Assembly (NCBI GenBank): GCA_016192455.1
Contig: JACPUC010000008.1
Span: 248,001-312,000 of the forward strand
DNA from: Candidatus Tectimicrobiota bacterium
GTDB taxonomy: Bacteria; JACPUC01
Direction of reading: 5' to 3'
Length of the DNA: 64,000 nt
The notes under the pieces are model-generated. The model worked only from the letters and a program-made list of their open reading frames with translations, was not told the origin of the DNA and did no database searches. Below are positions 1-64,000 of the stretch, in pieces. Numbering within the stretch: position 1 is the stretch's first letter; each line of letters begins with the position of its first letter. The position numbers and the translations under genes are program-made.

Positions 1-1
1 C

Positions 2-136
2 GGCGCGGGGCTGGATGAGGGTGGCCGCAGGCTGGCGCGGGCGGGCCCCGACCGTCCCTTTGCGCTCGCGCCGTTGGCGGCGCTCCTCTGCAACCGCGCT
101 GCGGAGAAGGCCACATGCACTCGAGTACCTTCGTGA
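2..136 (+). CDS. 3' end of an unidentified gene (partial)
   Basis: An open frame enters from the left edge and stops at 134-136, overlapping the start of the UbiA gene by about 20 bases. The 44 visible residues are rich in Ala, Arg and Leu and include LAPLAALLCNRAAEKA; I recognise no family. The stop-start overlap is the usual spacing for co-translated genes, so this may be the last part of an upstream operon member. Spurious open frames are common in DNA this GC-rich, so the call is weak. Confidence 0.3.
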   Translation, partial: GAGLDEGGRRLARAGPDRPFALAPLAALLCNRAAEKATCTRVPS

Positions 137-1071
137 GCTCCACCCGCACGCCACTGCTGACCTGGAAAGCGCTCCTCGGTCTTTCGCGCACCGTGCAGGC
201 GTCGCTGAGCATGGCGCAACCGATCCTCGGAGCGCTGGTGGCCTTGCTCGCCGTCCCCACGTGGCGGCAGGTGATCCTCGGCTTCATCGCCGTCTGGGCG
301 GGGAACCATGCGGCGTTTGCCACCAACGACCTGCTTGACTACCAGATCGACCGGCGGCGCTTCGAGCAGCAGCGCGCCCTGCGGGGGTTCGACATCGACG
401 CCACGATCGTGCGCCACCCCATCGCCCAGGGCTACCTGTCGCCGCGGCTGGCCCTGGGGTGGGTGCTCGTCCTCAGCGCCGTCACCCTGGTGTGCGCCAC
501 CCTCCTCAGCCCGATGGCCGCGCTCACCTTCGTGGTGGCGATGCTCCTCGAGGTCACCTACTGCAAGCTCCTCACCGTGACCCCCTGGAAGTTCCTCATC
601 ACCGGCGTGATGGTGGCCACCGGCGGGACGGCTGGCTGGTTCGCCGTGCGCAGCAGCATCGACTGGCCGGTCTTCCTCGCGTTCTTCGTCTGGATGGGGG
701 CGTGGGAGATCGGCGGGCGGAACATCGTCAACGACTGGTCCGACGTCGAGGAGGACCGCCGCCTCGGCATTAGGACGATGCCGGTGGTGTACGGCTTCAA
801 AGTGTCGGCGGCGCTCATCGTCTTCTTCCTGGTCCTCACCTTCGCGTCAAGCCTAGCCCTGGCAAGCGTCCTGGTCCTCCATCGTTCGTTCCTGATCGCC
901 GCCGTGGTCATCGGCGCCTATGCGCTCCTCCTCCCCGGCCTGCGGCTGCTGCGCGATCCGCAGCCGGAACGCGCCCTGGAGTTATTCAACCGCGCCAGCT
1001 TCTACCCCGCGGCGATGCTGGCGGCCCTGCTCGGCGTCCTCTACCTGCCAGCGTTGTTCAGCGCGCCCTGA
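115..1071 (+). CDS. UbiA-family membrane prenyltransferase
   Basis: 318-residue integral membrane protein of the UbiA superfamily, whose members transfer an isoprenyl chain to an aromatic or other acceptor. Both family Asp-rich motifs are visible: NDLLDYQIDRRR at residues 71-82 and NDWSDVEEDRR at 206-216. They bind the Mg-diphosphate of the prenyl donor. The rest is a series of about eight or nine hydrophobic helices. The start has a Shine-Dalgarno (ggagaagg) six bases upstream. Two flavin oxidoreductases of the phytoene-desaturase type follow, which suggests isoprenoid or carotenoid-like lipid modification rather than ubiquinone synthesis. The acceptor is not predictable from sequence. Confidence 0.85.
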   Translation: MHSSTFVSSTRTPLLTWKALLGLSRTVQASLSMAQPILGALVALLAVPTWRQVILGFIAVWAGNHAAFATNDLLDYQIDRRRFEQQRALRGFDIDATIVRHPIAQGYLSPRLALGWVLVLSAVTLVCATLLSPMAALTFVVAMLLEVTYCKLLTVTPWKFLITGVMVATGGTAGWFAVRSSIDWPVFLAFFVWMGAWEIGGRNIVNDWSDVEEDRRLGIRTMPVVYGFKVSAALIVFFLVLTFASSLALASVLVLHRSFLIAAVVIGAYALLLPGLRLLRDPQPERALELFNRASFYPAAMLAALLGVLYLPALFSAP

Positions 1072-1166
1072 GCCTCCCTGCCCTCCCGCGCCACGGCGGC
1101 GGGGGCGCCCCGTGCCGCAGAGGGAGAGGCGAGCGGCAAGGCTGGCAACCCGCGCGAGGTGAATCG

Positions 1167-2756
1167 ATGGCGGAGAAGACGGAGTATGACGTCATCATCG
1201 TGGGGGGCGGGCACAACGGGCTGACCTGCGGCGCGCTGCTGGCGCGGGCCGGGCTGGACGTCCTGGTGCTCGAACGGCGCCACAATATCGGCGGCGGCTG
1301 CTGCACCGAGGAGGTGACGCTGCCGGGGTTCCGGCATAACCTGCACTCGCAGGGGCACGTCTGGATGGTGCGGGGACCGGTCTACCGGGCGCTGCAGCTC
1401 GACAAACTCGGCGTCCAGTACGTCTACCCCGATCCGGTCTACGCCATGGTCTTCCGCGATGGACGCAGCCTCTGCCTTTACAAGGACCTCGACCGCACCT
1501 GCGAACAGATCGCCCAGTTCTCGAAGCGCGACGCCGACGCTTACCGCGAGCACTACCAGCGTTTCGAAGCGCTGCGCCGCCTGGTCATCTCCTCGTGGTA
1601 TGCGCCGCCGCTGCCGCCCTCGAAGCTCTTTGCGTCGCTGGAGGGGACCGAGGACGGCATGCGGGTGCTGCAGATGATGAACATGTCCACGGAGCGCGTC
1701 TGCCATGAGCTCTTCGAAGATGAGGCGGTGAAAGCCTGGATTCTCCTCCTGGCGATGCAGGGCGGCAACCCCCTCGACCTGAGCGGCACGGGGGTGTGGC
1801 TGACGGTCCTCGTCTCCGGTTTTCACGAACGCCCCTGGGGGATCTGCGTGGGCGGCTCGCGGCAGCTCGCCGAAGGCCTGCAGAAGGCCCTCGAGGCGGC
1901 GGGCGGCACGGTGCGCAAGCAGGCGCACGTGAGCCGCATCCTGGTGCAGCAGGGGGAGGCCCGCGGCGTCGAGCTGGCGGACGGCACACGGTACGCGGCG
2001 CGCCAGGCAATCGCCTCGAACACCAACCCCATCGCCACCTTCACCGAGCTCATCACCCCCGAGCACAGCGACGCCGCTTTCCTGCGCAAGGTGAAGAACT
2101 ACCAGGCGGATGACATGTCGCTCTTCACCCCCCACCTTGCCCTCAATGAAGCGCCGCGGTATACCGCCAGCGCCGGCAACCCGGACGTGCAGAAGGCGAT
2201 GTTCGTCGGTTGGGGCCAGGAGACGGTGGACGAGATGCACCAGCAGTTCAACGCCATCCGCCTGCGGCAGTTGCCGGAATCGGTGGGCGGCATGTCGATC
2301 GCCCCGACGGTGCACGATCCGACCCAGGCGCCGCCGGGCAAGCATACTGCCTTCTTCTGGCAGTTCGCGCCGTTCGAGATCGGCGACAGCGCCGCGGCCT
2401 GGGACCGGGAGAAGGAGGCGTACGCGGATCACTGCCTGGAGGTCTGGCGGCAGTACGCGCCGAACATGAACGCGGAGAACATCCTGGGACGCTACATCTA
2501 CTCGCCCCTCGACATCTCGCGGAACACCATCTCGATGTTCCGCGGTTCGCAGATGCACGGCTCCGTCGGGCCGCACCAGATGGGCGCGTTCCGGCCCTTC
2601 CCCGGCTGGTCCGGCTACCGCATGCCGATCAAGCGGCTCTACCTCTGCGGCGGCTCGACTCACCCGTGCGGCGGCGTCACCGGGGCGCCGGGGTTCAACG
2701 CGGCGGGCGTCATCGCCGACGATGTCGGGGTAAAGAAGTGGTGGCTGCGGGCGTGA
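1167..2756 (+). CDS. FAD-dependent oxidoreductase, phytoene desaturase/PYROXD2-like (paralogue 1)
   Basis: 529-residue flavoprotein. An N-terminal Rossmann dinucleotide-binding motif (GGGHNGL, residues 13-19, followed by VLVLERR) and a C-terminal FAD-binding segment (HPCGGVTGAPGFNAAGVIADD region) mark the phytoene desaturase/carotenoid isomerase/RetSat superfamily. It has no signal peptide or obvious membrane helix. It lies 95 bases after the UbiA gene and 95 bases before a close paralogue with the same domain layout. By family it would oxidise, isomerise or saturate C-C double bonds in a hydrophobic substrate. The two paralogues may act in sequence or as a heterodimer, but this is inference. 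Confidence 0.8.
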   Translation: MAEKTEYDVIIVGGGHNGLTCGALLARAGLDVLVLERRHNIGGGCCTEEVTLPGFRHNLHSQGHVWMVRGPVYRALQLDKLGVQYVYPDPVYAMVFRDGRSLCLYKDLDRTCEQIAQFSKRDADAYREHYQRFEALRRLVISSWYAPPLPPSKLFASLEGTEDGMRVLQMMNMSTERVCHELFEDEAVKAWILLLAMQGGNPLDLSGTGVWLTVLVSGFHERPWGICVGGSRQLAEGLQKALEAAGGTVRKQAHVSRILVQQGEARGVELADGTRYAARQAIASNTNPIATFTELITPEHSDAAFLRKVKNYQADDMSLFTPHLALNEAPRYTASAGNPDVQKAMFVGWGQETVDEMHQQFNAIRLRQLPESVGGMSIAPTVHDPTQAPPGKHTAFFWQFAPFEIGDSAAAWDREKEAYADHCLEVWRQYAPNMNAENILGRYIYSPLDISRNTISMFRGSQMHGSVGPHQMGAFRPFPGWSGYRMPIKRLYLCGGSTHPCGGVTGAPGFNAAGVIADDVGVKKWWLRA

Positions 2757-2851
2757 CACACGGGGGAAGGCACCCTCGAGCCTGGTGGGATGACGACGTC
2801 TCACCGGCAGGGTTGCTGCTTGTTCTGTGATGAGTGAAAGAGGAGAGGAGC

Positions 2852-4477
2852 ATGGCTGAAGAATACGATCTGATAGTCCTCGGAGGCGGTCATAACGGCC
2901 TGACGTGCGCCGGTCTCCTCGCCAAGGCCGGCTGGAGCGTTTGCGTCCTGGAACGGCGCCACAACATCGGCGGCGGCTGCGCCACCGAGGAGGTGACGCT
3001 CCCCGGCTTCAAGCACAACATCCACTCCCAGGGGCACGTTTCAATCAACACCGGCCCGATCTACAAGACCCTAGAGCTGGAGAAGCACGGGGTGCGGTAC
3101 GTGCATCCCGACCCGACCTGGGCCACCGTCTTCAAGGACAAGACGGGCCTCCTGCTCTGCCGCAGCGTCGATCAGACCTGCGACTCCATCGCCCAGGTCT
3201 CGAAGAAGGACGCCAAGACCTACCGCGACTTCTACAACCGCTTCGAGAGCCTGCGGCAGCTCTACGTGGCCTCCTGGTACTCGCCCCCGCTGCCGCCCTC
3301 TAAGATCTTCTCGGTGCTGGAGGGAACGCGCGACGGGCAGCTCCTCCTGCAGATGTGGAACGCGAGCTGCAAGGACATCGTGAACGGCTTCTTCGAGAGC
3401 GAGAAGGTGAAGGTGTGGATCATGATCATCTCCATGCAGGGGGGCAACCTCCTCGACCTGTATGGAGTCGGCGCCTACATCCCGATCCTCTTCACCGGCA
3501 TGCACACGAAGCCCTGGGGCGTCTGCGTCGGCGGCTCCCGGCAGCTCGCCGAGGGCCTGCAGAAGGCGGTCGAAGCGGCCGGCGGGGTGGTGCGCAAGAA
3601 CGCCCACGTCTCGAAGATCAACGTCGAGAACGGCCGCGCCGTCGGCGTCACTCTCGAGGACGGCACCTTCATCAAGGCGAAGCACGCGGTGGCCTCCAAC
3701 ACCAACGTCAAGGCGACCTTCCTCGACTACGTCGGCGAGGAGCACTGCGACGAGGAGTTCCTGCGCATGGTGCGGGCCTACCTGCCCGACGAGGTGGCGC
3801 CCTTCACGCCGCACTTCGCCCTCAACGAGGCGCCCCAGTACCTGGCGTCGAAGAATTGCCCGGACGTGCAGAAGGCGTGCTTCGTCGGCTGGGGCTGCGA
3901 GAACCTGCACGAGATGCAGATGCACGCCAACGACATCCGCGTCGGCATCCCCTCGAAGATCGTCCCCGGCTGCTCCATCTCCACCACCGTGCACGATCCC
4001 ACCCAGGCGCCCCCCGGCAAGCACACCGCCTTCGTCTGGCAGTACGCACCCTTCCACCTCGCGGAGGGCGGCGCCGAGCGTTGGGCGTCGTTCAAGGAGG
4101 AATACGGCGACCACGTCCAGAAGGTGTGGTGCGAGTACGCCCCGAACATGCAGGGGGACAACGTCCTGGCGCGTTACTGCTACTCGCCCCTCGACATCTC
4201 CCGCACCACGATCTCGATGTTCGAAGGTTCGATGAACCACGGCCATTGCAGCCCGAACCAGATGGGCATCTTCCGCCCCTTCCCGGGCTGGTCGCACTAC
4301 CGCATGCCGATCCAGGGCCTCTACCTCGTCGGTTCCTCGGCCCACCCCACCGGCGGCGTCACCGGCGCCCCCGGCTTCAATGCCGCCGGCGTCATCGCCG
4401 ACGACAACAAGCTCACCAAGTGGTGGTGGCGGCCCGGCAAGTCCTACAGCACCGAGCCGGCCGGCCGGCGCCGCTAG
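2852..4477 (+). CDS. FAD-dependent oxidoreductase, phytoene desaturase/PYROXD2-like (paralogue 2)
   Basis: 541-residue paralogue of the preceding gene, similar along its whole length. Shared features are GGGHNGL at residues 11-17, the CVLERRHNIGGGC segment, SWYSPPLPPSKIF and the C-terminal GGVTGAPGFNAAGVIADD. I place the start at ATG 2852, directly after the purine-rich Shine-Dalgarno agaggagagg; an in-frame GTG at 2834 lacks one. The gene ends just before a strong hairpin terminator, so the UbiA-FAD-FAD genes look like one transcription unit. Function is inferred from family only: redox chemistry on an isoprenoid-like or other lipophilic substrate. Confidence 0.8.
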   Translation: MAEEYDLIVLGGGHNGLTCAGLLAKAGWSVCVLERRHNIGGGCATEEVTLPGFKHNIHSQGHVSINTGPIYKTLELEKHGVRYVHPDPTWATVFKDKTGLLLCRSVDQTCDSIAQVSKKDAKTYRDFYNRFESLRQLYVASWYSPPLPPSKIFSVLEGTRDGQLLLQMWNASCKDIVNGFFESEKVKVWIMIISMQGGNLLDLYGVGAYIPILFTGMHTKPWGVCVGGSRQLAEGLQKAVEAAGGVVRKNAHVSKINVENGRAVGVTLEDGTFIKAKHAVASNTNVKATFLDYVGEEHCDEEFLRMVRAYLPDEVAPFTPHFALNEAPQYLASKNCPDVQKACFVGWGCENLHEMQMHANDIRVGIPSKIVPGCSISTTVHDPTQAPPGKHTAFVWQYAPFHLAEGGAERWASFKEEYGDHVQKVWCEYAPNMQGDNVLARYCYSPLDISRTTISMFEGSMNHGHCSPNQMGIFRPFPGWSHYRMPIQGLYLVGSSAHPTGGVTGAPGFNAAGVIADDNKLTKWWWRPGKSYSTEPAGRRR

Positions 4478-4495
4478 CTCCCCTCCCGTCAGGCC

Positions 4496-4540
4496 CCGGC
4501 AGGTCAGGGAACGCCCCCTGGCCTGCCGGCCCTTTCTTGC
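4496..4540 (+). terminator. Rho-independent-type terminator after the UbiA/FAD genes
   Basis: A 14-bp stem (4496-4509 with 4516-4529, CCGGCAGGTCAGGG against CCCTGGCCTGCCGG, one wobble pair) closes a six-base loop and is followed by CCCTTTCTT. It lies just after the stop codon at 4477. Confidence 0.65.
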
Positions 4541-4761
4541 CCGGCTCGTTGCCTCCCCGCGCGCTTCTTCCCCCTCCGCCCATTGACGGCAACCGCTCGG
4601 GCAGGCTAGGCTTGCAGCCATTGTCCGGAGCACGACCGCGGCGCCTGGGGGAGGGAAGGTCCCAGGGGCAGGCGGTGCGGAAGGCCGGAGCCTGCAACCT
4701 CAGAGGAGCCGACAGAGACGCCGGCTCTGCGCTGCGTGAAGGCGCGTCCCGGGAAACCGCC

Positions 4762-6678
4762 ATGGAAATCATCTCCAGCCTCGTCCGAACTGAAATCTCC
4801 GTCAGCAGCGTCAGCCGCGAGGAGGAGGAGTTCGTCGTCGAAGGCGAAACCCTCGGCATGCCGTCGAAGGTGTATGTGCGGCCGGAAGAGATCGGCGACA
4901 TGATCGGCGTCTTCCTGAGCTGGCGCGCCATCGCCTACTTTCTGCGCTGGCCGTTCCTCTACGCCCGCTGGTACCTCGAGCGCCAGGACCTCGAGCGCCA
5001 GCTCCGCTCCTTCGGCATCATCCTGTCGCTGAGCCTCATCGGCGTGCTGCTGCTGGGCGGGCGCGGCGCGCTGCGGGCCTTCCCCCTGCAAGGGGCGGCG
5101 GCGCTGCTGAGCTTCGCCGTCTTCGCCTTCGTCGCCGCACTCGTGACCGAGCGGCGCAGCCTCCTCTATGGCGCGGTGATGCTGGCGGAGGTCGCGGAGC
5201 ACCTCCTGCTGTACGCCGCCGGCGCCGAGGCCACGAGCTACGCGACGTGGGCCCTGGCTCCGCTGGCCGTCCTGGCGATCATCGGCTGGCTCCTGCAGCG
5301 GCGCGCCGCCGAGCAGGACGGGGGGAACCCCCACGCCAAGGCGCTCTTCCGCAACGGCTACATCCTCATCTCGTTGTATGCCGGCATCCTCCTCTGGTCC
5401 TTCGGATCGCACCTCAGCGCCGCCGCCTGGCGGCTCTACGTGCCGCTGCTCGGCTTTGCCGCCTATTTCCTGTGGCGCTTCGCCCTCACCCTGCGCCTGC
5501 CGCAGCTCTACTTCGGCATCATCTACCTGGCGCTCGGCTACGTGGTCCTCGTGCGCAGCATCCCCGGCATGCCCGCCGCCTACCAGGGCCTGCCGATCCT
5601 GGCCCTGGCCATCGGCATGATGCTCGTCGCCAGCTCCTACCATGAGGCCCTCGAGTTCCGCCGCCTGCACCCCCTCTACCTGGCCGGCATGATCCTGTCG
5701 CTGCTGGCGCTCATTCCGGTGCTCGACAGCCGCCTGGCGATGCTCCTCTACCTCGCGGCGATGGCCACGCACTACTTCTGGATGCACCGCGAAGGCGCCC
5801 GCAAGCTCACGGTTGATCAGCCCGGCGACCAGTTCGTGCTCTGGACCGCCTTCCTGTTCGCCAACGGCGCCGCCTACCTGGCGCTGCTCCTTTTCTTCCT
5901 TTACGGCTTCGAGCCCGCGCCGCTGATCCTCCTTGCCGCCCTGGCGTTCAGCCTCAATGAGCTGAAGATGGGCTTCGCCCAGCCGCGTTCTCTCTTCAGG
6001 CGGCGCACCCAGCACCTCTACTGGGCGGGCCTGTTCTGGACGGTGTTCGTGGCGGTGACGCTGCGCTGGCTGGGAAGTGCCCATCCATGGCCCTCGCGCG
6101 CCCCCTTCGCCGTTCCCTTCGTGGTCGTCGGCATCATGGTCGGCCTCTGGACCCTGCGGACCTACCGCGTGGAAGCCCAGCGTCAGCACCTCGGCCACTC
6201 CCTCCTTGACGCGAGCTACCTGCTGATCGCCGTGTCGTACCTGCTCCCGTCCGTCAGCGGCGAGACGCGCCTCGTCGCCTCGGTGGTCCTCACGATCCTC
6301 TACCTGCTCGTCTTCCTCATCCTCTACGGCGTCACCCAGGAGCCGTACCTCGTCCACGGCGTGACCGTGGCGCTCCTCTTCTTCCTCAGCCATCTCCTTG
6401 CCGGCCTGACGGCGCGTCCCCTGGCGCAAGCCCTCTTGCTGAGCGCCGTCGGTCTCCTTTCGATGCTGACGGTGCTGATCCGTCCGCCCGTGGCCGCGGT
6501 GCGCCGCCACACCCTCACCCTGTCCTGGTTCCTCCTCAGCGGGCTGGCGCTCTACGCCGCGCTCCCCTCGCATCGCGCCACCCTCCTCGTCAGCACGATC
6601 TGGGCCGCGGCGTATCTGCTCGGCAGCGTGGCCGTGGAGCGGGCCACGCAGGCCACGCCCCAGAACGCGTCCTCATAG
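4762..6678 (+). CDS. Polytopic membrane protein of unknown family, about 20 helices
   Basis: 638 residues. The first 80 or so are soluble and acidic (SREEEEFVVEGE) and the rest is an almost unbroken run of about 20 predicted membrane helices. I see no transporter, hydrogenase or respiratory-complex motif. Internal units recur in the form LYFGIIYLALGYVVLVR, and the same style of unit (SFLYLGNALLALGYLLLVR) appears in the N-terminal membrane part of the next gene, so the two are probably related. The frame stays open far upstream only because the DNA is GC-rich: before 4762 it overlaps the real flavoprotein in another frame. The next gene starts nine bases after the stop. Possibly a membrane subunit for electron or quinone transfer; not identified. 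Confidence 0.75.
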   Translation: MEIISSLVRTEISVSSVSREEEEFVVEGETLGMPSKVYVRPEEIGDMIGVFLSWRAIAYFLRWPFLYARWYLERQDLERQLRSFGIILSLSLIGVLLLGGRGALRAFPLQGAAALLSFAVFAFVAALVTERRSLLYGAVMLAEVAEHLLLYAAGAEATSYATWALAPLAVLAIIGWLLQRRAAEQDGGNPHAKALFRNGYILISLYAGILLWSFGSHLSAAAWRLYVPLLGFAAYFLWRFALTLRLPQLYFGIIYLALGYVVLVRSIPGMPAAYQGLPILALAIGMMLVASSYHEALEFRRLHPLYLAGMILSLLALIPVLDSRLAMLLYLAAMATHYFWMHREGARKLTVDQPGDQFVLWTAFLFANGAAYLALLLFFLYGFEPAPLILLAALAFSLNELKMGFAQPRSLFRRRTQHLYWAGLFWTVFVAVTLRWLGSAHPWPSRAPFAVPFVVVGIMVGLWTLRTYRVEAQRQHLGHSLLDASYLLIAVSYLLPSVSGETRLVASVVLTILYLLVFLILYGVTQEPYLVHGVTVALLFFLSHLLAGLTARPLAQALLLSAVGLLSMLTVLIRPPVAAVRRHTLTLSWFLLSGLALYAALPSHRATLLVSTIWAAAYLLGSVAVERATQATPQNASS

Positions 6679-6687
6679 GAGGCGCCC

Positions 6688-8517
6688 GTGAAGCTGCGCG
6701 ATGTCATCCTCTGGGTGGGGCATCTCCTCGTCCTCGCCGCCCTCATCTACCAGACGGCGCAGCGCTCGCAGGCCGGCGTCATCGGGGTGGCGCTCGCCAT
6801 GAGCGCGGTCTACTACGTGAGCGCGGCCGTCGCCCGGCGCGAAAGCTTCCTCTACCTCGGCAACGCCCTCCTGGCCCTCGGCTACCTCCTCCTGGTGCGC
6901 TTGGTGGGGACGCTGGAGATAGCGCTCCTCCTGGCGCTGCCGGTGGTGGCGGTGCTCTCCATCCTGGGCGTGGCCTTGGTTCGGCGCGAGCTTCCCCGGC
7001 ACGCGGAGGCCTGCGACTGGGTGGCCCACGCCGCCGGCATCGGCGTGAGCGCCGCCGTCGTGATGTACGCGCCGCGGCTGCAGGGCTACGCGGCGGTGAT
7101 CGTCGCGCTGCTCCTCTACGCGGCGCTCTACCTCGGCCTGTGGCGCTTGCGCCGGCAGCACTGGTTCCTCCTCGCCGCCACGCTCGCCGCGGGCCTTGCC
7201 TGGTACTTCCTCGTGCTTGCCCTCTGGCCCGGCTCGCCGGCGGTCGCCGCGGCGCTGCTGGCGGCCGTGGCGGCGGTGGCGGCCCTGAAGGGACGCTATG
7301 TCTGGCGGCGGCGTGGGGTCGATCGCTCGGCGCCGGTTTACACTGGAGCCTCCATCCTCGCCCTCGTGGCCACCATGGTGGCGTTCTTCACCCTGCCGCA
7401 CGGGGCGTCCGTCCCCACTTACCTGGTGGCGGCGCTCGCCCACACCCTGGTGCTGGCGTATGCCCGCCGGGACGAGGTCGTTTACCTCATCACGTACACG
7501 CTCGGGCTGCTGGCGTGGAGCTTCATCCGCCTCTCCGGCGGCTCTTTCCTGCATGCCATGATGGATGATTTCCTCTATTCCCTTCTCGTGGCCGGCGCCA
7601 TCTTCCTTTACCCCGCCGTGCGCACCGTGCTGCGCTATCGCTGGTCGCTGGCGGAGTGGCTGACGCGCGGCCACCAGCGCGTCCTCTACATCGGGCTGGG
7701 GGCGGTGCTGGCGGTGCTGGCCTGGGATGCCGCGTGGATCAACGCCACCGCCGAGAATCCCAACTTCTGCAACTCCTGCCACACCATGCAGCCAATGGTG
7801 GCGACGTGGCGGCAGTCCAAGCACAGCCAAGTCGGGTGCGACACGTGCCACTACGCGCCCGGCGTGACCAACACCGTGCGCGGGCGCATCACCGGCCTCA
7901 TGATGGTGGCGCAGACCGTCACCGGCCGCTACGGCACGAAGGCGCACGGCAATGTCGTGGATGCCTCCTGCCAGCGCGCCGGCTGCCACAGTCTCGCCTC
8001 GTTGACGAACACCACGGTCATCGCCCCCAAGGTTCGCTTCAACCACATCGTCATGTTGGCGCTGCCACAGGAGAAGACCCGCGGCATTGATTTGAAGTGC
8101 GTTACCTGTCACACCCATGCCGTCGAGGGGCCGCACTTCGCGGCGCAGCCGGCGGTCTGCTACCTCTGCCACCTGATGAATCCGAAGCCGGAAACCGGGG
8201 TCGGCGTGGGAACATGCCAGAACTGCCACCTGCAGACGCCGCAAGAGCTGCGGGCCGCCGGCCAGGCCACGGTCGGCAACGGCGAGGTGGACGAGGAGCG
8301 CTGTCTGCGCTGCCACCTCAAGAGAGAGGGCATCAAAGAGGCGCAGCGCCTGCACGACCTCCACATCAGCGGCAACGAGGACTTCACGAGGGGGAAGACC
8401 GAGTGCTTCGATTGCCACCGGGTCATCCGCCACGGCAAGGGTGACCCGTTCGCCTTTCCGCAGAAGCCCGTCGTCAGCGCGGCGCCATCCCAGCAGGCCC
8501 AGGCTGACCGGCGCTAG
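6688..8517 (+). CDS. Membrane-anchored octahaem cytochrome c, NapC/NirT-like, with large N-terminal membrane domain
   Basis: 609 residues. Residues 1-350 hold about 13 predicted membrane helices; the rest is a periplasmic multihaem domain. Seven CXXCH motifs are visible (CNSCH starting at residue 361, then CDTCH, CVTCH, CYLCH, CQNCH, CLRCH, CFDCH at 573-577), plus one CX4CH (CQRAGCH), giving eight likely haems. The stretch after the first haem (NSCHTMQPM...SKHSQVGCDTCH) is typical of NapC/NirT/NrfH quinol dehydrogenases, which normally have one membrane helix and four haems. The large extra membrane domain is unusual. The GTG start follows the Shine-Dalgarno AGGAGG at 6677-6682. Likely role: passing electrons between membrane quinol, the partner upstream and a periplasmic acceptor. 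Confidence 0.85.
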   Translation: MKLRDVILWVGHLLVLAALIYQTAQRSQAGVIGVALAMSAVYYVSAAVARRESFLYLGNALLALGYLLLVRLVGTLEIALLLALPVVAVLSILGVALVRRELPRHAEACDWVAHAAGIGVSAAVVMYAPRLQGYAAVIVALLLYAALYLGLWRLRRQHWFLLAATLAAGLAWYFLVLALWPGSPAVAAALLAAVAAVAALKGRYVWRRRGVDRSAPVYTGASILALVATMVAFFTLPHGASVPTYLVAALAHTLVLAYARRDEVVYLITYTLGLLAWSFIRLSGGSFLHAMMDDFLYSLLVAGAIFLYPAVRTVLRYRWSLAEWLTRGHQRVLYIGLGAVLAVLAWDAAWINATAENPNFCNSCHTMQPMVATWRQSKHSQVGCDTCHYAPGVTNTVRGRITGLMMVAQTVTGRYGTKAHGNVVDASCQRAGCHSLASLTNTTVIAPKVRFNHIVMLALPQEKTRGIDLKCVTCHTHAVEGPHFAAQPAVCYLCHLMNPKPETGVGVGTCQNCHLQTPQELRAAGQATVGNGEVDEERCLRCHLKREGIKEAQRLHDLHISGNEDFTRGKTECFDCHRVIRHGKGDPFAFPQKPVVSAAPSQQAQADRR

Positions 8518-8588
8518 CCGGGCGCCCTGGGGATTCGCCCCGGCGCCTGGCCCGCCGGGCGACCGACCTTAACGCAACCCCGGCCCCT

Positions 8589-10604
8589 GTGTGCGTCGCG
8601 CGCGGGCAGAGGGGGCCGGGGAACGATGATCCCCATGGCGAGCTGCCGCGTGATCCACCCCGAGCCGAGGGCGCCGACGTTGCCTTGAACCCCACACCCT
8701 CCTCATTCGACCCCAACTCTTCTCCTCCCGCAGCCGGGGGATGGCGTCTTTTTCTGGCGCTCTCCCTCCTCGTGCTCCTTGCCTACGGCCTGGCGCTGCG
8801 CAACGGCTTCGTCTTCGACGATGTCGCGACGATCGTCGCCAACAGCCTTATCACGGACTGGCGCACCTGGCCCGATCTTTTCAGCCGGCGCTACTTCCTC
8901 CTGGCCCAGGAGGCCAGCTACCGGCCGGTCGTGACGCTCACCTACTACCTCGACTACGCCCTCTGGGGACGCAATCCCGCCGGCTTCCACCTCACCAACC
9001 TGCTCCTCCACCTTGCCGCCGTGCTCCTCCTGTATCGTTTCGCGGCGGGCGTGCTGCGCGCTCCGCGGGTCGCCGCCTGGGCAGCGGCGCTCTTCGCGGC
9101 GCACCCGATGCTCAGCGAGGCGGTGAACGCCATCAGCTTCCGCGAGGACCTCCTGGCGCTCGACTTCATGCTGCTGGCGCTCCTCTGCCTGCCGCCGGCG
9201 CAGCGCGGTGGGAGAGGCCAGGCGTGGGGGCTCGCCGCCGCGCTCGTCGCTACCGCCCTGGCCCTGCTGAGCAAGGAGATGGCCGTCACCCTGCCGCTCC
9301 TCGCCATCCTCGCGCACCGTGCGGCCGCGCGTGCGGCCCCTCCGGCGGGGTCCGCGGCAGCCCGGCGCGCGAGCGCCCGGCGGCGGAGCTGGCCCGCCTT
9401 CAGCGCCCTCAGCCTGCTGACGCTGCTCTACCTCGGGCTGCGCTTCACCCTGCTGCAATCGCAGACCGAGCGCCGGCTGCACCTGCCGCACGTCGGGGCG
9501 CTCGCCAGGCTCCTCACGGCGGCGCAGGTCGTCCTCTCCGATATGCTGCAGATGCTCTGGCCCGCCGCGGCCCAGGTTGAGTACCCGGCCCGCTACGCCA
9601 CGCCGGACCGCATGATCGCCTGGGCGGCCCTCGTCCTCGTCGGCGCCGCGCTGCTGGGGACGGCGCGGCTGTGGCGGCGCTCGCCAGGCCTGGCCTTCGG
9701 CCCGGCATGGTTCTTCGTGACCCTGGCGCCGGTCAGCAACCTCGTGGCGATCAGCCACCTGAAGGCCGACCGCTACCTCTACGTGCCGGCGCTCGGCTAC
9801 GCGCTCTTCGCCGCCTCGCTGGCGGAGAAGCTTGGAGCGCGAGGCTGGCCGCGGCGGGGCCGTTCAGGCAAACCTTCCCGCTTGGCCGCCGCGGTCCTGA
9901 CGCTGACCCTCATGTGCTACGTCCCCCTGAGCATGGCGCGCGCGGGCCGCTGGCGCAGCGACGCACACCTCTGGCGCGGCGCCCTTCAGGAGCGGGCCCC
10001 GGGGGCGCGGTCCCTGAACAACCTCGGTCTCACCTATGCCGAGCGGCTCGCCCACGACAAAGCGTTCTACCTCTACGCGCGGGCGCTGCGGGTCGATCCC
10101 CGCTACCAGGTGGCCTGGAACAACCTCGGCAACGCGCTGCTCTCCCGGGGGCGGAAGGATCGCGCCGCTTTGGCGAGCCAGCGGGCGCTGCTGCTTGACC
10201 CGGCCTATGCCCACGCCCATACTACCCTCGGCGTGCTCCTGGAGGAGCGCGGCAGGCTGGAGCAGGCGCTGCGTCACTATGCGCAGGCCGCCGCCCTCAA
10301 CCCCGGCCTGAGCAGCCCGCTCAACAACATCGGGGTCATCTTCTTCAAGACGCAGCGCTGGCGGAAAGCCCTCGCCGCCTTTCGCCAGGCGCAGCACCTG
10401 GAGCCGGGCAACCTCCAGGCCGCCGAGAACGCCGCCGGAACCCTCTACCGCCTGGGTCTCCCCGAACGCGCCCTGGCGGCGTACCGCTTCGTCCTCAGCC
10501 GACAATCGGGAAACGCCGCGGTGCGCGCGAACGTGCGGGCCCTTGAACGGCTGCTGCGGACGCGCCGCCGCGGCACGGTTCCCCCAGACCCCCACGGCCC
10601 ATAG
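8589..10604 (+). CDS. TMTC-like GT-C glycosyltransferase with TPR repeats (copy 1)
   Basis: Up to 671 residues; the true start is uncertain. GTG 8589 gives the longest form and TTG 8685 a form closer in length to the two paralogues. The N-terminal part is polytopic and opens with LRNGFVFDD, an acidic first-loop motif typical of GT-C (PMT/TMTC-type) glycosyltransferases that use lipid-linked sugars. The last 190 or so residues form five or six TPR repeats (for example NNLGNALLSRGRKDRAALASQRALLLDP). First of three tandem paralogues. A stretch of about 440 bases (8856-9296) is almost identical to copy 2 (10758-11197), while flanking parts are much more different. Acceptor and sugar are unknown. 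Confidence 0.75.
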   Translation: MCVARGQRGPGNDDPHGELPRDPPRAEGADVALNPTPSSFDPNSSPPAAGGWRLFLALSLLVLLAYGLALRNGFVFDDVATIVANSLITDWRTWPDLFSRRYFLLAQEASYRPVVTLTYYLDYALWGRNPAGFHLTNLLLHLAAVLLLYRFAAGVLRAPRVAAWAAALFAAHPMLSEAVNAISFREDLLALDFMLLALLCLPPAQRGGRGQAWGLAAALVATALALLSKEMAVTLPLLAILAHRAAARAAPPAGSAAARRASARRRSWPAFSALSLLTLLYLGLRFTLLQSQTERRLHLPHVGALARLLTAAQVVLSDMLQMLWPAAAQVEYPARYATPDRMIAWAALVLVGAALLGTARLWRRSPGLAFGPAWFFVTLAPVSNLVAISHLKADRYLYVPALGYALFAASLAEKLGARGWPRRGRSGKPSRLAAAVLTLTLMCYVPLSMARAGRWRSDAHLWRGALQERAPGARSLNNLGLTYAERLAHDKAFYLYARALRVDPRYQVAWNNLGNALLSRGRKDRAALASQRALLLDPAYAHAHTTLGVLLEERGRLEQALRHYAQAAALNPGLSSPLNNIGVIFFKTQRWRKALAAFRQAQHLEPGNLQAAENAAGTLYRLGLPERALAAYRFVLSRQSGNAAVRANVRALERLLRTRRRGTVPPDPHGP

Positions 10605-10613
10605 CTCACCCCC

Positions 10614-12542
10614 GTGTCCTGGCCCATGCGTCATGCACGCCGCTTCGTCATCCCGGCAGCGCTGGCGCTGCTGGTGCTTGCCGCCTACGGTCTGTCGCTG
10701 CGCAACGGCTTCGTCTACGACGACAACCTCACCGTCGTGGACAACGCGCTGATCAAGGACTGGCGCACCTGGCCCGATCTCTTCAGCCGGCGCTACTTCC
10801 TCCTGGCCCAGGAGGCCAGCTACCGGCCCGTCGTGACGCTCACTTACTACCTCGACTACGCTGTTTGGGGACGCAATCCCGCCGGCTTCCACCTCACCAA
10901 CCTGCTCCTCCACCTCGCCGCCGTGCTGCTCCTCTATTATTTCGCGGCGGGCGTGCTGCGCGCCCCGCGGGTCGCCGCCTGGGCGGCGGCGCTCTTCGCC
11001 ACGCACCCGATGCTCAGCGAGGCGGTGAACGCCATCAGCTTCCGCGAGGACCTCCTGGCGCTCGTCTTCATGCTGGCGGCGCTCCTCTGCCTGCCGATGG
11101 CGCAGCGCGGTGGGAGAGGCCGGACCTGGGGCGTCGCCGCCGCGCTCCTCGCTACCGCCCTGGCGCTGCTGAGCAAGGAGATGGCCGTCACCCTGCCCAT
11201 CTTAGCGATGCTGGTCGACGCGGCGCGTGGCGCGCCGCAGTGGGCACCGGCGGTCGCAGGCGCGCGGCCCGTGGCAAGTGGGGGACAACGCCCGCGACGC
11301 GGCGGCGAAACAGAGAAAAGGAGCCTCTCCCTCTATGTCGGTCTCTTCGCCCTGTCGGTCGCCTACCTGATCCTCCGCTTTGGTCTCTTGCGCGCTTCCA
11401 TCGAGCCGCAACCTTTGCCGGCGGTCGGCTGGCCGGCACGCCTCCTCACCTCGGCAAAGATCACCCTGGCGAACATGCTGCAGATGCTCTGGCCCGCCGA
11501 CATGAGCCCGGATTACCGGCTGACCTACGCCACCGCCGGCGACCTGCTCGGCTGGGCGGCTCTCGGCATGGTGCTCCTCACACTCCTTGGCGTCCTCCGG
11601 CTTTGGCGGCGGCAGCCGTTGCTGGCACTCGGGCCGGCGTGGTTCTTCGTCGCCCTGGCTCCGGTCAGCAACCTCGCAGCACTCGCGCAGCCCAAGGCTG
11701 ACCGCTACCTCTACGTCCCGGCGGTTGGATTCTGCCTCTTTGCGCCGTCACTCCTGCACCACCTGCTCGGCCGCCGACCCGCCGCCTCGCCGCCGGGAGA
11801 TTCCAGCGCGCCGCGCGGCGCGGTGCCACTGCCGCCGGCGTGGCTCTCCAGGCGTCTCATGCCCCTCCTCCTGCTTGCCACCCTGGCCTGCTACCTGCCG
11901 CTCAGCGCGGCGCGCAGCGCCATGTGGCGGGATTCCGTCTCCCTCTGGCGCCGCGCCGCGTCGTCATCCCGGCCGACGGCCCGCGCGCTCATCAACTTCG
12001 CCTATGGCTCCCACGAGCGCCGCTCCCGTGACCGCGCCCACCACCTCTTCCTGCGCGCCGCGCTGCTCGAGCCCCGCAGCGCCGCGGCGTGGAGCAACCT
12101 CGCGTACCTCATGATGGAGCGCGGCCGCAACGACCGCGCCGTCATCCTGGCGGCGCGGGCCCTTCGGAGCGATCCAACCTATGCCCTCGGGCACCTGAAC
12201 TTCGGAGTGCTCCTGGAGCGCCGCGGGCGTCTCCGCGGGGCCATCCGCCGCTACCTGCTCAGCACCGCTCTTCATCCCGGCTATCAGGGGGCTTACCACA
12301 ACCTCGGCGTCGTCTTCGGCGCCATCGGCCAGCAGACGAAAGCGCTCGCCGCCCTGCGCCACGCTCAGTACCTGCGGCGCGACCATCCCGCGACGGCGAA
12401 CCTGATCGCCGACACGCTCTACCGGCTTGGACTCCACGAGCGTGCCCTGACCGCGTATCGTTACGTCCTGGCGCTGCAGCCGCAGGATGCCAGGGTTCGG
12501 CAAAACGTCCTTTTCCTCGAACGCCAGTTTGGCCGGAAGTAG
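10614..12542 (+). CDS. TMTC-like GT-C glycosyltransferase with TPR repeats (copy 2)
   Basis: 642 residues with the same layout as its neighbours: N-terminal helix, LRNGFVYDD loop motif, about ten further helices and a C-terminal TPR array. The start lies nine bases after the previous stop. GTG 10614 and ATG 10626 are both possible and neither has a good Shine-Dalgarno, so translation may be coupled. It shares a near-identical DNA block with copy 1 and two shorter near-identical blocks with copy 3 (13000-13060 and 13086-13169), which makes it the bridge in what looks like gene conversion. Confidence 0.75.
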   Translation: MSWPMRHARRFVIPAALALLVLAAYGLSLRNGFVYDDNLTVVDNALIKDWRTWPDLFSRRYFLLAQEASYRPVVTLTYYLDYAVWGRNPAGFHLTNLLLHLAAVLLLYYFAAGVLRAPRVAAWAAALFATHPMLSEAVNAISFREDLLALVFMLAALLCLPMAQRGGRGRTWGVAAALLATALALLSKEMAVTLPILAMLVDAARGAPQWAPAVAGARPVASGGQRPRRGGETEKRSLSLYVGLFALSVAYLILRFGLLRASIEPQPLPAVGWPARLLTSAKITLANMLQMLWPADMSPDYRLTYATAGDLLGWAALGMVLLTLLGVLRLWRRQPLLALGPAWFFVALAPVSNLAALAQPKADRYLYVPAVGFCLFAPSLLHHLLGRRPAASPPGDSSAPRGAVPLPPAWLSRRLMPLLLLATLACYLPLSAARSAMWRDSVSLWRRAASSSRPTARALINFAYGSHERRSRDRAHHLFLRAALLEPRSAAAWSNLAYLMMERGRNDRAVILAARALRSDPTYALGHLNFGVLLERRGRLRGAIRRYLLSTALHPGYQGAYHNLGVVFGAIGQQTKALAALRHAQYLRRDHPATANLIADTLYRLGLHERALTAYRYVLALQPQDARVRQNVLFLERQFGRK

Positions 12543-12698
12543 TCCCGCAGGGCGCGTCCGCCGCGGCAGCCGGCGCTTCGAGATGCTCAGCAGGATGCGG
12601 CGGGGAAGCTCTGGCGCAGGCGTGAAACGACCGCAGCGACCAGGGCGGCGCTGACGGCGCAGCGGCTAGGGTTCCGAGGAAACGGAGAGAGGACGCCT

Positions 12699-14564
12699 GT
12701 GCTCGGCTCGACATTCCGTTTCGCAGCGCTCAAGAGCCCCGCGGTGCTGCTCGGGCTGGTGGCGGCGGCGTACGGCGTGTCGCTCCGCAACGGCTTCGTT
12801 TTCGACGACGCCACGACCATCGTCGAGAACGCCTTGCTGCGGGACTGGCGGTCGTGGCCGGCCCTCTTCTCGCCGGAGTATTTTCGCGCCGCCGGCGAAG
12901 CGAGCTACCGGCCCATCGTGACGCTCACCTACTACCTCGACTCCGTCCTCTGGGGGCTGAATCCCACCGGCTTTCACCTCACCAACCTGCTCCTCCACCT
13001 CGCCGCCGTGCTGCTCCTCTATTATTTCGCGGCGACCGTCTTGCGTGCTGCGCAGGCGGCCACCTGGGGGGCGGCGCTCTTCGCCGCGCACCCGATGCTC
13101 AGCGAGGCGGTGAACGCCATCAGCTTCCGCGAGGACCTCCTGGCGCTCGTCTTCATGCTGGCGGCGCTCTGTTGCTTGCCTGCCGCCTCGAGGGGCGAGC
13201 TGCGCGGCGTGCTGGGTCTCCTGGGAGCCTGGCTGGCGACGATCCTGGGCCTGCTCAGCAAGGAGATGGCCGCGACGCTGCCGCTGCTGGGCCTCCTCGC
13301 CATCCTCCTCGCCGGCAGGAAGACCGCTGGGAACGCCGCGACCCAGGCGCCTTCTCGCCGCCGTTGGCAGACGGCCTTCGTCGGCGGGGCGCTGCTGCTG
13401 ACGGCGGGGTACCTCGTGCTGCGCCTTGGACCCCTGCGCTCGGACATCGAGCTGCGCCAGGAGCTGCCGGCGGTGGGGCCCGTGGCGCGGCTGCTCACGG
13501 CGGCCACGATGGGGCTCGCCGCGCTGCTCCAGATGCTCTGGCCCGCCGGCATGAGCCCGGACTACCACGCCGCCTTTGCTACCCCCGCTCGCCTCCTCCC
13601 CTGGGTGGCGCTGATGGTTGTCCTGGCGCTGATCGCGGCAATCTTCCTCCTGTGGCCGCGGCAGCCTCACCTCGCTTTTGGGCTGAGCTGGTTTGTCGTC
13701 AGCTTCGCTCCGGTGAGCAACCTCGTGCCGCTCAATCACCTCAAGGCCGATCGCTACCTCTACGTGCCGGCGGCCGGTTTCTGCCTGGCGGCGGCGCTCC
13801 TGGCGAAGAAGGCGCCGCGCGCGCTCCATCCCCCGGCCTGGCGTTGGCCGCGGCTGGCGCCAGAAACCCTCCTCCTCGTCTTCGTGCTCGCCTGCTTCAT
13901 CGCGGGAAGCGTTGGGCGCAGCCTGGTCTGGCGGACCGATGAGAGCCTCTGGCGACAGGCCGCCGGGGCCGCCAGGCCGTCGGCGCGAACGCTCGCCAAC
14001 CTTGGCCTCAGCCTCTATGAGCGGGGCGCGTACGACCGCGCCCATCTCTTCTTCCTGCGAGCGCTCCATGAGGAGCCGGGGGCGGCGCTGCCCCTCTCGA
14101 ACCTCGGCTTCACCCTTTACCGGCGAGGGGTTCTGGACCGCGCCCAGCTTGCCGCGGCGCGCGCCCTCCGCCTTGACCCGTCGATCGCGCGCGCCCATAC
14201 TATCGCCGGCGTGCTGGCGGAGCGGCGGGGGCGGCAGGGGCGGGCGCTGCGCCACTACCGCAGGGCGGCCGCCCTGCGGCCCGGATACAGCCGCCCGATG
14301 CTGAACGCGGGGATTCTCTACTTCAAGCAGCGGCAGCTCCACAAGGCGCTTGCGAGCTTTCGTGAGGGAGAGTTCCGGGGCGGCGATCTCCTCGTCGCTC
14401 GAGAGAATATCGCCGCGACGTTCTACCACCTCAAGGAGCCGCGGCGGGCCCTCGGGGTCTATCGGGACCTGCGGCGCTTGCACCCTTATCTCGCGCCGGT
14501 GCGGCAACGTATTCAACTCATCGAGCGCGAGCTCGGTGAGGGCGCGGCGCACGACCGGCGCTGA
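12699..14564 (+). CDS. TMTC-like GT-C glycosyltransferase with TPR repeats (copy 3)
   Basis: 621 residues. The GTG start has a good Shine-Dalgarno (gagagagga) six bases upstream. It has a polytopic N-terminal half with LRNGFVFDD and the conserved EAVNAISFREDLLAL segment, then C-terminal TPRs. Its overall DNA is more different from copies 1 and 2, except for short blocks that are nearly identical to copy 2. A 156-base gap separates it from copy 2. Likely role: membrane glycosyltransferase with a TPR protein-binding arm, by analogy with the bacterial TMTC/PMT-like family. Confidence 0.75.
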   Translation: MLGSTFRFAALKSPAVLLGLVAAAYGVSLRNGFVFDDATTIVENALLRDWRSWPALFSPEYFRAAGEASYRPIVTLTYYLDSVLWGLNPTGFHLTNLLLHLAAVLLLYYFAATVLRAAQAATWGAALFAAHPMLSEAVNAISFREDLLALVFMLAALCCLPAASRGELRGVLGLLGAWLATILGLLSKEMAATLPLLGLLAILLAGRKTAGNAATQAPSRRRWQTAFVGGALLLTAGYLVLRLGPLRSDIELRQELPAVGPVARLLTAATMGLAALLQMLWPAGMSPDYHAAFATPARLLPWVALMVVLALIAAIFLLWPRQPHLAFGLSWFVVSFAPVSNLVPLNHLKADRYLYVPAAGFCLAAALLAKKAPRALHPPAWRWPRLAPETLLLVFVLACFIAGSVGRSLVWRTDESLWRQAAGAARPSARTLANLGLSLYERGAYDRAHLFFLRALHEEPGAALPLSNLGFTLYRRGVLDRAQLAAARALRLDPSIARAHTIAGVLAERRGRQGRALRHYRRAAALRPGYSRPMLNAGILYFKQRQLHKALASFREGEFRGGDLLVARENIAATFYHLKEPRRALGVYRDLRRLHPYLAPVRQRIQLIERELGEGAAHDRR

Positions 14565-14664
14565 CCCCCTCGCCGGGCGCCGGCCGGTCCTTCCCCGCGC
14601 GGCGCCGCCCGGCTGAGCTGATCGCGACACCCTCGGCCGCCTCCCTCCTCAAGGTGGGCACCCC

Positions 14665-15582
14665 ATGTTGGCGCTCTCCACCGCCTGGCTGTCGGCAACC
14701 GTGGACGATGGGCTGGTCCTCCTTGACCGCATTCGCGGCCTGGAACGGCTCGAGGTCATCGAGCTGGACGCGCGCCTGAGCCCGGCGATGCTTGAGGTGA
14801 TGCTCATGGTGGTGCGGGCCAAGGAGCTGCGGGTGGCGTCCCTGCATGCCCCCTGCCCGGTGCCCGTGGAGGTCGATCGGCTGGCGGCCGACCGGGAGCT
14901 GCAGTTGAACCATCCCGATCGCGACGAGCGCGCCCGCGCCCTGGCGGCGGCGGCGGCCAGCATCGATTTGGCGGCGGAGCTCGAGGCGCCGGTGGTGACG
15001 ATCCACCTCGGCCGGGTGGAACTCACGGGGGAGATCGGCAAGTTGCGGGCGCTCTTCGATGACGACCGAATCGACACCGAGGAGGCCGCGGCGGTGCGGG
15101 CGGAGCTGCTCGAACGGCGCGCCGCGGCGGCGGCGCCCTACCTCGACGCAGCCCGCTTCAGCCTCGAGGCGCTGCTCGAAGGCGCGCGTCGGCGTGGCAT
15201 CTGGCTGGCGCTGGAGAATCGTCCGGTCTTCTACGAGATGCCCGACCCGGAGGAGCTGGAGGTGCTCTTCACGGAGTTCGCGGGGTCGCGGCTGCGCTTC
15301 TGCTACGACGCGGGGCATGCCGCCGTTCAGGAGACGCTAGGCTGGACAACTCAGCGCGCGCTCCTGGAGGCGCACCGCGAGGTGCTCTGCTGCGTGAACC
15401 TCCACGATGCCCGGGGCTACCGCAACAAGCTCATCGACGAGCGCCGGCAGACCGACTACGGGCTGCTGCGGCAGTTCGTCACCCCGGCGACGCCCTGCGT
15501 CATCGAAGTGGAGGGGGTGGAGGACGAGCAGCTCCTCGAGTATGTGGACTTCCTCGAGGGGCAGGGCTTCAGCCTGCGTTGA
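14665..15582 (+). CDS. Sugar phosphate isomerase/epimerase-like TIM-barrel protein
   Basis: 305 residues with the AP-endonuclease-2/xylose-isomerase-like barrel pattern: SLHAPCPVP near residue 70, VTIHLGRVE, a GIWLALENRP strand, CYDAGHA, CVNLHDARG, and a C-terminal VIEVEGVE. These contribute the His/Glu/Asp metal ligands of the family. Members isomerise or epimerise sugars, inosose or hydroxypyruvate, or cleave DNA; the substrate cannot be read from sequence. ATG 14665 follows aaggtgg. It starts about 100 bases after the last glycosyltransferase gene and may be co-transcribed with it. Confidence 0.7.
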   Translation: MLALSTAWLSATVDDGLVLLDRIRGLERLEVIELDARLSPAMLEVMLMVVRAKELRVASLHAPCPVPVEVDRLAADRELQLNHPDRDERARALAAAAASIDLAAELEAPVVTIHLGRVELTGEIGKLRALFDDDRIDTEEAAAVRAELLERRAAAAAPYLDAARFSLEALLEGARRRGIWLALENRPVFYEMPDPEELEVLFTEFAGSRLRFCYDAGHAAVQETLGWTTQRALLEAHREVLCCVNLHDARGYRNKLIDERRQTDYGLLRQFVTPATPCVIEVEGVEDEQLLEYVDFLEGQGFSLR

Positions 15583-15603
15583 GGAGGCGGGGTGCGGCGC
15601 CGC

Positions 15604-16455
15604 TCAGCGGGCGGCAGCATAGCCCGCCCGGCGCAGCGCCTGGAGGAGATTGTGGCGGGCGGCGCCAATCCGCAGCCGCAGCGTCGCCGCATCGCGGCCG
15701 TGGGCGGTGAGGAAGATGCGCAGCCGGCCGCCGGCCTCGAAGCCGGTGGCATCGGTCTTCAGGTGGATGTCCGGGTAACGCCGGCGCAGCGGCTCGATAA
15801 GGCCGCTCAGGACCGTCTCGTCATTGCAGCCGCTGTCGAGCTCCGCTTCGTGGTAGGCGTGCGCGCCGAGCAGCGCCCGCAAGAGGGGCAGCACGGACTC
15901 GGTGAAGATGGCGCGCAGCTCCGCGGGCACCCCGGGGAGACAGAAGAGATGACTGCCCCGCCGCGTCAGGTGCACCCCCGGCGCCGTGCCGACGGGGTTG
16001 GCGAGGATGACGCCGCCGCGCGGCACAATCGCCATCTTCTTGCGGGGCGCGGTCAGCCGACCGCTGCGCAGGAGACCCGTCGCATGCAGATGTCGGTAGC
16101 GGGCGCGGACGTGCTCGAACGCCTCAGGATTGAGCTCGAGCGGGCGCCGCGCCGCGCGGGCGACCGCGATGAGGGTGGCGTCATCGTAGGTGGGGCCAAG
16201 GCCGCCGGTCATGAAGAGGAAGCGCGTGCGGCGACGCCAGGCGGCCTGCAGCTCCGCGATGATCGTCGCTGCCTGGTCATCGATGACGCTGATGCGTTCG
16301 AGCTTCCCCCCAAGCATCGTCAACTGACCGGCCAGCCAGTGGGAGTTGGTATCGAGGGTGCGCCCCAGGAGCAGCTCCCGGCCAATGGCGATGATCGCGC
16401 AGGTGGGGGGGGCGTCGCCGACGGAACTCTCGGTCGTACTTCGAGCTGATGGCAT
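15604..16455 (-). CDS. CinA-like molybdopterin-binding domain protein
   Basis: 283 residues. It has the MoCF-biosynthesis/CinA N-terminal fold, with IIAIGRELLLGRTLDTN near residue 22 and the signature GGLGPTYDD at 84-92. It lacks the C-terminal CinA deamidase domain, so it is the short form. CinA-type domains hydrolyse ADP-ribose or act in pyridine-nucleotide recycling in characterised members; here the role is not fixed. ATG 16455 is preferred over GTG 16467 because GAGGA lies five bases before it. Its 5' end overlaps the divergent eIF-2B-like gene by seven bases, so the two promoters must lie inside each other's coding sequence. Confidence 0.75.
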   Translation of the reverse strand: MPSARSTTESSVGDAPPTCAIIAIGRELLLGRTLDTNSHWLAGQLTMLGGKLERISVIDDQAATIIAELQAAWRRRTRFLFMTGGLGPTYDDATLIAVARAARRPLELNPEAFEHVRARYRHLHATGLLRSGRLTAPRKKMAIVPRGGVILANPVGTAPGVHLTRRGSHLFCLPGVPAELRAIFTESVLPLLRALLGAHAYHEAELDSGCNDETVLSGLIEPLRRRYPDIHLKTDATGFEAGGRLRIFLTAHGRDAATLRLRIGAARHNLLQALRRAGYAAAR

Positions 16456-17411
16456 TGCAGTCCTCACATGAACAGCTCGCGCCGCTGCCCGCGGCGTGGC
16501 ATGCCCGGCTGGCGCGCTTCCGCTGCGACAACCGCTCGGGAGCGGCGCACCTCGCCGCCGAAGCTGTCTCCCTCGTGGCGCAGTGGGGCGCCGCCGTTCC
16601 CTCCTCCGCCCCGGCGCCGCAGCGCAGGATGGCGCTCATCGACCTCTGTCGAACCTTGCAGGCGGCGCAGCCGTCCATGGCGCCGGTCCTCACCGCGCTC
16701 AATGAAGCGCTGCAGCGCTGCGAGCTCGCCCCGGACGCCGCCGCCTGGCGGGCCGCCCTGGCGGCGTGGGGCAGGGAGTGGCCCGAGGCGGCGGCCCGCC
16801 GCGCCGCCGCCACCCTCGCCCACGCCCGCCAAGCCCTGATTCGCACCGCGCCCGCCGGCATCCGCGTGCTCACCCACTCCCGCAGCTCGCTGGTGGAGCG
16901 GCTGCTCCGCGAGGCGGGGGCAGGGATGATCCGTGAAGTCCTCTGCTGCGAGTCGCGGCCGCTCTGCGAGGGACGGGACCTCGCGGCGGCCCTTGCCGGC
17001 GCCGGGCTGCGGGCGCGCCTGCTGATCGACGCCGCGGCGGCAACGGTCGTCGCAGGCGTCGAGGTGGTGCTCCTCGGCGCGGACGCGGTGCTGCCGGGCA
17101 GCCTGGTGCACAAGATCGGCAGCCGCGGCCTCGCCCTCGCCGCCCGGCAGGCGGGCGTCCCTGCTTACGCGCTCTGCCCCTCGGACCGCTGGCTGCCGTC
17201 GGAGGCGGTCCCCCTGCTGGCCTTCGTCGAGCATCCTGCGGACGAGGTGTGGGCGGCCGCGCCGGCGGGGGTGGCGGTCGAGAACCGCTACTTCGACCAC
17301 ACCCCGCTCTTCTGGTTGCGCGGGCTGGTCACCGAGCAGGGCGTACTCGAGGCGCGCGGCGCTCCCCCCCTCCACACCATGCGCCTGCACCCCGGCTGGC
17401 GCCTCTCCTGA
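16449..17411 (+). CDS. eIF-2B alpha/beta/delta-like (ribose-1,5-bisphosphate or S-methyl-5-thioribose-1-phosphate isomerase fold) protein
   Basis: 320 residues. The C-terminal Rossmann-like half carries the family pattern: VLTHSRSSLVERLL, VLCCESRPLCEG, VVAGVEVVLLGADAVLPGSLVHKIGSRGLALAARQAGVPAYAL. In this family the Cys/Asp pair (ESRP...GADA) serves sugar-phosphate isomerisation; several bacterial members are regulatory or uncharacterised. The N-terminal half is helical. No strong Shine-Dalgarno precedes ATG 16449, and the gene overlaps the divergent CinA-like start. A nearby sugar-isomerase-fold gene suggests sugar phosphate metabolism, but this is only context. Confidence 0.7.
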   Translation: MALQSSHEQLAPLPAAWHARLARFRCDNRSGAAHLAAEAVSLVAQWGAAVPSSAPAPQRRMALIDLCRTLQAAQPSMAPVLTALNEALQRCELAPDAAAWRAALAAWGREWPEAAARRAAATLAHARQALIRTAPAGIRVLTHSRSSLVERLLREAGAGMIREVLCCESRPLCEGRDLAAALAGAGLRARLLIDAAAATVVAGVEVVLLGADAVLPGSLVHKIGSRGLALAARQAGVPAYALCPSDRWLPSEAVPLLAFVEHPADEVWAAAPAGVAVENRYFDHTPLFWLRGLVTEQGVLEARGAPPLHTMRLHPGWRLS

Positions 17412-17480
17412 GACGATCCCCCGAGCATCCCGCCGCGGCCCACCCCGCGTGCTGCCCGTCCGGCGCCGACCGGGCCGTGC

Positions 17481-17777
17481 CTACGTCCTCAGGACGTAGG
17501 TGGCGCTCTGGGGATTCCTGGCGTAGGTACGGAAGAGGCCGATGATGCGCTGACACTCCGGCTCGGTCTTCGTCAGCCCCAGTGACCGCCGCATGCTGTC
17601 GGCATCCTTGAAGATCATGATCTTCAGGAACTTCGTCGGCTCGGCGTCGTTGGCGAAGATGTCGTAGGCCTCGCAGCCGTGCTCTTCCCAGTAGGGCTTG
17701 ATCTGCTCACGCGTGAGGCGCAGGTACTCGTCAACACTTCCAGCATCCACCTCGAAGGTAAAGACCACGCGGTACAT
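17481..17777 (-). CDS. Dimeric alpha/beta-barrel (ABM-like) protein
   Basis: 98 residues in the size and pattern of antibiotic-biosynthesis-monooxygenase/quinol-monooxygenase-type barrels: an N-terminal strand (YRVVFTFEVDAGSVDEYL), a central helix (LTREQIKPYW) and a strand EPTKFLKIMIF. Such proteins act as dimers in small-molecule oxidation or haem handling. A strong Shine-Dalgarno (AAGGAGGAG) precedes the ATG. A 10-bp perfect inverted repeat (17480-17489 and 17491-17500, CCTACGTCCT/AGGACGTAGG) covers the stop codon and could terminate transcription from this gene and the convergent eIF-2B-like gene. Confidence 0.6.
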   Translation of the reverse strand: MYRVVFTFEVDAGSVDEYLRLTREQIKPYWEEHGCEAYDIFANDAEPTKFLKIMIFKDADSMRRSLGLTKTEPECQRIIGLFRTYARNPQSATYVLRT

Positions 17778-17866
17778 CGTCGCTCCTCCTTGACCAGCGG
17801 CGGGGCGCGCCTGTCAGCTCACCACCCGCGGCGCCGACGGAGGCGCCGACGGCCCTCAGCCGCGCC

Positions 17867-18355
17867 TCAGGAAGGGGGCTTGAGGAGCAGCTCTCCCTTG
17901 AAGCCAAACTCGCGCTCGTTGTCGGTGAACCAGAGCTGCTCGCCTTCCATGGTGTAGAACTTGATGTTGCCAAGCTTGTGGGCGAAGCGCTTGAACATCG
18001 AGCCTTCCGGCTTGATAAACTCGCCGACGAAGGGGAATTTGCCGAGGTAGACCCGCAGGGCCCGGGCGTGGTCGCGCAGGCCGGAGACGACGCGCGCCCG
18101 CCCCTCCATCTGGATGCCGCGAATCTTGCGCCAGTCTTTGTAGTCTTCCGTGACGGTGACGGCGAGGCGCGCCTCGCGCTGGAGGTTCTGGGAGTGGCGC
18201 GTCTTCGGATCGGAGAGCCAGAAGAGGGTGAACCCCTCATTGGCGAAGAAGACGGTGGCCGCCATCGGCTGCCCGCCGTCAGCCACTGTGGCGAGGGTCA
18301 TGGTGTTGTGCGTGGCGAGGTAGTCGAGGACGTCCTGCTTGAGCTGCTCGTCCAC
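17867..18355 (-). CDS. Pyridoxamine 5'-phosphate oxidase-like FMN/F420-binding protein
   Basis: 162 residues with the PPOX split-barrel pattern: MTLATVADGGQPMAATVFFAN, LFWLSDPKTRHSQNLQ, LAVTVTEDYKDWRKIRGIQMEGRARVV. Members bind FMN, F420 or haem and reduce small molecules. GTG 18355 is chosen because AGAGAGGA lies at the right distance; an upstream in-frame GTG at 18376 has none. It lies just after the MFS gene (stop at 18392) on the same strand and is probably co-transcribed with it. Confidence 0.7.
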   Translation of the reverse strand: MDEQLKQDVLDYLATHNTMTLATVADGGQPMAATVFFANEGFTLFWLSDPKTRHSQNLQREARLAVTVTEDYKDWRKIRGIQMEGRARVVSGLRDHARALRVYLGKFPFVGEFIKPEGSMFKRFAHKLGNIKFYTMEGEQLWFTDNEREFGFKGELLLKPPS

Positions 18356-18391
18356 CGCTGAATCCTCTCTCCGCACCTGCGCGCCGCCGCG

Positions 18392-19684
18392 TCAGAGGCT
18401 GCGTGCCTGCGGCTCGCCGACGACCGGCTGCAGGCCTCGTTGCTCCGGGTCGATCTGGCGCAGCAGCAGGATGAGCAGCGTGGCGGCGCCCAGGATCGCG
18501 CTCGAGACGTAGAGCGCGACGGTGTAGTTTCCCGTCGTGTCGTAGACGTAGCCGGCATAGACCGGGCCGAGCACGGCGCCGACCTGATGGGCGCCGGCGA
18601 TCACCCCGAAGATGCCTCCCACCGAGAGCTTGCCGTAGAGGTCGCGCACGAAGGAGGAGGTGAGGGGAATCGTCGAGGTGAAGGTGAGGCCGAAGAGGAC
18701 CACGAAGATCATCAGGCCCACCGTCTCCCGCACCGTCGTGAGGTAGAGCATGGCGAGGCCGCGCATGGCGTAGCTGACGCTGAGCGGCAGGCGCCGTCCG
18801 ATGCGATCTGAGAGGCTGCCGGCGACGAGCATGCCGCCCACGCTGATGGCGCTCACCAGCCCCATCGACAGGGCCGCGAGCTGGCGCGAGAAGCCGAGGT
18901 CCAGCGCCAACACCACCAGGTGCGCCGTCATCATGCTCCAGGTGAAGCCGCAGGCGGTGAATCCCAGCAGCAGCATCCAGAACGCCTGGGTGCGGCAGGC
19001 GTCGAGCACGCCGACCGCCCGCTCCAGCGGCGCCTGAGAGTGGTGCTGCGGCAGCGCCGCGCCATCGAGGTCGGCGCCGACGTCGCGGGGCTGCTCCTTC
19101 ATGAAAAGGAGCAGCAACGGCACGACCAGCACGAGGAAGCCGCCCCCGAGCACCCCATAGGTCGTCGGCCAGCCGTAGGCGTCAATGCCGCGCACCACGA
19201 GGGGGAAGATGGTGAGCTGACCGCCGCCGATGCCGGCGAAGATGAGCGCCAGCGCCAGGCCCAGTCGGCGCGCGAACCAGCGGGCGGCGATCACCGCCTG
19301 GGCGACGACCCCCGAGCCGCCGTAGCCCGCGGCAACGACCACGCCATAGAAGAGGTAGAGCTGCCAGAGAGACCTCATGGCCGCCATGGCCAGGGAGCCC
19401 ACGCCGATGCAGAGCAGGCTCACTAGGAGCACGCGACGGACCCCGTAGCGATCCATGCAGCGGCCTATGATGATCTGGACGACGCCGTAGACGAACATGT
19501 GGAGGGAGATCGCCAGGGAGATGCGCGAGCGGCTCCAGCCGAACTCCGCCTCAAAGGAGGGGAAGAAGATGCCAAAGGCAAACACCACCCCGGAGATCAG
19601 GAACACGAGGTAGCTGCTGAGAGCGACAACAACCCAGCCGTAGTAGAGGCCGTCGGTGTGTTGCCGAGGGCTTGCCTGCTGCAT
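18392..19684 (-). CDS. MFS transporter (monocarboxylate/oxalate-formate antiporter type)
   Basis: 430 residues with 12 predicted helices. It begins YYGWVVVALSSYLVFLISGVVFAFGIFFP, has the MFS loop GRCMDRYGVRRVLL between helices 2 and 3, and LSDRIGRRLPL in the second half. The N-terminal YYGW motif and the GFGWSRS-like loop (AEFGWSRSRIS) are typical of the monocarboxylate/OFA-like branch. ATG 19684 is chosen over an in-frame TTG 18 bases upstream because AGGAG lies eight bases before it. Substrate unknown; possibly an organic acid. Confidence 0.8.
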   Translation of the reverse strand: MQQASPRQHTDGLYYGWVVVALSSYLVFLISGVVFAFGIFFPSFEAEFGWSRSRISLAISLHMFVYGVVQIIIGRCMDRYGVRRVLLVSLLCIGVGSLAMAAMRSLWQLYLFYGVVVAAGYGGSGVVAQAVIAARWFARRLGLALALIFAGIGGGQLTIFPLVVRGIDAYGWPTTYGVLGGGFLVLVVPLLLLFMKEQPRDVGADLDGAALPQHHSQAPLERAVGVLDACRTQAFWMLLLGFTACGFTWSMMTAHLVVLALDLGFSRQLAALSMGLVSAISVGGMLVAGSLSDRIGRRLPLSVSYAMRGLAMLYLTTVRETVGLMIFVVLFGLTFTSTIPLTSSFVRDLYGKLSVGGIFGVIAGAHQVGAVLGPVYAGYVYDTTGNYTVALYVSSAILGAATLLILLLRQIDPEQRGLQPVVGEPQARSL

Positions 19685-19733
19685 CAGGGGGCTCCTGCGC
19701 AAGCGGCTCGCGGAGAGCTTTGGCGTGGTTGGT

Positions 19734-20309
19734 TCAGGAGGGTCGCGCGGCGCCTTCCCCTGGGCCGTGCCCCCGGCGATGATCCAGGCGGCGGTGATAG
19801 GCGGCGGAGAGGCCGGCGATTGACTTCGCGTCGCTGATCTCGAACCGCCAGACCATCTCCATCAGCTCTTCCAGAGGTCGCGGTTCAACACTCAGCACTT
19901 CATCGGCATCAAGCGTCTGCCGGCATGGGGTCAATCCCGTAGCGAGAAAGATGTGAATCTTCTCGTCGCAGAACCCCGGCGCCGTGAAGATTTCGGCGAT
20001 CTTCTCCAGCGACCCCGCCCGGTAACCTGTCTCCTCGGCCAGTTCGCGGTGCGCGCAGACTTCCGGCGTCTCCCCGGCGGCGAGCGTGCCGGCGGGAATT
20101 TCCCATAACCGGCCGCCGGTGGCGTGGCGGTACTGGTGCACCATGACGACCCTGCCGTCGGGCAGCAGCGGCACGATGGCGGCTGCCCCCATATGGCGGA
20201 TGATCTCCAGGCTGCAGGGCGTGCCGTTCGGCAGGGTGACGTCCTCCACGAACAGGTGGACGATGCGTCCTTTGTAGATCTCTCGTTTTCCATTCACCGT
20301 CGCAGTCAT
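19734..20309 (-). CDS. Nudix hydrolase, ADP-ribose pyrophosphatase type
   Basis: 191 residues. The Nudix box runs from Gly74 to about residue 96, with REL at 88-90 and EE at 92-93. It is preceded by LWEIPAG, typical of ADP-ribose pyrophosphatases that hydrolyse ADP-ribose to AMP and ribose-5-phosphate. AGGAG precedes ATG 20309 at normal spacing; the frame is open further upstream but without a start signal. The C-terminus ends in an Arg/His-rich tail of no known role. It lies downstream of the secreted beta-propeller gene on the same strand. Confidence 0.85.
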   Translation of the reverse strand: MTATVNGKREIYKGRIVHLFVEDVTLPNGTPCSLEIIRHMGAAAIVPLLPDGRVVMVHQYRHATGGRLWEIPAGTLAAGETPEVCAHRELAEETGYRAGSLEKIAEIFTAPGFCDEKIHIFLATGLTPCRQTLDADEVLSVEPRPLEELMEMVWRFEISDAKSIAGLSAAYHRRLDHRRGHGPGEGAARPS

Positions 20310-20554
20310 GCTCGGCTCCTGCTGGGCTGCCGGCGGCGTGTCATGCTTGGCGAGGTACAGGCGCAAGGACCTCCACGCCTGGTTTCCAGTACGCCGCACG
20401 TTCAAGCCGGAAGGACGACCGGCCTCCCGACAACCGCCACTCTACTCTAGGGAAAGACGCAGATCAAATGGGAAGGGCTGCGGAGACACACCAGCACCTG
20501 GACGACGCGCATGGGACCAGCGGCGGATCGCTGGGTGCGTGGAAGCGGAGCCAC

Positions 20555-23167
20555 TCATTGCACCATAATGCGCACCTCCTCGAGAGGAGCCACGAGCTGC
20601 TCGATAGCGGCGGCGGCGCCGCTCCTGACCAGTCCCCCGAGCACCGTGAGCTCTCCCCGCAGCCCCTCTGGGATGATCCCCTCCAGGAGGGCGGGGAACT
20701 GCGTGCGTTGGCCGAGCGCCCGCGCGTAGGGTTGCGGCTCGAGGGTGAACGGGCTGAAGAGGTCGCGCGTGTAGAAGAGCAGCTCACCGGTCGGCAGCAG
20801 CAGGGCGAGGTAGGCATCAACCGCCACGCCAACCGCCGGCGGCGCCACCTCCGTGGAGACCGTCAGGCGCTCTCCCGCGCCGAGGGTGGTCGGCGTGGCG
20901 GTAAGCTGGAGCAGCCGCGTTTCCCCCGCGGCGGCCGTCGCATCGGCCTGCCCGGCAGCCTGCGGCGGCGGGTTCTCGGCCACCGTGATGGCGGCGCTGC
21001 CGTGAATCGCCAGCAGGCGCGGCCCGATCAGTGAGACGCGGCGGGCGCCCGCCAGCGTCGGGATGACGCCGGTGCTGTCGCGCAGTCTGGCCTCCACCGG
21101 CACGGTGCCGGGAGTGTGGAGCGCGCTCACCCTGCCGGCGGAGTTGATCGAGAGCACCTCGGGCGAGGCGGCCACCCAGTCCACGAGCTGCGTCACGTCA
21201 GACTCCATGCCGTTCGTGAACACGGTGACGGCCTGGAGCTGCAGCCGCTCGCCGAATCGCAGCGCCGCCGCGGCGGGTCGAATGTCGAGGCGCGCCAGGT
21301 CGGGGACCGGCACCAGGACGCGGTCGGTAATGTCGGTTCCCGCCGCCCCCGAGGAGGTTTCCACCCAGAGGTTAAGCTGGCCGCCGAGAATTTCGGAGAG
21401 GCTGGCGAAGGGGTAACCGGTCTCCGGATCAGCGTTCGGGGCGGTGCAGCCGGCGCTGCCGGCCGAGATGGTCGGCTCGTACCTGTCGCGGGCTCCTTCA
21501 AAACGGCAGCGAATCTCGACCACCGCCTGCTGCTCGCCTTGCGCCGGCACGACGCCGCTCATCGAGCCGCCGCTCAGGTTGAACACCAGATGGGAGAATT
21601 CAAGGCCCACGGAGCTGATGCCGCGGCCGTTCAGCGTCGCCTGTGCCGGAAACGCCGTGGGGTTGGCGAGGCCGCCGCGAAAGACGATGGTGCCAAAGCG
21701 GTCGCCCTCGGGTTGTGCCGACGTGAGGTTCAGGAGGCGCATCTCCTGGACCGCAAACGGTTCCCCAAAAACCACCCGCGCTTCGCTCAGGGCGACGTCG
21801 AAGCTCGCCGGCGGCAAGGGGGCGGCAGGCGTGCCGCTGCTGGGTTGCAGCGTCACCTGGAGGGGCGTCCCCGCTTCAACCGCCGTGTTGGAGCGGAACG
21901 GTGCAAACCCTTCGCGCCAGGCGACGACGCCGACGCTGACCCCCAGCGGCACCTCGGCGAGCTGGAACTCCCCCGCGCCATCGGCCACGCCCTGCACCCC
22001 GCCGACGCCGATGCGCACGCCAGCGAGCGGCGTCCCGGCGGCGTCGACGACGCTCCCCGCCACCTCGCCGAAACGCAGCGCCGCGGGGCCCGCGGCCACA
22101 AACTCAACGGCCAACCCCCCCGCGGTGTCCCTGGCGTTGAGCAGCCGCTGGTGACCATAGGCTTCGGCGCGCAGGTAGCGGCCTTCCGGCGCCGGCAGGG
22201 GAGTAAGCGCCAGGGAGGGCAGGTGCACCCGCAGCGCTTCGGGCGAGCGGCGGAAGGTGACGTAGGCGTGCGCGGCGGAGAAATCGACGGCGGGCAACGG
22301 CACCTCGCCGGGCAGCGGCACGCTCCCCACCACCGCGAAGCTGCGCAGGTCGAGGAGGCTCAGCAACGAGGGTGGCGTGCTGCCCACGTGGGTGATGAGC
22401 GCGTACCGTCCATCCGCCGAGATCTCTACCCGGAAAGGGTCCTTCTCCAGCGCAACAACCCGCAGCACCCGGAAATCGTCCAGCGCATAGACCCAGGCGC
22501 TGGCATCCTCCAAGTTGACCACGACCGCCAGCGCTCCATCCGGGGTGACCGCCACATCGTAGGGTCCAATGCCCGCGGCCGGCGTGCTGACCACCTCGAA
22601 GGTGTCGCCGCTGATCACCATGAGGCGGTTGATGAACTGGCTGACAACGAGGATGAAGCGCCCATCGGGCGTCACGGCGATGCCGCGCGGTCCGTCGCCG
22701 ACGGTCACCCGCCGGCGCACCTCCAGCGTCTCGGCATCGAAGATCAGCAGCTCATCGAGGGGTTCCGAAGCAACGCTCCGCGAGGAGCTCGTATCGGGGT
22801 CCTGATTCACCGTCAGGAGATGCGCTCCGTCCGGTGTGAGGGCCAGGGCGAAGGCGGAGAAGCGATCCACGACGGCGGAGTCGCTTCGTTCCATGCTGGC
22901 GAGGTGGACGGACGTGAGGAGACCCGTGCTCTGCTCACCCTCGACCGGGGGAAGATCAACGGTGAAGGAGAAGCGCTGGCTGGCGGGGTGGAGCACGAAG
23001 TGCTCGCTCGTGAGGTCCGAAAGCCGCAGGGGGACTCCCTGGGCGTGGGCGGCACCCCCCATGCTGAGAAGGTGCAGCAGGAGCAGCAGGGGGAAGACCC
23101 TAAGGAAGACCCAAGCAAGACACCGCCAACATCCCGCAGCGCCGTCCGCGCGCCCAGTATCGTCCAC
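20555..23167 (-). CDS. Secreted beta-propeller protein with carboxypeptidase-regulatory-like and Ig-like domains
   Basis: 870 residues. An N-terminal hydrophobic stretch (FLRVFPLLLLLHLLSM, ending AAHAQG) is a signal peptide. Residues of about 90-330 form YVTN-type propeller repeats (LTPDGAHLLTVNQDP, AVTPDGRFILVVSQF, AVTPDGALAVVVNLE, ISADGRYALITHVGS). A carboxypeptidase-regulatory-like domain follows (GSVVDAAGTPLAGVRIGVGG), then BIG2-like beta domains (LDIRPAAAALRFGERLQLQA...SDVTQLVDW). The protein should be periplasmic or on the cell surface; I see no catalytic motif. The start is likely GTG 23167, with a rather long n-region. Function unknown, probably a binding or structural surface protein. 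Confidence 0.7.
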   Translation of the reverse strand: MDDTGRADGAAGCWRCLAWVFLRVFPLLLLLHLLSMGGAAHAQGVPLRLSDLTSEHFVLHPASQRFSFTVDLPPVEGEQSTGLLTSVHLASMERSDSAVVDRFSAFALALTPDGAHLLTVNQDPDTSSSRSVASEPLDELLIFDAETLEVRRRVTVGDGPRGIAVTPDGRFILVVSQFINRLMVISGDTFEVVSTPAAGIGPYDVAVTPDGALAVVVNLEDASAWVYALDDFRVLRVVALEKDPFRVEISADGRYALITHVGSTPPSLLSLLDLRSFAVVGSVPLPGEVPLPAVDFSAAHAYVTFRRSPEALRVHLPSLALTPLPAPEGRYLRAEAYGHQRLLNARDTAGGLAVEFVAAGPAALRFGEVAGSVVDAAGTPLAGVRIGVGGVQGVADGAGEFQLAEVPLGVSVGVVAWREGFAPFRSNTAVEAGTPLQVTLQPSSGTPAAPLPPASFDVALSEARVVFGEPFAVQEMRLLNLTSAQPEGDRFGTIVFRGGLANPTAFPAQATLNGRGISSVGLEFSHLVFNLSGGSMSGVVPAQGEQQAVVEIRCRFEGARDRYEPTISAGSAGCTAPNADPETGYPFASLSEILGGQLNLWVETSSGAAGTDITDRVLVPVPDLARLDIRPAAAALRFGERLQLQAVTVFTNGMESDVTQLVDWVAASPEVLSINSAGRVSALHTPGTVPVEARLRDSTGVIPTLAGARRVSLIGPRLLAIHGSAAITVAENPPPQAAGQADATAAAGETRLLQLTATPTTLGAGERLTVSTEVAPPAVGVAVDAYLALLLPTGELLFYTRDLFSPFTLEPQPYARALGQRTQFPALLEGIIPEGLRGELTVLGGLVRSGAAAAIEQLVAPLEEVRIMVQ

Positions 23168-23312
23168 GGCGAGGTCCGCTCCGATTCGGGAAGCAAGAGA
23201 AACATCAGATCATTGAATAGATATGCACCAACCTAAATTATTTGTAAAGCACAAAATGAGAGCACCCGTGCTCCCACACCCCCGCGCTGCGTTCCCACCT
23301 CGCCACGAACCT

Positions 23313-24629
23313 TCATGTCATCGGCGGGTCGAGATCCGGGGTCCGCATGATCTCCCGCAGCACGGCGGTGGCGAAGCTGCCGGCGGGGAGCGCGAAGCTG
23401 ACGCGCAGGCTCCAGGAGGCCGCGGCCTCCGCCCCGCCGCCGCGCCGCATGCCGGATTCGCCCCCCTCGCCCTCACCCTCCCCGGCCTCTCCCTCCTTCT
23501 GCTCCCAGGTGTGCCGCCAGTTCTCCAGGGGTACGCGGTAGGGACGCCGCTCGCCGGTGAGATGGACGCCGCAGATGGCGCCGCAAAAATCCTCGAGACG
23601 CACCTCGTCGCCTGCCAACACCTCGGCTTCGAGGCGCGCCGCCTCCCCCGCCGCCTGCAGGAGCTTCGCCCCGAACAGGGGACCGGCGGGGCTGATGGCG
23701 AATGCGGCCAGGCGATCCTCCTCGGCCCCGGGATGTTCCACGTGGAACGCGGCGCCGTTCACGTGCTTCACCGCCACGTCGCCGTCGAACAGACGATCAA
23801 TGGCAGGCAGCCGCCGCGCCAGGCAGCGATTGAAGAGGAGGGACTGGTAGGCGGTGAGGTAGCGCCAGGCGTGCTCGTGGCGCAGGGCTTGGGCGGCGCG
23901 GCGGGCGTCGCCGCCGTGGCGTTGCAGCAGCTCGAGGAGGGTGCGCTCCTCGCGCTGGCCGTGGCCGAGCGCCCGCAGGGCCGCCTCCGGCCTTCCTTCG
24001 CGAAGCGCCCGGCGGGCGGCCTCGAGCTGCTCATCGGGGCGCGTCGCGCTGCTGAGGAGCGCCGGCCAGACTTCGTCCCAAGCGCCGCGCAGCAGGGCGC
24101 GACCGACGCGCTGGTTGTTGCCGTGTCGCCCGAAGCGCTGCGGCCCGAAGAGGTTCGGCACGCCGCGCTGGTGCAGGGTGTGCACGACCGCCAGGAGGTC
24201 AGGCTCCTGGTTGGGCAGCACGCCGCCGAGGCGGATGGTGAAGCGGTTGCCGCGCAGGTGGCCGAGGCGCAGCTTGTTGCGGTGCCGCGTGGCGACGAGA
24301 ACCCGCAGCCCCCGCTCGGCAAAGCCGGCCGCCGCGTCTGGATCAACGCCGTGCAGCGACACCCATTGCCGCGTCACCGCCTGCACGTCCTTCAGCCCGG
24401 CATAGCCCGCGGCGGGCGGCATCACCCCCAGGGTGCGGCAGAGGCGGCGGACGGCCTCGGTCGTGCTCAGCCCCTGTTTCTCAATCCACAGGTAGGCGTG
24501 CTCGCCCGCGCCGCATGGCTCGTAGAGCGGCAGTTCTTCAACGACGAAGTCCTCGGGCGCCTGCTTCAGCGTGCCGCCGATGCCACGCTGTCCGCAGAGG
24601 TATCCGAGGGGGTCGCGGGCGAGGGGCAT
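23313..24629 (-). CDS. truD: tRNA pseudouridine synthase D
   Basis: 438 residues. TruD converts U13 of tRNA-Glu and others to pseudouridine. The catalytic Asp81 lies in AGLKDVQAVTRQ, and the family motifs DFVVEE (near residue 28), RHRNKLRLGHLRGNRF, and PNLFGPQRFGRHGNN are all present. ATG 24629 follows GGAG at 12 bases. The frame extends upstream through low-complexity Arg-rich sequence with no start signal, which I exclude. A Pro/Glu/Gly-rich stretch in the C-terminal third (EQKEGEAGEGEGEGGESG) is an insertion relative to typical TruD. Divergent from smpB. Confidence 0.92.
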   Translation of the reverse strand: MPLARDPLGYLCGQRGIGGTLKQAPEDFVVEELPLYEPCGAGEHAYLWIEKQGLSTTEAVRRLCRTLGVMPPAAGYAGLKDVQAVTRQWVSLHGVDPDAAAGFAERGLRVLVATRHRNKLRLGHLRGNRFTIRLGGVLPNQEPDLLAVVHTLHQRGVPNLFGPQRFGRHGNNQRVGRALLRGAWDEVWPALLSSATRPDEQLEAARRALREGRPEAALRALGHGQREERTLLELLQRHGGDARRAAQALRHEHAWRYLTAYQSLLFNRCLARRLPAIDRLFDGDVAVKHVNGAAFHVEHPGAEEDRLAAFAISPAGPLFGAKLLQAAGEAARLEAEVLAGDEVRLEDFCGAICGVHLTGERRPYRVPLENWRHTWEQKEGEAGEGEGEGGESGMRRGGGAEAAASWSLRVSFALPAGSFATAVLREIMRTPDLDPPMT

Positions 24630-24829
24630 TTTCTTCGTCTCCACGGTGGGTCGTCTCCGGAAAGCGAGGTGTGGCGCGGGAGGGACCGGCCGTAGCTCCT
24701 CACGGCGGGCGATCAGGCGCAGACCTGCACCGCGCTGCCGCCGCGAAGCCATCGCAGGACGGTAGTGTAACAAGGGTGGACGCGGAGGAACAGGCCCGCC
24801 GGCGCAGGAGCCGAGCGGTTCGGGGCCGC

Positions 24830-24858
24830 TTGCCGGCGGGCAGGCTAGGTCTTATATT
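24830..24858 (+). promoter_or_regulatory. Sigma-70-type promoter for smpB
   Basis: TTGCCG (24830-24835) and TATATT (24853-24858) with a 17-base spacer, in an otherwise GC-rich stretch. Predicted transcription start is near 24865, about 160 bases before the SmpB ATG. Confidence 0.45.
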
Positions 24859-25022
24859 GTGACCACCCCTCGGCTTCAGCCACGCCCGTGAGTCTCTTCT
24901 CCGGGGATGAGCGTCCGCGGGTGGCGGGGTGAAAGGCGAGGGTGCAACCCCGCCCGCCCCTTTCCAGAGGTCGCGGGGAGACGAACCCGCGCTGCCGTTT
25001 GCCTCTCCTGGGTGCGCGAGCC

Positions 25023-25511
25023 ATGGCCGCAAAGGACGCCGCGAAAAACGGCGTCAAGATCATCTGTCAGAACAAGAAAGCGCGCTTCGAGTACGAGGTG
25101 ATCGAGACGCTGGAGGCGGGGCTTGCCCTGCAGGGCACCGAGGTGAAGTCGCTGCGCGAGGGGCGGGCCAACCTGGCGGACAGCTACGCCGTCATCGAGG
25201 ATGGCGAGGTGATCCTGCTGAACTGCCACATCAGCCCCTACGCCCCGGGGAACATTCACAACCACAATCCGCTGCGGCCGCGCAAGCTCCTGTTGCACAA
25301 GCGCGAGATTCGCCGGCTCTACGGCAAGCTGGCGGAACGGGGCCTGACGGCGGTTCCCCTGCGCCTTTACTTCCGCAACGGGCTGGCCAAGGCTGAAATC
25401 GCCCTGGTGCGCGGCAAGAAGCTGTACGACAAGCGCGAGACCATCAAGCGCCGCGACGCCCAGCGCGACATCGAGCGCGTCTTCCGCCGCAGCCAGCGGG
25501 GCGGGAAGTAG
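25023..25511 (+). CDS. smpB: SsrA-binding protein SmpB
   Basis: 162 residues. SmpB binds tmRNA and brings it to stalled ribosomes for trans-translation. Family signatures are all present: KKARFEYEVIETLEAGLALQGTEVKSLR, the NCHISPYAPGN segment, RPRKLLLHKREI, and the basic C-terminal tail ALVRGKKLYDKRETIKRRDAQRDIERVFRR. ATG 25023 is chosen as it gives the canonical length; an open frame upstream is not conserved sequence. The partner RNA gene ssrA lies 2.7 kb downstream. Confidence 0.95.
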   Translation: MAAKDAAKNGVKIICQNKKARFEYEVIETLEAGLALQGTEVKSLREGRANLADSYAVIEDGEVILLNCHISPYAPGNIHNHNPLRPRKLLLHKREIRRLYGKLAERGLTAVPLRLYFRNGLAKAEIALVRGKKLYDKRETIKRRDAQRDIERVFRRSQRGGK

Positions 25512-26162
25512 CAGCCTCTCCCTCGAGGTCGGTAGGTTTGCCTCTCCCCCAAACTCAGCTCCCGAAAACTTGTCCCCACCGGAAACCAAGAGCCAGGACC
25601 CGCCCGCGATCTCCCTCCCCGGAAGCGGCGGTTAACTCGCTTGCGAAACCCATCGACGTCTTCGAGGTAGCCGTGGCGATGACCAACGGCGACGCCAGGG
25701 AGGTGCCCCTAAACGCCTTTTCTGGCAAGAATTTAGCCTCGATTGACTGAAATTAGCTGAAAGACAATTTGACCTTTCTTGACATACATCAAGGTAATGA
25801 TAGACTCCAGGAAAGACATGTGTCAATTGTGGCGCGTGATTGGATCACAGCGTGACCCGATGCTTTCAGCAGGTCGTGAGCCGTGGGGGGATTGACTGCC
25901 TGTAGCCGGGGGGCTTGATCTATCCGGGCGGCCGACGAGGCTGAGGTTTTGCTGGGCCCGCGAGCCGGCGCCGGAAGAGGATGAACGCTACAGGTCTTGT
26001 TCACGCGAGGAACGGAAAGGAGGTGATTTCAGTCCAGGGCAAGGGCAGAGCCGCGTCTCGCGCAAGGTGAGAACCGTGCTGGCGGCTGCAAACCTTCCGC
26101 AGTGGCGCGCCGCTGTCCATGCGCAGCGATACCACACAGCCTAGATGGAAAGGAAACCGCTG
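25512..26162 (+). other. Intergenic region, 650 bases, lower GC
   Basis: No convincing gene. The middle part (25730-25830) is clearly AT-richer than its surroundings and contains an FNR-type palindrome. Several short open frames lack start signals and family resemblance. Confidence 0.6.
25779..25792 (+). promoter_or_regulatory. FNR/CRP-family binding site (TTGAC-N4-ATCAA)
   Basis: TTGACATACATCAA matches the FNR/DNR consensus TTGAY-N4-RTCAA exactly and is extended by C and G to CTTGA-N6-TCAAG. The same TTGACA can also serve as a -35 with TAGACT (25801-25806) as -10, spacer 16. It lies about 370 bases before the next plus-strand gene, a haem-containing protein, so regulation by oxygen or NO is plausible. 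There is no other gene for it to control on that side. Confidence 0.45.
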
Positions 26163-27731
26163 ATGAGACGTTTCGTCCTTTGCATGGGAGTTGTGGTCTG
26201 TCTGTTGGTGGCAGGTGCGGCGGCGGAAGCGCAGGCGCCCGTCGATTTCAGCAACGCCACCACCACGGTACTGCCCGACGGCAATGTGCGCATCAACAAT
26301 GTGCGAGTGAATCTGCCCCCCGATGTCGTCGGCACATTTTTCGCCACCTTCGCCTTCACGCTCGAGATTCCGGGGTACCGCTTGGTCGATTTCGGCCCCT
26401 GGATTGGCTCGGAAGGCGGCGGCCCCTTCGATACCTACTTCTCCCTCGCGGTGGTCGAGAACGGCCACAACCACGCCGGGGCGAACCTGCTGTTCCTTGA
26501 CTTCAACGGCGACACCCCATCAGCAAACACCGTGGTGTCGAGGCGCGTGTCGGCCAACTCCATCCGCCTCGACGGCAGCATGGCCGATTGGGATCCAACC
26601 ATGCTCAGCACGATCCCGGGCCGGCCGATGAATAACTACCCGCTGAGCGAGTTCTTCGACGCCATCAACACGGAGATCACCGTCGGCTCGGCTTACGACG
26701 AGGAGAACTTCTATCTCCTGGTGAGTTGGCTCGATGCCAACAACGACCGCAGCGACCGGCGCAACGAATGGCAGTTCGACGGCACGAGCTGGAGCGCGTT
26801 GACGCACGCGCGGGTGGCGGCGGGAACCCGGCAGGCGAACGTCGTGAATCGCGACGATCGGCTCTCCGGTGCTGAAAGTGAAGACCGCGTCCTCATCTTC
26901 TTCCCGATCGTCGATACGGAAAACAACTTCACCGCCGGCGGCATCGGCTGCGGCGCGTATTGCCACGCCAATCTCGCGAGGAGCGGCAATCCCGCCACGA
27001 CGAACATCGCGGAGGGGGTGTCGGTGATGGCCACGAACGTCGCCGGCGACCTCGGCGACGAATGGCACTGGAAGGCGGCGCGCAGCGCCCCCATGGGCTC
27101 CGCCGACGACCGCAAGGTCTCCTTCGCCGAAGGGACGGCGGATGGCCGCGGCTCCGACGCGGGGCGCGGCACCGACGGCAGCAACTCCAATCAGGCCGGC
27201 GATGGGCCGTCGTTCATGCCCATCGGCGGCGGCTCGGCCCGCGTGCTTTACGACGCCGCCAAGCAGCCGCTCGACCAAAGCCTGCTCCGCGCCGGAGATT
27301 TCCTCCCGTTTGCCGTCTCCCGCGCGCCGCAGGGCAGCCGCGGCGAAGTTCGCACGGTGGATTCGTTCGACCCGGCGACGGGTCGCTGGGTGGTCGAGTT
27401 CCAGCGCAAGATGTTCACCGGCAACCCTGACGATCACCAGTTCACCGAAGGGCCCGATGCCGCGCCGCCAACGAGCCCGGCGGTGAATTTCGGTGATAGC
27501 GCCAGCGGCCGACCCCTCTACGCCCAGAAGTGCGCGGCCTGCCACGGCGCCAGCGGCGAAGGTGTGTTCGCCGGCGATGCGTGGTCGGTTCCGCGGGTGC
27601 AGCGCACCAGCAGCCCGCTCATCCTGCGGGCCATTCGCTACGTGCCGGCCATGCGTGGCGTCGAGCTTGCGCCGCAGCAAGCCGAGGATATTGCGGCGTT
27701 TCTGCAAACGCAGATCATCGCGCAGCAGTAG
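26163..27731 (+). CDS. Ethylbenzene-dehydrogenase-related haem protein with C-terminal cytochrome c domain
   Basis: 522 residues. A signal peptide (FVLCMGVVVCLLVAGAAAEAQA) is followed by a beta-rich region resembling the haem-binding gamma subunit of ethylbenzene/DMSO dehydrogenases: RLDGSMADWDPTML, NEWQFDGTSW, DRVLIFFPIVD, GDEWHWKA and a FMPIGGG segment. A CGAYCHAN motif (CX3CH) lies in this domain. The last 80 residues are a mono-haem cytochrome c with CAACHG and the distal Met in VPAMRG. It should be periplasmic and carry electrons. ATG 26163 follows AAGGAAA at good spacing and is preferred over ATG 26145. No molybdenum catalytic subunit is next to it. Confidence 0.75.
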   Translation: MRRFVLCMGVVVCLLVAGAAAEAQAPVDFSNATTTVLPDGNVRINNVRVNLPPDVVGTFFATFAFTLEIPGYRLVDFGPWIGSEGGGPFDTYFSLAVVENGHNHAGANLLFLDFNGDTPSANTVVSRRVSANSIRLDGSMADWDPTMLSTIPGRPMNNYPLSEFFDAINTEITVGSAYDEENFYLLVSWLDANNDRSDRRNEWQFDGTSWSALTHARVAAGTRQANVVNRDDRLSGAESEDRVLIFFPIVDTENNFTAGGIGCGAYCHANLARSGNPATTNIAEGVSVMATNVAGDLGDEWHWKAARSAPMGSADDRKVSFAEGTADGRGSDAGRGTDGSNSNQAGDGPSFMPIGGGSARVLYDAAKQPLDQSLLRAGDFLPFAVSRAPQGSRGEVRTVDSFDPATGRWVVEFQRKMFTGNPDDHQFTEGPDAAPPTSPAVNFGDSASGRPLYAQKCAACHGASGEGVFAGDAWSVPRVQRTSSPLILRAIRYVPAMRGVELAPQQAEDIAAFLQTQIIAQQ

Positions 27732-28163
27732 TAAGCAGAGCCGAGGCGCGCCAACGCCGCTTCGGGGGCGCGATCCGCGCGTGGTCACAGCATCGCCGCG
27801 CCAGGCGCCGACGCCAGGCGCGTTGGCGTGGCATCGCTGCCGCTCGGTGAGCAGGGGGTGTGGGGGATCCTTAGATCCCCCACCCATTACTCCCGCACCG
27901 ATTTCACTTCCGACAAAACACCTCTCCTGGCATGTTCGTGAACGCCGCAGAAGCAATCAAGGGAAGAAAATCTGCCTCGTTCGTGTTATATTGAGAAGTA
28001 AAGACGAGGAGGGAGGCTCCATCGTGCGCGGAGCTGGCGGCCGGAGAGTGATGGCGTGAGCCGCCGCTCCCAGGGTCCAGGCAGCCAGATCACGCCGCGG
28101 GGACGAGCCGCGGGGGGCCGAGGGGCGCCTCGGCTATCGTCAGGCAACGCACTCATTCAGAAA
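27732..28163 (+). other. Intergenic region before ssrA, 430 bases
   Basis: No gene is supported. It holds one perfect 10-bp hairpin (27860-27869 with 27874-27883, GTGGGGGATC/GATCCCCCAC, loop CTTA) after the cytochrome gene; there is no T-run, so it may only stabilise mRNA ends. An AT-rich stretch near 27980 (TTATATT) could hold a promoter for ssrA, but it is about 170 bases upstream of the mature 5' end. Confidence 0.5.
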
Positions 28164-28531
28164 GGGGGCGAACTGGGTTCGACGGGGGTAATTGAGCGTT
28201 TTGCTGCATGCCGAGGTCGTCACCAACCTCGTAAATCAGGTGGCACACCAAGCAAGTGCGGAAACCGAAGCACTTCCTCTGGCTGCGTAACAACTCGGCC
28301 AGCGTTCTCCCTGCCCGCGCCTCTGGGGTGGGATGAGGGCGTCATAAACAGAGACTAGCGCCGCAGGTTCCGCCTGGCTGCCTGTCGCGCGAACCAACGC
28401 CGGACTAGGGACCGGTTGTATCCCCCGCCCGTGGGAGTGACCGGCCCGAAATATCCAATAACGAGGCTACGCATGTAGACGCACGGCGTGAAGACCTTCG
28501 GACGCGGGTTCGATTCCCGCCGCCTCCACCA
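28164..28531 (+). ncRNA. ssrA: Transfer-messenger RNA (tmRNA)
   Basis: One-piece tmRNA of 368 bases with CCA encoded. The 5' acceptor strand GGGGGCG pairs with the 3' strand CGCCTCC before ACCA, and AACTGGGTTCGACGG follows the 5' strand. GCATGCCGAGG...CCTCGTAAA forms pseudoknot 1, with CACC/GGTG as its second stem. The 3' end has a perfect T-arm (CGCGGGTTCGATTCCCGC). The tag frame ends in codons for ETEALPLAA and TAA. The resume codon is either GCG (tag AETEALPLAA) or the GCA two codons earlier (ASAETEALPLAA); sequence alone does not decide. No terminator follows directly. One is found after a second, truncated copy 6.7 kb downstream. Confidence 0.95.
28342..28531. repeat. Left direct repeat: 3' half of ssrA
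   Basis: The last 190 bases of ssrA recur in the same orientation at 35063-35252 with eight substitutions and no gaps by my alignment. The final 48 bases, including the whole T-arm and acceptor, differ at one position only. Confidence 0.9.
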
Positions 28532-28577
28532 ACTACGAAGCTTCCCATCATGGGCTGTCGCGGCGGATAATGACGAA

Positions 28578-28925
28578 ATGCGCAAACTGAGGGTGTTTCT
28601 GCTACTGCTGCTTTGCATCGCGATCCCGCTCCAGGGATTCGCGCACATGTCCGTGGCAGAGACGACTTACGCGATGGAACACGCCGCGGCTGAGTTCATG
28701 GCGGATGCAGCAACCCCGCATGACTGTTGCGACAATGCCGACACCCCTGCCAAGACCACCGGCAAGGCGTGCGGTCAGTGCGGCAGCCCGTGTCCTGTCT
28801 TTCAGGTGCGCACTCATTCGCCTGCGCCCGTTCATGCCGTCCGCTTCCCCCGGTTCCGCCTGATCGAGCTATTCGTTCACTCCTTCTATCCCTCCAGCGT
28901 CTGGCGCCCGCCAGCTCTCTTCTGA
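28578..28925 (+). CDS. Small secreted Cys/His-rich protein
   Basis: 115 residues. A clear signal peptide (LRVFLLLLLCIAIPLQGFAH) is followed by a stretch with Met, His and Cys (HDCCDNADTP, ACGQCGSPCP). No named family, but small proteins of this type often open RND heavy-metal efflux operons of proteobacteria and may bind Cu or Ag in the periplasm. It starts 46 bases after the tmRNA 3' end and is followed 113 bases later by the CusC-like gene. Confidence 0.6.
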   Translation: MRKLRVFLLLLLCIAIPLQGFAHMSVAETTYAMEHAAAEFMADAATPHDCCDNADTPAKTTGKACGQCGSPCPVFQVRTHSPAPVHAVRFPRFRLIELFVHSFYPSSVWRPPALF

Positions 28926-29038
28926 CTCCCTGAAACACCAAGTGCCGCGGCCGTTTGTCTCTGACAGACGGTGATGGGGTTGTCCGCGCGCGTGAAGCCT
29001 TGCTTCATTGCCGCGCGCTCCTCGAAGGGAGTTGGTCT

Positions 29039-30322
29039 ATGCATTTTCCCGAATCTGCCACCCGGCCAGGGCGGTCTGTTGCGTACCGCGTGGCCGTGAC
29101 GGTCCTGCTGGCAAGCCTGAGCGGCGTGGCTAACGCCGATGCCCTTTCATTTCAGGAGGCGCTGGCTTTGGCTTTGCGCGAGACGCCGGTCCTGAGGGCG
29201 AACACCGCCCAGGTCGATGCCGCCACCCAAGCGGCGATTCCCGCGGGAGCACTGCCGGACCCCAAACTCGCGCTGGGTGTCGACAACCTGCCGATTGACG
29301 GCCCCGACCGCTACAGCCTGAGCCGTGATTTCATGACCATGCGGCGCATCGGCGTGATGCAGGAGTTTCCCAACCGGGCCAAGCGCAAGGCGCGTGTGGC
29401 GGCCGCGCAGGGCCGGGTGGCCGTGGCCGAGGCGCAGACCCGCGTCACGCGGTTGACCGTACTGCGGGAGGTAGCGGTCGCCTGGATCGCGCGCGGCAGC
29501 ATCGAGCGCCAGCTTACGCGCAGCGATGCCCTCCTGGCCGAAAACCGCCTGTTCGAAGCGGCCGTGCGCGCGCAGCTCGCGGCTGGCAAAGCTGCAGCGA
29601 GCGAGGTGGTCGCGCCACGGCAGGAAGCCGCGCTGATCGAAGAGCGCCAAGACGTCCTGCGCGCGCAGCGCGAGCAAGCCCTTGCACAGTTACGGCGCTG
29701 GATCGGACCAGCGGCGCAGGCGCCGCTGACAGGCGTGGTTCCTGACTGGCCTATCGAACGCGATGGGCTGCTGCGCCGCCTGCGCCAACACCCGGAACTG
29801 GCCGCGTTCGACCCCAAGGCCCGTGTTCTCGAGGCGGAACGGGCCGAGGCACAGGCGGCCAAGAAACCGGACTGGGCGCTGGAATTGGCCTACCAGCAGC
29901 GCGGCCCGCAGTTTGGCGACATGGTGTCACTGCAAGTCAGCTTCGACTTGCCGCTGTTCGCCGGCTCGCGCCAGAACCCGCAGATCGCGGCCAAACTGGC
30001 CGAGCGGACCGCGCTTGTGGCCGAGCGCGAGGCCATGCTGCACGAACACGCGGCCGCGCTTGAAGCGGATTTCGCCGAGTACCAGCGCCTTGTGAATGCC
30101 GTCCAGCGCCAACGTGAGGTGCTGCTGCCGCTGGCCGAGGAGAGGGTGACGCTCGCGCTGGCCGGCTGGCGCGGGGGCAAAGGCAGCCTGACCGAACTGA
30201 TCGCCGCCCGCCGCGAACGCATCGACGCTGAACTCAAAGCCATCGCACTGGAGGGCGAACGTCAGCAGATGGCCGCCCGCCTGCACTACGCCTATGGCGA
30301 CATCGCCGGAGAACAAGGATGA
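29039..30322 (+). CDS. Outer membrane efflux protein, TolC/CusC family
   Basis: 427 residues. A signal peptide (VTVLLASLSGVANADA) precedes two TolC-type repeats of long helices: LSFQEALALALRETPVLRANTAQVDAA near the start, and SDALLAENRLFEAAVRAQLAAGKAAASEV and later equivalents. It forms the outer-membrane channel of the tripartite exporter encoded downstream. ATG 29039 follows GGGAG. The stop overlaps the next start as ATGA. Confidence 0.85.
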   Translation: MHFPESATRPGRSVAYRVAVTVLLASLSGVANADALSFQEALALALRETPVLRANTAQVDAATQAAIPAGALPDPKLALGVDNLPIDGPDRYSLSRDFMTMRRIGVMQEFPNRAKRKARVAAAQGRVAVAEAQTRVTRLTVLREVAVAWIARGSIERQLTRSDALLAENRLFEAAVRAQLAAGKAAASEVVAPRQEAALIEERQDVLRAQREQALAQLRRWIGPAAQAPLTGVVPDWPIERDGLLRRLRQHPELAAFDPKARVLEAERAEAQAAKKPDWALELAYQQRGPQFGDMVSLQVSFDLPLFAGSRQNPQIAAKLAERTALVAEREAMLHEHAAALEADFAEYQRLVNAVQRQREVLLPLAEERVTLALAGWRGGKGSLTELIAARRERIDAELKAIALEGERQQMAARLHYAYGDIAGEQG

Positions 30323-31806
30323 AACATCCCAAGAAAATCTTGCTGATACCCGTCGTCGCTTCCGCGCTGCTGGCGCTCGGCGCAACGGGCGGAGGGTGGT
30401 GGGCGAGGCACGACGCCAGGTCCGCCAGCACGGCAGCGCACGCGCCGCAGGCCGCCGCGCAGACTGAGCGCAAGGTGCTGTACTGGTACGACCCGATGGC
30501 CCCGCAGCAGCGCTTCGATCAACCCGGCAAGTCGCCGTTCATGGGCATGGAACTGGTGCCCAAGTATGCCGATGAGACCGACAAGGGCAGTGGGGTCAAG
30601 ATCGATCCCGCAGCGATCCAGAACCTCGGTGTGCGACTGGCCAAAGTCGAGCGCATGCCGCTGGCGACTCAGGTCGGGGCTACCGGTCTCATCGCTTTCA
30701 ACGAGCGCGACGTGGCGGTGGTGCAGAGCCGGGTTGGCGGCTTCGTCGAGCGAGCCTGGCCGCTGGCCCCGGGCGATGTCGTGAAGGCTGGCCAGCCCCT
30801 GGTGGAATTGCTGGTGCCGGAGTGGGCCGCGGTCCAGCACGAGTGGCTGGCGCTGCGATCCGTCGGTGACGCGGCGCTGCAGGCCGCCGCAAGCGAGCGG
30901 CTGCGCCTTTCGGGTATGCCGGAGGCCCTCATTCGCGAAGTCGAGCAAAGCGGCACAGCGCGTTCGCGCTATACGGTGACCGCGCCCATCGGCGGCGTGG
31001 TGCAGGCCCTCGAGGTGCGCGCAGGCATGACCGTGATGGCGGGACAGACGCTGGCGCGCCTGAATGGACTGTCCACGGTATGGCTGGACGTCGCGGTGCC
31101 CGAGGCGCTGGCCGATGCGGTGCGCGTGGGCAGCCGAGCCCAAGCGCGACTGCCCGCTTTCCCCGGACAACTCATCGAAGGTCGAGTGACCGCGATCTTG
31201 CCAGCGCTGCAAGAAACCACACGCAGTCTGCGGGTGCGGGTGGAGCTGCCGAACCCGAACGGCCGTCTGCGTCCCGGCCTGTCCGCCCAGGTGACGCTCA
31301 CCTCGCCGTTGCAGGACACCGCGCTCGCCGTACCGACCGAGGCGGTGATTCGCACCGGCCAACGCGCCCTCGTGATGGTGGCGCAGGACAACGGGCGATT
31401 CATGCCGGTGGAGGTCACGCTGGGCCGCGAGATCGGTGACCGCACCGTGATCGCCGCGGGACTCGCCGAGCGGCAGCACGTGATCGCCAGCGGGCAGTTC
31501 CTGATCGACTCGGAGGCGAGCCTGCGCGGCATCGTTCTTGGCGCGGCGAGTGAGCCGGCGGCCATGGCCTCCACCGCATTGCACGAGGCCGACGCCACGA
31601 TCGAAGCGATCGAGGGCAACAAGATCACGCTCGCGCATGGGCCGTTCAAGACGCTCGCCATGCCAGGCATGACGATGGCGTACCCGCTGGCCAATCCTGC
31701 CTTGGTCCAGGGCCTGAAAGTCGGCGACAGGGTGCGCATCGGTGTGCGCCAGACGGATGCGGGCCTCGTGGTCGAGCGTCTCGAACAAACACGAGGTGGT
31801 AGATGA
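30319..31806 (+). CDS. cusB: RND periplasmic adaptor, CusB-like, with N-terminal metal-binding and C-terminal CusF-like domains
   Basis: 495 residues. An N-terminal membrane anchor or signal is followed by a heavy-metal-binding segment at 54-83 ([12 protein letters not shown]...[10 protein letters not shown]), the barrel-sandwich hybrid ([13 protein letters not shown]...[13 protein letters not shown]), an alpha hairpin and the beta-barrel. Residues 423-495 form a CusF-like metallochaperone domain with TLAMPGMTM, where the Trp of CusF is replaced by Met. CusF is a separate protein in E. coli, so here it is fused to the adaptor. Four-base overlaps (ATGA) with the genes on both sides show tight translational coupling. 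Substrate: most likely Cu(I)/Ag(I). Confidence 0.88.
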
Positions 31807-34800
31807 TCGCCCAACTCATCCACTGGTCGGTCGCCAACCGCTTTCTGGTGCTGCTGACGACCTTGTTCCTCACGGTCTGGGGCATCTGGTCGGTCACGAC
31901 CATACCCATCGACGCGCTGCCCGATTTGTCCGACGTGCAGGTGATCATCCGCACGAGTTACCCGGGCCAGGCGCCGCAGATCGTCGAGAACCAGGTGACC
32001 TACCCTTTGGCCACCACCATGCTGTCGGTGTCCGGCGCCAAAACGGTACGCGGCTTCTCCTTTTTTGGCGACAGCTTCGTCTACGTGCTGTTCGAGGACG
32101 GCACGGACCTGTACTGGGCGCGCTCCAGGGTGTTGGAATATCTCAACCAGGTGCAGGGGCGATTGCCGGCCACCGCCAAGCCCGCCCTGGGGCCGGATGC
32201 CACGGGTGTGGGCTGGATCTACCAGTACGCGCTGATCGACAAGACCGGCCGGCACGATCTCTCGCAACTACGCGCGCTGCAGGACTGGTTCTTGAAGTTC
32301 GAGCTGAAGACCCTGCTCAACGTCGCCGAAGTCGCCACCGTCGGCGGCATGGTTAAGCAATACCAGATCGTGCTCGACCCGGTGAAGCTCGTGAGCCTCG
32401 GCATCACGCACGAGCAAGTGATCGACGCCTTGCGCCGCGCCAACCAGGAAACCGGTGGGTCCGTGCTCACCCTGGGCGAAACGGAACTGATGGTGCGCGC
32501 CAGCGGCTACCTGAAGTCGATCGACGATTTCCGCGCGATTCCGCTCAAGCTCGAAGGCGGCGTGCCGGTGACGCTTGGCGATGTCGCCCACATCCAGCGC
32601 GGCCCCGAGATGCGGCGCGGTATCGCCGAACTCGACGGCGAAGGCGAGGTGGTGGGCGGCGTGGTCGTCCTGCGCTCGGGCAAGAACGCGCGCGAGACGC
32701 TGGCCGCCGTGCACGCCAAGCTCGAATCCCTCAAAGCCAGCCTGCCCAAGGGTGTGGAGATCGTCACCACCTACGACCGAGGCGCGCTCATCGACCGGGC
32801 CATCGACAACCTCTCGTACAAGCTGATCGAGGAGTTCATCGTCGTCGCGCTCGTCTGCGCGCTGTTCCTGTGGCATCTGCGTTCGTCGCTGGTGGCCATC
32901 GTGTCCCTGCCGCTCGGGGTGTTGATCGCCTTCATCGTCATGCGCCATCAGGGCATCAACGCCAACATCATGTCGCTGAGCGGCATCGCGATTGCTGTGG
33001 GCGCCATGGTCGATGCGGCCGTGGTGATGATCGAGAACGCCCACAAAAAGGTGGAGGTCTGGCAGCACGCGAATCCGGGCGAGACACTCAAGGGCGACGC
33101 GCACTGGCAAGTGATGACAGAGGCAGCGGTCGAGGTGGGTCCGGCGCTGTTTTTTTCGCTGCTCATCATCACCCTGTCTTTCATCCCCGTGTTCACCCTG
33201 GAAGCGCAGGAGGGGCGCTTGTTCGGGCCGCTCGCCTTCACCAAAACCTATGCCATGGCGGCCGCGGCGGCCCTCTCGGTGACGCTCATCCCGATCATGA
33301 TGGGCTACTGGATACGCGGCAAGCTGCCGGATGAGTCGCGCAATCCGCTCAACCGCTGGCTGGTGCGTGCTTATCACCCGCTGCTGGATGCGGTGCTGGC
33401 ACGCCCCAAGCTCACGCTCGTGCTGGCCGTGCTGCTCACCCTCACCGCGGCCTGGCCGATCAGCCGCCTCGGCGGCGAATTCCTGCCGCCGCTCGACGAA
33501 GGTGATCTGCTCTATATGCCAAGCGCGCTACCGAACTTGTCAGCCCAGAAGGCCGGCGAGATATTGCAGCAGACTGACCGCATGATCAAGACCGTCCCCG
33601 AAGTGGCGCGCGTGTTCGGCAAAGCAGGCCGCGCCGAGACCGCCACGGATCCGGCGCAGTTGGAGATGTTCGAGACCACGATCCAGTTCAAACCGCGTGA
33701 TCAATGGCGGGCGGGCATGACGGCCGCGAAGCTCGTGGAGCAACTGGACCGGGCCGTCCAGGTGCCGGGGCTGACCAACATCTGGATTCCGCCCATCCGC
33801 AACCGCATCGACATGCTCGCCACCGGCATCAAGAGCCCCATCGGCGTCAAGATTGCCGGGACCAATCTGGCCGATATCGACCGCGTCGCGCAGCAGGTGG
33901 AACGCATCGCCAAAACCGTGCCCGGCGTCTCATCGGCGCTGGCCGAGCGCCTCACCGGCGGGCGCTACGTCGATGTCGAGATCGACCGCGCGGCTGCCGC
34001 CCGCTACGGGCTCAACATCAGCGAAGTGCAGTCCGTGGTGGCGAGCCTCATCGGCGGTGAAAACGTCGGCGAGACCGTGGAGGGCCTGGCGCGCCATCCG
34101 ATCAATGTCCGCTATCCACGCGAGTGGCGCGACACGGTGGAGCGTCTTGCGCAACTGCCCATCGTCACGCCCATGGGCAGCCAGCTCACGCTGGGCACGG
34201 TGGCACGCGTCAAGGTCACCGACGGCCCACCCTTCCTCAAGAGCGAAAACGCGCGCCCCAGCGGCTGGGTGTACGTCGATGTGCGCGGCCGCGATCTGGC
34301 CTCCACGGTGGCCGATCTGCGTGCGGCGGTCACGCGCGAGGTCAGGCTCGAACCTGGCATAAGCCTGGCCTATTCCGGTCAGTTCGAGTTCATGGAACGC
34401 GCCAACGCGCGGCTCAAACTCGTGGTGCCGGCCACCTTGCTGATCATCTTCGTGTTGCTGTATCTCACCTTCGCCCACTTTGACGAAGCCTTGCTGATCC
34501 TCGCCACGTTGCCCTTCGCGCTCACCGGCGGCGTGTGGTTCCTGTACCTGATGGGCTTCAACCTGTCGGTTGCCACTGGGGTGGGCTTCATCGCGCTGGC
34601 CGGGGTGGCGGCAGAGTTTGGGGTGGTCATGCTGATCTATCTCAAGCACGCCTGGTACGACCGGATCGATGCCGGCCAAGCGACCGAGTCCGGCCTGCTC
34701 GATGCGATCCGCGAAGGTGCCGTGCTGCGTGTGCGGCCCAAGGCGATGACGGTGGCCGTCATCGTTGCCGGCCTCTTGCCCATTCTGTGGGGGAGCGGCA

Positions 34801-34955
34801 CAGGCAGCGAGGTGATGAGCCGCATTGCCGCTCCCATGGTGGGCGGCATGGTCAGCGCGCCGCTCTTGTCCTTGTTCGTTATTCCCGCAGCGTACCGGCT
34901 GATGCGCCGCCGGCAACTTCCCTCAGCCACTCATCCGCAAACGAAAAGAGACTAA
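31803..34955 (+). CDS. cusA: Heavy-metal RND efflux pump, CusA-like
   Basis: 1050-residue inner-membrane proton-driven pump with 12 helices. Family marks include [20 protein letters not shown] at the N-terminus, [10 protein letters not shown], the membrane segment [23 protein letters not shown] with the proton-relay Asp and Glu, and [19 protein letters not shown], where the Met is a Cu/Ag ligand in CusA. It exports monovalent Cu/Ag through the CusB- and CusC-like partners. Its start overlaps the adaptor stop (ATGA). Base composition is somewhat less extreme than that of neighbouring chromosomal genes. Confidence 0.92.
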
Positions 34956-34957
34956 CC

Positions 34958-34997
34958 ATGAAGAAATCGATCCCTTCTATATTAGTACTCCTGTGTC
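34958..34997 (+). pseudogene. Truncated start of a fifth operon gene at the island's right junction
   Basis: Immediately after the CusA stop, ATG 34958 opens a frame MKKSIPSILVL that looks like the start of a secreted protein's signal peptide. After about ten codons the sequence changes into the ssrA-related segment. The gene body is missing, so the junction (near 34985-34997) cut the operon. Confidence 0.55.
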
Positions 34998-35252
34998 ATA
35001 AAGTTCCTCCCGCCCGCGTCTCCCTGCCGCACCAGAGGCAGGGGTGGCGGCGGAGGAGGACCTCATAAACAGAGACCAGCGCCGCAGGTTCCGCCTGGCT
35101 GCCTGCCGCGCGAACCAACGCCGGACTAGGGACCGGTTGTATCCCCCGCCCGTGGGAGTCACCGGCACGAAGCACCCAATAACGAGGCTACGCATGTAGA
35201 CGCACGGCGTGTAGACCTTCGGACGCGGGTTCGATTCCCGCCGCCTCCACCA
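34995..35252 (+). pseudogene. ssrA: 5'-truncated second copy of ssrA
   Basis: The last 190 bases match the intact tmRNA gene with eight substitutions. The 60-70 bases before that correspond to the central pseudoknot region but are diverged, with their own pairing segments (CCTCC...GGAGG and CTGCC...GGCAG). The 5' tRNA-like half, pseudoknot 1 and tag codons are absent. The T-arm and CCA are perfect, so it decayed little. It is followed by a strong terminator. Confidence 0.8.
35063..35252. repeat. Right direct repeat: 3' half of ssrA
   Basis: Partner of 28342-28531. Differences cluster in a short stretch near 35160-35177 and elsewhere are single substitutions. Confidence 0.9.
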
Positions 35253-35261
35253 ATTCGCCGC

Positions 35262-35290
35262 AAGGCCAACCGGTGACGGTTGGCCTTTTT
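35262..35290 (+). terminator. Rho-independent terminator after the truncated ssrA copy
   Basis: Perfect 10-bp stem AAGGCCAACC (35262-35271) with GGTTGGCCTT (35278-35287), six-base loop, then a T-run to 35290. It sits ten bases after the CCA end and is probably the original ssrA terminator. Confidence 0.85.
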
Positions 35291-35389
35291 AGTTGAGTAG
35301 GCTGTCGTTTCGGTCCTTCCCCCTTTGGAGGAAGGACTGAAACGCAAGATGAAGGCACGTCACCATCCGAAAGCCGGGAAACCCTCCCT

Positions 35390-35435
35390 GTTCCATAATG
35401 TAGGTAATTATTGACAACTACCTACATTTTGGAAC
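35390..35435 (+). promoter_or_regulatory. Large inverted repeat, probable AbiEi operator
   Basis: Arms of 17 bases, GTTCCATAATGTAGGTA (35390-35406) and TACCTACATTTTGGAAC (35419-35435), are complementary except at one position and separated by 12 bases. AbiEi antitoxins repress their own promoter by binding inverted repeats, and this one ends 11 bases before the ATG. A TTGACA hexamer lies in the spacer/right arm (35411-35416). Confidence 0.7.
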
Positions 35436-35446
35436 ACCATGCCTGC

Positions 35447-36046
35447 ATGGAATCTTCTCACCAAGCTCTCCTCGACCTGGCCAAGCACCATGGTCTGATA
35501 CGCCCGCGCGACCTGGCGCCCCTGGGGATTTCACGGGTTGCCCTGACACGGCTTGTGCGCCGCGGGATGCTCGAGCGGGTCGGCCGTGGCCTCTATGCGC
35601 TTCCAGACCGGTCCGTCTCCGAGCATGCTGCTCTGGCCGAGGTCGCCCGCAAGTACCCGCAGGGAGTGATCTGCCTGCTGTCGGCACTGCGATTCCACAA
35701 CCTCACCACCCAGTCCCCCTTCGAAGTCTGGCTGGCAATTCCGAACAAGGCCCGCGCGCCCCGGCTCGAGTACCCACCGCTGCGGATCGTGCGATTCTCC
35801 AGCCAGGCTCTTATCGAAGGCATGGAGGAGCACGTGGTCGACGGTGTTCCGGTCCACGTGACCACCGTTGCCAAGACGGTGGCCGACTGCTTCAAGTACC
35901 GGAACAAGATCGGCCTGGACGTAGCTCTCGAAGCGCTACGGGAGGCGTGGAGAGAGAAGCGCGTCAGCATGGACGAGCTATGGCGCTATGCCCGGGTCTG
36001 CCGGGTCAGCAATGTGATGCGGCCTTATCTCGAAAGCCTGACGTGA
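35447..36046 (+). CDS. abiEi: Type IV toxin-antitoxin system antitoxin, AbiEi family
   Basis: 199 residues. An N-terminal winged-helix DNA-binding domain (ALLDLAKHHGLIRPRDLAPLGISR...LVRRGMLERVGRGLY) is followed by the AbiEi C-terminal domain (GVICLLSALRFHNLTTQ, VHVTTVAKTVADCFKYRNKIG). It represses its own operon and neutralises the nucleotidyltransferase toxin in characterised systems. The reading frame is intact. Start chosen at ATG 35447; an in-frame TTG at 35411 would lie inside the operator. The stop overlaps the toxin's GTG start (GTGA). GC content is visibly lower than in flanking chromosomal genes, consistent with transfer. Confidence 0.88.
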   Translation: MESSHQALLDLAKHHGLIRPRDLAPLGISRVALTRLVRRGMLERVGRGLYALPDRSVSEHAALAEVARKYPQGVICLLSALRFHNLTTQSPFEVWLAIPNKARAPRLEYPPLRIVRFSSQALIEGMEEHVVDGVPVHVTTVAKTVADCFKYRNKIGLDVALEALREAWREKRVSMDELWRYARVCRVSNVMRPYLESLT

Positions 36047-36944
36047 ACAAGCGGAACATGGCGGCCTCGGTGCGCGCCCGGTTGCTCGACAAGGCCCGTG
36101 CCGAAAAACTGGACTTCAACCTCCTCCTCACCCGTTACGCACTGGAACGCCTCCTCTATCGGTTGAGCACCTCGCTTTACGCCGATCAGTTCCTGCTCAA
36201 GGGCGCACTGCTGTTCGACCTATGGTTCGGCATTTCACACCGACCAACCCGCGATGCCGATCTGCTGGGGCTCGGTTCGGCAGAAGTACGGCACATCGAC
36301 ACCGTGTTCCGAGGACTATGTGCGGTTGCGGTTGACGACGGAATTGTCTTCCAACCGGAATCGGTACGTGTCGAGGAAATCCGCAAGGAGGCCACATATC
36401 CCGGTGTGCGCGTGACTCTCGTGGGCCTGATCGAGAAGGCGCGCTGCCGGTGCAGGTTGACATTGGTTTCGGCGATGCTGTCACGCCGGGTCCAGAAGCC
36501 ATTGAGTACCCGGTAGTGCTTGCCGATCTGCCGGCGCCGAGGCTGCGCGCGTACCCGCGATATTCGGTGATCGCCGAGAAACTTGAAGCAATTGTGTCGC
36601 TCGGCATTGCCAACAGCCGCATGAAGGACTACTTCGACCTGCGGATCCTGGGCAGGTACAGCGATTTCGACGGCGGCATCCTCTGCCAGGCGATCCGCGC
36701 TACCTTCGATCGGCGGAACACGCCGCTACCGGAGGGTGTGCCGCTCGGCCTGTCTGACGAGTTCGCGCAGGATCGGCGGAAGCAGGTGCAATGGCAGGCA
36801 TTCTTGAAGAAGAACGTGTTGACCGCCACCACGCTGGCCGAGGTCGTGGCATCGCTGAGGGCGTTCCTGATGCCGCCGCTCGATGCGCTTCATCAAGAAG
36901 CGGAGTTCCCACGACGGTGGCGAGCCGGTGGCGTGTGGGAATAG
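36043..36944 (+). pseudogene. abiEii: AbiEii nucleotidyltransferase toxin, disrupted by a frameshift
   Basis: The first frame (from GTG 36043) encodes NMAASVRARLLDKARAE and the nucleotidyltransferase core LLKGALLFDLWFG...RPTRDADLLG. The protein then continues in another frame from about 36445, with VQVDIGFGDAVTP, YSVIAEKLEAIVSLG and RMKDYFDLR, the expected rest of the family. The break is at the codons after IEKAR: restoring one C after 36444 would give IEKARLPVQVDIGFG. Both halves are otherwise well kept, so the single-base loss is recent or a sequencing error. As it stands the toxin is inactive. Confidence 0.85.
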
Positions 36945-36963
36945 CGCTCGGCGCTCGCGTCGG

Positions 36964-37058
36964 TTGCGGAGGCAGGAATCGAACCGCTGACAGGGGATGT
37001 AAGGTTCAAGCTGGTACCGGCATCGAGAACCAGCAGGGCACCGTTTGAACATCCCCTG
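36964..37058 (-). repeat. Nested inverted repeat next to a tRNA-like 3' end
   Basis: Three nested pairings: CAGGGGAT (36991-36998) with ATCCCCTG (37051-37058), GTTCAA (37004-37009) with TTGAAC (37045-37050), and GCTGGT (37010-37015) with ACCAGC (37029-37034). On the minus strand it is followed by GGTTCGATTCC and GCCTCCGC, like a tRNA T-loop and acceptor end, but the T-stem is not paired and no 5' half is present. It is probably a decayed tRNA fragment or attachment site. Confidence 0.4.
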
Positions 37059-37190
37059 CGGTGGTGCTCCTCGGCCGGGATTTCCGGTTGTCTCCCACAC
37101 AGTTTGAACCAACACGCAACCTTACGATTGTACGCTTTCAACGCTTGGGGGGACGCTGGCTGCCAGCCCACCCACACCGTTGCAAGGACA

Positions 37191-37213
37191 GCCACCTACA
37201 GGTGGCTTTTTTT
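37191..37213 (+). terminator. Rho-independent terminator downstream of the AbiE locus
   Basis: Perfect 7-bp stem GCCACCT/AGGTGGC (37191-37197, 37200-37206) with a two-base loop and seven T residues. Confidence 0.75.
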
Positions 37214-37332
37214 GCGCAGTCCCGCCTGTCCGCGGGGGTTCCGCGAAAATCCGCGGACTCCTGATCCCGGCTGCCTGGCTCCGCTGACTTTCAGAGTGTG
37301 AATTCTCTTGATCGTGCGCCTCCTTCCATGTA

Positions 37333-37349
37333 TTATCGAATCACGATAA
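37333..37349 (+). promoter_or_regulatory. Palindrome upstream of chrA, possible operator
   Basis: TTATCG-AATCA-CGATAA is a perfect 6-bp inverted repeat in an AT-rich patch 55 bases before the chrA start. The PadR-type regulator encoded behind chrA is a candidate binder, though PadR sites often have ATGT/ACAT arms, which are not evident here. Confidence 0.35.
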
Positions 37350-37404
37350 CGAATGCCGATGATTGCCTCCCGCGCCTCACCCCTGTGTGACTTGAGGGCC
37401 TCTT

Positions 37405-38622
37405 ATGGGATCAGCCATGGCAACCACCACCGATGACCGAGTCTCCACCTTGACCGCCTTTCTCATTTTCCTGCGACTGGGCCTGACCTCGTTCGGCGGG
37501 CCGATCGCCCACCTCGGCTATTTTCGGGACGAGTTCGTGGCGCGCCGACGCTGGCTCAGCGAACAGAGCTATGCCGACTTGGTGGCCCTCTGCCAGTTCT
37601 TGCCCGGACCGGCCAGCAGTCAGGTGGGCATCGCCATCGGCCTGTCGCAGGCCGGCCTACCCGGCGCGCTGGCCGCGTGGCTGGGCTTTACCCTCCCCTC
37701 GGCGTTGGCGCTGACCCTGTTTGCCCTGGGGATGACCATGTGGGGAAATGTTCTGGATGCTGGACCGCTGCATGGTCTCAAGGTGGTCGCGGTTGCGGTC
37801 GTGGCGCAAGCCGTCTGGGGCATGGCGCGCAATCTTTGCCCCGACGCAGCGCGAATCACGCTGGCCGCGGCGGCGGCCGGCATCGTGCTCCTCTGGCCGA
37901 CCGCCTGGGGACAAGTCGGCGTGATCGCCGCCGGCGGAGTCGCCGGCCTGCTTCTGTTCAAACCCGAATCCCAGGACGAGCACTCGCCGCTGCCGATCAC
38001 GGTCAGTCGCCGGATGGCCCTGGCTGCGCTGCTGGTGTTTTTCTGTTTCCTCGTCGGCTTGCCGCTGGCCGCGCAAAGCGGGCAGAGCCAGACCTTGTCG
38101 TTGATTGATGCCTTCTACCGAGCGGGTTCCCTGGTGTTCGGCGGCGGCCATGTGGTGTTGCCACTCCTGCAATCCGAAGTCGTTCCCCCTGGTTGGGTCA
38201 GCAAGGAAGCTTTCCTCGCCGGCTATGGCGCGGCGCAGGCAGTGCCGGGGCCGCTTCTCACCTTCGCCGCCTATCTCGGCGCCGTGATGCGTCCGGCGCC
38301 GAATGGCTGGCTCGGTGGGCTGATCAGCCTGCTCGCCATCTTCGCACCCTCGTTCCTCTTGGTCGTCGGTGTCTTGCCGTTCTGGGAGCGGCTGCGCCGG
38401 CACCTCCGTACCCAAGCAGCTCTGCGTGGCATCAACGCGGCTGTCGTCGGCCTGCTGTTGGCCGCCCTCTATCACCCTGTGTGGACCAGTGCCATCCTAA
38501 GACCGGCCGATTTCGTCCTCGGTTTAGCCGCCTTCGTAGCCCTGGCGTTCTGGAAACTGCCGCCGTGGTTGGTGGTGCTCCTCAGCGCGCTGGGCGGCTG
38601 GCTCCTTGGCATCTTGTCGTAG
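37405..38622 (+). CDS. chrA: Chromate transporter ChrA
   Basis: 405-residue long-form CHR protein with two homologous halves. Each half carries the family pattern: FLRLGLTSFGGPIAHLGYFRDEFV and LCQFLPGPASSQVGIAIG in the first, FYRAGSLVFGGGHVVLPLLQSE and AAQAVPGPLLTFAAYLG in the second. It exports chromate from the cytoplasm. ATG 37405 follows GAGGG; ATG 37417 is an alternative. A PadR regulator gene follows 21 bases later. The gene lies in the accessory region after the AbiE locus and may be part of transferred DNA. Confidence 0.92.
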   Translation: MGSAMATTTDDRVSTLTAFLIFLRLGLTSFGGPIAHLGYFRDEFVARRRWLSEQSYADLVALCQFLPGPASSQVGIAIGLSQAGLPGALAAWLGFTLPSALALTLFALGMTMWGNVLDAGPLHGLKVVAVAVVAQAVWGMARNLCPDAARITLAAAAAGIVLLWPTAWGQVGVIAAGGVAGLLLFKPESQDEHSPLPITVSRRMALAALLVFFCFLVGLPLAAQSGQSQTLSLIDAFYRAGSLVFGGGHVVLPLLQSEVVPPGWVSKEAFLAGYGAAQAVPGPLLTFAAYLGAVMRPAPNGWLGGLISLLAIFAPSFLLVVGVLPFWERLRRHLRTQAALRGINAAVVGLLLAALYHPVWTSAILRPADFVLGLAAFVALAFWKLPPWLVVLLSALGGWLLGILS

Positions 38623-38643
38623 GCGAAACGAGGAAAAACGACG

Positions 38644-38979
38644 GTGACGGACAAGGACTTGTATGGCGGACTGATCCGCCTGCACATCCTCTATCATGCA
38701 GCACAAGGACCGATCTTCGGCCTGGGTATCATGGAAGAATTGGCGCGGCACGGCTATGACATCAGCGCGGGCACGCTCTACCCGATGCTGCACGGACTCG
38801 AACGCAAGGGCTATCTGCGGTCGCGCCACGAACGAACGGGGCGTCGCGAGCGGCGCATCTATGAGATCACCCCCGAGGGTTTGGCGGCCCTGCAATCTGC
38901 CCGTATCAAAGTCAAAGAGTTATTCGGGGAATTGTTCGAAGACGGTCCTGATGAGGCTGCGGGAGGCTGTGCAGATTGA
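38644..38979 (+). CDS. PadR-family transcriptional regulator
   Basis: 111 residues: a winged-helix DNA-binding protein with the family pattern FGLGIMEELARHGYDISAGTLYPMLHGLERKGYL and RRIYEITPEGLAAL. The GTG start is preceded by gagga. It lies directly behind chrA and probably controls it. The C-terminal dimerisation helix is short, as in PadR subfamily 2. Confidence 0.85.
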   Translation: MTDKDLYGGLIRLHILYHAAQGPIFGLGIMEELARHGYDISAGTLYPMLHGLERKGYLRSRHERTGRRERRIYEITPEGLAALQSARIKVKELFGELFEDGPDEAAGGCAD

Positions 38980-39032
38980 CGCTCTGGCAGCCACGGCGGC
39001 ATCTCTTGGCCACAGGTGAGCGGGTTCACACC

Positions 39033-39190
39033 GCACGACGCGTCCGCTGCTTCTCCCCCAACATCGGCGGATCGACCGAGGGATCGACCAGGGTCGCGTC
39101 GGGCGGAAGGGTCTCGTTAGGAATCGCGGCAACGACCTCCGACGCCAGGATCGGCAGATTGAGTAGCCGGTCCACGTAGCCGCGGTCGAT
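39033..39190 (-). pseudogene. C-terminal remnant of a possible recombinase
   Basis: The minus strand encodes RKRQGIDRGYVDRLLNL and PILASEVVAAIPNETLP and ends at a stop near 39033. The helix-turn-helix-like string followed by LASEVVAAI resembles the C-terminal end of recombinase-family proteins, but I cannot be certain. No start or N-terminal part is present. The rest of 38980-39469 shows no supportable gene. Confidence 0.3.
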
Positions 39191-39469
39191 GCCCTGGCGC
39201 TTTCGTCCGCTCTCCCCGCCCCTCTTACCTGGGCCCCCTCCTTGGACAACCCCACCACCTCAAACCAGGCGCCTTGCCAGCCCCTTGACAATCCCCTCAA
39301 TCCTGTCCAAAAGGGGATCAGAGAGTACCTTCCAGAGGGTTCGAAGCACAGCCGAGGCCGAGCTTCTGGGCTCAAGGCAGTCCTCGACGCGGCGCACGCC
39401 GCAGCCGGGGGCGGGTGATGAGGTTGCGCAGAAGCCACGCGCGGGAGCACGAAAGCATGGGGTGGAACC

Positions 39470-40867
39470 GTGGGGAACGCTGAGGGGGCGCCGGACCGCA
39501 TCGCGGACATCCAGAAGCTCTCGCGGCGGGAGCTGGAGGCGCTGCAGTGGGCGCGCCTCCGGGAGACGATCGAGCGCGTCATGGCGCAGAGCCCCTTCTA
39601 CCAGCAGCTCTACCGGAAACAGCACCTGAAGCTCGACAAGATCACCTCGCGCGACGCCTTCTGCGAGATGGTGCCGATGATCGACAAGAAGATGCTGCTC
39701 GCCGATCAGGAGGCCGCCCCGCCCTTCGGCACGCGCCTGCTGACCCCCGAGCAGGAGATCATGCACACCTGCATGACCAGCGGCACCACCGGCCTCGGCC
39801 AGGAGGTGCACCCCTTCAGCTTCGCCGACATGGCCGTGCTGGCGGAGAGCTGGGGCACCATGTTCCGCTGGCGCGGCCTCGTGCCGGGCGACCGCATCTA
39901 CCTCTTCTGGCCCGTCGCGGTGCAGATCGCCGGCCTCTCGATGGCCTACGCCATGCAGGAGTTCAAGGCGAGCTGCTTCTTCGGCGCCACCCTGGACACG
40001 GAGCGCAAGCTGCGCACCATGCAGCGTTTCCCGCCGCACGGCATCATCACGGTGCCGGCGTACTTGACGCGACTGACGGTGCTCTGCCAAGAGATGGGCA
40101 TCGAGCCGCGGCGCGACTTCCCCACCCTGAAGATGATCGACGCCTCCACCCAGGCCTTCAGCACCGGCTGGGTGCGGGAGATGGAGGAGTTCTGGGGCGT
40201 GCCGCTGGCCGAGCTCTACGGCAGCTCGCAGTCGGCTCCGGGTGTCATGTTTTCGGGCCGCGGCGACGTGCTGCGAGCCGACGGCAGCCGCGGCCTCCTC
40301 TGCGCCATGGAGCATACGCTCTACTTCGAGGTTCTCGACCGCGGCACGGGAAAGCCGGTGCGCTCCGGCGAGGAGGGAGAGCTCGTCATCACGAACTTCC
40401 GCCGCACGACGCCGCTCATCCGCTTCCGCATGGAGGACCGCGTCACCTACTACGACCACACCCACTGCCGCCAGGGCTACCCCTTCGCCGGCCTGCAGTG
40501 CGGCACCATCGCCCGCTACGACGACATGATGAAGATCAAGGGGCAGAACGTTTGGCCGGAGGCCATCGATGAGGTCGTCTTCAGCTTCTCGCCGGTGTCG
40601 GAGTATAACGGGCGCGTCTACATCGACGCGAAGGGACGCGAGGTGGCGGCCATCAGTTTCGAGCTGAAGCGCGCCGCGCGTCTGAACGAGGAGGACCTGG
40701 AGGCGCTGACGGAGAGGATGGGAGAGAAACTGCGCAGCCACCTCGGCGTGTCATTCCACCTTCAGATCGCCCCCCATGGCACGGTGGAGCGCTTCACCTT
40801 CAAGGCGCGCCGCTGGACCGACGAGCGGCGCACGGGCCGGCAGGTCGAGAAGTACCTGGCAACGTGA
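39470..40867 (+). CDS. Phenylacetate-CoA ligase family (PaaK-like) AMP-forming enzyme
   Basis: 465 residues. The N-terminus LSRRELEALQWARLRETIERVMAQSPFYQQ is typical of PaaK-like ligases. The adenylation motifs are TSGTTGLGQE (A3, near residue 103), YGSSQSAPG (A5 region) and DRVTYYDHTHC...RYDDMMKIKGQNVWP (A7-A8). The C-terminal domain lacks an obvious catalytic Lys motif beyond VERFTFKARR. It activates an aromatic or other carboxylic acid to its CoA thioester. The GTG start has only a weak Shine-Dalgarno. It is followed 50 bases later by the reductive-dehalogenase-like gene. The exact acid is unknown. Confidence 0.8.
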   Translation: MGNAEGAPDRIADIQKLSRRELEALQWARLRETIERVMAQSPFYQQLYRKQHLKLDKITSRDAFCEMVPMIDKKMLLADQEAAPPFGTRLLTPEQEIMHTCMTSGTTGLGQEVHPFSFADMAVLAESWGTMFRWRGLVPGDRIYLFWPVAVQIAGLSMAYAMQEFKASCFFGATLDTERKLRTMQRFPPHGIITVPAYLTRLTVLCQEMGIEPRRDFPTLKMIDASTQAFSTGWVREMEEFWGVPLAELYGSSQSAPGVMFSGRGDVLRADGSRGLLCAMEHTLYFEVLDRGTGKPVRSGEEGELVITNFRRTTPLIRFRMEDRVTYYDHTHCRQGYPFAGLQCGTIARYDDMMKIKGQNVWPEAIDEVVFSFSPVSEYNGRVYIDAKGREVAAISFELKRAARLNEEDLEALTERMGEKLRSHLGVSFHLQIAPHGTVERFTFKARRWTDERRTGRQVEKYLAT

Positions 40868-40917
40868 TGGCCCGGTGAGCTGCCCCGCCTCCCCAGCCTT
40901 TGGAAAGGTTCCGGAGC

Positions 40918-42156
40918 ATGCCGCACTTTCGAGATCCTCTTCCCACCTCTGGACGGACGAGGGAGGTTTCCCCGTCAGCGACCCAGGGGAACGGCTCAGC
41001 CACGGCCGGAGCCGCGGAGGCCGCCGCGCCTGCCCCAGCGGCCGTGCCGCGGTTGACCACCCCTATCGTGGGGCCGCGGGAGCAGTTCGACCAGCGTCAG
41101 CAGAACCATACCCGCATCTCCCTCGGCGAGCTGGGGGAGAAGGCCGCTGCCGCCTGGAACAGCGAGTCGGTCGATCCCTTCCGGCGCATCTTCTACCCGC
41201 TCAACCGGCCGCAAAATGTCGCCATGCGCTCCTGGCTGAAAGTGGCGGATGGGCCGCTCAACCCGCAGCGGGTCGAGGTGCGCAACCCGGCGAAGATGTC
41301 CGAGATTATCAAGGGAGTGGGGAAGTTCCTCGGCGCCAGCGAGGTGGGCATCTGCGAGCTCGACCCGGCGTACGTCTACAGCCACCGCGGCCTGCGCATC
41401 GACTTCTACAAGGGGCGCGCCGGCACGCCGATCACCCTCACGCACCGCTACGCTATCTCCATCCTCATCGAGATGGACTACCCGAATTTCCGCAACTCGC
41501 CGGGGTTCATCGATGACGCCGCGGTGGGGAAGGGCTACCTGGAGACGGCGAAGGTGGCCGTCTCCCTGGCCGGGTATATCCGCGAGCTCGGCTACCCCGC
41601 CAAGGCGCACTTCCACCTCGAGGAGGAGGTGCTGCACATCCCCATCGCCGTCATGGCGGGGTTGGGCGAGCTGGCCCGCAACGGCTCCATGATCACCCGC
41701 AAGTACGGCCCGCGCCACCGCCTTGCCACGGTGACGACCGACCTCCCCCTGGCCGTCGACCAGCCGGTGGACCTCGGCGTGCAGAAGCTCTGCCGCATGT
41801 GCACGAAGTGCGCCGTGAGCTGCCCGGTGCAGGCGATCCCGAAGGAGAACGAGCTGCCCGTCATTCGCGGCGTGCAGAAGTGGTACCTCGACAACGACGC
41901 CTGCGCCACCTACTGGACCGCCAACTGGAAGCGCTGGAACTCCTGCGCCCGCTGCATCGCCGTCTGCCCCTGGAACCGCCCGTGGAACCGGCGGCAGCGC
42001 CTCGCCACCTGGCTGGTGCCGCGCTCGAAGCTGGCGCGCCGCCTCCTCTTGAAGCTCGACGACCTGCTGCGCGGCAAACGACCCAACCCGCAGGTCGAGT
42101 GGCTCTACTATAAGCAGAAAGGCGTGAAGGACGCCGGACTCTACGTGGTGGAGTGA
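40918..42156 (+). CDS. Reductive-dehalogenase-like 4Fe-4S protein, cytoplasmic
   Basis: 412 residues. Two ferredoxin-type clusters are near the C-terminus: Cys292, 295, 298, 302 in CRMCTKCAVSCP, and Cys343, 346, 350 in CARCIAVCPWN with a further Cys329. KWYLDNDACATYW between them is typical of the RdhA family. The N-terminal part should form the nitroreductase-like cobalamin-binding domain. There is no Tat signal, no membrane-anchor partner gene and no fused reductase domain, so it is a soluble RdhA-like or QueG-like enzyme. ATG 40918 follows CGGAG. It lies between a CoA ligase and an MBL-fold gene, so it may act on a CoA-linked or hydrophobic substrate; that is inference. Confidence 0.75.
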   Translation: MPHFRDPLPTSGRTREVSPSATQGNGSATAGAAEAAAPAPAAVPRLTTPIVGPREQFDQRQQNHTRISLGELGEKAAAAWNSESVDPFRRIFYPLNRPQNVAMRSWLKVADGPLNPQRVEVRNPAKMSEIIKGVGKFLGASEVGICELDPAYVYSHRGLRIDFYKGRAGTPITLTHRYAISILIEMDYPNFRNSPGFIDDAAVGKGYLETAKVAVSLAGYIRELGYPAKAHFHLEEEVLHIPIAVMAGLGELARNGSMITRKYGPRHRLATVTTDLPLAVDQPVDLGVQKLCRMCTKCAVSCPVQAIPKENELPVIRGVQKWYLDNDACATYWTANWKRWNSCARCIAVCPWNRPWNRRQRLATWLVPRSKLARRLLLKLDDLLRGKRPNPQVEWLYYKQKGVKDAGLYVVE

Positions 42157-42239
42157 CGGCGGCGTCGTGCTGCCGCTGCTTCACCCCGTCCCTCGCTCAA
42201 ATCCCGCCACCATGCACCACTGCGTTTAGGGACGACCCG

Positions 42240-43787
42240 ATGTCGAAGATGACCCCACCCGCCGCCACCCGCCCCTTCCCAGGCCGCATGCCAGCCGGCA
42301 TGCCGAACCCCTTCGGCAAGTTGCGGTACGGCTCCTTCCAGCAGCTCACCCCTTCCTGCTACATCTTCCGCAACATCGTCAACTCCGGGGTGGTGATCAC
42401 GGCGGACGGCGTGGCCGTGGTGGACACGCAGATCAACGAGCCGATGGCGCGGCGGCTGCTGGCGGCGATCCGCGGCGTGACGGACGCGCCCATCCGCTAC
42501 GCCGTCAACACCCACTACCACTGGGACCACTGGGCCGGCAACAACGTCCTGCGCGAGGCCGGCGCCACCCTCATCTGCGGCGCCTTGACACGGCACTTCA
42601 TGGAGGTGCGCAACCGGCGTCAGCGCGCCTTCCTGCAATCGCGCGGCTTCTCGCTGCCGCCTGATGATCCGGCAAAACCAGACGTCACGTTCGAGGGCGA
42701 GCTGACCCTGCGGCTCGGCACCGTGCCGCTCCACCTCCTGTTCCTGGGACGCGCCGAGACGGATGATGCCACGGCCGTCTGGGTGCCCACGGAGCGCTGC
42801 GCAATGAGCGGCGATACGCTCATGACCGGCAGCTTCCCCATCCTCGGCCAGCCGGTGATGAACGAGGGTCTCTCCGACAACCGAGACTGGATCAAAACCC
42901 TCCAGCGCCTCAAGTCCCTTGACCCGGAGCGCATCATCCCCGGTCATGGCAACCCGGGCGGGAATGCGGAGATCGACTTCTTCATCGAGCTGCAGGCATA
43001 CTTCCTCGACGCCGTGGCGGCGCTCCTCGATGAGGGGCTGCCGCCGCACACCATCATCGAGCGCGTCGAGGCGGAGCTGCCCGAGCGCTACGCCAGTCTC
43101 GCCGAGGTATGGGGAACACCGCGCTACGCCATCCTGCGCGTGCTCCACAGCATGACCGGCTGGCAGCAGGTGAAACCCTCCGCCCTGCCAGCGGCGCGGC
43201 CCGACGAGGTGGCAGCCGCCCTCGCCGCGCTCGAACCCGATGCGTCCCGCTACATCGAAGCTGCTCAGGAGGCGGAACCGGGGAACCCCGGCCTCGCCCT
43301 GGCGATCATGGACGCGGCGGTGCGCGAGTTTCCCAACGATCCCCTGCTCTGGGTGCGGCGCGGCCAGCTCTACCTGCAGGGCTCGCGCAACGCGCGCTCC
43401 GTGCTGGAGCGGGGGGACTACTTCATCGAGGTGCGCCGCTCCGCGGAACGCGCCCTGGCGTGTGATCCGGAGTGCGCGCCCGGGCTCGTGCTCCTGGGGT
43501 CGTACCTGGCGATGGGGGCGTACCGAAACGGCGATGATCCCGCCGAAGCAATGACCTACCTCAGCAAGGCTCTGCGCACGAGCCTCTCGCAGCGCGACGA
43601 GGCGAAGGTACACTGCTACCTGGGTCTCTGCTGTCGCGCCCGAGAGGATGAGGCATCGGCGCGCGCTTCGTTCGAGAAGGCGCTGGAGCTTGACCCCTCG
43701 TACATGCCGGCTCGGCTGGCGATGCTGGGGGGGCAGGAGGAGGCGTCGAACGAAGCCGGCGCTCGCCAGGAAGACAGCACTCAGTAA
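42240..43787 (+). CDS. MBL-fold metallohydrolase with C-terminal TPR region
   Basis: 515 residues. The beta-lactamase-fold metal motif HYHWDH is at 92-97, SGDTLM supplies the bridging Asp, and IIPGHGNPGG the distal His. The C-terminal half has TPR-like helices (RALACDPECAPGLVLLGSYL and ARASFEKALELDPSYMPARL). The layout recalls alkylsulfatase-like or quinoprotein-relay MBL proteins, but no family-specific catalytic signature beyond the metal site is seen. ATG 42240 is preferred to an upstream GTG at 42153. It lies 83 bases after the RdhA-like gene and is probably in the same operon. Confidence 0.75.
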   Translation: MSKMTPPAATRPFPGRMPAGMPNPFGKLRYGSFQQLTPSCYIFRNIVNSGVVITADGVAVVDTQINEPMARRLLAAIRGVTDAPIRYAVNTHYHWDHWAGNNVLREAGATLICGALTRHFMEVRNRRQRAFLQSRGFSLPPDDPAKPDVTFEGELTLRLGTVPLHLLFLGRAETDDATAVWVPTERCAMSGDTLMTGSFPILGQPVMNEGLSDNRDWIKTLQRLKSLDPERIIPGHGNPGGNAEIDFFIELQAYFLDAVAALLDEGLPPHTIIERVEAELPERYASLAEVWGTPRYAILRVLHSMTGWQQVKPSALPAARPDEVAAALAALEPDASRYIEAAQEAEPGNPGLALAIMDAAVREFPNDPLLWVRRGQLYLQGSRNARSVLERGDYFIEVRRSAERALACDPECAPGLVLLGSYLAMGAYRNGDDPAEAMTYLSKALRTSLSQRDEAKVHCYLGLCCRAREDEASARASFEKALELDPSYMPARLAMLGGQEEASNEAGARQEDSTQ

Positions 43788-43859
43788 GGGAACGGCGGGT
43801 TGACGAGCGTGAGAAGAACGGGGAGGGAGGGTCCCTGCGACAGAGAACCTTGCTGCCGC

Positions 43860-43916
43860 AAAAAAATTAAGGGACCGAGAACAACTTCGGGGGGGCAGGA
43901 GGTGCCCTCGGTCCCT
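43860..43916 (-). terminator. Rho-independent terminator of the candidate small RNA
   Basis: Perfect 10-bp stem AGGGACCGAG/CTCGGTCCCT followed on the minus strand by TTAATTTTTTT. It would also end leftward transcription towards the MBL-fold gene. Confidence 0.75.
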
Positions 43917-44139
43917 TCGCCTACTCCGCAACTACCCGGCGTCGTAGTCGGCTGTGTCGGCTGAGGCTCTGCCGGGTAATTGCAGAGCAAGCTGTCCGCA
44001 ACAAGGAACTATGTCATAAGTCCTGCGAGAGCCACCGGAATCGAGGTCGGCTGCATCGGCATCGGCTGGTGACTCTCGCTTGGGCTTCTGAACGGTCCAG
44101 GGAATTGGAGGAGGAGGTCTATCCCAACTGTTCCGTTCG
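43860..44139 (-). ncRNA. Candidate structured small RNA with C-rich anti-Shine-Dalgarno loops
   Basis: About 280 bases on the minus strand. In order from its 5' end: hairpin 1 (GAACGG/CCGTTC arms, 44133-44138 and 44090-44095) with CCTCCTCCTCC in its loop; hairpin 2 (12-bp arms with one mismatch, 44068-44079 and 44025-44036); hairpin 3 (TACCCGGC/GCCGGGTA, 43971-43978 and 43933-43940); and hairpin 4 (10-bp perfect arms AGGGACCGAG/CTCGGTCCCT, 43907-43916 and 43870-43879), with ACCTCCT in its loop and a T-rich run to 43860, a Rho-independent terminator. Loops 2 and 3 share repeated AGCCGA. A minus promoter (TTGCAT 44169-44174, 17 bases, CATATT 44146-44151) would start transcription near 44139. 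No protein frame is evident. Confidence 0.5.
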
Positions 44140-44141
44140 GG

Positions 44142-44174
44142 TTGTAATATGGACTGGACCGCGGTATAATGCAA
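44142..44174 (+). promoter_or_regulatory. Overlapping antiparallel promoters for the LysR gene and the small RNA
   Basis: Plus strand: TTGTAA (44142-44147), 17-base spacer, TATAAT (44165-44170), predicted start near 44177 for the LysR gene. Minus strand: TTGCAT (44169-44174), 17-base spacer, CATATT (44146-44151) for the candidate small RNA. The elements share the same 33 bases, so the two polymerases would exclude each other. Confidence 0.5.
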
Positions 44175-44248
44175 TCGAAAATATTTAATTTTATCTATTA
44201 GAATGGCTGATTGAAGGGCTGGTGACGGCCCAGCACGGGAGTCGGGCC

Positions 44249-45172
44249 ATGGACCTGTTGAACTTCAAGATCTTCTGCGATGTCGTGGAGACCAGGAGTT
44301 TCACCAAGGCGGCGGCGCGGAACTACCTCTCCCAGTCAGCGGTGAGCCAGCAGGTGCGCTCGATTGAGGAGGAGCTCAATGAGACGCTGATCAACCGCGG
44401 GCGCGGCACGCTCGAGCTCACCGAGGCCGGGGAGATTTTCCTGGTGGGAAGCCGCAGCATCCTGCAGAGTTTCGAGGAGATCAAGGCGCGGCTCGCGGCG
44501 ACGAAACGCGAGGTCAGCGGCGCCATCCGCATCTCCAGCACCTACAGCATCGGCCTCTATGAGCTGCCCCCCTACCTGCAGCGGTTCATCCAGCTCTACC
44601 CCAACGTGCAGATGAGCGTGGACTATCGCCACACCCCCGATATTTACGAGGACGTGATCAGCAAGCGCGTTGACCTGGGGTTTGTCGCCTACCCATCACC
44701 TCGGCCGCAGCTCACCATCCACCCCTTCCGGGAGGACCGTCTGACGCTGGTGTGCCATCCTGACCACCCCTTCAGCAAGCTGAGCAGCATTGATCCTCGG
44801 CAGCTCCACGAGCAACCGTTCGTCGCCTTCAGCCGCGTCACCCCGACGAGCAAGGCGATCCGCCGCATCCTCAAGCGGGCTCACGCGCAGGTCCGCATCG
44901 TCATGGAGTTCGATAACATCGAGCTCATCAAGCGCGCCGTGGAGATCAACGGCGGCGTGTCGATTGTGCCCTGGCACACCATCCTGCCGCAGGTGCAGAA
45001 TGGCGTGCTCGCCGCGGTGCCGCTGCGCAACGCCAACGATCTGCGTCCCCTCGGTGTGCTGCTGCGCAAGGAACGCATCCTCCCCACGGCGGTGCTGCGA
45101 TTCCTTGATCTGCTCGAAGAGCCGCTCGACATCGCGAACCACATGAAGGCGAGCAAGTCCGCGGGCCGCTAG
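44249..45172 (+). CDS. LysR-family transcriptional regulator
   Basis: 307 residues. The N-terminal helix-turn-helix (FKIFCDVVETRSFTKAAARNYLSQSAVSQQVRSIEEEL) is typical of LysR. The C-terminal effector-binding domain includes GAIRISSTYSIGLYELPPYLQRFIQLYPNVQ and GGVSIVPWHTI. ATG 44249 (MDLLNF) fits the family start; an upstream GTG at 44222 has no support. A consensus-like promoter lies about 80 bases upstream. It may control the thioesterase behind it or the CoA-ligase cluster, and it shares its promoter region with the divergent small RNA. Confidence 0.88.
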   Translation: MDLLNFKIFCDVVETRSFTKAAARNYLSQSAVSQQVRSIEEELNETLINRGRGTLELTEAGEIFLVGSRSILQSFEEIKARLAATKREVSGAIRISSTYSIGLYELPPYLQRFIQLYPNVQMSVDYRHTPDIYEDVISKRVDLGFVAYPSPRPQLTIHPFREDRLTLVCHPDHPFSKLSSIDPRQLHEQPFVAFSRVTPTSKAIRRILKRAHAQVRIVMEFDNIELIKRAVEINGGVSIVPWHTILPQVQNGVLAAVPLRNANDLRPLGVLLRKERILPTAVLRFLDLLEEPLDIANHMKASKSAGR

Positions 45173-45220
45173 CGCCGCTCCCTAGCATGGCCTCCAGGCG
45201 CCCACAAGGAGCCTTCTCTG

Positions 45221-45649
45221 ATGGCCGAGCGCGACTATGCCAAGATTTTCCCACGGGTGAAGGAGACCTCACCCTTCTACCAGTTGCTGGGAATTGAAGA
45301 GGTCGAGGTGCGGGAGGGCTATGCCAGCCTGCGGATGGAGTTTCGTCCTCAACTCACCCACTCCTATGGCATCGTCCATGGCGGGGCGATGACCGCCCTG
45401 ATCGACTCCACCGGGGCGGTTGCGCTCCTCACCCGCGTGAGGCGAGGGGAGACAGTCACCACCATCGAGCTGAAGGTGAACTTCCTCGCCTCGGTCGCCG
45501 CGGGGAGGATGACGGCCGAAGCCGTCATCGTGCACCACGGCCGCCGCACCGCCGTGATCGACTGCACCGTGACCCGCGGCGACGGCAAAAAAGTGGCGAA
45601 GGCGCTCCTGACGTACATGATCCTCCAGCCCGAGGCCGCGGCAGGGTGA
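45221..45649 (+). CDS. Hotdog-fold acyl-CoA thioesterase, PaaI type
   Basis: 142 residues. The PaaI/YbdB pattern HSYGIVHGGAMTALIDSTGAVAL (residues of about 47-69) includes the catalytic-site HGG and acidic residue, followed by TTIELKVNFLASVAAG. It hydrolyses aromatic or short-chain acyl-CoA thioesters, often to release trapped CoA in aromatic degradation. AAGGAG precedes ATG 45221. It lies 48 bases after LysR. Confidence 0.85.
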   Translation: MAERDYAKIFPRVKETSPFYQLLGIEEVEVREGYASLRMEFRPQLTHSYGIVHGGAMTALIDSTGAVALLTRVRRGETVTTIELKVNFLASVAAGRMTAEAVIVHHGRRTAVIDCTVTRGDGKKVAKALLTYMILQPEAAAG

Positions 45650-45725
45650 TGGGCCGCCGCAGCCGCGAAGGATTTCGCGCGAGCGCGTCATGGGGCGTTC
45701 CGCGACCGACGCAGGGAAGACGCGC

Positions 45726-46703
45726 ATGCACCGTTCTACGTCCGCCGTGATGGGATTTCCCGCCTTGTCGTCGGCGATGCTGCTCCACCCAGGGCGGGAG
45801 CCGGCCGCGGCATGGCGCAGACTGCCTCGCCGCTTCTGCGCCCTTCTCTTCCTCCTCGCCGCGGCCGCTGGCCTGCCCCTCTGGGTCGATGCACCTGCGG
45901 CCATCGCGGCGGCTCCGGCGGCGGGGGCGGAGCAGGACGACGCCCCGCGCTCCGGCGCGCTTCTGGACCGCACGCTGCTGCGCGCGCACCTGGCCTTTCG
46001 CAGCGGGGCGCTCGACCGTGCCACGCTCATCTACCGCGCACTCTCCACGCGCGATCCGGCGGCGCGCGCCGCGCCGGCGCCGCAAGCGCTGCGGGAAGCC
46101 GCGGGGTACCAGCTTGGCCGCCTCGCCCAGGCGCAGCGGCAGTATCAGCGCGCCGAGGGCCGCTGGCTATCCTTTCTTCAGCGCCACCCGCACTCGAGGC
46201 GCCTGGCGCATGCCGCAGCCCATCGCGAGCTCGCCAGCGCGCTCCGTCACGTCACCGCGGGCGAACTGCAGCAGGCCTTGCAGCGCCTGCGCGCTCTCCT
46301 CCATCGCGGCGAGCCCCGTCCGCCTCGGGAGGTCATCAGCCGCATCCGCCAGGATGCAAGCGTCATCGCGCTGCTGCAGCAACGCCAAATCGCGCTCGAT
46401 CAGCGGGACCTGGACCTCTACCTCCAGGTCGTCGATCCCGCCTACGCCGGGCCCGGTGGCATGAAGGGGCTGCGGGCGCGTCTCGGCCTCCTCTTCAAGC
46501 GCTTCCAGCACATCCGCATGCGCTACCGCAGCGTGCACCTCGAGGTGCGCTCCGACACCGCCCATGTGGAGGCTGACGCTGAACTGCGCCTGGACGGGGC
46601 GGCGAACCCGACCGAGGCGCTCCACTTCACCACGCATGACTCCCTTGACCTGCGGCACGGCCCCAACGGCTGGCGCATTACGGCAGGTCTGAGTGGCTGG
46701 TAA
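45726..46703 (+). CDS. Secreted protein with C-terminal NTF2-like domain
   Basis: 325 residues. A long basic N-terminus (EPAAAWRRLPRRF) leads into a signal segment LLFLLAAAAGLPLWVDAPAAIAAA. The middle is helical and TPR-like (LDRTLLRAHLAFRSGALDRATLIYRAL, LGRLAQAQRQYQRAEGRWLSFLQRHP). The last 120 residues resemble NTF2/SnoaL-like domains (IALDQRDLDLYLQVVDPAY...HFTTHDSLDLRHGPNGWRI). I infer a periplasmic or cell-envelope role. ATG 45726 follows AGGGAAG; ATG 45690 is an alternative. The family is not recognised beyond these domains. Confidence 0.6.
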   Translation: MHRSTSAVMGFPALSSAMLLHPGREPAAAWRRLPRRFCALLFLLAAAAGLPLWVDAPAAIAAAPAAGAEQDDAPRSGALLDRTLLRAHLAFRSGALDRATLIYRALSTRDPAARAAPAPQALREAAGYQLGRLAQAQRQYQRAEGRWLSFLQRHPHSRRLAHAAAHRELASALRHVTAGELQQALQRLRALLHRGEPRPPREVISRIRQDASVIALLQQRQIALDQRDLDLYLQVVDPAYAGPGGMKGLRARLGLLFKRFQHIRMRYRSVHLEVRSDTAHVEADAELRLDGAANPTEALHFTTHDSLDLRHGPNGWRITAGLSGW

Positions 46704-46846
46704 AACCGGCGGCCGGGGAACGCTGCAGGAACGTGGCGACGCCGGCGGGTATCAGCGGCCACGCGACAGCCCGTGCGAGGCTGGAACGGGAACATGATAC
46801 GAGAAGAGAGGTGCGCCTCGCGCCGCCGATTCATGAGGACGCAGGC

Positions 46847-47851
46847 ATGGGCTCGGATTCAACGCTCGTCTACTCGCGGCGCTTCCGCGTCAAGACCATC
46901 GAGGCCGCGAGGTTGCGCGCCTCGTTCGCCGAGGATGTGCGGCAGGGCTTGAGCGCCAGGTCCAAACGGCTGTCGCCGAGGTACTTTTACGATGATCAGG
47001 GCTCGCAGCTCTTCGAGCGCATCACCGAGCTGCCGGAGTACTACCTGACGCGCACGGAGACGGAAACCCTGCGGCGGCATGTGGGCGCGATGCTGCAGGG
47101 GGTTGATGCGGAGACGGCGCTCGTCGAGCTCGGCAGCGGCAGCTCAACGAAGACGCGCCTCATTTTCGACGCCTTCTTGCAACGCTCGGCAACCCTGCAC
47201 TACCTGCCCGTGGACATCTCGAAAACCATGCTGGTGCAGAGTTGCCGCACCCTCCTGAAGGAGTATGAAGCTCTGGAGATCACCGGCTACGTGGCGCGGT
47301 ACGAGGAGGCCCTTGCCGCCATCGGGCAGGCGGAGCTTGGCCGCAAGCTCATCTTCTTCCTAGGCTCCAGCATCGGCAACCTGGAGCCGCACCAGGCCCG
47401 GGACTTCCTGGCGCGCCTCGCCGGCGCCATGTCGGCGGATGACGCCGCCATCATCGGCTTCGATGCCCAGAAGGAGGTGCGTCTCCTCGAAGCGGCGTAC
47501 AACGATGCCCAGGGGGTGACGGCGGCGTTTAACCTCAACCTCTTGCGTCGCATCAACCGCGAGCTGGCGGCGAACTTCGACCTCGAGGCCTTCGCGCACT
47601 ACGCCCCGTACAACATCCAGGAAGGCCGCATCGAGATGCACCTCGTGAGCACCAGGGAGCAACTCGTCACCATCGGGACGATGGGCCAGCAGGTCGCTCT
47701 GCGCCGCGGCGAGTCGATCCATACCGAGAATTCCTACAAGTATACGCGGGCGCAGATCCAGGACCTCGCCGAGAGCGCCGGGCTGCGTCTGGACAGAACC
47801 TGGACGGATGCGGGCGAGATGTTCTTCCTCTGCCGCTTCCTCCTGGCCTGA
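46847..47851 (+). CDS. egtD: Histidine N-alpha-methyltransferase EgtD-like
   Basis: 334 residues. EgtD trimethylates the alpha-amino group of histidine to hercynine using SAM, the first step of ergothioneine synthesis. Family marks are RYFYDDQGSQLFERITELPEYYLTRTE (residues of about 45-71), the SAM-binding ALVELGSGSSTKT at 91-103, and LGSSIGNL. The C-terminus ends GEMFFLCRFLLA. ATG 46847 follows GAGGA. No egtB lies in the window, so the product may be hercynine or the partner gene is elsewhere. Confidence 0.85.
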   Translation: MGSDSTLVYSRRFRVKTIEAARLRASFAEDVRQGLSARSKRLSPRYFYDDQGSQLFERITELPEYYLTRTETETLRRHVGAMLQGVDAETALVELGSGSSTKTRLIFDAFLQRSATLHYLPVDISKTMLVQSCRTLLKEYEALEITGYVARYEEALAAIGQAELGRKLIFFLGSSIGNLEPHQARDFLARLAGAMSADDAAIIGFDAQKEVRLLEAAYNDAQGVTAAFNLNLLRRINRELAANFDLEAFAHYAPYNIQEGRIEMHLVSTREQLVTIGTMGQQVALRRGESIHTENSYKYTRAQIQDLAESAGLRLDRTWTDAGEMFFLCRFLLA

Positions 47852-47992
47852 CCTTGCCCCTGACGCTCTCTGCCCGAGACCGCGCGAGCACTCCGCTGAG
47901 CGGACGCCGCGCGGCCCGGGAAGGGGCTGCCGCCCGCACCGCATTGGCGCCTGCGGGGCGCTGCCTGCCGCTCTGGAACAGCGATTTCTGCC

Positions 47993-48724
47993 ATGTCCCA
48001 GATCATCTTTGAGCATATCTCCAAGACGTACGGCGCCACGGCGGCGTTGCGCGACCTCTGCCTCGAGTTCCCCGACAAGATGACGACCGCCGTGGTGGGC
48101 ACGAGCGGCAGCGGCAAGTCCACGCTGCTCCAGCACATCAACGGCCTTGTCCTTCCCTCGCGGGGGGTCGTGAAGGTCTTCGAGGAGCCGATCGACTACG
48201 CGCGCCTGCGGCAGTTGCGCCTGCGCATCGGGTACGCCGTGCAGGGGAGCGGCCTCTTCCCCCACCTCACGGCGAAGCAGAACATCACGCTGCTGGCGCG
48301 CCTGCAGAAATGGGAGCGGCCCCGCCTCGAGGCGCGCGCCGAGGAGCTGATGCGGCTGGTGAACCTGCCGCTCGACTACGCGCCTCGCTACCCCCACGAG
48401 CTGAGCGGCGGCGAGCAGCAGCGCGTCGGCCTCTGTCGCGCCATGATGCTGGACCCGCCCATCTTCCTCCTCGATGAAGCGTTTGGAGCCCTCGATCCCA
48501 TCACCCGCGGCGAGGTCCACGAGGAGTTCCTGAGGCTGCAGCGCGCCGCGCCGCGCACCGTCGTCCTCGTCACGCACGACGTGCGCGAAGCCTTGAAGCT
48601 TGGCGACTACCTGGTGGTGCTCTCGAAGGGGGAGCTTCAGCAGGCGGGGCCGTGCGAGGAGGTCGTCGCCTCGCCCGCCACGGAGTTCGTGCGACAGTTT
48701 CTGCGGACGCAACTCGAGACGTGA
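47993..48724 (+). CDS. Osmoprotectant-type ABC transporter ATP-binding protein
   Basis: 243 residues. Walker A GTSGSGKST at 36-44, signature LSGGEQQRV at 137-145, Walker B with FLLDEAFGALD at about 158-168, and a switch His in VLVTHDVREAL. Similar to the ATPases of the glycine betaine/carnitine/choline (OpuC/OsmV) family. It powers the permease encoded 90 bases downstream. Confidence 0.85.
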   Translation: MSQIIFEHISKTYGATAALRDLCLEFPDKMTTAVVGTSGSGKSTLLQHINGLVLPSRGVVKVFEEPIDYARLRQLRLRIGYAVQGSGLFPHLTAKQNITLLARLQKWERPRLEARAEELMRLVNLPLDYAPRYPHELSGGEQQRVGLCRAMMLDPPIFLLDEAFGALDPITRGEVHEEFLRLQRAAPRTVVLVTHDVREALKLGDYLVVLSKGELQQAGPCEEVVASPATEFVRQFLRTQLET

Positions 48725-48814
48725 GTGGTCCTGCGGCGAGAACCGGCGGACGGCCAGGGGAGGCGCGGCTCTTGCTCTCCTCGAAGCCCGGATCACCATC
48801 CGGAGAGCGGCGGC

Positions 48815-50320
48815 ATGGTTCACCCTGCGACGTGGCTTCTGGCGCCTCTGCTCCTGGGGTTCTTCCTGGCGGCGGGCGGCACGGCGGCGGGCAAGCCGAT
48901 CATCATCGGCTCGAAGCAGTTCAATGAGAGCTATATCCTGGGCGAGGCGATGGCGCAGGTGTTGGAGGCGCGCGGCTACCGGGTGCAGCGCCGCCTCGGC
49001 CTGGGGGGCACGCTGATCTGCTTCGAAGCCCTGCGGAGCCGCGAGATCGACCTCTACCCGGAATACACCGGCACCATCGAGCAGGCCATCCTGAAGCTGC
49101 CGCGGCACGCCACCCGCGAAACCCTCAACGACAAGCTCCGCGAGGCGTACGGGCTGCGCCTGCTGCGGCCCTTCGGCTTCAACAACACGTATGCCCTGGC
49201 CCTCCCCGAGGACCTCGCCAGCAGGCTGGGGATTGCCGCGATCAGCGATCTGATGCGCTTCCCGAACCTGCGCATGGCCTTCAGCCACGAGTTCATGGAG
49301 CGCCAGGACGGCTGGCCCGGGCTCGCCGCCGCCTACCGCTTGGCGACGAAGCCGACGGGCATCCAGCATGGCCTCGCTTACCAGGCGATCCAGGAGCGCA
49401 CCATCGACGTGACCGATGTCTACTCGACCGACGGGGACATCGAGAAGTACCGCCTCGCCGTGCTGCGGGACGACAAGGAGTTCTTCCCGCAGTACTTGGC
49501 GGCGCCGTTCGCGCACCTGGGCGTTGACGAGCAGGTTGCGGCGGTCGTGAACGAGCTGCAGGGGAAGATCTCTGACGCCGCGATGCGGCGGGCGAACGCC
49601 CAGGTGCTCTTGAAGGGGGCGACGTTCGCCGAGGCGGCCGGCTCGCTGCTGAGGGAGATCGGCGTGGCGCAGGCAACGCGGGAGAGAAGGGACGGCGCCT
49701 TCTGGCTTACCCTCCTCCTGCAAACCGTCACCCACCTCAAGTTGACGCTTATCGCCCTGCTGGCGGCGATGCTCGTGGCCATGCCGCTGGGGGTGCTCGT
49801 CTACCGGCTGCAGCGCCTCTCCCGCCCCATCATCTACGCTGCCGGCCTGCTCCAGACAATCCCCTCCATTGCGCTGCTGGCGTTCATGATCCCCTTCTTC
49901 GGCATCGGCGTAAAGCCGGCCATCGTCGCCCTCTCCCTCTATGCGCTGCTGCCCATCCTGCGCAACACCGCCACCGCGCTCTTCTCCATCGATCCGCTGC
50001 TGAAGCGCGTCTCCATCGGCATGGGGATGACGACCTGGCAGCGCCTGCGGCACATCGAACTCCCCCTGGCCGCCCCGACGATCATGGCGGGCATCAAGAC
50101 GGCGGCGGTGATCAACGTCGGCACGGCGACGCTGGCGGCCTTCATCGGCGCCGGCGGCCTGGGCGAACCGATCGTGACGGGGCTGGCCTTGAACGACTCC
50201 GCGATCATCCTGCGCGGCGCCATTCCCGCGGCGCTGCTGGCCGTGCTCACGGAGTTCGCCTTCGAGGTCCTGGAGCGCCGGCTCGTGCCGCGCCACCTCC
50301 TGCAGCGCCTCGGTGCGTAG
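48815..50320 (+). CDS. Osmoprotectant ABC transporter: fused substrate-binding and permease protein
   Basis: 501 residues. A signal segment (WLLAPLLLGFFLAAGGTAAG) is followed by an OpuAC/ProX-like binding domain at about 28-290 (IIIGSKQFNESYILGEAMAQVLEARGY, DLYPEYTGTIEQA, DVTDVYSTDGDIEKY). A five- to six-helix permease with the ABC loop (HIELPLAAPTIMAGIKTAAVINVG) completes it. ATG 48815 follows GGAGAG; the frame upstream lacks a start signal. Substrate is a quaternary amine or similar compound. The ergothioneine-pathway enzyme EgtD lies just upstream, so hercynine or ergothioneine is a possible substrate, but this is speculation. Confidence 0.8.
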   Translation: MVHPATWLLAPLLLGFFLAAGGTAAGKPIIIGSKQFNESYILGEAMAQVLEARGYRVQRRLGLGGTLICFEALRSREIDLYPEYTGTIEQAILKLPRHATRETLNDKLREAYGLRLLRPFGFNNTYALALPEDLASRLGIAAISDLMRFPNLRMAFSHEFMERQDGWPGLAAAYRLATKPTGIQHGLAYQAIQERTIDVTDVYSTDGDIEKYRLAVLRDDKEFFPQYLAAPFAHLGVDEQVAAVVNELQGKISDAAMRRANAQVLLKGATFAEAAGSLLREIGVAQATRERRDGAFWLTLLLQTVTHLKLTLIALLAAMLVAMPLGVLVYRLQRLSRPIIYAAGLLQTIPSIALLAFMIPFFGIGVKPAIVALSLYALLPILRNTATALFSIDPLLKRVSIGMGMTTWQRLRHIELPLAAPTIMAGIKTAAVINVGTATLAAFIGAGGLGEPIVTGLALNDSAIILRGAIPAALLAVLTEFAFEVLERRLVPRHLLQRLGA

Positions 50321-50412
50321 CGGAGCGCTGCGCTGCGCCGCCTGCCGGCCTGTCGCGACGGCCCGATGCCCCCCGTCCGCCAGTGCCGGTGCGCCCCGCA
50401 GGACACGTGCGG

Positions 50413-50859
50413 ATGCCCTACACGAGACTCGACGCCGCGCAGACGCTGGCCCAGGCGTTCGCTCTCCTGGAATCGGTCCGTTTTGCCCTCGTCATCACCG
50501 TCAGCACCGACGGCCGGGAGCCGCGCTGCCGCCTCATGACCCCCGTGCCGCACCAGGGGAGCATCTGGTTCCGCACCCGACGCGGCTCGGGGAAAATTCG
50601 CCAGCTCCGGGAGCGGCCCAGCGCGGCGGTCATCGCGGAGCGCGACGGCTACGTGGCCATGGCGAGCTTCCGCGGCCTGGTGGAGGTGATCGACGAGGCG
50701 GGGCTGCTCCGGGAACCTCAGGCGCCCGCGCGCCTGGCCGCGACCTTCGAGGAGGAGCTTGGGACACAGCGCTACCTGCTGAAGCTCGTCCCCCGGCACG
50801 TGCGCTACGTCGACCACGCAGCGAGGTGCAAGGGCGAGGCGCACCTCGCCGCGCCCTGA
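50413..50859 (+). CDS. Pyridoxamine 5'-phosphate oxidase-like protein
   Basis: 148 residues with the PPOX split-barrel pattern: FALVITVSTDGREPRCRLMTPVPHQGSIWFRTRRGSGKIRQL, YVAMASFRGLVEVI. It binds FMN or a related flavin in characterised homologues. Function otherwise unknown. AGGA lies about nine bases before ATG 50413. It stands 92 bases after the ABC permease. Confidence 0.65.
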   Translation: MPYTRLDAAQTLAQAFALLESVRFALVITVSTDGREPRCRLMTPVPHQGSIWFRTRRGSGKIRQLRERPSAAVIAERDGYVAMASFRGLVEVIDEAGLLREPQAPARLAATFEEELGTQRYLLKLVPRHVRYVDHAARCKGEAHLAAP

Positions 50860-50944
50860 GAGGCCGGGCGGGGAAATGAGGCTCCGGGGAGGGGAAAAGC
50901 GGACGGGCCGCCCGAAACGCTCTGCGCGGGCGTGGGTGGCGCCG

Positions 50945-51898
50945 TCAGGCGGCGCCGAGGAGCAATCGCACGACGTTAGGCAGGGTGGGGACATCGCGCC
51001 GGCCCGCACCATAGCCGACGCGGTCGATGCGGCGAAACGGCGGCGTGGCGGCATAGCCCGCCGCGATGGTGATGAGGATGGCGGCGCCGGTCGGCGTCAG
51101 GCACTCGCCCTCGAGGGTGTGGGAGCCCAGCGGCGCCCCCCCCATCCGCAGCAGCTCGACGACGGCAGGAACCGGCACCGGCATGAGGCCATGGGCGCAG
51201 CGCACCATGCCGCTCCCCACCGTCAGCGGGGAGACGATGGCGCGCTCGATGCCGAGGAGCTCGTAGCCGATCGCGAACCCGGTGATATCGATGATCGCAT
51301 CGACCGCCCCCACCTCGTGGAAATGGACCTCCTCGGGCGCGATGCCATGCACCCTCCCCTCCGCCACGGCAAGGTTCCAGAAGATCTCCCGCGCCAGCCG
51401 ACGCGCCGCCGAGCTGATGGGAGCCGCGTCGAGCAGGGCGTGAATCTGCCGCACGCCGCGCGCCTGCTCGTGCGCGTGGCTGTGGCCGTGGGCCTCAGCG
51501 GCAGGTCGAGGAGGCGCGGCATGAGGAGGCGCCGAGTGGTGGTGGCCGGCCCCATGGTGGGCATGGTGCGCCGCGCGGCTATGACTGTGCGCGCCGTGGT
51601 GTGTCGGCCTCGATTCGGCTTTGTGCTCCGTCGCTTCAGTTCCACCCTCGTCCGCTGCCGCGGCCTCCTGCGGCACGGTGTCGGCCTCCACGCCGGCGAT
51701 GCGCACGGTCAGCTTGGTCGCCGCCAGGCCCTGCCGGCGCACGCGCTCCACCACCACTTCCAAGCTCTCGACCGTGAGGGGAAGCTTCTGGAGCTCGGCG
51801 CGCCAGGCGCCTTCATCGAGGCCGGCGTCAAGGAGGCTGCCAAGCAGCATGTCGCCGCTGGCGCCGGCAAAGCAGTCGAAGTACGCCGTCCACCCCAT
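50945..51898 (-). CDS. larC: LarC-like nickel-pincer cofactor protein, lacking the C-terminal domain
   Basis: 317 residues. LarC inserts nickel into the pincer nucleotide cofactor of lactate racemase-type enzymes. Signatures are TAYFDCFAGASGDMLLGSLLDAG near the start, EEVHFHEVGAVDAIIDITGF, and GECLTPTGAAIL. A His-rich insert at 92-143 holds 17 His. The protein ends at PTLPNVVRLLLGAA, where full-length LarC continues for roughly a hundred residues, and I see no continuation in another frame. ATG 51898 matches the conserved N-terminus. It lies 114 bases after the CDF gene. No larA, larB or larE is in the window. Confidence 0.75.
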   Translation of the reverse strand: MGWTAYFDCFAGASGDMLLGSLLDAGLDEGAWRAELQKLPLTVESLEVVVERVRRQGLAATKLTVRIAGVEADTVPQEAAAADEGGTEATEHKAESRPTHHGAHSHSRAAHHAHHGAGHHHSAPPHAAPPRPAAEAHGHSHAHEQARGVRQIHALLDAAPISSAARRLAREIFWNLAVAEGRVHGIAPEEVHFHEVGAVDAIIDITGFAIGYELLGIERAIVSPLTVGSGMVRCAHGLMPVPVPAVVELLRMGGAPLGSHTLEGECLTPTGAAILITIAAGYAATPPFRRIDRVGYGAGRRDVPTLPNVVRLLLGAA

Positions 51899-52011
51899 GA
51901 CCTTCTTCCCGTTCCTCACCTGGAGGCCGCCAGGGACCCCCACCAACGAATGCTCCGGACAAGGCGTCGCACGGATCAGCGAAGGTTCGAAGCCGCACCC
52001 CCGATCTGACC

Positions 52012-52947
52012 TCAGAAGTGCATCACATCCTCTTCAAAATCGTCCGTCTCGATTTGGATCGTCGAGTGGTTCATCCCAAAGCGCTCCTTCAGGATGCGCC
52101 GCAGGTTCTGCAGGAGTGTCTTGGGGGACACCCCGTCGCCGCGGACGACGTGCGCGCTCAACGCATCCTTCCCTGAAGAGATGGTCCAGACGTGCAAGTC
52201 ATGGATGGACCGCACCCCCTCCGTGTCGAGCATCGCCTGCTCCACCGCGCCGATGTCGATGTGCGCCGGGGTGCTCTCCATGAAGACGTTGACCGCCTCC
52301 TGGAGGAGCTTCAGGGAGCTGAAGATGATGAGGACGGCGATGATCACGCTGATGATGGCGTCGGCGAGGTACCAGCCGCGCCAGAGGATGAGGGCCGCGG
52401 CGAGCAGCACCCCCACGGAGCCGAGGAGGTCGCCGACAACGTGCACGAAGGCGCCGCGCACGTTGAGGTTGTGGGCGCTGGCTTCGCGCAGGAGGAGAAT
52501 CCCCACCACGTTGACGACCAGGCCGCCGGCGGCGATCAGGGCCATCGTGCCGCCCAGCACGGGCTGCGGCGTCAGGAACCGCTGGTAGGCCTCGTAGATG
52601 ATCCACAAGGCGACGACGACCAGGAAGATGCCGTTGACGAGAGCGGCGAAGATCTCCGCGCGGTGGTAGCCGTAGGTGTGGCGCGGACCGGCGTTCATGT
52701 TCGCCAGGCGCAGCGCCAGGAAGGTGACGAGCAGCGAGGCGAGGTCGGAGACCATGTGCCCGGCGTCGGAGAGGAGGGCCAGGCTGTTGGTGAGCAGTCC
52801 CCCGATCACTTCCGCCACCATGTAGGCGGCGGTCAACCCCATGACGAGGCGGAGCGAGCGGTCGGTCCTCCCGTCGAAGGCGCGCGAGAGCCCGTGCCCC
52901 GCTCGGTGGGCGTGGTCATCATGGCTTGCTGGTGCGTACTGATTCAT
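52012..52947 (-). CDS. Cation diffusion facilitator (CDF) metal exporter
   Basis: 311 residues with six predicted helices. The zinc-site motifs LLSDAGHMVSD (Asp61, His64, Asp68 region) in helix 2 and AFVHVVGDLLGS in helix 5 are present. The N-terminal tail is His-rich (SHDDHAHRAGH), and the C-terminal cytoplasmic domain has HVWTISSGKDALSAHV. It exports Zn, Co, Cd or Ni by proton antiport. Its start overlaps the end of the upstream flavoprotein gene by 29 bases, so translation is probably coupled. Confidence 0.9.
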   Translation of the reverse strand: MNQYAPASHDDHAHRAGHGLSRAFDGRTDRSLRLVMGLTAAYMVAEVIGGLLTNSLALLSDAGHMVSDLASLLVTFLALRLANMNAGPRHTYGYHRAEIFAALVNGIFLVVVALWIIYEAYQRFLTPQPVLGGTMALIAAGGLVVNVVGILLLREASAHNLNVRGAFVHVVGDLLGSVGVLLAAALILWRGWYLADAIISVIIAVLIIFSSLKLLQEAVNVFMESTPAHIDIGAVEQAMLDTEGVRSIHDLHVWTISSGKDALSAHVVRGDGVSPKTLLQNLRRILKERFGMNHSTIQIETDDFEEDVMHF

Positions 52948-54277
52948 GGCGTTGCAGAAAAGCGGGTTGGAGGCTCCGCGAGCCGTTGCCGCTTCGCTCC
53001 GTGGTGAAAAGGCGCTGCATGCCCGCCAGAATGCGCTTCGCGGTGACGCCGCTGCTGTTCACGAAGAGCTGCCGCGGGCCATCGCGCAGCACCGCCGCGG
53101 CGCCGGTGAAGAAGAGCGGCAGCGGCGCCGCGCCGGCTCTGGTGACGGCGCGGAAGTCCTCGTCGAGGACCGGGTAGGGACCATCGACGAGCAGGTCGCC
53201 GAGCACGGGCCGCAGGAACGGCAGGCGCCGCACGTCGAACGCGTAGCCCGTCGCCAGGATCAGGTGGTCCACCTGCGCCATGTCTCCGTCGCGCAGCATC
53301 AGCCGCACCCGCCGCCGCCATGGCAGCGCCGCGCCGACGTCGCAGCCGAAGCGCGTCCGCAGGCGCGGCTGCGGGCTGTGCAACAACTCCCGGTGGAGGA
53401 AGGGGCTGATCGTCGGCCCCCACGCCAGGGCGCCGGCGAGCAGCCGTCGGCGCGCCTCCGCCGGCAGGCCGGCAAAGCGCCCGCAGTGCCGGTCGTTGAA
53501 CCACTGGGACGGAACCGGGTAGAGGTGCGGCCGCGGCGGGCGCCGGGCCAGCCACCAGACGACCGGCACGCGCGTCTCGGCGAGGAGCCGGGCGACCGCC
53601 TCCGCCGCCGACTGCCCGCCGCCCAGGACGGCCACGCTCTCGGCGTTCGCCAATGGCGCGATCGTCAACCCATGGCTGTGGCTGAAGTGCACCCCGTCCT
53701 CAAGTCCGCCGGTCATCTCTTCCGGCAGGCGACGGAACTCGCCGCCTCCCCAGCCGACCATGCCGGTCGCCAGGACGACCCAGCGGCTGTGCAGCCGCCG
53801 CAGCGCTCCGCCGCAGCGCACCAGGAGATCAAGGCCGTCCGCTGCGGTGGACGAGCGGGCATCCGCCCCGGCTGACTGTGGGCGTTCGATCGCCACGACC
53901 TCCGCCCCTGGGACGACGCAGCCCAGGCGCTCGGCCACCTCCTGGAGGTAGGCATGGTACTCCCGCCGCGACACGCCGTAGAGGGCGGCCAGGCTCGCGG
54001 GCCGGGCAGGCGGCCCGCCGAGGACCGCCTCGCGGAAGCGCGCGAAGGTCCACGTCCGCCACGGATCGTGCCAGGCGACGAGATCGTGGAGCGCCGGCGA
54101 GCGCAAACGCATGGCCTCCGGCATGGCGGGGGCTGTCCAGGAGGCGGCCGCCGCGTGCCGCTCCAGCACCTGCACGTCCCGCAGCATCCCCTGGCCCTCG
54201 CAGAGCAGGTAGAGAGCCACGCTCAGCCCGCGAGGACCGGCGCCGACGATCGTCACCGTGGCATGCCGCGCCTGCAT
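52919..54277 (-). CDS. Flavoprotein monooxygenase-like FAD/NAD(P)-binding protein
   Basis: 452 residues with two Rossmann motifs, VTIVGAGPRGLSVALYL near residue 8 and VAVLGGGQSAAEAVARLL near 195. LILATGYAFDVRRLPFL is the ATG motif of class B flavin monooxygenases (lysine/ornithine N-hydroxylase type). A tail of about 40 Ser/Arg-rich residues at the C-terminus is unlike the family. Probably an N- or S-hydroxylating flavin enzyme, or a flavin reductase-like protein; the substrate is unknown. Only a weak Shine-Dalgarno precedes the ATG. It lies 140 bases from the NuoF-like gene. Confidence 0.7.
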   Translation of the reverse strand: MQARHATVTIVGAGPRGLSVALYLLCEGQGMLRDVQVLERHAAAASWTAPAMPEAMRLRSPALHDLVAWHDPWRTWTFARFREAVLGGPPARPASLAALYGVSRREYHAYLQEVAERLGCVVPGAEVVAIERPQSAGADARSSTAADGLDLLVRCGGALRRLHSRWVVLATGMVGWGGGEFRRLPEEMTGGLEDGVHFSHSHGLTIAPLANAESVAVLGGGQSAAEAVARLLAETRVPVVWWLARRPPRPHLYPVPSQWFNDRHCGRFAGLPAEARRRLLAGALAWGPTISPFLHRELLHSPQPRLRTRFGCDVGAALPWRRRVRLMLRDGDMAQVDHLILATGYAFDVRRLPFLRPVLGDLLVDGPYPVLDEDFRAVTRAGAAPLPLFFTGAAAVLRDGPRQLFVNSSGVTAKRILAGMQRLFTTERSGNGSRSLQPAFLQRHESVRTSKP

Positions 54278-54418
54278 GGATCACTACCGCGGTCAGGCGG
54301 CGTCTGGAACGCCGGCGCTCATGCGGCCGAGCACGGAAGGCCCCGCGCCATGGCCCGGCGCGCCGCAAGGCTGGCGGTGAGTCCGCCGCCCGCCGCTGCG
54401 TTGCGGGATCGCCTCTCC

Positions 54419-55681
54419 TCAGCCGGGGGGGCAGGTCCCGTGCGCCAGATGGTGCTCGAAATCGCCGCGGAAATGTCTTACGGCGCTCAGCACCGGCGCC
54501 GCCGCCATGGCGATGAGGCTGCATCGGCCCTTGCCGCGGTTGAAGGCGGCCACCTTGTCGAACTGGTCGAGGAGCATCGGGGTGCCCTTGCCCTCCTTGA
54601 TCTGCCGCAGGAGCGTCTGAAACGTCGAGGTCTCCATGCGGCAGGCGGGGCAGGCGCCGCACGACTCGGCCGCGAAGAAGCCGGCATGCTTCAGCGCCTC
54701 TTCAAGCATGCAGCGCCCTACCGGGATGAGCTCCATAACGCCGCAGCCGAGGATCGAGCCGGCATCGCGCATCGCCTGGTGATCGAGCGGCGTGTCGAGG
54801 CAGGTTGCCGGCAGGAAGGCCGTCGAGGGCCCGCCGGGCAGGATCGCCTTGATGGCCTTGCCGTCCCGCAGGCCGCCCCCGCAGCCGTCGATGAGCTGCC
54901 GCAACGGCGTCCCCAGCGGCAGCTCGTAGGCCCCCGGGCGCCGCACCTCCTCGCCGAGGCAGAAGATCATGGTTCCGGGGCTCTGCGCGGTGCCGAAGCC
55001 GCGGAACCACGCCGCGCCCCGCAGGACGATGCGCGGGATGTTCGCCATGGTCTCGATGTTGGAGACCAGCGTGGGCTTGCCGAACAGCCCCGCCTGGACA
55101 GGGTAGGGGGGCTTCTCGCGCGGCACGGGGTCCTTGCCCTCGAGGACTTCGAGCGCCGCCGTGTCTTCGCCCGCGACATAGGGGGTGGGCGCCCGGAAGA
55201 GCTCGAGTTCGAAGGAGAAGGCGCTGCCCAGGATGCCGCGGCCGAGGTATGCCTTCCCGGCGGCCTCCTGCATGGCGGCGGCGAGGCTCGCCTGCGCCGC
55301 CGCATAGGTGCGGTTGACGTAGAGGTACCCCTTGGTCGCACCGACCGCCAGGGCGCAGAGCGTCACCCCCTCCAGGATGAGGTGCGGGTGGTGCTCCATG
55401 AGGATGCGATCCTTGAAGCTGCCGGGCTCGTCCTCGCCGCCGTTCGCCACCACGAACTTCTGCTCGGCTTGCGCCTTCGCCGTCAGCTCCAGCTTCGTCC
55501 CCGTCGGGAAGGCCGCGCCGCCCCTGCCGCGAAGGCCGGCCGCCTGCACCTCCTCGATCACCCGCGCGGGCGCCTGCGCGTCCACAATGGCGCTGAGGGC
55601 TTCATAGCCGCCGCGCCCGCGGTAGGCAGCCAGGGATTCCTTGGCGGTGGACTGCCGTGCCGGGAACAGGATCGTATCCAT
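54419..55681 (-). CDS. NuoF-like NADH-binding flavoprotein subunit
   Basis: 420 residues, the usual length for NuoF/HoxF-type subunits. GLRGRGGAAFPTGTK at 49-63 binds NADH and FMN. The 4Fe-4S cluster ligands are Cys341, 344, 347 in SCGACPACR and Cys387 in GKGRCS. It would oxidise NADH (or reduce NAD) and pass electrons through the small 2Fe-2S protein encoded upstream. No NuoG-like or hydrogenase subunit is beside it, so electrons probably serve the oxygenase or oxidoreductases in this cluster. ATG 55681 follows AGAAGAGAG. Confidence 0.85.
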   Translation of the reverse strand: MDTILFPARQSTAKESLAAYRGRGGYEALSAIVDAQAPARVIEEVQAAGLRGRGGAAFPTGTKLELTAKAQAEQKFVVANGGEDEPGSFKDRILMEHHPHLILEGVTLCALAVGATKGYLYVNRTYAAAQASLAAAMQEAAGKAYLGRGILGSAFSFELELFRAPTPYVAGEDTAALEVLEGKDPVPREKPPYPVQAGLFGKPTLVSNIETMANIPRIVLRGAAWFRGFGTAQSPGTMIFCLGEEVRRPGAYELPLGTPLRQLIDGCGGGLRDGKAIKAILPGGPSTAFLPATCLDTPLDHQAMRDAGSILGCGVMELIPVGRCMLEEALKHAGFFAAESCGACPACRMETSTFQTLLRQIKEGKGTPMLLDQFDKVAAFNRGKGRCSLIAMAAAPVLSAVRHFRGDFEHHLAHGTCPPG

Positions 55682-55979
55682 CTCTCTTCTTTCGTGGAGG
55701 AGACGCAGCCCTTCGCCCAGGACCGCAGGAGGAGCGGCGCGCGGTGAAAGCGCCCGCTGCCCCGAGGCGGCGGCACCGCCGGCCCACGCCAACCTAGGCG
55801 TGGAGCGTCATCACCCGAGCAGGCGCGGCACAGCGCCTCGCAGGCGGCGTCCCAGGTTCCCCCCGCCGCGCTCTTACGATAGCCAATCAGAGGGCGATGC
55901 TCAAGGAGGCAACGCTTTGCTCAGGTGCAACAATGGGGTCCAGCAAAGGGGATGTGCAGCAGTGCGATGGAGGAAGCGG
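55682..55979 (-). other. Intergenic region, 298 bases
   Basis: No gene. The right part (55875-55970) is somewhat AT-richer and could hold a promoter for the NuoF-like gene, but I see no clear -35/-10 pair. Confidence 0.5.
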
Positions 55980-56312
55980 CTAGAACAACCCTGCATCGAG
56001 GAGCTGGAAGATGAACTCACGGTGGGTGGGATCGATCTTGTTCATGAGGCGCTCAACGGCAGGACCGCCGCAGAGATGGTCGAGGATCGCTTTGACGTCG
56101 CCCGGCTTGACGGCCGCATACCAGTGACGGCTCGGGTGGAGCACGATGTTCGGGGCTTCATGGCACGCCCCGAAGCACATGTACTCCTTAACCTCGATGT
56201 CCTCCACGCCGCGCTCGTCCAACCCTTTCTTGATCGCCGCCATCAGCTCGTCGGACCCGCGTCCCCTACAGTCGATATTCCGGCAGACGAGCAGGTAGCG
56301 GCGTCCCTCCAC
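55980..56312 (-). CDS. Thioredoxin-like 2Fe-2S ferredoxin (NuoE C-terminal type)
   Basis: 110 residues. The four cluster Cys are in CRNIDC near the start and CFGAC in the middle, with the typical spacing and sequence GVEDIEVKEYMCFGACHEAPNIVL. It transfers electrons to or from the NuoF-like protein downstream. GTG 56312 is chosen because GGGAGAG precedes it; the longer frame has no start signal. Confidence 0.8.
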   Translation of the reverse strand: MEGRRYLLVCRNIDCRGRGSDELMAAIKKGLDERGVEDIEVKEYMCFGACHEAPNIVLHPSRHWYAAVKPGDVKAILDHLCGGPAVERLMNKIDPTHREFIFQLLDAGLF

Positions 56313-56434
56313 AGCGCTCTCCCTCGCGCCTTCGCAACGTTGCAAGCTTCTCAAGCCAACCCACCGCGCGCCCCGCGGCGCTCGCCGCACGAGGAGCCGG
56401 CCGCGGGGTGGTCTCGGCGGGTGCGAGCCCCGGC

Positions 56435-57547
56435 CTAGGCTTTCGCGGCGCCGAGGACCCAGTCGTGGTCCTTCATCAACCCCCGCAGCTCCGCCTCGTC
56501 CCCCGGCGTCGGCAGGACCTCGCGGCGGTGCTTCTGGTACGCCTCCTTGCTCAGCTCAACCCCTTCGACACTGTAGCTCTTGCCGGCGTAATCCCCGATG
56601 CGTCGGTTGAACTTGAGGTCCGGCAGGCGCAGCTTCGGCTCTCCCTCCGGAACCTGTTCGTTGAGCTGATCGACGAGCTTTTGGACCTCCGCCACGTAGG
56701 CTGCCCGCGCCGCCTCGTTGAGGGCGTTCTTATCCGCCGCCTCCTTGGCCGTGTCCTCGTTGTAGCGGCCCTTGACGCCCCAGACGTAGGCCCAGGCCGC
56801 CGAGCCCGAGTGGTCGGTGCCGAAGAGGTCGTAGGCCGAGCTGGCCCACTTCGTGAGGTACTTCTGGAACAACCGGAGTGGGACCCTGCGCGCCTTCAGC
56901 ACCCGCGTCAGCCCCTGGTGGCCGGTCATGAGGTGGAACGATTCCTCCTGCAGCATCGGCCCCATGCTGCGGGCCAGGGGGGCGAAGCTCGAGCGGCTGA
57001 GCATGGTGAGCTGGAACTTGCCGTCGCGGTCAACGAGCTCCTGGAAGAGGTAGAGGTCGAACCAGGTGGTGATGGGATCGTTGAAGGTGGTGAGGAGCCG
57101 GGTGTTCTTCGTGGCGCGGCGTTCGAGGAGCTTCTGCGCTTCGATCTTGCCGGAGTCGCCGAAGTGCTCGAGCAGCACATCCGTCATCTGGAAGCCGTGC
57201 CGCGTCTCCTCTTGCATGATGCGCACCAGGCACTTGAGGTCGGCGTCGCTCGGGGCGGTCTCCAGCAACTGGCGCTGCTGCTCCACCGAGGCGAACTCGG
57301 TGTCGCCCTGGAAGGTGATCATGGCCAGGATGGAGTCGCGGATGCGCTGGTCGGGAACCTGGCGGGCGTTTCGCCACTTCGGGCGCCCCTTGTAATCGCC
57401 GAACTCGATCTCCTCCGTCTTCATCTCGCCGTACTTAGCGACGGGCATGAAATCACGCGTGAAGCGCTCGTCCAGGTTCAGCTCTCGCTGCCAGGCGCGA
57501 AAGACCGACACCCAATCATCCCGGTTGCTGATCTTTGCCGAACTCAT
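56435..57547 (-). CDS. Diiron oxygenase related to PaaA/BoxB
   Basis: 370 residues of the phenylacetyl-CoA epoxidase/benzoyl-CoA epoxidase type. Ferritin-like diiron ligands are plausible at Glu84, Glu114/His117 (EETRH) and Glu202/His205 (EESFH), with Glu170 as a further candidate. It is longer than typical PaaA and shorter than BoxB and matches neither fully, so the exact CoA substrate is uncertain. By family it would epoxidise an aromatic ring attached to CoA. It lies 60 bases after a crotonase gene and 123 bases before the 2Fe-2S gene, which could supply electrons. Confidence 0.7.
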   Translation of the reverse strand: MSSAKISNRDDWVSVFRAWQRELNLDERFTRDFMPVAKYGEMKTEEIEFGDYKGRPKWRNARQVPDQRIRDSILAMITFQGDTEFASVEQQRQLLETAPSDADLKCLVRIMQEETRHGFQMTDVLLEHFGDSGKIEAQKLLERRATKNTRLLTTFNDPITTWFDLYLFQELVDRDGKFQLTMLSRSSFAPLARSMGPMLQEESFHLMTGHQGLTRVLKARRVPLRLFQKYLTKWASSAYDLFGTDHSGSAAWAYVWGVKGRYNEDTAKEAADKNALNEAARAAYVAEVQKLVDQLNEQVPEGEPKLRLPDLKFNRRIGDYAGKSYSVEGVELSKEAYQKHRREVLPTPGDEAELRGLMKDHDWVLGAAKA

Positions 57548-57606
57548 GCTGCTGCATCCTTCTCCGCCGCGCCGGCCGGTCGAGCCAACGGCTCCGTCGC
57601 CAACGG

Positions 57607-58404
57607 CTACGCCCCCTTGAACAGCGGCACGCGCCTCTCCACGTAGGCCGACAGGCCCTCCTTGGCATCCTCGCTCTGGAAGAGCTGCTGCTGCAGCTCG
57701 CGCTCAATCGCCAGGGCTTCGGAGAACGGCACCTCGCCGCCGGACTGCACCGAGCGCTTGATGAGCCCCACCGCCTTGCTGGCCTTGTTGGGCGGGCAGA
57801 ACTGCCGGGCGTAGTCCATCACCTCCTGGACGAACTCATCGGCGTCGGTGCTGGCGTAGATGTCGTGGATGAGTCCCCAGTCGAGCGCCTCCTCGAACGA
57901 GAAGGTGCGCCCGGAGGCCATCAGCTCGATCGCCCTGGCCTTGCCCAGCAGGCGGGTGAGGCGCTGCGTGCCGCCCGTGCCCGGCAGCACGCCGAGGGCC
58001 ACCTCGGGCAGGCCGGTGCGGCCGGAGTCCTTGCGCGCGATGCGCAGATCGCAGGCCATGGCGATCTCCAGCCCGCCGCCCACCGTGTGGCCGTTGAGCG
58101 CCGCAATGATCAGCTTCGGCGTCTGCTCGAAGCGCGTCAGCGTTTCATTGGCGTGCAGGCAGAAAAAGTACTTGAAGCGCGGGGTCACGGAGGTGAGCAT
58201 CTGGATGTTGGCGCCAGCCGAGAAGAACTTCTCCCCATGCCCCCGCAGCACGATCACGGAGGCATCGTCATCCATGCGCGCCGTCAGGATCGCCTCGTCC
58301 AGCTCCCGCATCATGGCGTAGGTATAGGTGTTGGCCGGTGGATCATTCAGCTCGATGAGCGCCACCCCTTTCTCGGTTGTATAGTTGACGAGCTTCTCCG
58401 CCAT
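57607..58404 (-). CDS. Enoyl-CoA hydratase/isomerase (crotonase)
   Basis: 265 residues, canonical length. The oxyanion-hole regions are FFSAGANIQML (about 60-70) and NGHTVGGGLEIAMACDL, with the catalytic Glu113 and Glu134 (GLPEVALGVLPGTGGTQRL). It hydrates trans-2-enoyl-CoA in fatty or ring-cleavage product oxidation. A promoter-like pair lies about 100 bases upstream. First gene of a run that continues into the diiron oxygenase. Confidence 0.9.
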   Translation of the reverse strand: MAEKLVNYTTEKGVALIELNDPPANTYTYAMMRELDEAILTARMDDDASVIVLRGHGEKFFSAGANIQMLTSVTPRFKYFFCLHANETLTRFEQTPKLIIAALNGHTVGGGLEIAMACDLRIARKDSGRTGLPEVALGVLPGTGGTQRLTRLLGKARAIELMASGRTFSFEEALDWGLIHDIYASTDADEFVQEVMDYARQFCPPNKASKAVGLIKRSVQSGGEVPFSEALAIERELQQQLFQSEDAKEGLSAYVERRVPLFKGA

Positions 58405-58679
58405 CGCAGGCTCTCCTCCACCTGGAAGGTGAGGCGGGGAACCCTCCCCGCACCAAAAAACCGACGTACTCCGAATAATTCAGACTCGTACTATTTCTAT
58501 GCAACGGAGTATAACAAAAAACTCTTCCCATTCAACGGCCAATGTTGCGGAGAATCCTGGTCGCTCCCCCCGAAGGTCGCGGGCGGGCCGGGTCTTCCCG
58601 CTTGCCGCCACCACCTCCCTGGCCTCGGCTCCCCAACCAGGAAACGCAGCAGAGAGCCGCCCGGCCGTCTGGCCTCCGC
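58405..58679 (-). other. Intergenic region, 275 bases, AT-rich core
   Basis: The part around 58455-58540 is clearly AT-richer than its surroundings and carries a promoter candidate. Two CGTACT hexamers 24 bases apart and a GAATAATTC palindrome lie in the leader. No gene. Confidence 0.5.
58508..58535 (-). promoter_or_regulatory. Sigma-70-type promoter for the crotonase/diiron operon
   Basis: Minus strand TTGAAT (58530-58535), 16-base spacer, TATACT (58508-58513), giving a start near 58501 and a leader of about 95 bases. Confidence 0.5.
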
Positions 58680-59453
58680 CTAGCGGTGCTGCCAGTTCGG
58701 CTGGCGCTTCTCCAGGAAGGCCTCGATCCCCTCCGCCGCGTCAGCCAGTTTCACGAGCTGGTCCAGGTAAAGGCTTTCGCGCCGCGCCAGGGCCGCCATG
58801 AACGCCTCATGTTCCTCCATCAGCACCGCCTTGCGGGTGAGGCGCAGCACCGCGGCGCTCTTGGTGCTCAACTGCTGCACCAGCGCCGCCAGGCTCGATT
58901 CCAGCTCGCCATCCGGCACCACCCGCGTGACCAGGCCGCATTCCCACGCCTGCCGGGCGCTCAGGGGTTCCCCCCCGGCGATGAAGTCGAGCGCCCGCTT
59001 GGCCCCCATGACGCTGGGACAGAGCGCCGCGGCGATCGGCGGGAAGCAGCCGACGTTGATCTCCGGCTGGCCGAAGCGCGCGTTCTCGGTGGCGATGACG
59101 TAGTCGCAGCAAATCGCCACCTCGCAGCCGCCGCCAAGGGCGTGGCCATGCACCCCGGCGATGCTGATGCAAGAGAGGTTCAGAAGCCGCCGCATCACGG
59201 AGTGGAACTTCGTGAGCATCACGTACGCCACGTTCGGGCGGTGGATGCCCACCTCGACACCGGCGCAGAACGCCTTGGGGCCGGCGCCGGTGATGAGGAG
59301 GACGCTGACCTCCGGCGACGCCTGAAGACGATCGAGGGCGGCCGAAATCTCGTCGAACATCTCGGCGTTGAGAATGTTCAAGGGGGGCTGATTGAGAACA
59401 AGGCGCGCCGTGCGCTGCTCAATCTGAAAGGTGATGCGTGAGAAGGAATCCAT
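58680..59453 (-). CDS. Crotonase-fold hydratase, cyclohexa-1,5-dienecarbonyl-CoA hydratase-like
   Basis: 257 residues. LNQPPLNILNAEM (20-32) and FGQPEINVGCFPPIAA (128-143) are characteristic of dienoyl-CoA hydratases of anaerobic benzoyl-CoA degradation (Dch). GGGCEV places Glu111, with Glu131 as the second acid. It would hydrate a cyclic dienoyl-CoA. ATG 59453 is preferred over ATG 59459 because of GGGAG spacing; the frame upstream is low-complexity. It is separated from the next crotonase by 275 bases, so it is probably the end of the transcription unit that starts with the ferredoxin. Confidence 0.75.
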   Translation of the reverse strand: MDSFSRITFQIEQRTARLVLNQPPLNILNAEMFDEISAALDRLQASPEVSVLLITGAGPKAFCAGVEVGIHRPNVAYVMLTKFHSVMRRLLNLSCISIAGVHGHALGGGCEVAICCDYVIATENARFGQPEINVGCFPPIAAALCPSVMGAKRALDFIAGGEPLSARQAWECGLVTRVVPDGELESSLAALVQQLSTKSAAVLRLTRKAVLMEEHEAFMAALARRESLYLDQLVKLADAAEGIEAFLEKRQPNWQHR

Positions 59454-59606
59454 CGGCATGCTCCCAGTGCGCGGGACTTCGCCAGCTCGCGCACCCCATC
59501 CGCGCGAGCGCGCGGCACTCGCGGCGCCAGGGGTGGGGGGGATCAATGAGCCCTCGGAAAAAATCTCCTCCCCCTCTCCGTTCTCCACCCGGTAAATTCA
59601 CACGGC

Positions 59607-60926
59607 TCATACTGGACCACGTCGGGAGGCGCTCGCCGTAGCTGTCGGCGGCCGCCCGAGACCGGGGCCTTGTTGAGACTCCTGGCAGATTCTGCCGTAG
59701 ATGCCGGGATTCCTCAGCAGCGCCTCCTTCCAGCGGTGTATCTCCAGGCGGCGGCGGATAAGCTGCTGCACGACGCCCATGGAGCGGGCCTCCTCCGGCC
59801 CTCCGGCGGCGATCATGCCCACCAAGCAGCCGTCGCGCAGGGCGATCTTGCGGTAGACATCCCCGTTGGCGCTCGTGAAGCTGTACATCTCCACCCCCGG
59901 GCGCTCGCTGAAGATGCCGATCGAGGTGAGAGTGAGGCCGAAGGCATCGAGGACGTTCATGCTCAGGCTGCCGGGGTACCGCGCGCTGCCGCCGGCCATG
60001 TTCACGCCGGCAATCCTCCCCTGCTCCACGGCGGTCGGCCAGATGGCGTGCACCACCCGTTCACCGCTGAGGAAGTCAAAGCCCTCCGCGCAGTCGCCGG
60101 CGGCGTAGACATCGGGCTGGTTCGTTTGCATGCGTTCATCGACGAGGATGCCGCGCTGGCAGGCGATGCCGCTGCCGTGCAGGAAGTCGATGTTGGGGCG
60201 GACGCCGGCGCCCAGGACAATCATCTCCACGTCGAGCCGGCTGCCGTCCTTCAGGTGGACGAGCTTGCGCCCCTGCTGCTGGCTTACCGCCACGGCTTCC
60301 ATGCCGGTGCGCACCGTGATGCCGCTCGCCTCCATACGCCGCCGCAGCATGGCCGCCGCCGGCGGGTCGAGGAGGTTCGGCATCACCTGCGGCTGCAGCT
60401 CCACCACCGTGAACCTGATGGACGGCTTCAGCTTCCACATGGCGTTGATCGTCAGCAGGCTGATGAACCCTGCTCCCAGGACCGCCGCCGAACTTACCTC
60501 GCGGCTGCGCTCGCGGATGGCCTGCGCATGGGCCAGCGTCCAGTGCGGCAAGACTTCGGTCGCATCGAGGCCGGCGATCGGCGGCCGGTGCGGCGTCGAG
60601 CCCGTGGCGAGAAGGAGCTTGTCGTAGGTCAGCTCCTCGCCATCCTCCACGGTGAGCCGATGTCTCGAAGGATCGACCGCCGTGACGCGTTCGCCGAAGC
60701 GGCGCGTGATGCCGAGGCGCTCATAGTAAGCGTCGTCCTTGAAGAAGAGCGTGGCGTCGCCGATTTCGCCGCAGAGGTAGTACGGCGTGGCGACGCGCGA
60801 GTAGGCGGCGGTCGGCTCCTCCGAGACGAGGATGAGCGGCGTCGCCTGATCGCAGCGGCGCAGCGCCTCGCAGGCGTTCAACCCCGCGGCGCTGTTGCCG
60901 ACGACAACGAACGGAGCCTTCGCCAT
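59607..60926 (-). CDS. FAD/NAD(P)H-dependent oxidoreductase
   Basis: 439 residues of the pyridine-nucleotide-disulfide class without redox-active Cys: FVVVGNSAAGLNACEALRR near residue 6, SSAAVLGAGFISLL for NAD(P)H, and VYAAGDCAEGFDF for the second FAD segment. The C-terminal domain is typical of rubredoxin/ferredoxin reductase-like proteins. It lies 140 bases from the four-cluster ferredoxin gene, a pairing seen in tungsten aldehyde oxidoreductase and related systems (AorA/AorC-like), so it may link NAD(P)H to the ferredoxin. ATG 60926 follows AGGAAAG. Confidence 0.8.
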   Translation of the reverse strand: MAKAPFVVVGNSAAGLNACEALRRCDQATPLILVSEEPTAAYSRVATPYYLCGEIGDATLFFKDDAYYERLGITRRFGERVTAVDPSRHRLTVEDGEELTYDKLLLATGSTPHRPPIAGLDATEVLPHWTLAHAQAIRERSREVSSAAVLGAGFISLLTINAMWKLKPSIRFTVVELQPQVMPNLLDPPAAAMLRRRMEASGITVRTGMEAVAVSQQQGRKLVHLKDGSRLDVEMIVLGAGVRPNIDFLHGSGIACQRGILVDERMQTNQPDVYAAGDCAEGFDFLSGERVVHAIWPTAVEQGRIAGVNMAGGSARYPGSLSMNVLDAFGLTLTSIGIFSERPGVEMYSFTSANGDVYRKIALRDGCLVGMIAAGGPEEARSMGVVQQLIRRRLEIHRWKEALLRNPGIYGRICQESQQGPGLGRPPTATASASRRGPV

Positions 60927-61066
60927 GCTGGTCTTTCCTGCCAGCCGCCGGAGGCTACGGCGCCTCCTGCTCTGGGCGGCGCATGGAGGAACCCGCAGGG
61001 GCAACAGCGCGGCGGTGAGGAACCACCCGCCAGGGCTGACGCAGGGGGTTGAGAGAGGGCGAGGGG

Positions 61067-61552
61067 CTATCCCTGCATGGCGGCCTTGACGCGCTCGGCG
61101 AAGGCGCCGCGGCGGTGCTCCCGCGTCGTCTCGATATCGCGAAACTCCAGCGCCCCGGGAGCGCAGAATTTCACGCACTGCGGCTCGCCGTGGCAGAGGT
61201 CGCAGTTCTGCGCCACCCCGAGTTTCGTGCTGTACCCCATGACGCCGAACGGGCAGGCCAGCATGCACATCTTGCAGCCGATACACTTCGCCGCCGTCAC
61301 CTCAACCCAGCCGTTCTCCAGCTTGCCGATCGCGTCGGTGGGGCAGACCTGGCCGCAGGGGTAATCGTCGCAGTGGTAGCAGGCCATCGGCAGGTAGAAG
61401 GCGTCTTCCTGGAAGACCTCCACCCGGATACGCGAGCGCTGCGGGTTGAACTCCCCCTCGTGCTCGAAGCTGCAGGCCAGCTCGCACATGCGGCAGGCGG
61501 TGCATTTCTCGGGATGGATCACAAGCTGCTGCGTCACCGTGGCAGGTGCCAT
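61067..61552 (-). CDS. Four-cluster [4Fe-4S] ferredoxin-type electron-transfer subunit
   Basis: 161 residues with four cysteine sets: CTACRMCELAC, CYHCDDYPCGQVCP, CIGCKMCMLACP and CDLCHGEPQCVKFC. This is the HycB/AorA-like iron-sulfur subunit fold, which passes electrons between a catalytic subunit and a reductase in the cytoplasm. GGAGG lies eight bases before ATG 61552. First gene of the leftward cluster; the divergent CrcB gene starts 280 bases away. Confidence 0.88.
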   Translation of the reverse strand: MAPATVTQQLVIHPEKCTACRMCELACSFEHEGEFNPQRSRIRVEVFQEDAFYLPMACYHCDDYPCGQVCPTDAIGKLENGWVEVTAAKCIGCKMCMLACPFGVMGYSTKLGVAQNCDLCHGEPQCVKFCAPGALEFRDIETTREHRRGAFAERVKAAMQG

Positions 61553-61831
61553 CGGGCAAACCTCCGCCGGGGCCAAGGCTGGAGCTCAAGGGACAGACTT
61601 TGAGAACGGCCCGCATTGTTGCAAGCGCCGCCTGCGGTGTCAAGGCGCTCCCCTCCCCTGGCGGCGCGCCAAGCCCTGCCGCTAACAACAACCCCGCGGG
61701 AAGGGCTGGAAACTTGCGACGTTTTGTGCTAGCTGTCGCTGGTTTGCTGTGGCCCCGGTTTCCCTGCAAGCCGTTCGCCACTGCTGTTTCGCACCATTCG
61801 GCCCACGCCGGCGCCTGCACGAGGATGATCC

Positions 61832-62293
61832 ATGTTGCAGAAGATCGTTTGGTTCGGCCTGGCCGGCGCCTTCGGCAGCCTCTCCCGCGCGACTCTGACG
61901 CGCCTGGTCCAGGCCCGTATCTACAGCGAGTTTCCGCTTGGCACGCTGACGGTCAACGCCCTGGGCTGCTTCATGTTCGGGGTCATCTGGGCGCTGGGGG
62001 AGGAAGGCTCGCTCCCCAGCGATGAGCTGCGCCTTGCCGTCCTCGTGGGCTTCCTGGGGGCCTTCACGACCTTCTCGACGTTCAGCTTCGAGGCGGGTAT
62101 GCTATTGCGCTCCGCGCAGTGGTGGTGGGCGGCGGGCTACCTCCTGCTGAGCAATATCGCGGGCGTTGTTCTGGCGCTTGCAGGCATGACGCTCGTGCGC
62201 GTATTCTACAGGGGCGCTCGGCAAGCCGGGCCGTTGGCTCGGCTCTTCGCCACGGCCGAAGAAATTTCGTTGCAGGGTCGAGAGAGCGGCTGA
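61832..62293 (+). CDS. crcB: Fluoride channel CrcB/Fluc
   Basis: 153 residues with four helices. GLAGAFGSLSRATLTRLV, GTLTVNALGCFMFG and GFLGAFTTFSTFSFE are the family signatures, with the Phe and Thr/Ser residues that line the fluoride pore. It exports fluoride passively as a dual-topology dimer. GAGGATG precedes the ATG. I see no fluoride riboswitch upstream. The C-terminal 25 residues (RGARQAGPLARLFATAEE) extend past the usual end. Confidence 0.93.
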   Translation: MLQKIVWFGLAGAFGSLSRATLTRLVQARIYSEFPLGTLTVNALGCFMFGVIWALGEEGSLPSDELRLAVLVGFLGAFTTFSTFSFEAGMLLRSAQWWWAAGYLLLSNIAGVVLALAGMTLVRVFYRGARQAGPLARLFATAEEISLQGRESG

Positions 62294-62423
62294 CGCCCCT
62301 GCCCTCGCCGCGAATGCCTTGCGCGCGCGCCGAATCAGGCAAGCGAACTGGACCCGCGGAGGTAACGCCGCAGCCCTCCCACGAAGGCAATGGAGCGCTG
62401 CGCTGGAGCTTGAAGGACCGCCG

Positions 62424-63878
62424 ATGCAGCAACGAAGCAGGAAACTCCTGTCGCGCCTTGCTCTTGCCGCCCCCGCCCTGCTGGGTGCGCTGCTCTGGTC
62501 GCTCTGGTTCACGGCGCCGAGCTGGGCCGAAGCAACCGCCGCCGCGCCCGCCGCCGGCGTGGCGCCGTCGCTGCAGGCGCAGCGCCAGGTTCTCCCGAAC
62601 GGTCTCGTCGTGCTCGTGGCCCAGAAGCGCAAGCTCCCCATTCTGCGGGCGCAGCTCCTGCTGCGCGTTGGCGCGGCGCACGAGCCCGAGATCCAGGCGG
62701 GGCTGGTGAACCTCCTGGCGGCCCTCCTCGACAAGGGGGCTGGAGAGCGCAGCGCGGCTGAGATCGCCGAGACCATCGAGTTCCTTGGCGGCAGTCTGAG
62801 CGTCGACGCCTCGGCCTTCACCCTGGAGGTCGAGCTGGAGGTCCTCTCGAAGGACAGCACGCCCGGCTTCGAGCTCCTCCGGGATGTGGTGCGCCGGGCG
62901 ACCTTCGCCCCGGCCGAGGTGGAGCGCGCCCGCGCCGCAATCCTCTCCGAGCTGGCGCGGCGCGCCGAGAACCCGAACCAGGTCGCCGCTGATGCCTTCC
63001 GCGAGCTCCTCTACGGCGAGCATCCCTTGCATCGCCCCGTGGAAGGCTACGAGAGGACCGTCGCCAAGCTGACGCGGGAAGACGTCGTGGCGTTCTACGA
63101 TCGCTTCGTGCGACCCGGGCACGGCATCCTGGTCATCGTCTCCGACCTGCCGGCCGAGCGCATGCTGGCCCTGGCGCGGGCCGCCTTCGACTCCTGGGAA
63201 CGCGGCGCGGCAGCGGTGCCCGAGGTTCCCGCGGCGGCGGCGCCCCGCGGCCTGCGGGTGCGGGTGGTGGACCGCGAGGTCAACCAGTCCTACGTGCAGC
63301 TCGGCCACCTGGGAGTGCCGCGCGCCAGCCCCGACTACAACGCCGCGCGCGCCATGAACTACATCCTGGGCGGCAGCGGCTTCTCGTCGCGCCTCTACGA
63401 GACGGTGCGCGAGCAGCACGGTCTGGCGTACTCGGTGCACTCTTACTTCCAGCCGCAGGGGCGCGGGCCGGGGAGGTTCGAGGTGGGGCTGCAGACGAAG
63501 ATCGCCAGCACCTCGCAGGCCCTCGACGAGGTCTTCCGCGAGCTGGAGCGCATGCGCCAGGCGCCGGTGAGCGCCGACGAGCTGAAGGCGACGCAGGAGT
63601 ACTACCGCGGCTCCCTGCCGCGCCTGACGGAGCGCTATGGCCAGGTCGCCGAGCTGCTCCTCACCCAGGAATACCACGGCCTGCCGGCGGAGTTCTGGCG
63701 ACACGACATCGACGCCATCGAGCGCCTGACGGCGGCGGACATCCAGCGCGCCGCCAAGCAGTACCTCCACCCGCGCGACCTCGTCGTTTCCATCGCCACG
63801 AAGCGGGCCGAGCTGAAGCTGACCACCCCCGCCCTGCAAGGGGCGGAGATGCTCCCCGGCGACGGCGCGGCGCGCTGA
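62424..63878 (+). CDS. M16-family zinc-peptidase homologue, probably non-catalytic subunit
   Basis: 484 residues. A signal peptide (LALAAPALLGALLWSLWFTAPSWAEA) and the two M16 domains are present (VLPNGLVVLVAQKRKLPILRAQLLLRVGAAHE at the start; the second half with GSGFSSRLYETVREQHGLAYSVHSYF). The zinc motif HxxEH is absent: the corresponding segment reads AGLVNLLAALLDKGAG. The second half keeps the R/Y pair typical of the partner subunit. It likely pairs with a catalytic M16 protein encoded elsewhere. ATG 62424 follows AAGGA. Confidence 0.8.
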   Translation: MQQRSRKLLSRLALAAPALLGALLWSLWFTAPSWAEATAAAPAAGVAPSLQAQRQVLPNGLVVLVAQKRKLPILRAQLLLRVGAAHEPEIQAGLVNLLAALLDKGAGERSAAEIAETIEFLGGSLSVDASAFTLEVELEVLSKDSTPGFELLRDVVRRATFAPAEVERARAAILSELARRAENPNQVAADAFRELLYGEHPLHRPVEGYERTVAKLTREDVVAFYDRFVRPGHGILVIVSDLPAERMLALARAAFDSWERGAAAVPEVPAAAAPRGLRVRVVDREVNQSYVQLGHLGVPRASPDYNAARAMNYILGGSGFSSRLYETVREQHGLAYSVHSYFQPQGRGPGRFEVGLQTKIASTSQALDEVFRELERMRQAPVSADELKATQEYYRGSLPRLTERYGQVAELLLTQEYHGLPAEFWRHDIDAIERLTAADIQRAAKQYLHPRDLVVSIATKRAELKLTTPALQGAEMLPGDGAAR

Positions 63879-63887
63879 CGTAGTACC

Positions 63888-63923
63888 CCACGAATTTCGC
63901 GCTCTCAATTCGTGGAGATTTTT
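63888..63923 (+). terminator. Rho-independent terminator after the M16 gene
   Basis: Perfect 9-bp stem CCACGAATT/AATTCGTGG (63888-63896 with 63907-63915), ten-base loop, then AGATTTTT. Confidence 0.8.
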
Positions 63924-64000
63924 ACCGCGAGGGAACCTCGCCCCCTCGCGCACCCCATGTACGCGAGCTGCGCGGTAGCCCGCGCAGCCCCCACGCCCCC

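Follow-up and report, generated by a model that had tools for sequence, protein, structure and literature searches.

Gene layout, topology and the repeated membrane array

Two neighbouring genes on the plus strand of the window (the whole 64,000-nucleotide stretch of Candidatus Tectimicrobiota bacterium DNA that was analysed) encode a polytopic membrane protein, here called P1, and a membrane-bound octahaem cytochrome, P2 (Table 1). As stated in a first-pass annotation made from the sequence alone, the genes are nine bases apart (6679-6687), and P2 joins about 13 membrane helices to a NapC/NirT-type domain with eight haem motifs, one of them CX4CH; the other seven are CX2CH. Since homologues of both exist in other phyla, P1 and P2 are real genes and not chance reading frames.

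Table 1. Coordinates of the gene pair and its features within the window.
Feature	Position	Strand	Remark
P1, 638-aa polytopic membrane protein, ~20 helices, first half of the array	4762..6678	+	ATG 4762 to TAG 6678
Cytosolic N terminus of P1 (residues 1-76), with three predicted strands and a helix	4762..4989	+	
P1 membrane array, ~five four-helix repeat units	4990..6675	+	
AGGAGG, likely P2 ribosome-binding site, overlapping the P1 stop codon	6677..6682	+	sequence
P2, 609-aa membrane octahaem cytochrome	6688..8517	+	GTG start 6688
13-helix membrane part of P2 (residues 1-355; ~three four-helix units and a NapC-type anchor helix)	6688..7752	+	
NapC/NirT N-terminal region, P2 residues 334-420	7687..7947	+	Pfam Cytochrom_NNT
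Haem motif 1, CNSCH	7768..7782	+	CX2CHXM type
Haem motif 2, CDTCH	7837..7851	+	
Haem motif 3, CQRAGCH	7969..7989	+	CX4CH
Haem motif 4, CVTCH	8098..8112	+	
Haem motif 5, CYLCH	8158..8172	+	
Haem motif 6, CQNCH	8215..8229	+	
Haem motif 7, CLRCH	8302..8316	+	
Haem motif 8, CFDCH	8404..8418	+	

P2 has 13 helices, whether counted by hydropathy or from the helix pattern of its predicted model. For P1, simple hydropathy counts 18 helices and the model helix pattern counts 20 after the cytosolic start; the latter agrees with the 20-helix protein originally annotated, and the loop charges fit. Lysine and arginine residues in alternate loops number 27 versus 9 in P1 when 20 helices are counted and helix 54-71 is kept out of the membrane, a figure that hinges on that helix, as counting it as membrane gives 14 versus 21. 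The corresponding values are 21 versus 4 in P2 (13-helix count) and 54 versus 11 over the 33 helices of a fused homologue from genome G265. The comparison covers these three proteins; the simple helix count was too low for a second fusion (30, genome G389) and for the P1 homologue of genome G206 (18). These charges fit an N-in orientation with 20 + 13 helices and the haem domain outside. Covalent attachment of c-type haem requires the haem domain to be outside. AlphaFold2 models built from two-sequence alignments had pLDDT values of 46 (P1) and 38 (P2), too low to test contacts or sites. The N-terminal stretch of P1 occurs only in the two P1 copies of this genome, between which it is 52% identical over 81 residues (whole P1, about 31%), and a search of this stretch against the PDB gave no convincing match.

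The membrane parts of the two proteins resemble each other. An hhalign comparison of a seven-row P1 profile with a seven-row P2 membrane profile gave an E-value of 3.3e-13 and a score of 105 over 248 columns, against 35-37 for reversed profiles and less than 16 for column-shuffled ones. Similar repeated units in both membrane parts had already been remarked on in the first-pass annotation, and a relationship between these parts is now strongly supported at the level of sequence. Within P2, an off-diagonal self-match at a shift of about 105 residues scored 54 (reversed control, 27); within P1, the shift was about 112 residues and the score 68, with a weaker contrast to its reversed control (49). 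These self-matches are consistent with a four-helix unit of which P1 has about five copies and P2 about three, the precise count being our estimate.

No convincing family was found for P1 in Pfam or NCBIfam, or for the membrane part of P2 in Pfam, and profiles of the array matched no solved structure in the PDB. P1 thus keeps its initial description as a protein of no recognisable family, and no close homology of this 638-residue protein to a known transporter family emerged from these three databases. The membrane proteins with an SCO7613 C-terminal domain (NCBIfam NF047321) bear a weak likeness to the P2 repeat of one member (best E-value, 8.6e-6), but of the seven members just one gives a match, which stays under the curated cut-off, and sub-cut-off matches also occur in control genomes; this relationship proved too weak and is kept as a lead only. 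No account of an array of this kind turned up in a search of the open-licence literature.

Among the seven homologues compared, the helices contain no conserved histidine pair, acid or base. The conserved charges of the array are located in loops or close to them, one histidine near a helix end is shared by six of the seven, and a search of the helices of these homologues for b-haem ligands of the CbcL or HydC type found no conserved histidine pair. This makes a b-type cytochrome or a charged ion path unlikely, and these readings, like that of a known transporter, were rejected for want of a family match and of any conserved in-membrane residue. A redox-driven transporter or ion pump, in which electron flow through the haem domain powers the array, would account for the pump- or transporter-like size and helix number, and two fused copies of the pair (see below) adjoin an anion-symporter-like gene. 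The empty transporter searches of Pfam and NCBIfam, the lack of a PDB profile match and the absence of a conserved buried charge among the seven homologues make it quite improbable. Polytopic membrane proteins joined to c-type haems could also be read as an apparatus for cytochrome maturation or haem handling with a haem domain of its own. This is highly improbable, given that no CcmF/CcsA-type family was matched, that the membrane part has no conserved histidine pair, and that related copies have respiratory neighbours.

Pairing and fusion of P1 and P2

A second P1-P2 pair is found on contig C19 of the same genome, where the frames overlap by four bases and the proteins are 31% (P1) and 42% (P2) identical to those of the window over their aligned parts. 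An overlapping pair is also present in G206, which belongs to another phylum, while in G265, from a third phylum, a single protein of 1358 residues holds both P1 and P2. Such fusions, of about 1240-1360 residues, occur in four of the nine genomes of that third phylum (G265, G386, G387 and G389). A P1 profile (A5) run across 386 genomes, a sample with few members per phylum, matched only in the genome under study (G000), G206 and G265; P1 was therefore never seen without a polytopic P2 in these 386 genomes. At every locus found (two in G000, one in G206 and the four fusions), P1 and polytopic P2 stand together or are fused, and the gene pair picked out in the first-pass annotation is thus conserved in relatives. 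A single-sequence search with P1 of 98 genomes gave no match beyond its own genome, a result that the seven-row profile later showed to be due in part to which genomes had been sampled. Searches of the phyla around G042 (4 genomes), G014 (1 genome) and G107 (12 genomes) gave no match, nor did a search of plasmids and viral contigs. The only match in a single-sequence search of genome contigs was a weak, NapC-like one in Arcobacter, a one-helix tetrahaem frame.

Because other bacteria have both genes fused, P1 and P2 almost certainly work together, and their forming one functional unit is strongly supported by these sequence comparisons. Were they instead an unrelated transporter gene and cytochrome gene that adjoin by accident, the absence of a recognised family for P1 would be no surprise. 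The probability of such an accident is very low in view of the natural fusions, which in substance refute it, the pairing kept across phyla and the repeat common to P1 and the membrane part of P2.

Haem domain, gene neighbours and the quinol question

NapC-type cytochromes are regarded as one-helix adaptors. The haem domain of P2 scores 32.5 bits against Pfam Cytochrom_NNT (gathering score, 24.1) and also exceeds the cut-off of Cytochrome_C7, while its NCBIfam scores are sub-threshold for both NrfH (46.8 of 134.2 bits) and NapC (12.3 of 310.6 bits). Its closest solved relative in the PDB is NrfH (2j7a). Relatives of the haem domain were found by profile search in 40 of the 386 genomes, and nearly all of the loci read encode proteins with one helix and 10-22 CX2CH motifs; polytopic forms were confined to G000, G206 and G265 among these loci. 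Most members of the wider one-helix family have CX4CH as their third haem motif, in the same haem register; the motif characterises that family as a whole and is not peculiar to P2. The proteins of the window and of C19 lack four of the twelve haem motifs present in those of G206, G265 and G389. As many one-helix relatives have twelve or more haems, the octahaem form is probably a reduced one. In a tree of the haem domain, the polytopic forms fall on one side of a single branch (support 82/52; 84% of bootstrap trees), which would be compatible with a single origin.

The pair in the window is flanked by two carotenoid-type FAD proteins and by TPR membrane proteins; no respiratory gene lies next to it, and no Rieske protein, cytochrome b or FAD/Fe-S subunit is encoded with it. 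The C19 pair is followed by genes for a GltD-like FAD and 4Fe-4S protein, a Rieske protein, a cytochrome b and a cytochrome c. HdrC-, HdrB- and HdrA-like genes follow the fused gene in G265 and, as assigned from reading the sequence, in G389. The fused genes of G386 and G387 adjoin an anion-symporter-like gene (likewise from sequence reading), and no redox gene adjoins them within the stretch that was read. An Hdr partner does not depend on the array, since a one-helix relative in G206 also precedes HdrC- and HdrB-like genes. Other one-helix relatives have neighbours, assigned by sequence reading and not by profile, that include Rieske/cytochrome b genes (loci L014 and L017), a Rieske gene (L018), an HdrB-like gene (L025) and elsewhere b-type cytochromes. 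The P1-P2 pair probably serves respiratory electron transfer.

The CX2CHXM motif at haem 1, which supplies Met49 in NrfH, is kept in P2 (Met367) and is invariant in the seven polytopic homologues. Both Asp89 and Met49 are described as indispensable to menaquinol oxidation by NrfH (PMC10654088). The alignments place no acidic residue at the Asp89 position in P2, in its polytopic homologues or in the one-helix relatives, and the position of NrfH Lys82 is occupied by Arg400 in one alignment and by Gly399 in the other. Because Asp89 has no acidic equivalent, direct quinol oxidation at haem 1 is not supported by this test. P2 could nevertheless act directly on quinol, as dehydrogenases of the NrfH/CymA kind do, oxidising it at haem 1 with the array as an enlarged quinol site. 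The Cytochrom_NNT match above cut-off, NrfH as the closest solved relative, the invariant CX2CHXM motif and a basic residue near the Lys82 position (depending on the alignment) all speak for this reading; the missing acidic counterpart of Asp89 in P2 and in the one-helix relatives speaks against it, as does the C19 operon, whose Rieske/cytochrome b pair could already take on quinol oxidation. We consider it possible but doubtful. The quinol-linked complex put forward in the first-pass annotation is accordingly borne out in part: Rieske/cytochrome b or Hdr genes beside related copies and the kept CX2CHXM motif are in its favour, while the non-conservation of Asp89 and the lack of an adjoining respiratory partner for the window copy are not.

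Proposed working and comparison with known systems

With moderate confidence, P1 and P2 are proposed to be the two halves of one inner-membrane multihaem electron-transfer complex that is anchored by the array, the array acting as a scaffold. For this organism we infer the physical complex, the direction of electron flow, the partner and the role of the array. The 20 + 13 helices (about 33) would form about eight four-helix repeats and one anchor helix, this last helix leading into a periplasmic NapC-like octahaem domain. That domain would be a reduced form (eight of twelve haems) of a widespread NapC-like multihaem family and would do the same kind of job. Electrons may enter or leave at haem 1, by the membrane, through the quinone pool or a quinol-oxidising partner, and the haem chain would carry them towards a partner in the periplasm or back from it. 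Partner subunits could dock on the array, which may also help to form a pocket open to quinone. Neither a histidine pair nor a buried charge is conserved in the array, so that a redox centre within it and ion pumping by it are both improbable; it is solely this absence of conserved residues that makes a scaffold or docking role the more likely one. A bolder possibility, which we think unlikely, is that the array is an energy-converting membrane module of a new kind, in which an uncharged four-helix-repeat scaffold links the periplasmic haem wire to cytoplasmic flavoprotein or Hdr complexes by way of an internal quinone path free of b haem; it would then represent a previously undescribed class of transmembrane electron-transfer complex.

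We rate the pair as a variant of the NapC-like multihaem electron-transfer subunits that rests on an undescribed family of membrane repeats. A haem domain of the NapC kind is joined here to about 32 extra helices of that family, in at least three phyla, and some copies of the pair or fusion stand beside Hdr or Rieske/cytochrome b genes. The exchange of electrons between cytoplasm, quinone pool and periplasm by such complexes is a question in anaerobic energy metabolism, and the natural fusion of about 1240-1360 residues offers a single-chain target for structural work. In anammox bacteria, Rieske/cytochrome b complexes that form NAD(P)H have been proposed, and the available part of that account describes those of Kuenenia as containing hexa- or octahaem cytochromes and an NAD(P) oxidoreductase (PMC12954380). 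The C19 operon resembles them, as far as that part goes, in joining a Rieske protein, a cytochrome b, a GltD-like FAD/Fe-S protein and a multihaem cytochrome. It differs in its large membrane array, of which the same part of the account gives no description, and the window copy stands alone.

Like P2, ImcH of Geobacter has several helices ahead of a NapC-like multihaem domain. ImcH homologues have three helices and a CX3CH motif adjoining the membrane domain (PMC6295460), whereas P2 has 13 helices, CX2CH as its first motif, CX4CH as its third, and P1 as a partner. P2 shares with the NapC/NirT/NrfH/CymA quinol dehydrogenases a NapC-type first haem region that follows a membrane helix. Unlike these one-helix, four-haem proteins, P2 has 13 helices, a 20-helix partner and eight haems, one of them bound by CX4CH. 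The one-helix NapC-like cytochromes of other phyla, with 11-18 haems (C22 of this genome; L014-L040), share the haem register with P2 and in most cases have CX4CH in third place; their genes adjoin those for Rieske/cytochrome b, Hdr or b-type cytochromes. They differ in having one helix, no P1 partner and mostly at least 12 haems, where P2 has eight. These one-helix multihaem cytochromes are the true family of the P2 haem domain.

Neighbours of the P1–P2 pair in the window

Upstream of P1, the roughly 20-helix membrane protein, lie a UbiA prenyltransferase and then two similar CrtO/CrtI-like FAD proteins. Shortly 3′ of P2, the octahaem NapC-like cytochrome, three closely similar membrane proteins are encoded consecutively, apparently a tandem triplication. 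Elsewhere in the window, a single protein joins a haem-binding domain of the ethylbenzene-dehydrogenase type to a cytochrome c domain of the cbb3 type.

Features around the P1–P2 pairs and on other contigs
Feature	Locus	Position	Strand	Length (aa)
UbiA prenyltransferase; two CrtO/CrtI-like FAD proteins	window	115-4477	+	529, 547 (FAD proteins)
Three membrane proteins with C-terminal TPR repeats	window	8589-14564	+	671, 642, 621
Haem-binding/cytochrome c fusion	window	26145-27731	+	
HdrD/DsrK-like protein	L005 (G000:C19)	18156-19952	-	
NapC-like/Rieske-like/cytochrome b-like cluster	L006 (G000:C22)	6731-17734		
FrhB-like F420 hydrogenase/dehydrogenase beta subunit; cytochrome c552-like multihaem protein	L044 (G206:C20)	1419-4457	+	

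The pair in another phylum

All relatives of the Tectimicrobiota genome (G000) among the sampled genomes are kin at domain level only, and thus no other member of its phylum appears to be in the sample. In G206, from another phylum, the FrhB-like subunit and the cytochrome c552-like protein lie directly 5′ of the pair.

Redox genes on other contigs of the genome

The HdrD/DsrK-like protein, encoded approximately 9 kb from the second P1–P2 pair (contig C19), contains both CCG and 4Fe-4S domains, and its N-terminal helices are hydrophobic. On contig C22, as read from sequence, the gene of a one-helix multihaem NapC-like protein shares a cluster with genes that resemble those for Rieske protein and cytochrome b; several other multihaem cytochromes are encoded there too.

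Follow-up and report, generated by a model that had tools for sequence, protein, structure and literature searches.

Foreign DNA behind the tmRNA gene of a Candidatus Tectimicrobiota bacterium: a probable degraded island with an unusually long, diverged copy of ssrA

The tmRNA gene (ssrA) of a Candidatus Tectimicrobiota bacterium (assembly GCA_016192455.1) is followed by a block of foreign-looking DNA that holds a predicted metal efflux operon, a second, 5'-truncated copy of ssrA, and further genes beyond that copy. It lies within the 64,000-nucleotide stretch that was analyzed, which is called here the window. We consider it moderately likely that the block, from 28532 to ~39215, is a composite and degraded island that had landed at the 3' end of ssrA. 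Several features support this. The repeated part of ssrA stops at the 3' end of the gene, the composition of the block is foreign, and its cus, AbiE, and chrA-padR genes have plasmid relatives. The block closes on the right with a probable remnant of an HTH gene, recombinase modules are found behind ssrA and tRNA genes elsewhere, and another tmRNA locus (L057) offers a precedent. Counting against it, the recombinase gene itself is gone from the window, the HTH remnant is a short piece with a weak score, and the right-hand copy of ssrA has 250 bases where displaced pieces elsewhere have 15-26 nt.

Two copies of ssrA in one neighborhood

The smpB gene (24942-25511, PF01668) lies 2.7 kb upstream of ssrA. 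Among the contig matches listed for SmpB, the best reaches 63% over a segment and none is a close relative, consistent with a deep, poorly sampled lineage. The source genome is, indeed, the sole representative of its phylum among the genomes searched. No relative close enough to show the empty site was found in 59 + 386 genomes, a phylum search, and a contig scan.

It is the intact gene, with the predicted tag AETEALPLAA, that produces tmRNA. An intact tmRNA gene with an efflux operon behind it had already been recognized in a sequence-only reading of this DNA, and ARAGORN, Rfam, and family profiles agree with that description (Table 1). The same reading saw the second copy as a same-orientation repeat of the last 190 bases, with eight substitutions. 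The orientation and the substitutions (at ssrA nucleotides 193, 222, 276, 283, 288, 289, 291, and 328) stand; the length does not. BLAST aligns nt 168-368 of ssrA with 35052-35252 (94.5% identity, gap-free, E 1e-87), and the match can be followed leftward, across a diverged PK2, as far as nt 141 (window position 35003). Thus, the right copy comprises ~250 bases. Beyond the CCA end, only 1 base is common to both copies, which means that the repeat ends where ssrA ends. The two copies are spaced 6.7 kb apart, with 6.5 kb of DNA between them, and a search of the genome allowing 3 mismatches gave no third copy of ssrA or of its 3' end.

The PK2 of the right copy carries ~22 extra bases (roughly 35022-35043), nearly all of which are missing from every one of the 80 other tmRNAs compared. 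Its hairpin is stable (z -3.8), and PK4 folds more weakly than in the intact copy (z -0.1 versus -2.65). A reading of this PK2 as the compensatory divergence of a functional allele was softened, because the stability of the hairpin owes much to an insertion that those 80 tmRNAs do not have, and because PK4 is weakened. Judging by the weak PK4 and the odd PK2, the right copy would at present be less than fully constrained; neither feature dates its divergence. The fragment, from which the 5' third, the tag, and one strand (5') of the tRNA-like domain are missing, should be inert. As outgroups, 48 of the 80 tmRNAs are closer to the intact copy and 15 to the right copy. They were set aside as a judge of which copy is original, being non-independent and all near 50% identity.

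Table 1. Features of the ssrA region, in window coordinates
Feature	Position	Strand	Basis
Intact ssrA (tmRNA)	28164-28531	+	ARAGORN; Rfam RF00023, 182 bits, model 1-374
Small Cys-rich ORF, operon gene 1	28578-28925	+	Position and size as hypothetical protein of Pseudomonas plasmid operons
TolC-family outer-membrane efflux protein	29039-30322	+	PF02321
CusB-type periplasmic adaptor with C-terminal CusF domain	30319-31806	+	PF16576, PF16572, PF11604
CusA/CzcA-family RND metal efflux pump	31803-34955	+	TIGR00914, 1388.7 bits (cut-off 701)
Fifth-gene start, lost after ~13 codons	34958-35002	+	Position, signal-peptide-like start
Second ssrA copy, 5'-truncated, nt 141-368	35003-35252	+	BLAST and alignment
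Intrinsic terminator behind right copy	35262-35287	+	Perfect 11-bp stem, 4-base loop, T run
AbiEi-type antitoxin	35450-36046	+	PF13338
AbiEii-type nucleotidyltransferase, two overlapping frames (35947-36516, 36450-36944)	35947-36944	+	PF08843, positions 1-105 and 103-229
Chromate efflux transporter ChrA	37405-38622	+	PF02417; TIGR00937
PadR-family regulator adjoining chrA, as on plasmids	38644-38979	+	PF03551
Probable C-terminal remnant of HTH gene, right end of foreign block	39029-39214	-	tblastn, neighborhood, alignment, HMM

Acquired genes on both sides of the second copy

The genes between the two copies belong together as a CusA/CzcA-family efflux system: a pump scoring over its family cut-off, an adaptor, and a TolC-family protein in one operon. 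The adaptor reaches 363.6 bits against NF007303, the NCBIfam model for CusB, just under the cut-off of 390. The small Cys-rich first gene has no match in Pfam or in NCBIfam. The CusF domain of the adaptor, together with the copper-binding fifth gene of the relatives, points to copper and silver as the substrates of the predicted system.

Those relatives are the Cus operons of Pseudomonas plasmids, which share the gene order (small ORF, TolC, adaptor, pump, fifth gene) at ~73% DNA identity; the RND pump has at most 82.5% amino-acid identity to the plasmid proteins. The plasmid operons run on into their fifth gene, whereas the fifth gene of the window is cut. From its position and its signal-peptide-like start, this would be the gene for the copper-binding protein of the plasmid operons. 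The setting also differs, with the window operon behind ssrA and the compared operons on plasmids. The tetranucleotide usage of the operon is farther from the window background than is that of any 6-kb background segment, a relative measure, of course, with the window itself serving as background.

At the right-hand join, codon ~13 of the fifth gene abuts nt ~141 of ssrA, outside any repeated sequence. This makes it a deletion scar, rather than a misassembly via a repeat. Such a join bears directly on the idea that the ssrA regions of two strains were put together as an artefact. The source genome is incomplete and probably comes from a metagenome assembly (4.46 Mb in 31 contigs, completeness 88%, contamination 2.3%, with the window on contig 7), and ssrA is conserved, so that assemblers can switch there. 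Against this, 6.7 kb separate the copies, which are not the same in sequence, the window has no Ns, and the right join lies outside any repeat that might mislead. We therefore hold an artefact to be very improbable, and the assembly join via the repeat, once offered as an alternative, becomes unlikely.

The sequence-only reading was right that a perfect terminator follows the right copy and that the intact gene has none of its own: nothing comparable to 35262-35287 was found directly behind it. Nor was a metal-responsive regulator identified among the genes of the efflux operon. As neither a terminator behind ssrA nor such a regulator in the operon was found, transcription that starts at the ssrA promoter and reads through may contribute to efflux gene expression. 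Alternatively, these genes may have a promoter of their own, for which a weak promoter-like match (28542-28571) is a candidate.

Foreign-looking DNA also extends beyond the second copy. A sliding scan of tetranucleotide usage shows foreign composition from 28.5 to 39 kb; it runs on past the right copy and returns to background at ~39 kb. This continuation, to ~39.2 kb, had been left out of the earlier account. Its first genes resemble an AbiE type IV toxin-antitoxin pair, in which the AbiEi partner is present and the AbiEii partner is interrupted; the split of the latter over two frames implies either a decayed gene or an assembly error. The best plasmid match of the pair is in Methylomagnum (72%), and chrA-padR has ~70% DNA identity to Pseudomonas plasmids.

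A further integration site may have left a trace between AbiEii and chrA, where 24 nt on the reverse strand (36962-36985) look like the acceptor end and T arm of such an RNA as tRNA or tmRNA. Rfam gives no tRNA or tmRNA match there, and the stretch was left unassigned rather than accepted as a third att site.

The extent of the foreign block changes the argument from the terminator. This had been taken to mark the right copy as the original end of the gene. That argument is weaker when both the right copy and its terminator lie within foreign-looking DNA. Further, in another genome (G281) a terminator-like hairpin, read by eye, stands right behind ssrA on the side of a recombinase module. Thus, a terminator can arrive with an element.

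Islands at tmRNA genes and the search for a recombinase

An island of the Islander type consists of an intact tRNA or tmRNA gene followed by a same-orientation 3' fragment that reaches the end of the gene, the interval of 2-200 kb holding an integrase gene (PMC4383910). The window has the intact ssrA, the cargo, and the same-orientation fragment reaching the 3' end, and its interval of 6.5 kb is foreign in composition and has plasmid relatives. It differs, however, in that the interval holds no integrase gene, and in that the fragment is ~250 bases long, diverged, and begins at a deletion scar in an operon gene. Because the integrase is missing, the block is described here as the remnant of an island and not as a functional member of the class. 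The ssrA islands of Dehalococcoides also lie behind ssrA, where they combine a serine recombinase, DsiB, with tandem accretion (PMC3146451). In contrast to the window, they have 20-bp repeats, often keep their integration module, and carry reductive dehalogenases as cargo.

Among 82 tmRNA genes with downstream sequence, displaced 3' pieces of ssrA measure 15-26 nt where they are found, with the exception of L057. This agrees with the earlier remark that the repeat is far longer than a usual attachment core. Displaced ends of 15-26 nt, typical of ssrA-integrated islands, occur at L023, L025, L030, L087, and L097, and at L030 and L097 two of them stand in succession.

Tandem arrays of this kind suggest a different history for the window, in which two classical islands sit side by side. 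Here, the right copy would be a displaced 3' end plus the ssrA of the attP region of the cus element, and would never have been a whole gene. The foreign DNA on either side of the right copy fits this history, as do the paired short ends at L030 and L097 and the tandem ssrA islands of Dehalococcoides (PMC3146451). However, 250 bases beginning within an operon gene are atypical for an att core, the displaced ends found here being 15-26 nt, and neither of the two islands has a recombinase gene. We judge this history to be quite improbable.

The exception, L057, is a locus in a Geobacteraceae MAG (CAIYDX010000205.1, 10495-13164). There, smpB is followed by a complete ssrA, a tyrosine-integrase-like gene of 565 aa (recognized by eye from its sequence), and a second complete ssrA. 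The two copies have the same orientation and are clearly different, with tags ATADNYAFEARLAA and ANNTTAADNYAFAGAIAA. As in the window, two diverged same-orientation copies of ssrA flank an inserted gene behind smpB. Unlike the window, both copies are complete, an integrase is present, and no metal cargo lies between them. Carried over to the window, such an arrangement would make the right copy what is left of a whole second tmRNA gene, delivered by an island that restores its target with the entire ssrA instead of a short core; with the terminator displaced by 6.7 kb, the ssrA promoter would now drive the efflux genes. In this specific form, we regard the proposal as doubtful.

Integrases described at tmRNA and tRNA genes are mainly of the tyrosine type. 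The window gives no match to tyrosine integrases (Phage_integrase) or to Resolvase, in keeping with the earlier statement that no integrase is visible, but a probable remnant of a recombinase module lies at 39.03-39.21 kb. A link between ssrA and the five Phage_integrase loci of the genome was dropped, as no significant ssrA repeat was found within ~1.5 kb of them. One tyrosine-integrase match in the same genome (G000:C20:308115-308558, locus L117) is near a tRNA-Met gene and likely marks a separate integrated element.

In a tblastn search (E 6e-6, 41% identity), this probable remnant aligns with the C-terminal part of a small HTH protein. On an Agarilytica plasmid, the matching HTH gene comes directly after DUF2924 and recombinase genes. 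A profile HMM of such HTH proteins ranks 39029-39214 first in the whole window (E 0.0013). The segment is thus probably a leftover from a DUF2924/serine-recombinase/HTH module, namely from its third gene. The piece is short and C-terminal, and at 10.5 kb from the intact ssrA it could belong to an unrelated insertion. The DUF2924 and recombinase genes of such an island are missing from the window; DUF2924 is found nowhere in the genome, and the resolvase matches of the genome are on other contigs.

DUF2924 is present in 16 of the 386 genomes searched, and a serine recombinase adjoins it at 17 of the 19 loci examined; of the other two, one ends at a contig edge and one (L163) is a second DUF2924. 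A literature search for DUF2924 turned up Wolbachia phage papers alone. An HTH gene is often part of the DUF2924/large-serine-recombinase modules at tmRNA and tRNA ends. At five loci (L153, L154, L161, L169, and L171, in G281, G180, G137, G251, and G143, respectively), the module is ~2 kb at most from the 3' end of a tmRNA or tRNA gene. In G281 and G180, it stands immediately behind ssrA and convergent with it, with the HTH gene closest; it faces the 3' end of tRNA-Gln in G137 and G143 and that of tRNA-His in G251 in the same manner. In G251, a 63-base repeat (62 identical) begins in the last six bases of tRNA-His and recurs 23 kb downstream. These five placements and this repeat suggest a group of serine recombinases that target tDNA.

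Five tRNA or tmRNA placements among 19 loci would arise by chance with a Poisson probability of ~1e-5, assuming 45 tRNA/tmRNA genes per 3.5 Mb. This, in turn, makes it plausible that a recombinase of the DUF2924 group was the agent of the island in the window, its main genes having since been deleted. The modules of G281 and G180 share with the window the target gene end, and their HTH gene is oriented toward ssrA as the probable remnant is. They are complete, however, whereas the window keeps no more than this short, probable HTH remnant, at the far end of the block.

How the block may have formed, and what it means

In the explanation that we favor, insertion behind ssrA would have been the work of an element whose recombinase targeted this gene and most likely belonged to the DUF2924/large-serine-recombinase/HTH type. 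The cus, chrA, and AbiE cargo would have arrived with this element or with a second one at the same place. One of the incoming elements would have brought a long, possibly complete, ssrA. This would leave a copy on each flank: upstream the intact gene, downstream the displaced copy together with its terminator. A later deletion may then have removed everything from codon ~13 of the fifth gene through nt ~141 of the displaced copy, and a separate deletion the recombinase genes at the right end. If the element carried much or all of ssrA and a deletion came afterward, the absence of an integrase, the fifth-gene scar, and both the length and the divergence of the right copy would be accounted for together.

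The serious rival to an element needs no integrase in the step at all. The incoming DNA, a fragment or a circle derived from a related strain and with cus already joined to a 5'-truncated ssrA, would have undergone a single RecA-type crossover with the resident gene. In its favor, the copies share ~200 bases at 94.5% identity, the interval is without an integrase, and the right join, being non-homologous, could have pre-existed on the incoming DNA. A crossover alone, however, does not explain why the repeat should stop exactly where the gene does (at its 3' end), or why further foreign DNA and a probable recombinase-module remnant lie beyond. It also needs a donor with a near-identical ssrA, and none was found among the genomes searched. 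We consider the crossover rather unlikely.

An island at ssrA remains our preferred reading. What the sequence-only reading had right about it is that horizontally acquired DNA lies at ssrA, as the composition, the Pseudomonas plasmid operons, and the repeat at the 3' end all indicate. The extent of the block, the argument from the terminator, and the agent have had to be revised.

The element in the window is thus degraded and of a known kind; what is unusual about it is the length of its diverged ssrA copy. The displaced part is ~10 times longer than at the other tmRNA genes examined. Here, one locus shows the ssrA landing site both gaining and losing mobile DNA. In the survey, moreover, serine recombinases linked to DUF2924 emerge as a group often located at tmRNA and tRNA genes. 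If whole-gene replacement of ssrA proves to be true, as L057 suggests, then islands can swap the tmRNA of their host, and counts of tmRNA copies would become a way to find islands.

Follow-up and report, generated by a model that had tools for sequence, protein, structure and literature searches.

A candidate orphan small RNA with two classes of repeated loop motif, divergent from a lysR gene in Candidatus Tectimicrobiota

Analysis of a 64,000-nucleotide stretch of the genome of a Candidatus Tectimicrobiota bacterium (hereafter the window) points to a small RNA (sRNA) gene on the minus strand at 43860-44181, within an intergenic region (43788-44248) flanked by two plus-strand genes. The first of these (42237-43787) encodes, by profile matches, a metallo-beta-lactamase-fold hydrolase with C-terminal TPR repeats and is convergent with the candidate. 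The second (44249-45172) lies divergent from it and encodes a LysR-type transcriptional regulator with HTH_1 and LysR_substrate domains (Pfam). The candidate gene would start at ~44181 or ~44159 and end at a U-tract at 43866-43860, and was called from its folding z-score, the orientation of its terminator and its gene context. The host genome measures 4.46 Mb at 88% completeness and has a G+C content of 68%. We consider the presence of some kind of RNA gene at this position quite probable; the orphan sRNA is likely to be real, and its mechanism is one that we infer.

The minus-strand RNA from 44166 to 43862 is predicted to fold with an energy of -123.9 kcal/mol, corresponding to a z-score of -6.1, and an independent set of shuffles gave -4.9. 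Four successive hairpins had been proposed in the initial annotation, and three of them are well supported. Hairpin 2 (44025-44079; z -3.4) has a stem of 12 bp, including one G-U pair, and a 31-nt loop, while hairpin 3 (43919-43992; z -6.7) is an uninterrupted helix of 22 bp, including four G-U pairs, with a 30-nt loop. Hairpin 4 (43869-43917; z -4.0), the terminator stem, comprises 15 bp with two G-U pairs and carries the motif ACCUCCU in a C-rich loop. Taken together, hairpins 2-4 reach a z-score of -6.2 against shuffles. Hairpin 1 (44092-44162), a weak 9-bp outer stem around CCUCCUCCUCC at 44117-44107, is doubtful and scores no better than chance (z -1.5).

We additionally surveyed uninterrupted helices with at most four G-U pairs and loops of up to 35 nt, using 400 kb of stretches from the same genome as background. 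The 22-bp helix of hairpin 3 was the longest on either strand of the resulting 464-kb sample, in which no other uninterrupted helix exceeded 17 bp and nowhere else, on either strand, did three helices of equal strength fall within 240 nt of each other. Total fold energy by itself fails to single out the region: when the energies of 305-nt segments, coding ones included, were ranked on G+C content alone, its z-score was only -1.7. Helix length and dinucleotide shuffling are fairer tests for an intergenic RNA than this ranking. Stem-loops in such an array might instead have been left behind by a mobile or repeat element, without any gene, and several palindromic structures are present at other sites of the genome, such as those around positions 16950 and 7500 of the stretches L124 and L125, respectively. 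However, neither DNA searches nor a covariance model found a second copy of the region in the host genome, the structured regions at other sites are G+C-rich repeats that do not look alike to it, and the wobble pairs of hairpins 2-4 single out one strand, which makes such an origin very unlikely.

Each of these wobbles, seven in all, is a G-U pair when read on the minus strand but A-C on the plus strand. At equal odds such a bias has a chance of 1 in 128, a figure that calls for caution because the minus strand was also the one used to delimit the helices. Because every wobble becomes A-C on the plus strand, the arms of hairpins 3 and 4 yield runs of just 9 and 11 bp there. The final terminator hairpin with a T-run that had been noted at first reading was borne out, since the 15-bp helix at 43917-43869 is followed on the minus strand by the U7 tract AAUUUUUUU (43866-43860). 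The terminator loop is long (19-27 nt), and hairpin 4 was not listed by an automatic terminator scan, which considered only loops of 3-8 nt. A general scan in this genome showed no enrichment of U-tract hairpins over shuffles, so a terminator-like hairpin alone is no proof of a transcript. As lysR is divergent and the hydrolase gene convergent, the sole transcript needing this terminator is one that begins between the terminator and lysR. With no other need for a terminator on the minus strand, a non-coding, free-standing RNA is the best reading.

The same layout allows a second explanation, in which the hairpins act only in cis, as terminators or roadblocks that keep spurious minus-strand transcripts arising near lysR from running into the convergent hydrolase gene, and no regulatory RNA is made. 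The convergence of terminator and hydrolase gene would suit this role, as would a U-tract that works in one direction only. On the other hand, the terminator is oriented opposite to the hydrolase gene and cannot end its mRNA, a single hairpin would suffice, and neither the wobble bias nor the loop motifs would be expected; we regard a function purely in cis as unlikely. Open frames in the region are short, TTG-started or located inside hairpins, and the region combines the features by which trans-acting sRNAs are recognized, namely a G+C-rich terminal hairpin with a U-tract in an intergenic position and no coding frame. One 17-codon ATG frame, MPMQPTSIPVALAGLMT, can be read directly on the minus strand in hairpin 2, and the transcript could in principle be the mRNA of such a very small protein, with or without a regulatory role in addition. 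This is highly improbable given that the frame lacks a good ribosome-binding site and starts inside a stable hairpin, and that the longer minus-strand frames all start with TTG and look non-coding.

Transcription of the free-standing RNA would begin in or beside a markedly A/T-rich zone (44171-44205; 80% A+T), which is matched in A/T-richness by 0.03% of the 35-mers of the window. The lysR gene is preceded by a plus-strand promoter, TTGTAA-17-TATAAT (44142-44170), that agrees with the consensus at 10 of 12 positions and, should the RNA start near 44159-44181, would overlap or adjoin its predicted 5' end. A -35/-10 pair had also been described on the minus strand. The best candidates there are TTCAAT-16-TAAAAT (8/12, start at ~44181) and ATAAAA-17-CATTAT (7/12, start at ~44159), and in 200 nt chance alone would be expected to produce about 0.1-0.5 matches scoring 7-8/12. 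Of the proposal that overlapping antiparallel promoters impose mutually exclusive transcription, the shared A/T-rich zone alone is certain, whereas the minus-strand promoter is no better than chance; mutual exclusion of the lysR and sRNA transcripts is possible. The zone at 44171-44205 is likely to be the place of both the minus-strand promoter and LysR binding. No clear or convincing LysR box (T-N11-A) was found in the promoter region.

The loops of the predicted RNA fall into two classes, C-rich and AGCCGA. The motif CCUCC occurs four times, compared to 0.77 expected, a count reached in 0.6% of shuffles. The run CCUCCUCCUCC in hairpin 1 is mostly unpaired (0.57-0.92), and the CCUCC in the terminator loop of hairpin 4 is about half unpaired (0.49). 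For the complementarity of loops 1 and 4 to Shine-Dalgarno sequences, as claimed initially, the enrichment of CCUCC speaks in favor, yet the principal copy belongs to the least well-supported of the hairpins. A putative anti-Shine-Dalgarno role is plausible. GGAGG is found upstream of 53 of 225 crudely called genes, about a quarter, so CCUCC alone brings little specificity, and target prediction by bare duplex energies was non-specific. The 16S rRNA gene is present in the host genome only as a fragment.

AGCCGA was likewise correctly recognized in loops 2 and 3, each of which holds two copies, and it is strongly over-represented (four copies compared to 0.18 expected; 0 of 2000 shuffles reach four). 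In addition, the two loops have GCCGAYRCAGCCGAC in common (p 0.002-0.006) even though their stems differ. Repeated loop motifs are arranged in this manner in CsrB-type RNAs, which have a sponge or decoy layout, and a real sRNA here might similarly use its AGCCGA loops, in hairpins 2 and 3, to bind a protein or a different RNA, with the C-rich runs being incidental. Against such a role, we are aware of no protein that recognizes AGCCGA, the loops are just 0.4-0.7 unpaired in the fold model, and with so high a genomic G+C content the likeness of the two loops could have arisen accidentally as a simple repeat. We consider a sponge or decoy rather unlikely, yet it merits equal experimental attention because its loops sit in strongly supported hairpins.

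The reading that we tentatively prefer, and to which we give somewhat less than an even chance, is a LysR-linked, Hfq-free sRNA that acts in trans by blocking ribosome binding. An RNA of ~300-320 nt would be transcribed from the A/T-rich zone beside the divergent lysR gene and end at the intrinsic terminator. The adjoining LysR protein probably controls it, as such control is usual for divergent LysR/target pairs. Its C-rich runs that are left unpaired, CCUCCUCCUCC towards the 5' end and ACCUCCU in the terminator loop, would then pair with target mRNAs at their G-rich Shine-Dalgarno regions, and this pairing may block ribosome binding with no need for Hfq, the targets and their repression both being predicted. 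A search for Hfq (PF17209) gave no match in the host genome, which at 88% completeness may lack the relevant contig.

Several LysR-associated sRNAs invite comparison. In oxyR/oxyS, the LysR-type gene and the sRNA gene are divergent, share one promoter region, and the LysR protein activates the sRNA. The gcvB gene is also divergent from gcvA and activated by it (PMC1557403). Both pairs match the candidate in layout, and the coordinates and Pfam matches place it in a divergent arrangement of the GcvA/GcvB type, as far as layout alone is concerned. The candidate matched neither GcvB nor OxyS in Rfam, and its LysR neighbor, whose closest relatives are 46-47% identical, scored far under every NCBIfam cut-off listed, including that of GcvA. 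VtlR activates abcR1, which is encoded beside vtlR (PMC7486931), and AbcR1/AbcR2 (alpha-r15) with VtlR/LsrB thus resemble the candidate in that the sRNA gene adjoins a LysR gene. However, AbcR1/AbcR2 lie downstream of vtlR, the candidate lies upstream of lysR and divergent from it, and no Rfam model match was obtained. NfeR1 (alpha-r14) of Sinorhizobium is activated by the LysR-type LsrB, is Hfq-independent and forms three hairpins with CCUCCUCCC loops, in which CCUCC-type anti-Shine-Dalgarno motifs stay unpaired and are kept while the stems differ (PMC10746234). The candidate is similar in having several hairpins and CCUCC-type motifs in unpaired regions. In contrast to NfeR1, with CCUCCUCCC in each of three hairpins, it spans ~300 nt with two C-rich and two AGCCGA loops, CCUCC being confined to hairpins 1 (weak) and 4, and its host, unlike that of NfeR1, is not an alphaproteobacterium. 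None of the alpha-r families in Rfam gave a match even at an E-value of 10. The candidate would therefore work like NfeR1 or AbcR at most by analogy, and without membership in either family. That LysR control and Hfq-free anti-Shine-Dalgarno pairing through multiple loops evolved here separately from the alpha-r families of alphaproteobacteria, and that the AGCCGA loops in addition bind a protein or further targets of their own, is a combination we think decidedly unlikely.

The overall fold had not been recognized at first reading, and Rfam indeed yielded no family at its threshold. The best weak score, 23.2 bits, came from BjrC68 (RF02353), an sRNA of Bradyrhizobiaceae, and involved hairpins 3 and 4. 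It falls well short of the gathering score of 39 and requires large insertions in both loops, and we rejected membership; the score most likely reflects a chance likeness of terminator hairpins. The host genome was the sole member of its phylum among the genomes searched, and DNA searches of 59 domain-level relatives returned merely short chance matches. A covariance model built from the candidate, which as a single-sequence model is weak for distant homologues, found no credible match in 386 other genomes. Two weak matches (21.7 and 21.1 bits; E ~0.01 per genome) are expected by chance over that number of genomes, and on inspection proved to be a G+C-rich palindrome and a match to a AGCCGATGCCG-type loop whose helix is broken. 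The covariance search that had been suggested was applied to the regions upstream of 80 related lysR genes and revealed no matching structure, most of these regions having a gene or frame close by. As no homologue was found, covariation lends the sRNA no support, and for now its prediction comes from a single genome. Should it prove genuine, very few other regulatory RNAs would be known from this deep and almost unsampled lineage, and it would point to more than one origin of LysR-controlled anti-Shine-Dalgarno RNAs and to their ability to work without Hfq.

Finally, we noted several features outside the candidate locus. Arrays of long G+C-rich palindromic repeats (e.g. GGGGCGGTTCGCGAACCGCCCC) at L124:16800-17300 and L125:7400-7900 apparently form a repeat family of the host genome. 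In the window, the plus-strand gene at 40900-42156 encodes a protein that scores barely over the NCBIfam reductive dehalogenase cut-off (171 compared to 160 bits) and well under that of QueG. The 3' part of the tmRNA gene (28164-28531, plus strand) is repeated at 35052-35253 on the same strand (202 bp, 94.6% identical), as is characteristic of integration of an element into tmRNA. The two copies enclose, by our reading, an outer-membrane-factor-like gene (28955-30322), an efflux adaptor (30319-31806) and a CusA/CzcA-like RND pump (31803-34955). Just past the repeat, at 35411-36944 on the plus strand, lie genes that read like an AbiEi/AbiEii-type pair, the second of which is possibly frame-shifted, with overlapping frames at 35947-36516 and 36450-36944.
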